NCBI GenBank assembly: GCA_964019415.1
Contig: OZ025888.1
Location: 3,268,536-3,332,535, forward strand
Reading direction: 5' to 3'
From: Ianthella basta
Lineage: Eukaryota > Porifera > Demospongiae > Verongiida > Ianthellidae
DNA length: 64,000 bases
Shown: in pieces, positions 1 through 64,000 of the stretch
Numbering within the stretch: the first letter of the stretch is position 1
Layout of the letters: each line of letters starts with the position of its first letter
Notes under the pieces: generated by a model
Databases searched by the model: none
What the model saw: the letters and a program-made list of their open reading frames with translations, nothing else
Told to the model about the DNA's origin: nothing
Program-made: the position numbers and the translations under genes

Positions 1-1407
1 GCAACAGGTGGTTGTCTTACGTAGACAGGCTCTACCGTGTCACTAAATCCACACTACCACTAACAGTACAGACTATGGTCAATCAGTTTATTACATTCCA
101 TGCAGAGGGAGCAATGTATCCAATTTCAGAGCTGAAGTCCATCAAGAGCAAATTAATCAATACCAAGTTAATGGACAAAACTTCCCAGCTGATGTCTTCT
201 TTCGACCACCCTTTGTGGCTGAAGTGGATGTGAACACCCAGGCAACTCCTGAGATGGCTTGTATGCCAAAATTTATACTAATTGGAATCCACACAAAGCC
301 AGTTCGAACTTACAGTGAATTAAATGGCCTAGTTAATGTATATAATTGGGTTCGGCGAGTGTCAGAGAATGCACTCATTCTTGGAGACCTCAATGCAGAC
401 TGTGGCACATTTGGGCCAGTTGAGAAACAGAAGAGCATACTCTATAATGCTGGACAGTACTTCAAGTGGCTGGTCAATGATACAGTGAAAACAAATCCAG
501 GCTCTGCAACACAAAGCTGTGCATATGATAGGTGAGCCACATCATTCATGTTATATGCATTAACTATACAGAATGCAACATTGAGTTTGATTATATGATA
601 TAGAATCATGTCACTCATGTGGCGCATGTTCAGCATACAATGACTCACATGTGCATGCATAGGGCTTAAAGTATGATTAGAGGTGTATATTCATCTATTA
701 TGTATCCTATGCTTGCACACATGTACAGACTAATAGCTGCAGGGAGAGTAATGCGGGAAATTGCTCTGGAACAAAATGTACAGGTCCCACAATGGTCAGG
801 ACTACGTCTTAGTGACCACTGGCCGGTATCAATAGACTTGAGATGTCCACCTAGACAGAGTCTTAGACAGCAACCAACAGAATTAAACAGAATGCGAGAC
901 AGACGTGATAGAAGTCCATATGCAGAACCAGAGAATAGCCGTAGTAGATCGCGGTACAAACGTCGCAGAAGTCCATCTCCAGATTCATGGAATAGATACA
1001 ACAGAATGCGAGACAGACGTGACAGAAGTCCATATGCAGAACCAGAGAATAGCCGCAGTAGATCACGGTACAAACGTCGCAGAAGTCCATCTCCAGATTC
1101 ATGGGATAGATACAACAGATTACGAGATAGACGTGACAGAAGTCCATATCCAGAACCATGGAATAGACGTAGCAGATCACAGTACAAACGTCGCAGAAGT
1201 CCATCTCCAGATTCATGGGATAGTCCTAGTGAATGGCAGGGTAGACAAGGCAAACGTCCATTTCCAATACGCAGTATATCATGGGACAGACATGACAGAA
1301 AGTCCCCTCTGAGACCATGGAATAGACATGGGATGGATGTCGCAGAACTCCATCTCCGGCGAGGATTAAACAGACCAGGGAACAGGAATAGACACCAATA
1401 TGAGTAG
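1..1407 (+). CDS. DNase I-like endonuclease with Arg/Ser-rich tail, 5' end outside window
   Basis: Likely a divalent-metal endonuclease of the DNase I/DNase1L branch of the endonuclease-exonuclease-phosphatase fold. What is visible: a reading frame from about position 67 to 531 holds the catalytic-His segment (GIHTKP) and the metal/catalytic motif GDLNADC, then CAYD, which is the DNase I 'CAYDR' region. A donor (gtgagc) follows at 532 and an acceptor precedes 672. The second exon continues MIRG and reaches LSDHWPV, the family's terminal SDHxPV motif, near 810-835. DNase I would stop there. This protein instead runs about 180 more residues of RS/RD/SPSPDSW repeats to a TAG at 1405-1407. The frame at 3-65 (YRVTKSTLPLT) also looks DNase-like but is out of phase with the frame after 68. 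Either an exon begins at 67 or 72, or there is a small frameshift at 66-70. The family call is firm; substrate and location are not known. Confidence 0.82.
886..1227 (+). repeat. In-frame 114-bp coding minisatellite (three units)
   Basis: Three head-to-tail 114-bp units start at 886, 1000 and 1114. Each encodes 38 residues with the pattern RxRDRRDRSPY, then RSRSxYKRRRSPSPDSW. Because the unit length is a multiple of three, copy changes keep the frame. The composition is like RS domains of RNA-binding or splicing proteins, attached here to a nuclease. Confidence 0.9.
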
Positions 1408-1409
1408 GA

Positions 1410-2060
1410 TAGCTTGTGTGCCAGCATGAAGAAACAGATTTGCTCCATTAACTGTATCAGCGTGCAAATATTTATGTATCCAACATTTGAGGAATTCATT
1501 ATTCACTTAGGGACTTAATTAACTGCAATAATAATTATTGTGTTCACAGTGTGTGCAAACCCAAGTACAGAGCATAATGCATTGGAATTAGTAATCACTC
1601 AAGTTTGCATGTTTACTTACAGTTCAAGTTACAAGTACATATGCATGCACATAGCAGTGCTCACAATCCCTTGCTGCAGCCACTTAGGTAGTAGGAGCTC
1701 TTGCCTACGGTGAGCTTAAGTTACTCGTGACCCCATCGTAAAGCTTTGAATCAACCAAATATTGATGACTTCCCGCTGAAATAGCGTTGCTTCAAACCCT
1801 TTGCACTTGAAGCAATAACTAGCAATTATGACATTTGCAGTAACTTAGGTGCTGTTGGTGGACTAGAGCTAAAGGCACAAGATTCAGTTTTGGTGATTCT
1901 TGGATGTCCCAAATTGTAGCAAAGGCCATGGCAGCAGATGTTCACCCACAGCATGCCCTGACAACAAACACTGCCCCACTGAACCAATAGCAAACTGATT
2001 TGTTAAGCATGTAACTGATTCACTGACTGATTAACTGTATAAGTGTCTATGTTGTATGAC
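1410..2060. other. Intergenic, nothing recognised
   Basis: This stretch follows the DNase-like stop. No splice-supported open frame, RNA gene or clear repeat was seen. It probably includes the 3' UTR. Confidence 0.4.
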
Positions 2061-2127
2061 ATTGTACTGTGTATGCTGTGGGTACCTGGAGGAATGGCCA
2101 TCTGGCTACAAGGCCTTCCCATATCAA
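2060..2127 (+). mobile_element. 3' tail fragment of a CR1/L2-type LINE
   Basis: The piece reads GGTACCTGGAGGAATGGCC, then GGCTACAAGGCCTTCCC and an AATAAAG. It parallels the 3' end of the LINE at 62690-62757 (gcctccatggctaaaggcttcccagaa in two short blocks, then AATAAAG). It is only a tail; no reverse transcriptase frame is attached. Confidence 0.45.
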
Positions 2128-2894
2128 TAAAGACTCCATATTCCAAAATGCCAAACACTTGTTAATAATGTCCAGATCTAGCCCCAAGCACACTCTCACA
2201 TATTACCTTGGGCCAAGAATCATTAGGAAGGATGCTTTCTGGCTTAGATTGGACAACATAATATTATATAATATTTTAGATGGCATCTGAAAATTGATGC
2301 AGTGATAACTCTCCCTCTACAACTTCTGCCACTGAAACACCAGCTCAATGGCTGAATACAAACTGCTAATATATCGACTTTACTGCAGGTTGTTAACTTC
2401 ATACATGTGCAGGGTTTGCTAAGTCATGCATTTTTGTTGCATATCAGAGGAAATGTTTGTCCATATGCCCATTACGTTACGATGTCACACACTATTTGTG
2501 TCAGCCAATGAAACTGTAGACTGCCCACACTTTCCACACATGGTGCTAGCTACTGCAGGCATATCTGTAGCGTCATTGGTTGACATGAGGTGCTACATGT
2601 CATTGGCACCTCAGTACTCTGATTGGGCTGTACTGTGGGCACCAACCAGTACACCTCAATGTATGGCAGTGTGCCTGGCTTATTGTCTTCGTACAAATAG
2701 GCCTGGGTACGATAAGCCATGTCTGTGGAGAAGCTAAGATCAAGACCCAATGATAGCTATTACCAACCAAAACTTGAAGCATAGCACAGACCTACTCTGA
2801 TACCACAAGTATAGAACAATTTCCCCTCATACGTATTCTGCAGAGTAGAGTATATTGTAAACTGGAGTACAAGCTCTACAGCGCGCACGCTCAC

Positions 2895-3146
2895 CTCAAC
2901 CTTGTTCGCGTAGCGAGGATCGCCAAACACCTCCTCCCAAGCTTGCACCATCCCCTGTGAAATGTCTCGCAAGCGGACCGTAAAACTTTTGCAATCCTCT
3001 GCCATAGCTCTCTGCCCCACTATCCGAAAGGAGACGCCAAGGATTAGAAGCGTATCGGTACTATGCACTCTGCTTGTCAATGACGGAGCATCAGTGTCAC
3101 GTGCTTTCCACGTGATAAAGCCACACCTCATGTGTACGATGATCAT
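2895..3146 (-). CDS. Lone first-exon-like ORF, possibly the start of a macro-domain protein
   Basis: An 84-codon open frame starts at an ATG whose first base is 3146 and ends NKVE at 2895, directly before a consensus donor gtgagc. It is richer in CpG than its surroundings, as coding first exons here tend to be. The segment MVQAWEEVFGD followed by VEV resembles the start of stand-alone macro (ADP-ribose-binding) domains, by recall only. Downstream on the minus strand, 2600-2750 has a frame with GLDLSFS and EDNKPGTLPY that could be a decayed later exon, but no complete splice chain was found. It may be a gene fragment or pseudogene. Confidence 0.3.
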
Positions 3147-3235
3147 GAACCAGCAGCACGCAGCATGCGCCCACTGCTAGGCCTGCTATTATACACACGT
3201 ACACACATGGTACACACATGTACTGGGCACCCTTT

Positions 3236-4335
3236 CTCTATGCACGTACTCATGGGCAGCACAGTATGATGACAGACACTTCACCATTATGTTACATTAT
3301 GTTACGTTATGTTGCCATTATTATACATTGAACCTGGCTAGACTGGTGCATGCCCTTACTTCCTTTGATCGGGTGCAAGTGGTCTTGTTTGGGATGGCCT
3401 CTTCCACTCAACAGCTGCTGGATGTAACAACCTGGCTTTGTAGTGGCTCTGTGCGGGATGGGCTTGCACAATCTTTGGCTGTTTCTGATTAAATATCGAA
3501 CACTGGCCTTTCCAGCCAGCCCAACATCCAGCCTGCATGCAGTATACCCTTTCATGCAAGCCGTACAAACATGTTCAGACAGTCTTTTGTGTACCAGGGT
3601 GCCTACCACTATAACCGGCTGCCACAGGATATCAGAGAAAGAATCGAATAGCTTATCATCTTTCATCAGGCATGCATTAATGAGCTTATAATTCACTATT
3701 AAATTTAAGAAATACAATTTTACTGATTTACTCAATTTATTATTAGTATGATCTCGTGTTGTATTGTGTGTCTGCCTGTACCTTGTTCTCAGGACCTGCA
3801 TGAAAACCCATCCTGGTGGATGCAGCATTCCTGTTGTAAAATAACATATCTATCTATCTATCTATGTATCTGTACACCTAGGCTTTACAGAGGCACACAA
3901 TTCAATACAAACTACTGCCACCATCCAACATCACTGCCAGAGCTAATATGCATGGGCACGTACTCATGCATGGGCGGCACAGTATGATGGCAGACACTTC
4001 ACCATTATGTATCACACTGAACCTGGCTAGACAGATGCATGCCCCTACTTCTTTTGATCGGGTGCAAGTGGTTTTGTTTTGGATGGCCTCTTCCACTGAA
4101 TAGCTGCTGGATGTAACAACTGGCTTTGTGGTGCATGGCCCTGTGTGGGATGGGCTTGAGCTTGCACAATCTTTGGCTGTTTCTGATTAAATATCGAACA
4201 CTGGCCTTTCCAGCCAGCCCAACATCCAGCCTGCATGCAGTATACCCTTTTCATGCAAGCCTAGGCTTTACAGAGGCACACAATTCAATACATACTACTG
4301 CCACCATCCAACATCACTGCCAGAGCTAACATGGG
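3236..4335. repeat. Partial tandem duplication, unit about 375 bp
   Basis: The segment 3236-3560 (catgggcagcacagtatgat onward, ending tttcatgcaag) recurs with substitutions at 3950-4260. A second shared piece, ctaggctttacagaggcaca with the next ~55 bases, occurs at 3880-3955 and again at 4259-4335, which places 3880-4258 and 4259-4335 as successive units. The LINE tail at 3560-3866 lies between the first two copies. Confidence 0.7.
3560..3866 (+). mobile_element. 3' end of a CR1/L2-like LINE with (TATC)n tail
   Basis: The plus strand encodes QSFVYQGAYHYNRLPQDIR, the usual C-terminal 'yyNrLP..iR' end of CR1/L2-type reverse transcriptase proteins, followed by AT-rich sequence and a (TATC)n run at about 3844-3866. 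Such short tandem tails are typical of these LINEs. It is severely 5' truncated. Confidence 0.55.
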
Positions 4336-4339
4336 AGTA

Positions 4340-4770
4340 CCTGGTAGGTACACATGGCTGTAGACTGACACACCTACGACGCAAGTCATATATAATGTAC
4401 TGTGTTGCCCACAAAGGCTAGGCACATATGCACACATGCCTCGTATCCTATTCATATGCACAACATAGTCAACTGTTACTGTGTTGTTTGATCCAAAGAT
4501 ACAACATTGGTGCAGCTCAATGATATGTATGGCAAATGCAATAGAAACAACAAGTATAATTGCACAATTACAGTTTAAACAGTGCATAACACACTTACGT
4601 ACACACACTGGTGGGATGTTTTAAACACACACACATACATACATACATCCACACACATACATACATAAACAAAATACACAACATGATGGCAGTAGAATAT
4701 ACTACACCTTAGCTGTTTCTCAGTGGGATGGAATGGAGGGTATGAGTCATATGTACTATATGTATGTGAA
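4340..4770. other. Intergenic or 3' UTR, short tandem repeats
   Basis: Contains (ACATAC)n-type runs near 4630-4675 and otherwise nothing recognised. It lies just past the REPS-like stop, so part is probably that gene's 3' UTR. Confidence 0.35.
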
Positions 4771-4774
4771 GGTG

Positions 4775-17233
<12,459 letters not shown>

Positions 17234-17395
17234 CCTGTGGCAGCAGCTAAATTGCTTGTGAAGCGTGTAGACAGTTACGATTCAATCCTCTTGTACTGCA
17301 CTGTATGTAGCTGTGCAAGAAGAGGACACAGGACCATACACTCACGTCTGCCATCTACATGTAGTCACACATGAAATCACATATGTTCATGTGTG

Positions 17396-17401
17396 TGTGT
17401 A

Positions 17402-17455
<54 letters not shown>
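17396..17455. repeat. (GT)n microsatellite
   Basis: About 25 GT units within the 5' UTR intron of REPS-like. Confidence 0.93.
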
Positions 17456-18034
17456 TGTGCATTCGAGTGTGTGAACATAAATAGGAAGTCCTAGAAATTA
17501 GTACAGTGGTAGTGGTCAGTGCTATGGTTGCATCATCTCATTACATCAAATGGCATCCATTATTCTGTATCCTAGCAACACTGATGACAGTCATGGAAGG
17601 TTAAATCCAGTAAGAATGTAGCATAATTGGACATTAAACACTTTCAACTGAGATGCAGTAGGACATCCTGTACCTGTACACTACAGTGTACTTGCACTCA
17701 TGCAGCACACGCACGCATGCACGCACGCACGCACACAAAGGATACTACTACCCTTTACTGATAGCATCATTACCACTAGCACACACATCACAACAAGCAG
17801 TACAGCAGATGATGCATGCCTACACTGCACACAAGGAAAGATGTTACCTCATACTACATAAGGGACATAAGAATACTGGAGGGAATCACCCGTCCAATCA
17901 AAGTGCTGTCTAATATTAATGTGCTTAGCTAGTTAGCATTCAGGCACTAAAATATGTTTAGCAACTTGTGCTACACTCAGTGAGCTGTGACGTACTAAGA
18001 CAAGAGAACAGTCTCTTCGCATCTTTACATACAC

Positions 18035-18305
18035 CACACACACACGGTGACCAATCCATGTACACACCACACACACACAGTGACCAATCCATGTACACAC
18101 CACACACACACAGTGACAGTGACCAATCCATGTACACACCACACACACACAGTGACCAATCCATGTACACACCACACACACACAGTGAACAATCCATGTA
18201 CACACCACACACAGTGACCAATCCATGTACACACCACACACACACAGTGACCAATCCATGTACACACCACACACACAGTGAACAATCCATGTACACACCA
18301 CACCT
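18035..18305. repeat. Minisatellite, about 33-bp unit, eight copies
   Basis: The unit is GTGACCAATCCATGTACAC followed by a (CA)-rich spacer of variable length. CCATGTACACACCA recurs eight times. Spacers differ by CA count and one unit carries an extra TGACAG. It lies in the 5' UTR intron of REPS-like. Confidence 0.93.
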
Positions 18306-18587
18306 CTCAAACACAGACACTTTTGAGTACACAATCACAGAATACAGAAAGTGATCACAGCAGTGTCAGAGCTAGATTCTAACTCATACCACGCCGCTGC
18401 TCCAGGACTGGATACATCAGCCACACAGCTACAGGGAGACGGACAGCTGTGGGGGAGTGGGACAGGCCTAAGGCGCAACAATCCTGGGGCAACAAACCGC
18501 GCTAGGGCAATATGCTTAGATACAGATAGGTGGTGCTCTACAGTAATACGCCACTGAAGAAAAGTAAAGAGGTGAATGGTGTCTTAC

Positions 18588-18719
18588 CGTTCTTGATGCC
18601 CTTTCAAGAATCCGGACGCGCCCGGTATCACGCGACGGCCATCTTACATCAGATGACTATTTATACTATACTATTAACGTGTAATTCTAGTATTAAATAT
18701 CTAACAGTTGTATTTCAAG
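18588..18719. promoter_or_regulatory. Compact divergent promoter of REPS-like and VTA1
   Basis: A minus-strand noncoding exon ends at 18588 with a consensus donor gtaagac, pairing in phase-free 5' UTR with the acceptor just before the REPS-like ATG. The VTA1 ATG is at 18720 on the other strand. At most about 130 bases separate the two transcribed regions; the segment is CpG-richer (cggacgcgcccgg, tcacgcgacgg) than its surroundings. No TATA box was identified. Promoter function is inference. Confidence 0.6.
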
Positions 18720-21700
18720 ATGGCGGCTGATTCACTTCCTCCGAGTTTGAAGGGCCTAAAGCCTGTTCTGACCATTGCCAAGCAATACGAGGGCAAGGAT
18801 TCAGTCGTGGCATACTACAGTTAGTATAAATCTAATGCATGCTACTGTAATGGCAGCAAGTGTATAAATGTACGATTCTTTATTATATGACTTGACCGTA
18901 TATATCATAGCGGATATTGATATTGTACCAAGGCTGTGTGGTGCTTGTGTGCACTCCAATACTGCTCATTCTCTCTCAGTGTACATGTATGCCGCACAGA
19001 CGGGAATGGCGGCAAAGGGCGACCCGACCGCCAAACCGTTCCTCCTGTCGATCATTGAGAAGATGGAAACAGTGAGTCTTACTTATATACGTAGCTCTAG
19101 TACACTCTGCTGTACACCACTTACTCGTGTTGATGTCGCGTCTCCCTGATGTGCGGCACTTTGTTTAAGGGCACAGGGGACAGCTTCAGAGAATGACTGT
19201 TGTCTATGGAATGTCTCAAAATCCATTGGCTCAGTTTAATATTCCTTTATGTAGTGCACACAGATGTATGTATCAAGTGTCCACTAAAGTTAGATGTACA
19301 CACCTTTTGTGAAAGGTTGTTGAGAGGATGAGTTTAATAAAGTATTACGCAACATATTGTACAGATATATACAGAATTAAGCAATGAAAGGCAAAATAGA
19401 AATGTTGGCTAGTTAGATGACGGTAGTGTCCTGGCTGGACAGCTGGTTTGAGGTACCTGGTACTGAAGATGAGTTCCCTTTCTTGACTGCAATTGAGAGT
19501 CTTTGAAGGAGGTAGATGGTAGCCCTCTTATTTCTACTGACCTGAGCAGCCGGTGGCCAAGTTCATTAATTTAGGCTATGAGTTATTCAACTAGAGCAAT
19601 TCTCATCTTGCCTTGCTGCGTATTACAAGTGTAGTCCTTGTGACTCTGAAGTGCTTGCACATTTAATGATGCAGTTTTGTGTTTGATAATCGGACAATGC
19701 CATCTGTTCTTATTATCGATTACTGATTATTCCTAAAAACAGTTTATCTTAAATGATTAGTATTGAAGTTTGACTTATATAAGTATTGTGCCTTGATGCT
19801 GTGAGAATAACAATTGTACAGTACTGTTGGCTTGGCTGACCATACTTTAGCCACATGCAACATGGGACGATTACTGTATGCAAGGAACCATCAGTATATG
19901 TTTATGTATTCATGCTCTTGTATGACTGTAATTTGGGTAGGGTTTATGAGCCATACCTCTCTCGTGTTCTCCTTCAGTTGAAGAAGACTGCTGATTCAGA
20001 AGCAGTTAAGAGTGAGGTAGTGGGGCAGGCATATCTGGAAGAAGCTGCTATGAAACTTTTTCTAAAGGCCGACAATGATGACCGAAGTGCAGTCTTCAAC
20101 AAGTGAGTTGGCTGCACAGTAGAGGACAGAAGTTGCCTGATGTCAAGCACACATGGCCTGAGGCCTGCGTGTACTGTGCACTGTTACTTGCCCTTATAAT
20201 GGCTGTGTTCCAGTGCCATCAAATTGATGGCACTGGGCCTAAGACCCTGGAACACATACTTCCACGCACACTTAACCAGTTTAAGTGCCAAACAGTTGAA
20301 TAGACTAAATCCACATGCCATGATGATGTGCAGTACCATCATGAATAGCAATGTTACAGCGTAGGTAGGGAGCTCTCAACTACTTGTACAAGTGCGTCTC
20401 TACCCCTTTGTCTTATAGGAATGTGATCAAGGCGTTCTACACCAGCAGCTTCTTGTTTGAAGCTCTGGGACAGTTTGGAGAGCCCTCAGATGATGTAAGT
20501 TGGTGTGGGCATGCCAAGGCGTGTGGGTATTGATTGTCCTTCCAGTCAGGGTCTCATGGTGTAATGCAAGATTTGTAAGCAGTTGATACAGACTATCAAG
20601 CCGAAATGTCCTGCTGTAGCACCCCCCACCCTCCCTCCCCCCTCTGTTGAAGCTGCTGTATTGCGCAATTGAATTTCCTGTTTGAATGAGTAATCTATAT
20701 GCAGTGTAAGTCATGACTCGAGAGAACTACAGGGGAAGGAAAGTTTGCCATCAGCTATTAATCAAACCCAGGACCTGCACTCTACCACGTGCTTTCAGCC
20801 CACTGGCCATCTCAAACTGGGGTGACATGTCGTCCTCCTTCACCTTAGGCCAGCACAGAGTGAGACCATGGTTCAAGAAACCCAAGATGCTTGTTGCGCA
20901 ACCTATCAGCCTGTGTAATACAGTATCCTCCATTCTATCTCTGTGTGTGATTAATGACTTGGTTGTATCTATGAGTATTTTAATCTTGACTCAAAGTGAA
21001 CGTTTAAGGTAAGGAAGATTTGCCACCACTCATTTCCTTCCCCAGCCTGTTCTCTTTAGAGTCATGGCTTAAATTAGATTACTCAAACCGGATGCTGGCC
21101 ATGCGCATGTTGTGGAGCAATGAATATAGGGTAGCCTGAAATGTTTGTTAAACTGATGCATGTTTGCTCCAGTAAGCTGACTCGAGCTTTTGTATTCTTG
21201 TGTACAGCTGTTCTCCCTAGCTAAAATTGCACTAATTATATAATCAGTGTTGTATCTAGAAAATTCTTCAAGAGGGGGAGACATGAGGTTCCAAGAAATA
21301 AGGGGGGAAGGGGGGGATACTATGTTAACATATGCCTTGCCAATTTATCAAGGAGGGGCAAATGCCCCTCCCTCTTCCCCACCCTTAAACACAACCCTGT
21401 TAAGTATCAATATTTTCTTGCACTGCATTGACACAGTGCATCCTTTTGCGAACACTAGCTTGACTTGTTACAAGATGGATTATGAGATCTTGCAGGGCAC
21501 ATGTGCATGGCTATGACACTGCAACTGTTCTCACTCATCATCTTTTTAGCTTCTATGTGCGTATGTAGGTCTTGCAAAAGCAGAAGTATGCAAAGTGGAA
21601 AGCAGCTGAAATTGCCCGCTGTTTGAAGAGTGGAATTCAGCCAACATCTGGTCCACCAGGAGGGGATGATGCTGAAGGCCTAGGGTTTGGTGGGCAGCCC

Positions 21701-22138
21701 GCATTTGGCTACAGTGGTGGAGACACAGCAGGGGGGAGTGGTCCACCACCTTCTATGTACCCGCCTCCTTCAGATAGTCAGGGAGTACCCCAAATGGGCT
21801 ATTACCCTCCGCCAAATCAGCAACCCCAATTGGGGTTCTCCCAGCCCTACCCTCCCCCTGTGGGAGGTGTGTCTGTGTACCCAGATCCACACGACGCCTC
21901 TGTCAGACCTACCCCAAAGCCAAGGCAGCAACCTCCACAGCCAGCGAGTGTGCAGCCACAACCATCCTATCAGCCCGCTGACACTGGGCGCCCCCCTGAA
22001 CTCACGTATGTTGAGTTTCAACAGGCTGCGAAGCTGGCTCGACATGCAGCCAGTGCCCTAGACTACGAAGATGTGACCACTGCTGTGAATAACCTCAACA
22101 AAGCCTTGAAACTGCTTCAAACTGGCAAGGAGAACTGA
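18720..22138 (+). CDS. VTA1: VTA1 homolog (LIP5), VPS4 cofactor of ESCRT-III disassembly
   Basis: VTA1 binds VPS4 ATPase and ESCRT-III subunits through MIT modules and speeds VPS4 at multivesicular bodies. Five exons: 18720-18819, 18980-19071, 19978-20102, 20419-20494, 21569-22138. All junctions are GT-AG and phases agree, giving 320 residues against about 307 in human. The N-terminal tandem-MIT region shows VVAYY, then YAAQTGM (human YAMQTGM), AYLEEAAMKLFLKADNDDR, NVIKAFYTSSF and QKQKYAKWKAAEI. A Gly/Pro/Gln-rich linker follows (about residues 150-270). The conserved C-terminal VTA1 domain that binds VPS4 is present: AAKLARHAASALDYEDV and NLNKALKLLQTG. The start is the first ATG after a CpG-rich leader. 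The gene is divergent from REPS-like. No defect seen. Confidence 0.96.
20755..20835 (-). repeat. Possible tRNA-derived SINE head
   Basis: On the minus strand TGGCCAGTGGG resembles a polymerase III A box, and GGTTTGATT about 35 bases later resembles a degenerate B box. The intervening GTGGTAGAGTGCAGG is tRNA-like. No full cloverleaf or tail was established. Located in the fourth VTA1 intron. Confidence 0.25.
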
Positions 22139-22440
22139 GTGCCTTTGCATGTGCAACTGGTTGGTACTACAGACCTGTAAACACTAGACATATGTATAGT
22201 GTGCTGTGTGTCAATGCTGTCAAGTAGACTAAGTGCATGTTGTGTTAATAATTTGCTGTATGGGAGATGCTGTACTATGGGCAGATTCTGTCAGCAACCT
22301 TAGTCAGGTACATTGCATGGCCGTGTACAGTAGCATTTGAATAAGCGGCATGAAGCTGAGTTGTGCATGCACCTAGTTGTCATGCAGTCATATATACTGT
22401 AGCTAGGTTTTTAGTGAGAGCTGTATGGTTGGATGAAGTG
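22139..22440. other. VTA1 3' UTR and short spacer
   Basis: AT-rich sequence after the VTA1 stop; no canonical polyadenylation signal close to the stop, and no frame or repeat recognised. Confidence 0.4.
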
Positions 22441-22443
22441 TGC

Positions 22444-23335
22444 AGTGGGGTCCCCGGTCTCAGTGACGATTGCTAACCTAGTGATGGAAGATGTGGAACA
22501 GAGAGTTCTGGCGACGACAAACGTGCACCCCTGGTTCTGGAAATGATATGTTGGTCGACGACACGTGCACAGTACTACCAGCTGACAGTGTGCTGAGGTT
22601 CCTGGACTATCTGAATGGGGAGGAGCCTAGCATCCGCTTCATGGTGGAAGTGGAGTTGGATGGGAAGCTGCCATTCCTCGACATGCTATTAAGAATCCTG
22701 ATGGCTCAGTATTGACAACAGTTTACAGGAACTAACACACACTGATAGTTACTTGGACTTTGAATCCCACCACCCTCTTGCCCACAATTGCAGTTGTCAG
22801 AACGCTGCACAGTGGACAGAGATGACACTCAGGGCCCAGTCATCACACTGCCCTATGTGCTGGGTGTGTCAGAGGCAGTGAGACACATCCTTGCTCCATG
22901 CAGTAGGTGTCAGGGTCTCTTTCTGGCCACACACAACACTCAGGCAGCTTCTGACAAGGCCAAAGATCATGTTCCAGAGAAGAAACTGTCTGGTGTGGCG
23001 TACGTACCATGTCCCATGTGCTGGCTGCCCTGCCACCTACGTCGGCCAGACCGGCAGATGCCTTGAACAACAGTTGAATAAGCATATGGGTAGGCAGTGG
23101 AGTTAGGACAAGCAGCCACGTACCTCTGCATTGGCAGAGTATGCCTGGGGAACCCACCATCAGGTGGATTGGGACAATATCAAAGTGTTAGACCACCAGC
23201 CCTACTTGCACCAAAGACTAATCTTAGAGTCCATACATGTGTACGTGCACATCAGATCATAGGCCAGACCACTAAACAAGAACAAAGGATTAATGCCTCA
23301 GTTTTAATTTACAATTCACTATTGTCCAAGTAGAT
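22444..23335 (+). mobile_element. Penelope-like retroelement, 5'-truncated
   Basis: Penelope-like elements carry a reverse transcriptase and, usually, a GIY-YIG endonuclease. The RT motif appears as GSPVSVTIANLVMEDVEQRV (consensus GSPLSPVIANLYME), then YVDDT, FLDYLNGEEPSIRF and LPFLDML. About 300 bases on, CPATYVGQTGRCLEQQLNKH is the GIY-YIG core, and a further frame carries HHQVDW and KVLD-type residues typical of the C-terminus. The frames are interrupted several times, so it is inactive. Only the last part of RT remains at the 5' end. Confidence 0.85.
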
Positions 23336-23476
23336 CACCAACCCAAACTGTCCTCCTCCCCCTCCCCCTAAATTTAACTGCTAATTTTAGCTGTCACTTC
23401 TGTTTTCATTTTGTGCATTTTCACCCCCTCTTTAGTGTACTTAGAGTGAGCCTATCCTCTGTTTTTGTATTTACCA

Positions 23477-23506
23477 CTGACGATGACAACTGCATAGTTG
23501 TTGAAA
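23477..23506 (+). ncRNA. Hammerhead-like motif downstream of the Penelope-like element
   Basis: CTGACGA is followed by a stem CAACT-gcat-AGTTG and then GAAA. This resembles the hammerhead ribozyme core CUGAnGA-stem II-GAAA that is known in the terminal repeats of Penelope-like elements. Stems I and III and the cleavage site were not shown, so the call is tentative. Confidence 0.3.
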
Positions 23507-23814
23507 TGTTTGGCTTTCATTTGTTCAAGATTTGGCTAGTGAAGTTTGGTGATAGTTACATCATGTTGGTACCTAGTCACACAGGATTCTTTGCAGTATA
23601 TTATAAAGTTCCAGCTATCTTTACCAGTGAATTTAAAATGTTGTACTATGCAAACTGCACGATACATCTGAAAATATATGCAATGTGAACTTTGGTTATC
23701 ATAGCGTGACAACTGCAGCATGCCATCTACTCTGCCCATCTGCAGTATCTGACATTTCACACTCAGTTGGCTAGCCCGTTGCATGCTGGTTGTATAATTA
23801 ATACAATAATTATA

Positions 23815-24270
23815 GACACTAGCTGAATGCCCGCCTTCGGGTGGGTTCCCAGTATATCGTATTGTTTGAAATTTGAGCGATGGAAACTGTTTATTTAATT
23901 GCGAGCATTCCGTAGACTCGTTCCATAAAACTCCGTGCTCACGGAATTTACTTATGTTAATCCACTTCGTCTAAAGGAGTCCGTGGTGAAGGCGCTAACC
24001 ACCTTAGGTCACCCCCCCGTATTGCTGTGATATACTCTTCCACATTTGGTGAAGATTGGTGGAATATTAAAGGAGTAGTTTGTGAACAATGAAATGCGAT
24101 CTTTCCCATCACTTAGCTGGCAACGACTGTAAAGTGACAAGAACTTGGACAGAACGCATTTAACAGTATACATTGTTCAATTATACAAGTGTAGCTGGAA
24201 ATGCACCATGCATATTACATAGCAAAAGCTAGTGGGCGGTGACAGGATAAGGTAATGGTCAGTAAAATAT
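23815..24270. repeat. Dispersed repeat terminus (GCCCGCC-TTC-GGGTGGG hairpin)
   Basis: Begins CACTAGCTGAATGCCCGCC, TTC, GGGTGGG, a hairpin-ended start like that of dispersed repeats in other invertebrates (recalled, not checked). The rest holds no frame. Confidence 0.35.
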
Positions 24271-24279
24271 GTAATCAGT

Positions 24280-24934
24280 TCAGAAGCAACCCTCGTTGAC
24301 AACAAGATCAACGGGGGTGTCAATCAAGTCTAGTGCCTTCACTGGCTTGTGGAAAGATAAACAGGCTCCCCTCAAGCACATCACTGCTGAGTTGATCAAG
24401 GAAAAGGCAATCTTGCACCGGATCATTCTCATTGTTTCACTGTAGGAGGCTGCATGCTTCATTGCTTCATTTCATTGCTTCATTATTATTGGTCCCCCAT
24501 TGATACCAGCCCATGGCTGAAGGGGTCACCTTTAATAATAACAATAACAATAACAATAACAATTGCGATCAGTGATGCAAGCCTCTTGCACATGATAATG
24601 GCAGATGGGCCCCACCCTCCTGTGGAGGAAAGGACAATTGGTGTAAATGATCTATGCTCCACTTCGACAACTCTCTTCTCATATGCCCTTCTCTATTCTT
24701 TCTCGTGGCGTCTGTAAAAATCCTCACATCAAAGTATGCGCATGGCCTATTGCTCCCCCAGAAGCCCTGGGCCTTAACATCAAGTCGTGCATTGTCTTCC
24801 ACGTTGGCGGTTCTGTAGGGGAATGTTTCTCCAGTTATAGGTTGGAAGGCTATGAACGTATTTAAACCAAATTTTGGCCCGATCGGGCTACTCTTGCTAT
24901 GCCACTTCGTAATCCTACCACGTCTCGTGATCAT
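24280..24934 (-). mobile_element. C-terminal remnant of a retroelement polyprotein with endonuclease-like block
   Basis: Two minus-strand frames carry PITGETFPYRTANVEDNARL, then DVKAQGFWG and YFDVRIF, and further on RMIRCKIAFSLINSAVMCLR with G. From memory these match a conserved C-terminal module in marine-invertebrate retroelement proteins (RLDI..GFWG..FFDVRVF, then LRCRLSFSLLRS..C.RG), perhaps a restriction-like endonuclease fold. An (AAC/AAT)n tract at 24535-24562 interrupts it. Broken remnant; the exact clade is not settled. Confidence 0.5.
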
Positions 24935-25010
24935 TCATCCAAAACTGAAGGAGCAATAAATTAACAAACGTTTCGTGCGTACGCCGCTTGAGATCGTGTC
25001 TGAAATGGCG

Positions 25011-25075
25011 TAGCCTGGCCGGCCAGCTAGACCGCCCCAACAAACGCCGCGAGCGAGGTCTAGCTGACCAGACTA
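25011..25075. mobile_element. Short TIR element, relative of the MITEs at 49211 and 55262
   Basis: The left end tagcctggccggccagctag (25011-25030) pairs imperfectly with the right end ggtctagctgaccagacta (25057-25075). The ends share TAG(T/C)CT...AGCTAGACC with the 89-bp element at 55262. No clear target duplication. Confidence 0.5.
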
Positions 25076-25237
25076 TAGAATATGGAATGTCGTTTATGCG
25101 CGTCGCTCGCGCGTTTTGCTCCCCTCCCCCGTCATTCCACCACACTATTGGGTTTGCTAGCTAGTTAATCTATTACGCCTATATATAACATGTTAGACTA
25201 GTAGGAGCTGTGCAGCCAGTGAATCTCAAGAGGAATC

Positions 25238-28200
25238 ATGCTGAGTCTGGCACTGCAGAGCCTTTTCCGAATGGTCGAGATCTTTGTTCTATTGATCATA
25301 TCGTATCTGGCGTACCGCGTGCTTAGACGGGGCTGGCAGGTGAGTAGCTGGAACTCCATGTCCTGTGATGACGTTGTCGTATTACCGCGCCATTGCCTTG
25401 AGTGGTTGCTAGTGTATGTGTTGTTTCTTGATCTATTACTCCTGTCGACGTATTTGTGTTATATTAAATATTCTTCATTTGCCTTGAGTGGTTAGCTACT
25501 CGGGTCAGGCCATCCTTTCATTCCTCCAGGCAGTCGCTCTCTTTGCCAACTTAGTGGTGGGTAGCAGGTAGGTGTTGCTCTTCACACAGCTGCACTGGCC
25601 CAGCTACAGTTTACGTATGTACGTGTGTCCCACTCAGGTATTGTGGCGTACCGAAGAACAAGCGCTTGAGGGTATTCGTGGTTCCAAGCCACCTCGTGGA
25701 CACGGTGAGTCTAGTACCAGCTAATTAGCTAATTAGCAGGGGACTGTGTGAAAGCATGATCAGGTGAAGCTCGATCATTTGGCTTAGTTAAATGTTCATC
25801 ATTGCATGCGCACACAAACGTGTAGCACAGCATGTGCCACACACTGGTGTGCCCACATTCATACTCATGTCATTGTGCATGCTTTGGTTCCTCACTATTG
25901 CTGGCAATAGACTCCATTGTTCTTGTCTGGAGTTTGAGGTGGTAGGGGCTCATACTATACAGCACCTGAACTGTCCGGTAGCTGTTTTGAGTGAAACATG
26001 TAGCAACTAGAGTACTCATAGAGTACATACCCACATGCTATCTAGCACTATAAAAGCAAAGGTGTGAACTAGGAGATACGTAGGAATGAAAGCATTAAGT
26101 GTAAATAATGTATGACATGTTAGATATGAAACACATGGACACTGGGTTCATACTGTATACATAGTTAATACAGTGCAAGTAACAATAGAATGCAGTGACC
26201 TATGATAAATGTGTAGCTAGCTAATCTGTGTAGCTAACTAGCTTTAGCTTTTCTACCGTAGTGTAAGTGGTGAATTTCTATTTTGTATGTTGGGCAGAAC
26301 AGTCTATGACCATACAGTGTGGAACAGTACCAAGAAGTAGTATAGCTGCCTGCTACATATCCACAATGCGTAGGTATGTAGCTGTCTACCATTTTACATT
26401 CCTGGCAAAAAAATTATAGGTGGCCCAACAGAAAGCATCACTTAGTCGGCAAATGCTGCAAACACCAGTGGTATTGAATTGATTTCCAACAGTGACAACC
26501 CCTATGTGGCGCTTACAGGCAGCGCTGGTGCCTTGATTTTGAGATATGCCGAAATTTGTGACGATGATAACAACAACAACAACGACAACAACAGCAATGA
26601 TAGAACCGATCACTTTACCTATTGTGCAATCGCGCGGAGTAATGACAATGACAAGTTCTCTCAGAGCCCACCAGAGTATCATGTACTTTGAAGTCCTTGA
26701 TTGATGTTTGCATGGTTGGCAATGAATCTCCTGTTGTGAGTGCTGGTACTCTCGGTTTTGGCTTCAGTGATCATCACATTTGTTACTCTTTATTTAACTG
26801 GAAACCAATTCCACCCCCACTCAAGGCGAAGGCCTCCACAATGTACTCTATCTCAATTAGCTCCATCTGCATCTACAAGTGATCTAGTCATCTCTTTTGT
26901 GTTGTCACAACAGTGTGCGTCTTTCATTCAACGTCCTAAGCTATCTACAGGTTGTGACACTGTCAGTCCTAGCTGCTCCTGAGCACCTTAGTGTGCCCTT
27001 GTCCTCCATCATTAACAGTGCTATTTCACAGGAACAATTTCCATCATTGTAGAAATCAGCTATTGTTCATCCATTGCACAAAGCTGGTCCCACTGATATT
27101 TGTACGAACTATCGACCTATCTCAATCCTTCATGCTGCCAGTAAAGTTATGGAATTGTACGTTGCTGTTCTACTCAAAGCTCACCTGGAACACAACAACT
27201 TACTGTACGCACTACTATTAGGTTTTAGACAAGGTCATTCCACACAATTCCTTCTGCTCAGGCTCACAGACTCCTGGTACAAATTTTTGAACAATGGTGA
27301 CTATGTTGGTGTTGTGCTCTTGATGCCTATAGGTGGTTCTTTGTGGTGAGCATTTCATATTCCAATGCTCCAAAGATGTGCAATATGCATAATATAATGT
27401 ATGCCCAATAGTCAAATACTTTTTGACCAATCAGATTCAAAGATGAAACTTAATTGAATCTGATTGGCCACTGCATTTACTTGACCATGCAGTCCTGACT
27501 ATACGTGTCACTGCTCAAACTCAACTACTTCTCCCCACACAATGCAATAGGATATAGGAGTACTTTGTGTGGCATTTGCTATTCCAGATGTGCATCTTGT
27601 TGACTTGTTATTGGCACAAGGAATGCACTCTTGTTTCCTACCTATACACACAGGTGACTACTAATGAGGTGTTCAACCTTGTGAATTCAGTGACTGAAGG
27701 GAGATCAGTGAAGTATGTTTATACCATCATAATTCACACTTGAATTCAAAACCTGTCACTTAGGAAGTGTCCTTATCTCCCTTCATGTCATGCATTGCAC
27801 TGTAGTGTTGACTACCTCCACAAGAAAATGCGAGAGTATCAATACACATTTTTGTACCGAGACTGCATGGATGGCTCACTAAGAGGTCTCCTGATGGGCA
27901 GTGCAGAGAATCTGGAGCGCGATGGCAAGAAGTTTGGTTTAATTACAGTGAGAAGACCTGCATATGCACACATTCCATATAGTACACCATCTGCTACAAT
28001 GTGTTTAAATCCTACTGGCAGCTGTCCAACCTTTATACATGTGTCTCTGCAGCTGTTGTTTATGCAAATTTGTACCTGTTTCCTGTAATATTGTGTACTC
28101 TTGTATAAACAGGCAGCTTACAGCATTCTCTCCTCATTTCCACCTTCTTCAGTACCGGTTCTAATCTTAGCCTCTCCCTCACTGTCTCATTTCTGACATG

Positions 28201-31200
28201 GTCCAACCTACTGTACACACACTTGCAATCTTGCTCAGCACCCTCATCTCCGCTGCCTGTATCTTAGGCTTTTCCCTTTCCTTTAGAACCCATGACTCAC
28301 ACCCATATGTTAGTGTTAGAACAGCCACTGCTTTGAACACTGCTACTTTGCTAGTCATAGTTAAATGAGGCTTTAATAGGTAGCTATGTAAAGGGCATGA
28401 TTAAAGTTTACTTCACCCAATTTCTCTCCTGGCATCCTGTAATGTGCTATTGGTTGATGGTTTCTGCACCTCTTTACTGTGTATGTGTACCTACCTACCT
28501 GCAGCTTGGGATAGGCTACTTTGACAAGGACTACACTGGAGGTCCTCTACTGTCTGCCACTAGTCTGTACTACTGCATGAAGCAGTTGGTCCTCCACCCA
28601 TTCACACCTCTGTTTGTCCGAGGTTCCACCTTCAGCTACATGTCCTACTCGGTAGGTCACCTGCATGCCTTGTCACTCTGGCACTTATTTTGCATGCATT
28701 GATTATGTTACAGTACATCTTTGGAGTGGGCCTATAGTCTTTAGAGCAGTTTAGCTGTCAACAGCTACTCTACTATCAATGGTTATTTTGTAGACTATCT
28801 AATAATATTCCTCCTTTTCACTGCATGGGTGAATTGAAAAGTGGACATGCATCCTTTACAGCCTTAATCCATGTTTGGAGTAGATGTCAGCATAGGTGTG
28901 GCTTGTTTCACCAGCTGGAGAGTTGGAATCCATCCACTTCATGGGTAGCTTCATTGTTTGCTTTCTGTAACATTCTGGCAGGCTCGGATGATTTGGGTTC
29001 ATTGCCACATGTCTTGATATACTTTATTAGCTGACTGTGCAAAGTGTATTGCACGCGCGTACATTATTAATCACACAAGTCTTGCAAACCACCTGCTTGC
29101 CACATGGCAGCTGCTGGCCAGTAATCTTTAATCAGTATACAGTAGAGAGGATGCACTACTGCAGTAACATCTGAAAAGGATGGTGAACTGCAACTGTGAC
29201 TGGCTGTGTAGCCCTCAGTGATATCATTTATATATACCTATGTGAAGTGGCCACCTGCACATAACAATGCCTGTACTGTAACCACAGAGTCACACTCCTT
29301 AGCCAGCAATGTGAGTGGCACAGTCCTTCGCTCTATATACAGCCAATACCTAATTATGAGGTTGCTGATGACGCAATGCAAAAGCAACGAGTGATATTAA
29401 ATTATGATGCAACCACCTTTGTGAAGTAATAGGCCCAAAGCCTTCAGGCCTGACTGTGGGTATTTAAGACATTAAACAGGTTGCACTGCATTAGTGGTTC
29501 TCGTAGTACAGCTCTAATTGGAATTTGCTGCTTTCATACTTGACATCTCTCCAGTACATGGCTGCTAACTTCACCACCTTCTACCCGAGACATGACAGTA
29601 CAATTCCACCCTTTGAAAAGAGGTGAGTGGCAGGCAGTGTTGATGCTGGTAGTTACTGGACTGAGTGTGTGCACACCACAATTTCAAAGAATGAAAGCAT
29701 TTTAATCGAATTATTTATTGTCTCCAGCCATCTGATAATCAAACATTTGCATAGTATTAATACATGCAACTTGTCTTTCATGCATAATTGATGTGGCAAT
29801 GAGTCTATGTCCTTGCCCATGTACTCATAATGATAGCCACAGCTGGTCATCCAACCTTGTGGGTCTCATGCACTAGATGTTCCTGTGGTTTTACAGTTTG
29901 ACCGCAGGAATGTGGTATGTCTAGTACATGAGACTACATACCTCGCGGGGAAGGTCAGCTACGTATGCCTGAGTAAGTTATCATTCATGAATTACATGCA
30001 GGATGGGCAACTTGCAAGACTCATGCACACTGACAAACTACTTTGTGCATCTTCTTTCAGTAGCAGATAAAGATAATCTTTACAAAGCCAACAGGATCAG
30101 TTCTTTCAAAGAAATTTCCCAACAATCTGTCACAAGCAGTTTGTCCAACACCGTGCACTATGTGCTTCCAGGAAGCAGTCTGAGACTCATTCACATTGGG
30201 AACCTGTCTGGATATCTGGGCAAGAACACATGCTGAAGTCTCTGCATACAAGTAAAATGACTGAGATGCAAACGAACTATTATCGACATAGTTCTATAAT
30301 GCCAGCCGGCCAGTCTTGCCAAATGAGCTCTTATGGAGCCACGGCAATGAGAGCTGTTAGTGTGTGATATGAAGCATACACAGCACTCACCCTGCCACGT
30401 ACACTAAGAGGTCTCAGGAAGGGAACAAATGACCATGGCCAGGCTGCGCTATAGTAATTGTAGAATCGTATTTCTTGCTTACCGATGCATCTTGTCTGCT
30501 CTCATCTCCTCTTTGCACATCATGCCCATCCCCACCCATGCATGCATTTCAAGCATTGGGTATGCTAACTGTGTACATTTGTTGCCTCACAAGCTTCTGT
30601 ACCTTTGCTGTCATCTTAAGTGGCTAAAATATACATGTAACAAAATTCACCTCATTCCTTTGCGGACTCATGGATTTGGTCCACCCATATATCATGAGAC
30701 TTATTCTTGTTAGTTAGCTCCCTACCACCATAGCAGTAGTTACCAGACACCCGGAGTGCATAAGAGAAGCCTACCTCCAACTGTATACCTCATGTCATGC
30801 ACAGGTAGCTGTAAGTGGATGTGAGGCATATTCCCCATCAGTTGAGTCACTTCATAGAGTATACCTTGGATGGTAGCCAGTTACTCAATCGAACTGCTGT
30901 TATAGTAACCAAAGGCTTTGGCTTTGTTCCTTTGCATAAAAGCTCACATATAGCACAGTAATTCCCTGTCACTGTGTGATATATACTACTCTGTTGAGAA
31001 TATTATTGCCCCTGCCATTAATAGCATATCACTTTAGTATAAGAAACAGCTGAAAGTGACCGTACATAGCTATGAAATAATTGTTTCCACACATTACAGG
31101 CTTACAGCAGAAGGTGTTACTGTAGGGATTGATTCTTATCGTGGTGATGTTGATCCACATTGTTTATTCATCCAAGCTTCAGTTTCATGTCTTGTTTTGC

Positions 31201-32462
31201 ACACAGTTTAATAGATGAAGAAGGAAGTAAGTTTGAAAATTACATTCCTGAGAAGTGTGTTTCAGAAAGGGATGGATCACGTCTGCAGCAGTACGTGGCA
31301 CCAATCACTGACGAAAAGCTGAAGAATCCACACACAAGGTTCTTCCATGAGAGAAATCCTGGCTGGATGAAGGTTTGTGCACCACGACATGGAGAGGGAA
31401 CATGCATGCACACTTGTTACCTGTACTTGCATAATCACCACTGCACATGGAGAGGGTACCTCTGTAGTATATAATATTATGAGCTGTTAAGTTGCTTCCA
31501 TTTTACTGATTCCAAGAGGTGCACTAAATCTGTTTTAGCTCTACTACCTGGAGGTATTTACTGCTGCTGCTGTTTGTAATACTTAGCAGGGGTATAGAAA
31601 CACAAATGAGTACAGACATTTTCCGGTTGGTTGTCCACACCGGGCACCAGGTACCGGAGTTGAAATCATGGTATTATACATAAACATAAGCAGTATTGCT
31701 GTATAAAATCTCTAGCTCACAATCTATGTCAACACTAGATTTTGCAATTATACTGTAAGTATGTGTACGAATTCGTATAGTATTGTGCAAATGTCTCCCA
31801 GATGCTGGTACTGGTGTGAAAAAAAGTGATTCGAAAATGTCTGTATATGCAATGCCACTAATCTTCAATGCTTGTTATGTAGTTTTGACTCATCATGTCT
31901 CCTCCAAATTTTCTATGTGTGCATGCAGGGTCATGTAATGATTGTTCTGGCAGAAGTAAAATGGAGAGATCTCCTCACTATGTGCGGGACTATGCTGAAG
32001 AAAACTGTCCAGCAAAGCAAGCATGTGGGCAAACGTTTAAGGTATGGATCCAGAAGAAGCTTGAGCTACTTTAGAAGTGAGCAAGCGTACCTGAAACAAG
32101 AACAAACTGAGTCTGATGAGGAATCAAGGTTAGCATTTCTGTAATGCTCTAACATGAACTTACAGCATGTTTGATACATAATGCATGAATTTCTGTCTAA
32201 CAGTGTTACATGAAGTTCATTGCAAATTAATTTGGCTTCTTATTCCAGCGATCTTGCAGATGTTTTTCACAGCAACCGTCCTGGCAGTTTACACTTGGAG
32301 GATGTGCCTGAAGATGAGTGTGATGGTGCAATGAGTGATCTGAAAAAATCTGTTGCAGGCACTCAGCGCAAGCACAACTACATCACAAGGACACAATCTA
32401 TTGCTCTGGGAGTGGATCGCATTGATGACTATTCAAAAGTAGAGATAACAACACCCCCTTGA
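25238..32462 (+). CDS. Copy A: uncharacterised membrane-anchored protein, 400 residues
   Basis: Ten exons: 25238-25339, 25530-25567, 25638-25704, 27654-27712, 27806-27947, 28505-28651, 29555-29622, 31207-31372, 31929-32128, 32249-32462. All have GT-AG borders and consistent phases, 1203 nt. The N-terminus has one hydrophobic segment (IFVLLIISYLAYRVL, about residues 14-29) followed by RRGW, suggesting a type II or III membrane anchor. The soluble part has conserved blocks: KKNKRLRVFVVPSHLVDT, EYQYTFLYRDCMDGSLRG, GYFDKDYTGGPLLS, FSYMSYSYMAANFTTFYPR, ENYIPEKC, NPHTRFFHERNPGW and GHVMIVLAEVKWRDLL. The C-terminal tail is charged and Ser-rich, ending YSKVEITTPP. The family is not recognised. The central order of blocks vaguely recalls an acetyltransferase (GNAT) fold, which is speculation. 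Two paralogs lie next to it. Confidence 0.85.
26650..27345 (+). mobile_element. CR1/L2-type LINE fragment in copy A intron 3
   Basis: Plus-strand frames encode SDHHICYSLF, HKAGPTDICTNYRPISIL and GFRQGHSTQFLLL, standard reverse transcriptase blocks (NYRPISLL; GFR.GHST). Both ends are missing. The right edge, near 27345, coincides with the start of the segment shared with copy C. Confidence 0.8.
28100..28375 (-). mobile_element. LINE fragment inserted in copy A intron 5
   Basis: The minus strand reads MTSKVAVFKAVAVLTLTYGC then ESWVLKK, the 'LYGCEtW' region near the C-terminus of RTE/CR1-type LINE reverse transcriptases. Copy C lacks this piece at the matching place. Confidence 0.65.
29897..29972 (+). 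other. Cryptic or poison exon candidate, 76 nt, in copy A intron 7
   Basis: A 76-base segment is bounded by ttttacag and gtaagt, both good splice sites, and is preserved in copy C at about 42751-42826 (minus strand). Inserted between exons 7 and 8 it would read SLTAGMWYV and then a TAG, so inclusion would end the protein early. It is not part of the coding chain used here. Confidence 0.4.
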
Positions 32463-32559
32463 GCAATACAATCAGGCTGTTGACCTATGACGTGTGTGAA
32501 GCTTTTGAAAATATTATAATTTTATAAGTGTGTTGTCACTTTTGCGTGATGGTCAGAAA

Positions 32560-33200
32560 GACCGCTTTTGCTAGCACCCATTTCCATACAAGACTTGTGC
32601 GTATGTGACTATTAATTTTATTGTTTATTGTGTACATAATACTATGCACCCACATTATGTGTTAGCATCTTGAAGACTGTTGATTTGCATACATGAGGTT
32701 GCTATACATGTACCAGCATGCCAAGCAAGTGGACCATTAGGCCTAGCTAGGGGCTCCGACAATGGGATGAGCTGCCAGAAGAGCCAGCTAAGGCAGATAC
32801 CCTCAACATGCAGCCATCAATGATTATGTTATCATTAGCCGATGTCAGTGGGGCTGCCCTCGCAAGATCCCACTCAGAGCCAATTGGCATCTGCCTATCT
32901 GATGGGAAACGACCAGATGGAGCCATATGCCATGCACTGTCATGCCGTGGAATATATAGATATGTGTGTGCAACAGATCTATAGAGAACTATGTGGAGTC
33001 AGCCTTGTGGTATAGGCCTAGGAGGCCCTAGAAGCAGCACAGATCCTCGCAGGCTGACCACCCTTTCCGATTTAATCTGGAATGTGGTCTCCACCACATC
33101 TATGGGAACCTTAATTACGAATTAATTACGCCGGTGACGACGTCATTTCCGAGCGATACGTCGGAAGCTTCGCATTTCACTTGAGCCACAGTGATACAAC
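32560..33200. other. Intergenic with retroelement scrap; copy B promoter region at its end
   Basis: At 32780-32980 the plus strand has EPIGICLSDGKRPDG, recalled from the same kind of retroelement C-terminal region as at 24280. The segment 33120-33200 is CpG-rich (acgacgtcatttccgagcga) and lies directly before the copy B leader, so it may hold that promoter. Confidence 0.4.
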
Positions 33201-33276
33201 TGGCTAGTTGCGTGTACATGCAGGCAGCTTGGACTCAGAGGAGAAGAGTGAGCGAATCTCCAGATTTCGAGGCATA

Positions 33277-36200
33277 ATGTTAGGCTCCATACTCCAGTGG
33301 GTCTGCCTAGAGGCTGAGATTCTCGTGAAGTTGGTCTTATTGTATCTGGCGTACGGCGTGCTTAGACGGGGCTGGCAGGTGAGTAGCTAGCACTCTATGT
33401 CCTGTGGTGACGTGGTCGTATTACCACGCCATTGCCTTGAGTTAGTGTTGCTTGGGCAGGTCGAGGAATGACTGCTGTCTCCTTCCCTTCCTTCAGGCAG
33501 CTCAGGAAGTCGCTCTCTTTGCCAACTTAGTGGTGGGTAGCAGGTAGGTGTTGTTCTTCAAACAGCTGCACTGCTCCGGCTACAGCCTACGTATGTATGT
33601 GCTGTCGTACTCAGGTATTGTGGCGTACCAAAGAACAAGCGCTTGAGGGTATACGTGGTTCCAAGCCACCTCGTGGACACGGTGAGTATTCTAGCAGGTT
33701 TGCTTGGAAATGTTTTAGACGCGAGTGTCACCAAAAAGCTCCGAGGGTAAAATTGACTGCCACTGGCTAATTCTTCATCACAGTGTTGGGGGTTAGTCGC
33801 AGGAATCATGTCTACAAGGAAGTTTGAAGCCCCAATTACAGAAGATAAGAGCATTCAGGACAGGAAAGCCGTAGCTGCATGTCACCTGCGCTACTCCTAG
33901 CCAGCTAATCTCAACGCGTTGGACATATCTGAAGGCAACACTGCTACATTAGTGGTGTTTTCTGTTGTTAGGTACCATTATGCAAGGTGCATTATGCAGC
34001 ACCTGGTATCTCATCATCTTCATCATCATCATCATTAGAACACAATCCCCGAAACACATATGGGGGGCATTCATACAAGAGAAATTGAGCTTTAGTATAA
34101 TTATATTATCATACTAGGTTAGATACTATAGAGTAATCTAAGGATTACTACTACTGGAATGTCTACATCTTGGCATCCATCAGTAAGCATCGCTCCATTG
34201 CTTTCTTGGTCTCCCTCTTGGTCTTTTCCCTGGTACAACTCCATTCATTACCATCTCTGTAACAATTGCTTCTCTTCAAAAGATTCTCTGTAATAGATTG
34301 GCTCTATCATTGCCTTGTACACCGGCATGCATCTGCACTTCTACTCAATTCTCTGCTCTCAAAAACTTGGCTTCTGACTGCCCCCACTGCGCTTAAAGCT
34401 GCACCAATTGTCTTCTCCAACTCACACTCTATTCTCCCATTCTCACTCAGAATCACTCCCAGATATATTTACTCCCCTACATACTCCAGTTTCCAGTCAT
34501 CTACCTCTACTCTCTACAATCCACCTGCTTCCTACTAAAACCATCGATTGTTGTTGGCTTTTCCGTGTTTATTGCCAGTCTATGACGCTTCACCACTTCA
34601 CTGAACTCTTTACCATTATGTTGCAGATCTTCTTCCGTCTCAGCAAGGAGGACTGTATCAACTGCGATCCTTAGGAGTTGCATTGTACACTTGTCCAGTC
34701 TGACTCTTCCATTAAACTGAGCCCTTGCTTCTCGGGTCATCATGTCCAAAAAGACATTGAATAGCAATGGGAATATATAGGAGACATCCTTGCCTCACCC
34801 CCTGCTGCACCTCAAAACATTCTGTCAGTTCATCTTCCACTCTCACCCTGGCCTTGCTGTTTTCGTACAGGGCTTTCACAGCTCTCAGAAGTCTGCCTGA
34901 CACTCCATATGTAGCTAAAGTCCTCCACATACTTTCTCTCCACACTTTGTCATAGCAGCCCCTGGTAATCATTGTGAAAATTAGAGGTCTACACAAAGTT
35001 TAGAGTCACCCAAGAGTCCGAAATTTTAGAACATTTCAAGGCAAGACTGTGGAAAGATTGTGAAAATTAGATTTTCAGATTTTTTGAAGATTTACGGTAT
35101 CATGTAGAATGGGCAATGGCTATCATGAGGGCAATTTTAAAGCCAGTCTTTTTTAGCTCAGTAAATATAGAAATAGCATTAGCTGTGCTTTAATAATTGT
35201 ACTGATAGACAAAGGCCAGCACATGCTAAGTTGCCCCCAGCTCTAGGCTATATAGCTAGTGTTGGGAAAGTACCAGTTGGTGTCAGAAAAGTACTGGTCA
35301 TTGTTGTATAACCTAAATTGGTATTCTGAATACAATTATCCATTGTGCAAGGACACCACCATGTTGGAAGAGCTAGAGCTACATAGTCATGTTCATGGAC
35401 CATGCCCAAACAAGTGTGGGCTGGTGTGCATATGACATTATGCACAACACACCCATTATATCTTATTATATTTAGAATTAATTGAAATTTTCTACAAAAA
35501 TAATAAGGATGTAGGGATGGCACAAAAAGTACAGAAACAAGTAAAGGCTGTTACACAGTGTAGCATTAGCCATCGCCCCTACATAGATTGGGCATATGTC
35601 AGTATCATGGTTGTTTAGTGTGCAAGAGGTAGAGTGCTGTGTATTCTGCCTATACACTGGTGTCCGACACATTGTTTTGATTGCCTCATGTCCCGGGCCT
35701 GTCTGTTAGGTTATGCTGTCCTGTGCTCTGGACACTCAGCTACAGATCTAGATAGAGGCCAGAACAGGATGGAAGAAAGTCTAGTTTAGGGCCAGATAGA
35801 CTGCCAACTAGACACTGTGCTTGGTGCTGCCTCCAATCATTATCCAATCATTACGTGTTTCTGTACACTGCGAGGTCACATGCAAGCTTAACACCTGGAA
35901 GGCAGTGACCACGGCACTAGGTGCTAGCGCCACCACCTGCCTTATAAGGAAAGCATTAGTTAGCGTCAGTCCCGACTTCCTCAGAATCTGTCAGGAAAAA
36001 GCTGGTGTTAGCTCCCAATCATCTTTTAGGAGGGCATACGTAGTCATGTACAAATGGCGGTCTGGGGATGCAAGACTAAGTGCTAGCTACATTATGCAGT
36101 GCAATGGAAGAGGTGTGTGTGTACGTACGTACACGAAGTGCACTTCCTTTCTATACACAGGTGATTACTCGTGAGATGTTCAGCCTTGCAAATACAGTGA

Positions 36201-38225
36201 CTGAAGGGAGATTAGTGAAGTATGTTCGTAACATCATTATTCACACTTGAAATTAAAACCTGTCACCTGGGAAGTGTCGTTGCCTCTCTTCATGTCATGC
36301 ATTGCACTGTAGTGTTCAGTATGTGCACAGGAAGGTGCAAGAGTATCAGTACGTATTTTTGTACCGAGATTGCATGGATGGATCACTAAGAGGTTTCCTG
36401 ATGGGCAGTGCAGAGAATCTGGAGCGAGATGGCAAGAAGTATGGCCTGATAACGGTATGTCGTTCTTGTGGAAAGTCTTGTACCAGTATAGCTTCCTAGT
36501 GCAGCTTGGGGATAGAGTGACAGCTCTAGCGTGAGAGCCCAGTCACACATGTCTGGGATACTGAAGTGTACAGGCTTCCAACGGCAGCTCACTAAACAAT
36601 GTCACATAAGAGAATTGCGTCTTTACCATTGCTGACACTTCATGTGCACCTCTTGATTTGTACCTACCTACCTACCTACCTACCTGCAGCTTGGGCTATG
36701 CTACTTTCAAAATGACTACACTGGAGGTCCTCTACTGTCTGCCACTAGTCTGTACTACTGCATGAAGCAGTTGGTCCTCCACCCATTCACACCTCTGTTT
36801 GTTCGATTTTTCGTCTACAACTACATGTCCTACTCGGTAGGTTGTCTGCCTGTCTTAAGTCACTCTGGTATATACGTCTATGCACTTCAACACACTGACA
36901 TATGCTGACAAGTGATTGGGTGGGAAGTCCAAAACAATTACCAAATTTTGTCCATACAGTAATAAATCTGCAGGTGGCCACTTGTATAAGGCACAGAAGT
37001 CGTGACTCACATTAGTGAACAAATGTATAACATATAATATAGCACCTACATAGGAAGTTACGGGTGTGCAGCAAACAACTCAAGATCAAGCAGCAACCAG
37101 TGAAGCTGAAAATATGGGTTCCTCCCAATTGTCATGGACAATGGCATATAAACTAGTCATAACCAATGGTCTCGGATGTCCACCAACGTTTAATTAGAGC
37201 CTTAGGCTTGTGTTATGTGGTGAAAGTCCTCGCTCCTGTGCTATTGCCAACATTTATTACACAAGTAACCTTGGAAATATGTACCTGTGACATGAGGCTG
37301 CTGCTTGTTTGTTTTATGTTTCTCCAGTACTTGGCTGCTAACTTCACCAACTTCTACCCAAGATATGACAGTACAATTCCACCCTTTGAACAAAGGTGAG
37401 TAGCACGCAGTGTTGATGCTGACAGCTAACAGTGTGCATGTGAGTGTGTGCATGTCAAATTTCCTCCACATAGTTCGTCCAGAATAGTGGCATTGAGCCA
37501 TAATAAACTGTGTTTTCACCCACTTGAATAATCATTGCTTTCTAAGCTCTAGCATGCATGGGTGTGAGAGTAGTATGCAAGTACTGTACCACTGCATGGT
37601 AAGGTGCCTGGTTGTGGGAGCTGTTATATACTGTATGCGGCATCATGATCATATTACTGACCACCTTCTATATCATGTCGTCGTCTACTATTTCTTGCAA
37701 TACCATGTACTGTGAACACTACATCTTCAATCTGGCTAATATCCAGTTTCACTTACTGTAGTGTCTACTTTGCAAACAGTTTAATAGATGAAGAAGGAAG
37801 GAAGTACGAAAATTACATTCCTGAGAAGTGTGTAGCAGAAAGGGAAGGATCACAACTGGAGCAGTACGTGGCACCAATCACTGACGAAAAGCTGAAGAAT
37901 CCACACACAAGGTTCTTCCATGAGAGTAATCCTGGCTGGAATGAGGTTTGATTGTCATAACATGGAGAGGGAACATGTATGCACACCTGTTACCCACTTA
38001 CATAATCCCCCATCCATCACATGTGTGCCCCATTAGATTACTGTAAATGGTAGTTGAACGTCATTATTTAGTATAATTTACTGGTACACCAAACTCTGTA
38101 CATCTCCCTATACCTGCACTTCTCTCGATGTATACATGCAGGGTCATGTACTGGTTGTGCTGGCAGAAGTGAAATGGAGAGATCTCCTTATCATGTGCTG
38201 GAGCCAATCAAAGCATGCAGTGTAG
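33277..38225 (+). CDS. Copy B: paralog of copy A, C-terminally truncated (293 residues)
   Basis: Exons 33277-33378, 33497-33543, 33615-33681, 36161-36219, 36313-36454, 36690-36836, 37328-37395, 37780-37945 and 38142-38225 match copy A exons 1-9 in size and phase (exon 2 is 9 nt longer, as in copy C). The anchor is LLYLAYGVLRRGW. After KWRDLLIMCWS the sequence departs from copies A and C at about 38207, reads QSKHAV and stops at 38223-38225. The Ser-rich tail exon 10 is absent from the following 2.4 kb. Exon 6 differs from A and C in its last third (RFFVYNYMSYS for RGSTFSYMSYS). All splice sites are intact, so a short protein is possible, but it may be a decaying copy. Confidence 0.75.
34009..34960 (-). 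mobile_element. LINE insertion in copy B intron 3, with target duplication
   Basis: Minus-strand frames encode YDKVWRESMWRTLATYGVSG, RLLRAVKALYENSKARVRV and VQQGVRQGC, then LLAETEEDLQHN, a reverse transcriptase core. The 3' end carries a (GAT)n-type tail at 34009-34035. CCTGGTA stands on both sides (34002-34008 and 34961-34967), and copy C has the same site once, empty, at 48040-48046. It is 5' truncated and frame-broken. Confidence 0.85.
36657..36686. repeat. (TACC)n tract forming the polypyrimidine tract of copy B exon 6
   Basis: About seven TACC units end in tacctgcag, the acceptor of exon 6 at 36690. Copies A and C have only two or three units. Confidence 0.85.
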
Positions 38226-38715
38226 TCTCTATTACTGGATGTACAAGATCTTATACCACTGCCTAGCATACACACTCGTGCTTCTCATCAATCCAGAAAG
38301 ATGTAATTTATACACAGTGGATACTAAGACCATGTCTGTAGTATTAGTTGAATTATAGCATATAAATATGATCTGGCCTTACATATATTAGTGGAATGTA
38401 TTGTTATAATAATTTGTCATGCAATCTATAACATAGCAGGACTACGTGTGATACCTATGGGTATATGCACCAGCCTCATCATGTCCATACTAGTTCCAGA
38501 GCAAACTATGAATAATGCTGTATTTTCTGCAGCTAGTGCAATTTAATTGCAGACCTTGAAAGCATGATGAGGTGTATGTACGTAGCAGCTGCAGCTTTAG
38601 AGCTGCCTTCTATACTGCTGTTGCTTCCTGCCTAAACTTCACTTTACAGTTAGGGCCTTACATTACAGCCAGTGAGGTGAGCCACAGTCACTAAAACTTA
38701 TGAATTGTGCAAAAG
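38226..38715. other. Spacer after copy B, nothing recognised
   Basis: AT-rich sequence between copy B and the dispersed repeat; no copy A-like exon 10 was found here. Confidence 0.4.
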
Positions 38716-38719
38716 TTTT

Positions 38720-39230
38720 TTTACAGTGAAACCTGTCCGTGTTGATCACTGTGCAGGCAACCACCTAGCTCAATAGAACAGCCAGCCTCCCTCAGACTCA
38801 AATTGCACAAGCATAGCATTAAAGCATTGCAATCTACCTCTGTAGTGAACCACCTCTCTACAAGATCAGCTACAACTGGCCCACAGGTGGCGGTCTTAGA
38901 CAGCTACATAGCTACACATAGGCTCCACTGTATTAGTCTTACTCTCAATCTATTGTATGATCAGGATACAGTATGGAGACTTTGATTCACTTCCACCATG
39001 TTGTTTAATCTTACTGCAAAACATCAATGAAGTATATTAAGGATCTTGTGCACTGTATGCCCAATACATGATGTACGTACTTGTGCCTTAAACTGTATGA
39101 GCGCCATACGTATGTATATTTGGTATCCACTACACTAGGCTTGTACCCAGACTGCTTCAATTGCCTCTATTTTAACATGATAAAGCCAGCTACTAAGTAC
39201 ATGCACCTTATCATAATAGCTCCTCATGCA
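38720..39230. repeat. Dispersed repeat, copy 1 (partner at 55115-55990)
   Basis: The run from acagtgaaacctgtc to catcaatgaagta at 38720-39035 and the block around ggtatccactacactaggct (39120-39180) recur in the same order at 55115-55530 and 55915-55985. A third, partial copy sits at 55545-55720. No coding potential. Confidence 0.8.
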
Positions 39231-39234
39231 CAAG

Positions 39235-40635
39235 GTCTGCAATTAAGTTGCACTGCGGAACATGCAGCATTATTAATAGTTTGTTCTGGAACTAATATGG
39301 AGGATCTATTAATGGCAGTGGTCCAGTGGCAGTCTGCATATGTAGCTGGTGCATATACACCAATAGGGATCACAAGTAGTCCCATGCACTATTATTATAA
39401 TATTATAAATTAGACGAAAGTAAAAAACATTGTGGGGGCAAGCGGGAGTATCCAGGGACATGTGGGTAAAATAGTGGCTGAGATAGCAGGATGAGCAGTA
39501 AGGTATGCAAGACAGTGTACATGTCCTGCCACGAAGTGCGAAGTCACCCATGAAGGCCGGATGCATAGGTGGCATGCACTGTGACCATAATTATGTTTAG
39601 CACCTGACTGGGGTGTGGCTTGGAAATTTGCCTACTTGACACTGTATTGAGCAGCTGCTAGCTGGAATGCCCAGAGACGACAGAAGCTATTGTGAACTGT
39701 ATACATAGCTATGTGTGTGTATGTGTGATAGTATGTATATTGGAAGAAGTCACATGACTGTGATGGCCAATGTTGCAGGTGTCAGCCAAAATTTCTGGTG
39801 CATGCTGAGAGTCATTAGAGTGATTAGTAATTATAAGCAAACACAACTTCATGAAACTCAAAAGGAAAAAGGAACAGCACATGCATGGACATGTGTGAAG
39901 TTAATGTCCAAGGAAGTGGCATTACTGTCCTGTTTGCGCCTCACCCGCACTCCTGTTATGAGCATGCTGTCCAGGCTATTCCTAAGTGAACGAGAACTAC
40001 AACCTTTGGCCTATATACTGACAGCATGCAAGCAAAGAGTAAAACAAACCCTGACGCCTCTAGCTAGGCCTACACTGCTCACCTATGTAGCAGCGCTGTG
40101 CACAGGCACGTACACATCCAGACAGACCCATCGCTAATTAACAGATGTACCCATCGCTTTTGTGGCTGCAGCACTGTTTAGCAGTATCAGCAATTTGGTG
40201 AAGTGCACGTCAGCCGTCTGACCAGCCACATGCAGGTGTAGTGCAAACCTCTAGTCATGTGCAGGCGTTGCACAAGCCTGTGGTGTGTCAGCACCCACGT
40301 GCACTGCGCATGTGCAATGGTCCAAAGAACCAACAAACCATGGAGTGGACGCGATGTACCACGACTTCTACAACGTACTATGTTTTCCAGTTTCACACCA
40401 CCCAGAAGAGAGAGGCTTCACGTCACTCGCCCCTATTTATTGCATGTGCCCATGCATATGCATTCCACTTAAATAATGCCAGATCAATCTTATACATTAT
40501 GATTCTGAATCAACTAATACCACAGACGCGGCCTTAGCATCCACTATAATACTATGTCCTTCTGGATGAGAATCATGAGTGTGAAATGATATAAAATTTC
40601 GTATCTCCAACACTAGAGACTACACTGCAGCTTTG
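39235..40635. other. Spacer between tail-to-tail copies B and C
   Basis: Several short frames exist (for example 39715-40137) but none has splice support or a motif. No RNA gene or inverted repeat was recognised. Confidence 0.35.
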
Positions 40636-40641
40636 ATTGGC

Positions 40642-43600
40642 TCAAGGTGTTGTTATCTCCACTTTTGAATACTCATCAATCCGATCCACTCCCAAGGCAA
40701 TGGACAATGTCCTTGTGAAGAAGGATTTCTTGGACTGTTTATGAGTGTCTGCAACAAACTTTGAATTCTTCAGATCCCTTGGTGCACCATCATAGTCTTC
40801 AGAGTCTTCAGGGATATCCTTCAGGTGCTGACAGCAATGACTGTTGATCTGAAATAGGTCTAGGTCATTGCCCACGCCACTGCTGCAGTGAGAAGACAGC
40901 TGCCAATAACATATAATACCATCAACCATGCACGATCAACCAATAGCAATACTACATGTACTGTATGCTAACCTGTATGCCTTCTCTGACTCAAGTTGTT
41001 CATGTTTCCGGTATTCTTGCTCAGTTACAAAGTGGCTCACACTCCTCCTGGATGCTAACCTTGAACGCTTTAAGGTGCCCACACGCTTGCCTTTCCAGAG
41101 AGCCTTCTTCAGCATACTCCAGCACATGATAAGGAGATCTCTCCATTTCACTTCTGCCAGCACAACCAGTACATGACCCTGCATGTATACATCGAGAGAA
41201 ATAGTATAGGGAGATGTACAGAGTTTGGTGTACCAGTAAATTATACTAAATAATGGCATTCAACTACCATTTACAGTAATCCAATGGGGCACACATGTGA
41301 TGGATGGGGGATTATGTAAGTGGGTAACAGGTGTGCATACATGTTCCCTCTCCATGTTATGATAATCAAACCTTCTTCCAGCCAGGATTTCTCTCATGGA
41401 AGAACCTTGTGTGTGGATTCTTCAGCTTTTCGTCAGTGATTGGTGCCACGTACTGCTGCAGACGTGATCCATCCCTTTCTGAAACACACTTCTCAGGAAT
41501 GTAATTTTCAAACTTCCTTCCTTCTTCATCTATTAAACTGTGTGCAAAGTAAGACACGAAACTGAAGCTTGGATGAATAAACAATGTGGATCAACATCAC
41601 CACGATAAGAGTCAACCTTCTGATGTAAACCTGTATGGTATCAAAACAATTATTTTGTAGTTATGTATGGTCACTTTCAGCTGTTTCTCATACTAAAGTG
41701 ATATGCTATTAATGGCAGGGGCAATAATATTCTCAACAGAGTAGTATATACCACAAGGGAATTACCATGCTATATGTGACCTCTTATGTAAAGGAACAAG
41801 GCCAAAGCCTTTGGTTACTATGACAGCAGTTCAATTGAGTAACTGGTTACCATCCAAGATATACTCTATGAAGTGACTCAACTGATGGGGAATGTGCCTC
41901 ACATCCACTTACAGCTACCTGTGCATGACATGAGGTATACAGTTGGAGGTAGGCTTCTATATACGCACTCCGGGTGTCTGGTAACTACTGCTATGGTGGT
42001 AGGGAGCTAACTAACAAGAATAAATCTCATGATATACGGGTGGACCAAATCCATGAGTCCGCAAAGGAATGAGGTGAATTTTGTTACATGTATATTTTAG
42101 CCACTTAGGATGACAGCAAAGGTACAGAAGCTTGCGAGGCAACAAATGTACACAGTTAGTATACCCAATGCTTGAAATGCATGCATGGGTGGGAAATGGG
42201 CGTGATGTGCAAAGAGGAGATGAGAGCAGACAAGATGCATCGGTACGCAAGAAACAAGATTCTACAATTACTATAGCGCAGCCTGGCCATGGTCATTTGT
42301 TCCCTTCCTGAGACCTCTTAGTGTACGTGGCAGGGTGAGTGCTGTGTATGCTTCATATCACACACTAACAGCTCTCATTGCTGTGGCTCCATAAGAGCTC
42401 ATTTGGCAAGACTGGCCGGCTGGCATTAGGGAACTATGTCGATAATAGTTCGTTTGCATCTCAGTCATTTTACTTCTATGCAGAGACTTCAGCATGTGTT
42501 CTTGCCCAGATATCCAGACAGGTTCCCAATGTGAATGAGACTACTTCCTGGAAACACATAGTGCACAGTGATGGACAAACTGCTTGTGACAGATTGTTGG
42601 GAAACGTCTTTGAAAGAACTGATCCTGTTGGCTTTGTAAAAATTATCTTTATCTGCTACTGTAAGAAGATGCACAAAGTAGTTTGTCAGTGTGCATGAGT
42701 CTTGCAAGTTGCCCATCCTGCATGTCAATCATGAATGATTACTTACTCAGGCATATGTAGCTGACCTTCCCCGCGAGGTATGTAGTCTCATGTACTAGAC
42801 ATACCACATTCCTGTGGTCAAACTGTAAAAGCGCAGGAACATCTAGTGCATGAGACCCACAAGGTTGGATGACCAGCTGTGGCTATCATAATGAGTACGT
42901 GGGCAAGGACATAGACTCACTGCCGCATCAATTATGCATGAAAGGCAAGTTGCATGTATTAATACTATGCAAATGTTTGATTATTCAGATGGCTGGAGAC
43001 AATAACTAATTAGATTAAAATGCTTCATTCTTTGAAATTGTGGTGTGCACACACTAAGTCCAGTAACTGCCAGCATCAACACTGCCTGCCACTCACCTCT
43101 TTTCAAAGGGTGGAATTGTACTGTCATGTCTTGGGTAGAAGGTGGTGAAGTTAGCAGCCATGTACTGGAGAGATGTCAAGTATAAAAGCAGCAAACTCCA
43201 ATTAGAGCTGTATTACGAGAACCACTAATGCCAACCTGTTTAATGTCTTAAATACCCACAGTCAGGCCTGAAGGCTTTGGGCCTATTACTTCACAAAGGT
43301 GGTTGCATCATAATTTAATATCACTCGTTGCTTTTGCATTGCGTCATCAGCAACCTCATAATTATGTATTGGCTGTATATAGAGCGAAAGACTGTGCCAC
43401 TCACATTGCTGGCTAAGGAGTGTGACTCTGTGGTTACAGTACAGGCATTGTTATGCACAGGTGGCCACTTCACATAGGTATATATAAATGATATCACTGA
43501 GGGCTACACAGCCAGTCACAGTTGGAGCCCACCACCATCCTTTTCAGATGTTACTGCAGCAGTGCGTCCTCTCTACTGTATACTGATTAAAGATTACTGG

Positions 43601-46600
43601 CCAGCAACTCCAATGTGGCAAGCAGGTGGCTTGCAAGACTTGCATGTGTGATTAATAATGTACGTGCAAATTTACACTTTGCACAGTCAGCTATTAAAGT
43701 ATATCAAGACATGTGGCAATGAACCCAAATCATCCCAGCCTGCCAGAATGTTACAGAAAGCAAACAATGAAGCTACTCATGAAGTGGATGGATTCCAACT
43801 CTCCAGCTGGTAAAACAAGCCATACCTACGCTGGCATCTACTCCAAACATGGATTAAGGCTGTAAAGGATGCATGCCCTCTTTTCAATTCACCCATGCAG
43901 TGAAAAGGAGGAATATTATTAGATAGTCTACAAAATAACCATTGATAGTAGAGTAGCTGTTGACAGCTAAACTGCTCTAAAGACTATAGGCCCACTCCAA
44001 AGATGTACTGTAACATAATCAATGCATGCAAAATAAGTGCCAGAGTGACAAGGCATGCAGGCGACCCACCGAGTAGGACATGTAGCTGAAGGTGGAACCT
44101 CGGACAAACAGAGGTGTGAATGGGTGGAGGACCAACTGCTTCATGCAGTAGTACAGACTAGTGGCAGACAGTAGAGGACCTCCAGTGTAGTCCTTGTCAA
44201 AGTAGCCTATCCCAAGCTGCAGGTAGGTAGGTACACATACACAGTAAAGAGGTGCAGAAACCATCAACCAATAGCACAATACAAGATGTCAGGAGAGAAA
44301 TTGGGTGAAGTAAACTTTAATCATGCCCTTTACATACATAGCTACTTATTAAAGCCTCATTTAACTATGACTAGAAAGAATGACACTTTTCTACAAAAAC
44401 TGCTCAAGATGCAGGGCTGGCATAAAAAGTACAGAAACAAGGAAAGGCTACTACACAGTGAAGCATTCACCATTGTCCCTACATTGAAGAGTGTTGCACT
44501 ATATAGTACTACACTCTTGCATGTAGGGACAATGGTGAATGCTCCACTGTGTAGTAGCATTCCTTGTTTCTGTGCTCTTTATGCCAGCCCTACATCTTTA
44601 GTAGCTTTGTAGACAATCTTTATTCTTTCTAGTTTCTGCACTTTTATGGAGCATATGCTCAAATGTGATACATTGCCGCAACCACAGGACAGGAATGCAA
44701 GTATAAGGTCCTCATGTTTTTATTCTGGAGTGGAACAGAAGTAGCAGCTTGAACATAGGCTCTGCATGAACTTAGAAATCTCCACTGGAAGCTAACATAA
44801 AGAAATTGAAATGACGTCCCACTGGCACCATCAACACGGATGTCCTTCTAAATGGCACTGGCTAACGGCAGCTGAAGCTTGTCCTGTATGCACTTGCGAA
44901 CACTCATCTGACTGTGTTGTGGGGCTATTGGCCCAAAACTTATAAAAGAGGACTACAGGCCTGCCACTCTCCCGGATTTTTGGGGAGTCTCACAGTTTTG
45001 CTACTAATCTTACATTCTCATGGGTTAGGTACTCAATCTCATGGAATTTGATTATAGGATAAGCCAACAACCCGTTTCAGGATCAGTGGTGCATACAATT
45101 TAGGACCTAGCCATGTTTTAGCAGTCCAATGACCTATTGAGGGTCATAAGTATTATTTTCTGAAGCTTTGTTGCAGCAGTTCCAGTGACCATTTGTCCAT
45201 CTGCCTTTTTGTTATAACATCACTTTCTGGAAAAATTATCTTCAGACATTTCTTCCCTAAATGTAAACCCCTTTTCTAAACCGTTTTCTTGTCTGTGCAT
45301 GAATGGTATACCATTTGCCAATGTATGGTTCCCCATAAGAACAAAAAATTGCATGCATGCACGTGAAGAAAGTACAATATGAATGTAAAGCTAGCCGGTA
45401 AGCTGGTGCTTGTAAGTAAGGTTAGCTCAGTACATTGTACAGCCTCCCTGCCTCCCTGGCGGTTTCTTTTGTCGGTTCTTGCTTCTGTTCAGGAGTAGCA
45501 TGACTTTTCATTTGTATTACAGCATACAAACACCCTCCAGCAGCCACAGCTGCCATACCAGCTGCCATGACACCAAAACCGGTGTCTAAGCCATAAACAA
45601 CAGCTGCAGAGACACATGTATAAAGGTTGGACAGCTGCCAGTAAGATTTAAACACATTGTAGCAGATGGTGTTCTATATGGAATGTGTGCATATGCAGGT
45701 CTTCTCACTGTAATTAAACCAAACTTCTTGCCATCTCGCTCCAGATTCTCTGCACTGCTCATCAGGAGACCTCTTAGTGAGCCATCCATGCAGTCTCGGT
45801 ATAAAAATGTGTATTGATACTCTCGCATTTTCTTGTGGAGGTAGTCAACACTACAGCGCAATGCATGACATGAAGGGAGATAAGGACACTTCCTAAGTGA
45901 CAGGTTTTGAATTCAAGTGTGAATTATGATGGTATGAACATACTTCACTGATCTCCCTTCAGTCACTGAATTCACAAGGTTGAACACCTCATTAGTAGTC
46001 ACCTGTGTATATAGGTAGGAAACAAGAGTGCATTCCTTGTACCAATATAACAAGTCAACAAGATGTACATCCGGAATAGCAAATGCCACACAAAGCACTC
46101 CTATATCCTACTGCATTGCGTGGGGAGAAGTAGTTGAGCTTGAGCAGTGACACGTATAGTCAGGACTGCAAGGTCAAGTAAATGCAGTGGCCAATCAGAT
46201 TCAATTAAATTTCATCTTTGAATCTGATTGGTCAAAAAGTATTTGACTATTGGGCATACATTATCTTATGCATATTGCACATCTTTGGAGCTTTGGGGTA
46301 TGAAATGCTCACCACAAAGAACCAGACAACATAGCATGGAGGTGGACTGAGTAGTGATATTATGCCAACTGCAAAATAATGAAAATCGCTCGCAGTATCA
46401 ATCTCGCAGTATGCCACTATGCACAGTAGACATTGACCACAGCACAGACATTTCAGCTAGCATACATGACACAGCTGACCATTTTCAGTTGGCACAAATC
46501 TTCTAAGGCACCAAGAACAATGGAAATGTTCTTAGAACTGATGAGGCCCTTCATGGTCATCTTGTTATTTCTCAATGATTTGATTTGATTTCGATTATAA

Positions 46601-49027
46601 GAATGGGACCACATAAATGCAGGCTAATTTATAGGGTTGCTGAAAAAACGTGAACAGTCAACATGTAGTAGCTACTCATACAAAAATAAGACAAAATAGT
46701 CAAAGTTGATAGGATAGAATACAGTGCATATGAATTTTAGTAACAAAATTAAGTAAATGGCAACTCAGAATGCCTGAATGATATGGCAGATTTGCCAAAA
46801 TTAGTGTGAACCTGTTTTATATATAAGGGAAGCATTAATTATTGTCAGTCCCGCCTATGTAGCCTGTACAAATAGCAGCCTGGCTATGCAAGACTAGCTA
46901 GCACTGAGGAAGACTGCATGGGCAATATCGGTACTAAAGGCCATTATCACACAAGAAATAACATAAAATATACAAGAGGGGGCGGTTGCTTGCAGTTGCC
47001 ACTACTACTTACCCTGCACTGAATACTAGGGCATACATATAGATAATGCAATAGGCCTCGCTGCGGCCGCTGATGACGTCATCAAAATGGCCGCTCCTAC
47101 GCGATGGAAGAAACTAGCCTACCGACTGGCACAGGCAAGCTTTGGCCAACAAGGAGATTCTTGCTGTGCAACCGCCATCTACTTATTTGGTCCTTACCAG
47201 GGTAGCCCCTCCCTGTTCGTTAACACAGTGCGCGTGTTGCGCTTCACCCTCGCTGGAGCAACGGGCGACGTTAACGACAATCTGAACGCGGTGTGCAGCA
47301 ATGAAGCGGAGTGTTATGTTGAGCAGTTTCGTGGCCGATGGTGGCGAAGTAGAGCGGTTTGTTGTCGTGAGCGCCTGCGGAGAATACCGGGCTATTGCAC
47401 AACTTAGGTGTCGCGGGTTAACTGGGACGGATATACATAATTTTATATGTATGCAAACGGGGGACAACAACGCGGATCGCGATTACTTGCCTCGCCTTCG
47501 GCTCGGCGATAAATGGAATACAATGAACCAGTGCCAATGAGACGTGGCTTTGCACAATAATGTTGCCTGTCAATAAAATTACAATTATGTCATGGGTGTG
47601 TTGTGCATAATGCCATATGCACACCAGCCCACACTTGTTTGGGCATGGTCCATGAACATGACTATGTAGCTCTAGCTCTTCCAACATGGTGGTGTCTTTG
47701 CACAATGGATAATTGTATTCAGAATTCCAAATAGAGTTTACTTTTCCCAATACCAATTGGTACTTTTCCCAGCACTAGCTATATAGCCTAGAGCTGGGGG
47801 CAGCTTAGCATGTGCTGGCCTTTGTCTATCAGTACAATTATTAAAGGACAGTTAAGGGCTACTTCTATATTTACTGAGCTAAAAAAGACTGGCTGCTCTC
47901 ATGATAGCCATTGCCCATTCTACATGATAAAGTAATCTTGTAAAATTTGAACTTTCCAAAGTCTTGCCTTGAAATGTTCTAAAATTATGAATTCTTGGGT
48001 GACTCTAAACTTTGTGTAGACCTTAATTTTCACAACAGTTACCAGGTGTTGCAAAATGCACCTTGCAAAATAGTACCTAACAACAGTAAACACAACTAAC
48101 GTAGTAGTGTGACCTTCAGATATGTCCAATGTATTGAGATTAGCTGGCTAGGAGTAGCACAGGTGACATGCAGCTACGGCTTTCCTGTCCTGAACACTCT
48201 TTCCTCAGCGGCCCATATAAAATCTTCTGCAATTGAGGCTCCAAACTTCCTTGTAGACATAATTCTTGTGACTAATGCCTGACACTATGACGAAGAATTA
48301 GCCAGTGGCAGTCAGTTTTTCGCTCGGAGCTTTATGGTGACACTTGTGTCTGAAACATTTCCAAGTCATCAAACCTGTTAGAATACTCACCGTGTCCACG
48401 AGGTGGCTTGGAACCACGTATACCCTCAAGCGCTTGTTCTTCGGTACGCCACAATACCTGAGTGGGACATGTACAGCATACGTAGGCTGTAGCCAGAGCA
48501 GTGCAGCTGTGTGACGAGTAAAACCTACCTGGTACCTAGCACTAAGCTGGTCAAGAGAGTGACTTCTTGAACTGCCTGAAGAAAGGGAAGGAGACAGCAG
48601 TCATTCCTCGACCTGTCCAAGCAACACTAACTCAAGGCAATGGCGTGGTAAGGTAAATCGGGGTAATTTCGTCACTAGGTTAATTACGTCACTCGGGTTT
48701 TGTCTCGACTCTTCTTCCTTCGCGGTGGGCTTTTAGCTCAGCACAACATCGCTGTTTTACAACCTATCTACTGTATTTTCAAACATTAAGCGGGAGTGAG
48801 CGCACCCCTTCTGGATAAGTAGTTGTAGACTCACATGACGGAATTACACCGCTCTCAGTCTGAATAAGTTTAGGAAATTACCCCGGTTTACCTCCACAGG
48901 ACATGGAGTGCTAGCTACTCACCTGCCAGCCCCGTCTAAGCACGCGGTACGCCAGATACAGTAAGACCAACATCACGAGAATCTCAGCCACTCGGTAAAG
49001 CCAGTGGAGTATGAAGCTTAACATCAT
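40642..49027 (-). CDS. Copy C: paralog of copy A, 415 residues, mosaic
   Basis: Exons 49027-48923, 48575-48529, 48457-48391, 46002-45944, 45850-45709, 44216-44070, 43164-43097, 41537-41372, 41178-40973 and 40882-40642 give 1248 nt in one consistent frame. The protein starts MMLSFILHW, has the anchor AEILVMLVLLYLAYRVLRRG, then the same blocks as copy A. Exon 6 is identical in protein to copy A. Exon 9 (GHVLVVLAEVKWRDLLIMCW) is like copy B. The C-terminal tail is longer than A's and ends SIALGVDRIDEYSKVEITTP. For exon 10 the acceptor tctcactgcag before 40882 was chosen because the more upstream cag at 40900 puts a stop in frame. The role is unknown; keeping an intact frame argues for a working gene. 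Confidence 0.83.
42378..42698 (+). other. Conserved antisense ORF in intron 7, function unknown
   Basis: A frame with AETSACVLAQISRQVPNVNE, WKHIVHSDGQTACDRLLGN and FERTDPVGFVKIIFICY is kept in both arms. In copy A (minus strand 30251-30057) it differs by a two-codon indel and a few substitutions, all in frame. It could be shared ancestry alone. No family recognised. Confidence 0.3.
44370..44633. mobile_element. 264-bp foldback (MITE-like) element in copy C intron 5
   Basis: Outer ends actagaaagaa and ttctttctagt, inner arms agggctggcataaa... and ...tttatgccagccct form an almost complete hairpin of about 110 bp per arm around a short centre (actatatagt). Half of a related arm is seen in copy B at 35515-35580. 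The copy A intron lacks it. Confidence 0.85.
44640..45420. other. Copy C-specific intron stretch, nothing recognised
   Basis: This part of copy C intron 5 has no counterpart in copy A (where a LINE fragment stands instead) and no motif was found. Confidence 0.35.
45424..45603 (-). other. Exon-like ORF with a Gly/Ala-rich hydrophobic helix
   Basis: Following an acceptor tctctgcag, the minus strand encodes VVYGLDTGFGVMAAGMAAVA, AGGCLYAVIQMKS and a charged tail to a TGA. This looks like a single membrane helix. It is out of phase with copy C exon 5, which would read LLFMA and stop. Copy A keeps the acceptor and the first 12 bases only. Could be a terminal exon of another transcript or captured sequence. 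Confidence 0.3.
47070..47560 (+). other. CpG-rich island with CRE-like site and short ORFs in copy C intron 3
   Basis: A perfect TGACGTCA stands at about 47074, followed by ATGGCCGCTCC and an open frame to 47407 (MAAPTRWKKLAYRLAQ...). A second frame from 47301 (MLSSFVADGGEVERFVV) ends at a consensus donor gtgagcg. CpG density is much higher than in the flanks. It could be a promoter with a first exon, or a captured element; no family recognised. Confidence 0.35.
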
Positions 49028-49200
49028 GCCTCTGAATCTGGAGATCCGCTCTCTCTTCTCCTCTGAGTCCAAGCTGACCGTATAAATGTACTTCCTCCTG
49101 CCTGTACACGCAACAAACCAGTTGTGATGACAGTCTATCCCTTGAAACGCGAAGTCACCGACACATCCGAGTAGCCTCGCTAAATAAGGCCTAATTTATA
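49028..49200. promoter_or_regulatory. Probable upstream region of copy C
   Basis: The leader (gcttggactcagaggagaag on the minus strand) is shared with copy B at 33226-33245. The start of transcription was not determined. Confidence 0.35.
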
Positions 49201-49210
49201 TGGGGAAAAT

Positions 49211-49283
49211 TAGTCTGGCTTGCTAGACCGTCCCGTAAGCGCCCGGTAGGCGTGGAAGGGAAGGGACGTCTAGCGGCAGTATA
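49211..49283. mobile_element. Short TIR element of the TAGTCT...AGAC family
   Basis: Left end tagtctggcttgctagacc and right end cgtctagcggcagtata are imperfect inverted repeats and share their ends with the elements at 25011 and 55262. About 73 bp, no frame. Confidence 0.5.
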
Positions 49284-49339
49284 GATTAAATAACACCTTT
49301 TCGACCAATCAGATCCGTTTCCCCGGAATCCCGGGTAGT

Positions 49340-49540
49340 AGTATTCATTGACAATTGAAGAAGACCGGTGTAACAGGATATCAGTTCCCCCCGGATATCA
49401 GTTCCCCGCGGAACTGGAGTCCTAGGACTGGAAGTCCCCCTCTAGGATTGCAGTTCCCCCTTGCGAATCCGTGCCTGCGGAACGTCTGTCCTAGTACGGG
49501 AGTTCCGCGTGAGAAGTCAGCTGGTCCCGGGAACATAGCG
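49340..49540. repeat. GC-rich block with repeated AGTTCCCC motif
   Basis: GGATATCAGTTCCCC occurs twice, and related AGTTCCC or GGAACT words recur with GAGTCCTAGGACT-type palindromes. Origin not recognised. Confidence 0.4.
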
Positions 49541-49619
49541 GCGATTCAGATGTGCGCAAACCTACGTAGCTATAGCTACCTCAACGAAAGTGTACTAGGA
49601 CGGTGACACAATACGAACC

Positions 49620-50260
49620 AATACGTGATAGTAGACGCCAGGTTTTACAATGATCGAAGACATATTTGTCTCCTCCTCTAGCCTTGCTTATAGCGAGCTA
49701 ATATGACTAAATACAGCTTGAGAGAGAGAGAGAGAGGGAGAGAGAGCTTGAATGTAGAAGTGTATCAACCAAAGTAAATTTTTATTAAAGCAGAGTATAG
49801 CTGCAGCTGCAAACTAGTGCACTGCACGTTATTGTAAATGCATGGTCGTTATCACCATATTCAGCTGGCCATGGCTCTGCACTGACTGAAAATCATAATG
49901 CATGCATGTGTTATGTTATATGGATGCAGTAGTTATTGGCGGATTTTCATTGTCCCAATTAAGCCACTAAGTTTGGTGCTATTAATCCACCACGCATGTA
50001 TGGTGGTCTATAACCATGGCGCACCATGCTTGGTTGTTCATTGCCACCAAATGTGGTGGTAAAAGTACACCAGTAAATAGCCATGTAAATAGCCATTCTA
50101 ATTCTAATTTCAATCAGGTTCAATACAAAATACAGAAAATGGTTTTAAGTTCATACTAAGTGGAATAGAGTAAAATAAGTGTCATAAAAGCAAAAGAATA
50201 TGTTAAAGAATTGTCTCGCATGCAATCTGCAGTCATGCATGCTCTCGTCTCCGTGTTTCT
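49620..50260. other. Intergenic, (GA)n tract and AT-rich sequence
   Basis: A short (GAGA)n run at 49720-49745, otherwise AT-rich with no feature recognised. Confidence 0.4.
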
Positions 50261-50264
50261 GGTG

Positions 50265-53197
50265 GTATATTATTATTATTATTATTATTATTTAAGTGCA
50301 CCGCATTGTATAATACAAACACTACGGTGTCAGCCCCATGCAGCACTATAATATAATTGAATGTAACAGTGTCAAAAGAATCACAATGGGCATAGTTCTT
50401 TAAGGGCAGCTTGTCCTTTTCTGCCACATCCTCTGCAGCGCCTTCCGCACTCTTCCATCTTTGCATGCCTCCTCCAGTACCCATATCACCCTCTTATCAT
50501 CCTTCATGCTCTCCCATCCCACCACTATCAGCCTTGCCATTTCTCTCCTCTCTTCTGCCACAAATACACACCGGCACACAAAGTGCTTGACATCTTCCAC
50601 TTCACCACTGTCACAGTTCTTACAAAGTCGTTCGCCCCTACTTAACCCACACCATCTGCCAGTTTCTACCCTTAATTCTGCTGTTCCCCCTCGTAGTTTC
50701 ACCATCATCCTCCTTTGCATCTTACACTCTATCTCCACACACCGTGCCTTGCATTCAGCATCCATTAACCTCCCAATCACTTCCAACTTTGGCCGTTCCC
50801 TAGCTGCTTCCCTCCATACTTCTCTCACTTCCCTCCATGCTATGTCCTTCAACACCTGCTTTACTTCTTTCAATGTTAACCCACTCACGGCCTCAGCATC
50901 TAACCCCTTCCATTTGAACCTCACCAAACTTTGTTGCAGCTCTTTCACCCACCGCACTTTACACCCTACTTCCATGGCTTCAAGCATCACAATTTTCAAT
51001 AACCTGCCATCAGTCATCCTCATTACCTGTACCCAGAACTCAATACTTCTCTGCATTGCCACCCATTTCATTGGTAGCATGTTCATCTCAAATTGCAGGG
51101 AGACCAAAGGGTGTAGTCTCCCCACCCCTAAAAAGATTCTTGCTGCCCGCATCTGCACATTTTCAACTGGCCCGAGTTGTGCTCCACCACCCCATACCTC
51201 TGCCCCATACAATAGCACAGATTCAACAAGAGATTCCATCAGCCTCACAAAGGTAGTTCTTCTCACTTCCCCCACAGTGGCCCTGCACCTTCTGAGCCAG
51301 TCACTTAGTGCTCTTGCTCTCGCCTTTCCTCTCTCCTCCACTATTCTCGTACCTAGCAGTTGCTCATCAATCAGACACCCAAGATACTTGTACTCCTGCA
51401 CCACTGCAATCTCTTCACCTCCAACATCAAACTTCTCCTCCGCCCTTTTCACACCTGTCCTTCTCACATGCATTACCATGCATTTTTCCACATTCACTTC
51501 AACTGACCATTCATTGCACCATTCTACTAATGTGTTCAACCCATGCTTCATAGATTTTTCATCCTCTGCAAGAATCACTGCGTCATCTGCATACAACAAC
51601 ACTGAGATTAACTGACCCCTGCACTTTACCCCCACTCCTGCCTCTTTCAGCTTAGTTATCAGTGAATTGATATACAAGGAGAACAACAGTGGCGAAAGGA
51701 TGCATCCCTGTCTCAACCCGCATGTTACTTTGAAAGGTTCACTTCGTCCCTCTCCCACCTTCACTTCACAACTCACATCCTCATAAACTGCCTTTAAGAA
51801 AGCTGAGAGGCGACCTCCTAACCCCATTCCCTCTAAACACCTCCACAACTTCCCTCTGTCCACCCTGTCATATGCCTTCTTAAAGTCAATAAAACTGGCA
51901 AACATCCCTGTCTTTGTCACTGCTTTCACCTGCCCCAGTAATACCAAAGTCATTAACTGATCTCTGCACCCTCTTCCTTTTCTAAACCCTCCCTGCTCCT
52001 CTGCCACCAGCTTCCTTTCTTCAACTACATGCACCAACCTATTCTGAGCAATACTGCACATCGCCTTATAAGCAACTGGCAGTAATGAAATAATCCTCTG
52101 TCTTGCATACCCCACTTCTACTCCTCTTTGGTATGGGGACCACGGTGCTTCTTCGCCATTCTGAGGGAACCATCCCATTCTTCCAGCACCAACTGAAGAG
52201 ACTACACCAAAAATCCACCAGAACATCACTGCATACCATTTCAGCCGTTAGCCTATCACTCCCAGGGGCTGCTTTCCGCTTCAAAGAGTCCAACGCCTGT
52301 TTCACTTCTTCTCTTGTCACATCTTCATTTAACAATTCATTCCCCCCCATTTACCTCTTCTCCCCCTTCATCTCCCTGAACCTCTGATCTTCCCCCCTCA
52401 TTCAACACATTTTGAAAGTATCTCTTCCATACCCCTACAGCTTCCTTACCCTGTCTCACCACACCCAACTCATCATATACCTTACCAATGTCACTCCTCT
52501 TTTTTTTACCGTTTGTCAAGCCCAGCTTTCTTGCCATTCTCCACCACTTCTTAGGATTTCTTATCACTCTATCCAGTTCATTCCGTCTGCCTTCATCAAA
52601 ACTTCTCTTCGCTCTACTCACTGCTTTCTTATATTCCCTTCTCTTCTCAACATAGTCTCTCCTTTTCCCCCTCTTTGCATCACTACCATCACACTCCAAC
52701 CACTCTCTCTCTGCCCTGTGGAAAGCCTTCCTCAGTTTGGCAATCTCTTTGGTGAACCATGGTTGCCCACCTTTACCTCTCTTCACCTTCATCTCTACCA
52801 ATCCCTGTCTCATCATCTCTGTCAATTCTCCGTATATTTCATCAATCACTTCCTGGTCATTCCCTGCTGTTTCCACTTTATCCGTCAACAACCTCACCCT
52901 CTCCACCTCACCTTCCAAGTATCCCTCTGGGACCACGTACCGCTTAACCATGCCATCTTCAAGTTCACCTTCCTCCTTGCCTTCTTCCATCTCACTAACC
53001 AAGTCAGTTGCAACCTCCCAGCTCATAAGGGAGTGGTCAGGTGTTCTAGTGACCTCCCCTCTGCTGTCCATCTCCTCCACACTCTCTGACATGGTTGTCA
53101 CCTTGAAATTTTCAATGATGTGAAAATTCTCCTTGCTGACCAGGCAGTAGTCGACCACTGAACATCCCTTGCCAGAGACACAAGTGAATGCATAGCT
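50265..53197 (-). mobile_element. Non-LTR retrotransposon (LINE), 5'-truncated, long frames
   Basis: Minus-strand order is correct for a LINE: end of the apurinic-like endonuclease (YAFTCVSGKGCSVVDYCLVS near 53190-53130; TPDHSLMSWEV), a linker, then RT. The linker frame is 53158-52337, the RT entry frame (KAAPGSDRLTAEMV, WRRSTVVPIPK) is 52350-52066, and the main frame is 52229-50400. The main frame holds QGGFRKGRGCRDQL, FIDFKKAYDRVDR, GLRQGCILSPLLFSLYIN, LLYADDAVILAED and LLYGAEVWGG. A C-terminal zinc-knuckle-like CKNCDS...HFVCRC follows. Two frame shifts separate the three frames. The 3' end has an (AAT)n tail at 50265-50292. The long intact RT frame suggests a rather recent insertion. Confidence 0.93.
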
Positions 53198-53292
53198 GCC
53201 GAGGTGGCAAGTTCAGCAGCTGAAACTGTATAGCTATGCAGATGCCAGTGATGGTAAGCAGAAGACGTGATTATTGGCTATGCAAAGCCCGG
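53198..53292. repeat. Duplicated exon-like segment with micro-inversion (partner 57790-57886)
   Basis: tatgcagatgccagtgatgg, then taagcagaagacgtgattattggctatgcaaag in two blocks, is the same at both places. The 35 or so bases before it are in opposite orientation: gctgccgaggtggcaagttc here, gaacttgccacctcggcagc at 57802. The LINE 5' end abuts the inverted part. Confidence 0.75.
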
Positions 53293-53299
53293 TACACAC

Positions 53300-54295
53300 A
53301 CACACACACACTGTTCCTCTGCTATGTATATGGAATGATTAACTTCTCTCTGAGGATCACCAGACACTGATGTCACTAGAGCTTGACAGGAACACATTTG
53401 AAATGAGGATTCATCTGAGGTGTCACCATAGCAACATCAGTACACAATGCAGGCAAATGAATAATCAAATGGAAGTCGAAGACTGTCAGCTATAGTTTCA
53501 CAATTCAAAGTGAATAGGGACAGTGTCTGTGTTCAGGTAGTAGTGGCCACATCTAGAGGTATGTACATAGCTAGCCACCAGGCAACCGTTTCAGCTACAG
53601 ATGAGGCCCAGTCTGCTCATGTGCACACTGCGGCATGTACAGTATGGCATAACTGAATGGGGTTGTTGGTTGACCTACATAAAGCTATTGTCATACGTAA
53701 CACCAATATGCACATAATCACAACTCATGCACAAGTACAAAGTGTTCCCATCCCAACATGACCTCAACACACTACATATAGCTGATTTACCTACTAAGCA
53801 TGAAATCAATCTTAATCTGTGTAGCATAGTTGCCATGGACAACAGCTTTGATTTCTTTTGAGAGTAACTGACATTGCTATCTGCAGAGAACGGGAATGGA
53901 CAGGTATGTTCAATGGCTGGCTAGCACTCTGATTGGCTCATGAGACCTGTTGGTCTCCCACACCAGCTGCAGGTCATGAGATTGTGTAGGCTGTGGAGGA
54001 TGTTTGGATTGGCTCTTACTTACTAATGCAATTTTTGGGCCAAACATGCATTAGGAGAGAGGTGAGTCCATATGAGGAGAGGCACATCCCAAATATGTTG
54101 GAAGGTAGAGTAAACTGTACCTCTCCAGTCACATTGCTGCAGCCTTCTTGTAACAACATTCCCAAGTTGAGATTGTCCCCTGCTGAAAGGTTACCTTGGT
54201 CAGGAGGATTGGGTTGCACTGTGGGCTGCAACGAGAGCAGCTTGATGTATGGCATTGTACCACTGAACCAGGCCTATTTCCCCGTATTAAATAGG
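53300..54295. other. Intergenic, nothing recognised
   Basis: A short (CA)n run at its start; small frames only, no motif. Confidence 0.35.
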
Positions 54296-54298
54296 CCT

Positions 54299-54890
54299 GC
54301 CGGTGTCACAGTTTATTTTACCCCCCGTATAAAGTATCCCCCCGGGTAACCGAAAGTTGGTTAAATGACACAGAAATGCTGAGAGAAGCTAGTAAAATGC
54401 ACCCTGCTGCAGGATGAGGCTTACCACTACCAGAAGAAACTGTTAGGTGACGATGTCTGCGAACCCTGCACTTCCTTTGCAGTCCTTGCAGAAGACCACA
54501 TCAATCTTGTTAACTGACGACCGCGGTGAGGTTTTTGTCCTTCTACCATGGCTGGGATGCTTGTGTAGTCCTCTGGGTTCTCGAAGAATGTCAAGAGGGC
54601 ACTACTACAACGAGCAGAAGTGCTTGAATAGCAGTACGACGTGCAGTTTCGCAAACTGGTGGACATCAATGTGCAGGTACATCGACGCTACAGCCTGAGC
54701 ATGTGAGGAGCATGAAACGGCCCGAATCTTAGCAACTGCTTGTCAAAGCAGGGTTGATGGATGTCAGGACAACCCTAGAGGTGAAACACACCAAAAAGAG
54801 TTAAGAAATACTCAGAAATTTGAAGTCGGGGGATAAAGTATCCTAGTTTATTTTACCTGGGGGGGGGATGGAATAAACCGTGACACCGGC
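54299..54890. mobile_element. TIR DNA element, about 592 bp, non-autonomous or decayed
   Basis: Left end gccggtgtcacagtttattt (54299-54318) and right end (54863-54890, reverse complement gccggtgtcacggtttattc) are terminal inverted repeats, both followed by C-rich runs and ATAAAGTATCC subterminal words. Internal frames are short and unrecognised. Target duplication unclear. Confidence 0.7.
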
Positions 54891-55114
54891 TCAGCAAGGC
54901 TAGTAAACAAATATCCTTAACGACCGACGGTGACGAAATTGTGCGTATTGAAACGAAATTTATATGGTTAGAAAGGCCTCGTCGAGTATAATGTACAGTC
55001 CAATTTTTATGGGTAGAATATGTGATTGTATGAGTTAAATAAAATCCACTGTGCTAGGCAGCACCTACACTCGTGCTCACCTAGTCTACACTCATTACAT
55101 ACAGCACTAACTTT

Positions 55115-55813
55115 TTATTAACAGTGAAACCTGTCTTATGTAGTTGGTCACTGTGTAGGCAACCACCTAGCTCTCTAAACCAGCCAGCCTCCCCTGGACT
55201 TAAATGACACCAGCATAGAATTAAAACATTGCAGTCTATCTCTGTAGTGCAGCCACTCTCCTAGTCTATCGAGCTAGACCTCTTTCGCGTTTTCGCGCAA
55301 CCGGAAGTAACGGGGAGGGAAAGGCGAAAGAGGTCTAGCTCGATAGACTACCACTCTCCATAACATCAGTTACAACTGGCACATACTGTACGTAGGTGGC
55401 TGTCTTAGACAGCTAGCTATAGGTTCCACTGTATTAGTCTTACTCTAGATCTATTGTATTCACAGAATACAGTATGGAGACTTCACTTCCACCATGTTGT
55501 TAAATCAAACTGTAAAACATCAACGAAGTATAATTTATATTTACTGCGTTAGGCAGCCACAAACAGCCAGCCTGCCTGGCTCAATTGCACATAGCACTAA
55601 AGCATTGCCAATATACTGTAGATCTCTGTAGAACAGCCACCTTCCTATATACAAGGGTCAGATAGAACTGGCCCACAGGCAGTTGTATTACACAGGTTTC
55701 CCTGTAATGTGTCTTACAGTATATATGTATATAAGCTAAATCTATAGTGTATGCATGAGGGGCACCCAACTTGATAATGACACACTCATACAGCGAGTAC
55801 CTTGTCAAAAGCG

Positions 55814-55860
<47 letters not shown>

Positions 55861-55990
55861 ATAATGCAGAAAGATTGCAAATTATGCCTTAAATGGTGTG
55901 GTCACCGTATGTACATTGGTATCCACTACACTAGGCTTGTACCCATGGCCAGACTGCTTGATTGCCTCTATTTTAACATGATAATGTCAT
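55115..55990. repeat. Dispersed repeat, copy 2 (partner 38720-39230)
   Basis: Same order of blocks as copy 1 but broken by the 89-bp TIR element at 55262, a partial repeat of the first block at 55545-55720 and a (CA)n tract at 55818-55861. Confidence 0.8.
55262..55350. mobile_element. 89-bp MITE with 27-bp perfect TIRs and 9-bp target duplication
   Basis: Ends tagtctatcgagctagacct (55262 on) and its reverse complement at 55324-55350 match over 27 bases. CCACTCTCC flanks it on both sides (55253-55261 and 55351-55359). A 9-bp duplication suits Mutator-like or Merlin-like transposases. The pre-insertion repeat is known from 38720-39230, which lacks it. Confidence 0.9.
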
Positions 55991-56387
55991 GGCCAGCAGT
56001 TGGGTGGGTCTGGGTATAGACTACATTACACTGCAGCTCAAATTCACCATTCTATACAACATTCACATGGAACATATTCAAGCAAGGAGTGGCAGACTAT
56101 TGTGGTGGTTGTGCTAGGTTGTGACCATCATGCATGCCAGCAACAGGAGGATTGAGGAGAATTTGTGTAATTATACTCTATGGACAGTGCTCAGAATATG
56201 TACGAAATCACAAGTGACATGTACACATTTGACCATTTACCCATGAAATAGCACAATTAATGGTATACAGCAATAGTCGTTAAGAACTTGTCATGTGATA
56301 ACTTACTATGTTTACTTGATGATCACTAACACAGATATGCACAGTCTGCATCTGTCCCATTTCAACAGTGAAAAATTTGAATTCAAC

Positions 56388-63324
<6,937 letters not shown>

Positions 63325-63329
63325 CTGTA

Positions 63330-64000
63330 GAAAGAAGAAAGCAGAAAGGAGGAATGTAAGGAGACATACACATTGCAGCATACCAAATAGGATAGGATAA
63401 AGAGCATAGTACAAAACAGTAGACTGACAGAATCACATGTTGACTGCATAATAATGCTCTTTCGTGCCCTGCCATTTCAGAGGTCTGTGGACAGTAACAG
63501 CCCCTATTCATGTCTACAATTAGACATAACTATTAGGTCTTCGGACCACAGGAGTCATTCCATCGAGCTCATCACTGCTGTCATTCTACAATGACCACAT
63601 AACAATACTTATTGAATGAAAACATTTAAGGTATATACATAGGTGTTCAGAATCGTAGTTGTTGACAGTAGTGTGCCTTGCAGCAAATTTTCACAAATTC
63701 TATATTTCGTGGAAATATATGGTATGGTACTCGTTAGTCAACTGTACGATCCCTGAGTGAACATCTTCACATTAGCATCTCATTACTTGACTGTCAAGGC
63801 ATCTACAGTAGGTTGCTTGTTGAATTGCAGGTAGAGGGATCTCAGCAGAATGTGGGCAAGTACGGTCAGGAAGGTGACAGGCTGACTGGCTTGACGCAAC
63901 GCAGCAATGCCATAGTTTCAACATCACAAGGAAACATCCATGTACAAGATTTCACAGGTTGGGAACAAAAAGCAAAACTAAAATTAGTCTCGCTATATAC
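63330..64000. other. SEC63 intron, nothing firm recognised
   Basis: No further SEC63 exon was found. A plus-strand frame at 63832-63958 between ttgcag and acag-gttgg is open (VEGSQQNVGKYGQEGDRLTG) but matches nothing known to me. Confidence 0.35.

Follow-up and report, generated by a model that had tools for sequence, protein, structure and literature searches.

Gene Copies in the Window

The window, by which we mean the whole stretch of 64,000 nt analyzed here, lies on contig C21 of a source genome of 209 Mb in 96 contigs and contains no N. Three paralogous genes, designated copies A, B and C, were modelled in it from splice sites, and their coordinates are presented in Table 1 with those of the other features. 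Both the models and a self-comparison of the window placed A and B in direct orientation and C inverted, tail to tail with B, as had been proposed in a sequence-only reading of the same DNA. That reading also held that the copies share exon sizes and phases. Splice phases did agree for every exon common to A, B and C, and exons 1 and 3 to 8 were equal in length in all three (102, 67, 59, 142, 147, 68 and 166 bp). However, sizes were not shared for exon 2 (38/47/47 bp in A/B/C), exon 9 (200/84/206 bp) or exon 10 (214 bp/absent/241 bp). The reading frames of A, B and C are all open. Copy B is truncated, with approximately 470 bp missing relative to C, and its exon 9 continues into what was formerly 3′ UTR; at this deletion the B-C matches skip from C41117 to C40646.

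Table 1. Coordinates of the gene copies, tracts and inserts (window positions, except paralogs D and E on contig C16).
Feature	Positions	Strand	Description
Copy A	25238-32462	+	10 exons, 400 aa; spliced model, open frame, GT-AG introns
Copy A exons 1-5	25238-25339, 25530-25567, 25638-25704, 27654-27712, 27806-27947	+	Spliced model
Copy A exons 6-10	28505-28651, 29555-29622, 31207-31372, 31929-32128, 32249-32462	+	Spliced model
Copy B	33277-38225	+	9 exons, 293 aa, without C-terminal part; spliced model
Copy B exons 1-5	33277-33378, 33497-33543, 33615-33681, 36161-36219, 36313-36454	+	Spliced model
Copy B exons 6-9	36690-36836, 37328-37395, 37780-37945, 38142-38225	+	Spliced model
Copy C	49024-40642	-	10 exons, 414 aa; spliced model
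Copy C exons 1-5	49024-48923, 48575-48529, 48457-48391, 46002-45944, 45850-45709	-	Spliced model
Copy C exons 6-10	44216-44070, 43164-43097, 41537-41372, 41178-40973, 40882-40642	-	Spliced model
Deletion junction in B	38198-38203	+	Exon 9 joined to former 3′ UTR; GAG (3 bp) common to both sides
C segment matching B (upstream, exon 1, introns 1-3 start)	49167-47574	-	Exon 2/intron 2 excepted
C-only stretch in intron 1, within the above	48893-48652	-	Matches neither A nor B
C segment matching A (A 27334-31370)	46324-41374	-	Introns included; core introns mismatched 118/3138
C segment matching B (intron 8, exon 9 start)	41366-41117	-	Intron 8 mismatch 6/193
A-B patch, seen as C-odd stretch (exon 2, intron 2 start)	C 48515-48560	-	A=B against C at 10/11 informative sites
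A side of A-B patch (exon 2/intron 2)	25530-25637	+	Interval alignment
Repeat in A intron 3	26005-26645	+	
Retrotransposon fragment in A intron 3	26660-27322	+	Ends 12 bp before A-C homology start at 27334
A-only insert, intron 5	28065-28349	+	Interrupts A-C tract; non-homologous to C insert
C-only insert, intron 5	45591-44370	-	Dispersed repeat ~45535-44370, inverted repeat at its end
Paralog D	C16:257016-260585	-	10-exon model, same phases
Paralog E	C16:137800-139555	+	Model from exon 4 on, same phases

A whole-genome search with protein A as the query (E up to 1) returned 35 matches, all of which fell in A, B, C or two paralogs on contig C16. These paralogs, D and E, are older members of the same family and lie approximately 117 kb apart; a long tandem array of ~25-bp units, seen by eye at 1500-2650 of locus L017, is situated directly 5′ of E exon 4. 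All five proteins could be aligned across the core. A, C, D and E also have in common a motif close to the C-terminus, in the part that B has lost. Exon 1 looks like a membrane anchor. With respect to known families, the best E values were 0.26 in a Pfam scan of A, C, D and E, 0.054 (protein A) and 0.91 (five-sequence profile) against the PDB, and 0.058 when the five members were scanned against NCBIfam, and all were taken as chance. Two peptide patterns were used in a single scan of bacterial and archaeal genomes, in which none of 243 matched stretches was a relative. The core of the family may resemble the GNAT acetyltransferase fold; no GNAT family was present among the Pfam hits of A, C, D and E.

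Elsewhere in the window, an ORF of 609 aa with an RVT_1 reverse transcriptase domain was observed at 50400-52229 (-), and a second, shorter RVT_1 frame at 61351-61827 (+). An open frame with a Vta1 C-terminal domain is located at 21572-22138 (+), and long CA/GT dinucleotide runs occupy 6476-6648 and 15768-15923.

Similarity Pattern along the Copies

When identity was plotted in 100-bp windows along C, a B/A/B alternation was obtained, as anticipated in the sequence-only reading, and similarity was not uniform to one paralog. Alignment by interval gave the same picture. At the 5′ end, B and C paired in the upstream region (92/109 identical), exon 1 (91/102), intron 1 (109/118) and the start of intron 3. 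The earlier description of C as B-like at its 5′ end was therefore correct for the segment listed in Table 1 but failed for exon 2 and intron 2, where 7 of 8 variable sites and 9 of 19, respectively, united A and B to the exclusion of C. Exon 3 was almost uniform across the three copies. Intron 1 of C is longer than that of B by 229 bp, and the surplus, at 48652-48893, is unlike A and B.

Along the core of the gene, C paired with A, with 97.9-100% identity in exons 4-8 and 91/93, 865/898 and 1488/1556 identical positions in introns 4, 6 and 7. This A-like segment had been placed at about 46330 to 41500, introns included; its start was located at 46324, while its end lies further on, at approximately 41370, and the segment is broken by the inserts in intron 5. 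Intron 8 again paired B with C (187/193), whereas A-C identity in intron 9 was just 48/86. The B-like part, proposed to run from intron 8 through exon 9, extends only to C41117, as B is deleted beyond this point; past it, C gave weak matches to A and then to B.

The two borders of the A-like segment differ in how clearly they can be seen. A switch near exon 8 had been predicted. Interval alignment confined it to 8 bp at the boundary between exon 8 and intron 8: C is last A-like at 41374, and the B-like sites of intron 8 begin at 41366. This border is sharp and is not produced by an indel; lone discordant sites occur at 41516 and 41376 (B-like, before the switch) and at 41363 (A-like, after it). 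The second predicted switch point, near 46330, was not recovered as such, since C matches neither copy in 47573-46325 and any switch is hidden, on the A side by repeats and on the C side by unmatched DNA. The 100-bp scan showed three stretches of C unlike both A and B, namely ~48893-48652, 47573-46325 and most of 45591-44378, and one scan window in the last of these matched a repeat of B intron 3.

Tests against Chance

Shuffle tests were carried out on columns from exons 1-8, introns 1, 2 and 4, and the initial 70 and 60 positions of intron 8 and exon 9, respectively; introns 3, 5, 6 and 7 were among the parts left out, not being alignable three ways. The 191 informative sites formed 54 runs compared with 118 expected (sd 6.4), and 0 of 20,000 shuffles reached 54. 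For the 115 exon sites alone, 33 runs were observed against 63 expected (0 of 20,000 shuffles). A GENECONV-like fragment test was then applied to 194 variable columns with 5,000 permutations. A fragment was detected for every pair, and none of the three was reached in any of the 5,000 permutations; it spans exon 2 to intron 2 for A-B (9 columns), exons 5 to 7 for A-C (21 columns), and intron 8 to exon 9 for B-C (18 columns). With mismatches allowed, the A-C fragment ran from intron 2 to exon 8. Similarity between the copies thus varied by segment beyond chance.

Divergence and Relative Ages

Synonymous divergence (dS, Nei-Gojobori) was calculated for exon groups 1, 2-3, 4-8 and 9-10. In this order, dS was 0.58, 0.04, 0.02 and 0.47 for A-C, 0.66, 0.04, 0.17 and 0.38 for A-B, and 0.09, 0.12, 0.16 and 0 for B-C, the last value resting on 14 sites for both A-B and B-C. 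Among 5,000 codon permutations, heterogeneity as large as that observed arose 0 times for A-C, 22 times for A-B and 2,401 times for B-C. The signal was therefore present at silent sites as well as in introns, with dS of B-C alone homogeneous, and on coding sites alone C need not be mosaic.

Introns were compared over alignable blocks with a single aligner under three scorings, which gave identical counts for these blocks. Mismatches numbered 82/934 in B-C introns 1-3, 118/3138 in the A-C core and 6/193 in B-C intron 8. The B-C 5′ introns differed from the A-C core (p 7e-9) and from B-C intron 8 (p 0.005), and this unequal divergence makes the 5′ part of C older than its core, so the pieces of C are not of one age. 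The 5′ block was itself uneven, with 2/76 mismatches in intron 1, 10/70 in intron 2, and 37/330 and 33/458 in two blocks of intron 3. The A-C core and B-C intron 8 were indistinguishable in divergence (p 0.84); these two tracts could stem from one event. GC content was not raised in the tract, at 0.425 in both A and C (introns 6-7 plus exon 7) compared with 0.447 for the window and 0.411 and 0.422 for introns 6 and 7 of B, and there was no sign of GC-biased conversion in these values.

Comparison with paralog D was informative for exons 2-3, where six residues are shared by A and B against C. D sided with C at three of these and with A/B at one, so it is A and B that share a changed state. In exons 4-8, D is too diverged (dS at least 1.5) to polarise the tract. 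Of the 35 amino-acid sites there at which A and C agree against B, D carried the A/C residue at 12, the B residue at 5 and neither at 18, counts which say only that B is the more changed copy.

Inserts and Unlike Introns

Intron 3 of A contains a repeat and a retrotransposon fragment, and the fragment breaks off within the reverse transcriptase domain (RVT_1, found in related copy L043). Within the A-only insert of intron 5, a repeat fragment at 28117-28349 falls short of three other copies at either end, and its right end coincides with the border at which the A-C tract resumes. Copies elsewhere, three of each repeat, continue past the break points in A (27322 and 28349). By comparison with three other copies, the right end of the intron 5 repeat in C, at the same tract border, appears to be natural. 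The inverted repeat in C (44370-44633) has 266 aligned bases and is 86% identical to its own reverse complement. Different dispersed repeats are also present in intron 3 of B (35473-36084) and of C (47513-47023), starting at, or ~60 bases past, the end of B-C similarity.

After removal of 70 bases from both ends, introns 5-7 of B did not exceed 40 shuffles each in similarity to their counterparts in A or C, while the A and C introns, trimmed alike, did match each other. The B introns did not appear to be dispersed repeats in a genome search in which 6 of 6 candidates were scored, and this search yielded just family exons and two 130-base matches of 72% on contig C3. For A and C introns 6-7 (7 of 7 candidates scored), the strong matches were only mutual, plus B exon 7; four short weak matches were found elsewhere in the genome.

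Probable Mechanism and Direction of Exchange

In ectopic gene conversion, a break in one gene copy is repaired by copying from another. Divergence between the same two copies varies several-fold along the gene, which argues for exchange after duplication, and this three-copy cluster has very probably undergone repeated swaps of internal segments, chiefly of the core exons, through ectopic (interlocus) gene conversion. Crossing-over and simple duplication are judged less likely than gene conversion. We infer a starting state in which B and C were more closely related to each other and A was the older copy. One tract would then have been exchanged between A and C, running from intron 3 through exon 8, another between B and C, from intron 8 into exon 9, and a third between A and B in exon 2/intron 2, whereas the upstream region, exon 1 and exons 9-10 would have escaped exchange, with A continuing to diverge there from B and C. 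Since the tracts of the A-C core and of B-C intron 8 meet within 8 bp and cannot be told apart in divergence, they may derive from one repair episode with a change of template in or beside exon 8. From the alignments, at least three exchange tracts are needed, not the single alternation described in the sequence-only reading, and the direct pair A-B exchanges as well. Inverted orientation as the cause of the exchange is not supported, given the patch between the direct copies. Exchange between paralogs itself was upheld, but C as the sole mosaic was not, as A is almost as good a candidate.

With respect to direction, the pattern gives a slight preference to transfer from A to C. The 5′ introns of B and C are only ~9% apart and introns 5-7 of B are unlike those of C, so that the core introns of C look imported. 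The same process may have run in reverse, with A as the main mosaic, having received introns 3-7 and exons 4-8 from C and swapped exon 2 with B, and with B and C as plain sisters along their exons. We consider this a real possibility, short of probable. It accords with the silent sites, at which A is heterogeneous against both other copies and B-C is homogeneous, and with the repeats in A broken at the tract borders, 12 bp before the tract in the retrotransposon fragment and at its resumption in intron 5, where the C repeat seems to end naturally. If the core of C were native and sister to that of B, however, introns 5-7 of B would be expected to resemble it at ~90%, as introns 1-3 do, and none exceeded shuffles after trimming; nor do these introns appear repeat-like, and a second event in B would be required. 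It is also possible that the core introns of A and C were already homologous and that the tract ends fall where inserts interrupt homology.

The remaining alternatives dispense with conversion. A one-step origin of C by template switching, as an inverted duplicate pieced together from B and A with no later conversion, would cover inverted orientation and mosaic with a single event and would fit the indistinguishable divergence of the A-C core and B-C intron 8; we nevertheless hold it to be very unlikely, as the 5′ introns that C shares with B are more than twice as diverged as the core introns it shares with A, and the exon 2 patch between A and B is left unexplained. An assembly artefact, in which A or its other haplotype was placed in C, is highly unlikely: the window is free of N, the tracts differ by 3-4%, frames and splice sites are open across the junctions, unlike what a chimeric join would look like, and the genome protein search uncovered these three genes and two paralogs only, with no leftover haplotype copies. 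The idea that there was no exchange and that uneven constraint made segments alike draws on the observation that most residues invariant in all five proteins sit in exons 4-8. We regard it as extremely improbable, since the signal is carried by synonymous sites and by introns, with A and C nearly identical in introns 6 and 7 and far apart in intron 9.

Returning to repeated conversion within the cluster, a broader reading may be offered tentatively, although we think it rather unlikely to hold in full. The trio would form one exchanging unit in which exons 2-8 are repeatedly homogenised, partly in exon-sized patches across non-homologous introns, while differences are maintained in the N-terminus with the promoter and in the C-terminal tail; the youngest pair of tracts would come from a single repair event that used A and then B as template.

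Discussion

The locus is a further case of a well-known process, and the mechanism is not new; the twist is that exchange takes in all three pairs and spares the ends. In the guppy, as described for the LWS opsins, S180 and P180 lie tail to tail and A180 is a hybrid, and the authors write that the inverted arrangement might have helped (PMC2527612). That account concerns one hybrid third copy with two parents, whereas here exchange extends to all three pairs in three or more tracts, divergence within the tracts is 3-9% and the family is without a curated match. Among Caenorhabditis paralogs, conversion has been described between adjacent direct and inverted copies, usually in exons and once into introns, and fog-2/ftr-1 have a common core and a different end (PMC3966223). 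Some of the cases in that review rest on natural isolates or mutant lines; ours comes from one assembly alone. Inverted-repeat gene pairs of C. elegans are likewise described as partly kept alike while the remainder diverges (PMC1803023), but in that study intergenic DNA forms part of the arms, and the comparison spans three species as opposed to a single one here. In mammals, the pairs BMP8A/B, DDX19A/B and TUBG1/2, of which BMP8A/B is inverted, are reported to have consecutive exons and introns homogenised and the rest diverged (PMC2720389), as is the case here. GC was raised in the converted introns described there and was not raised at our locus.

A single gene tree of A, B and C would mislead, because exon 1, exon 2, exons 4-8 and intron 8/exon 9 each pair the copies differently. 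The locus allows conversion between direct and inverted neighbours to be compared side by side. If selection lies behind the sparing of the two ends, the family would reveal which parts of the protein are free to differ.
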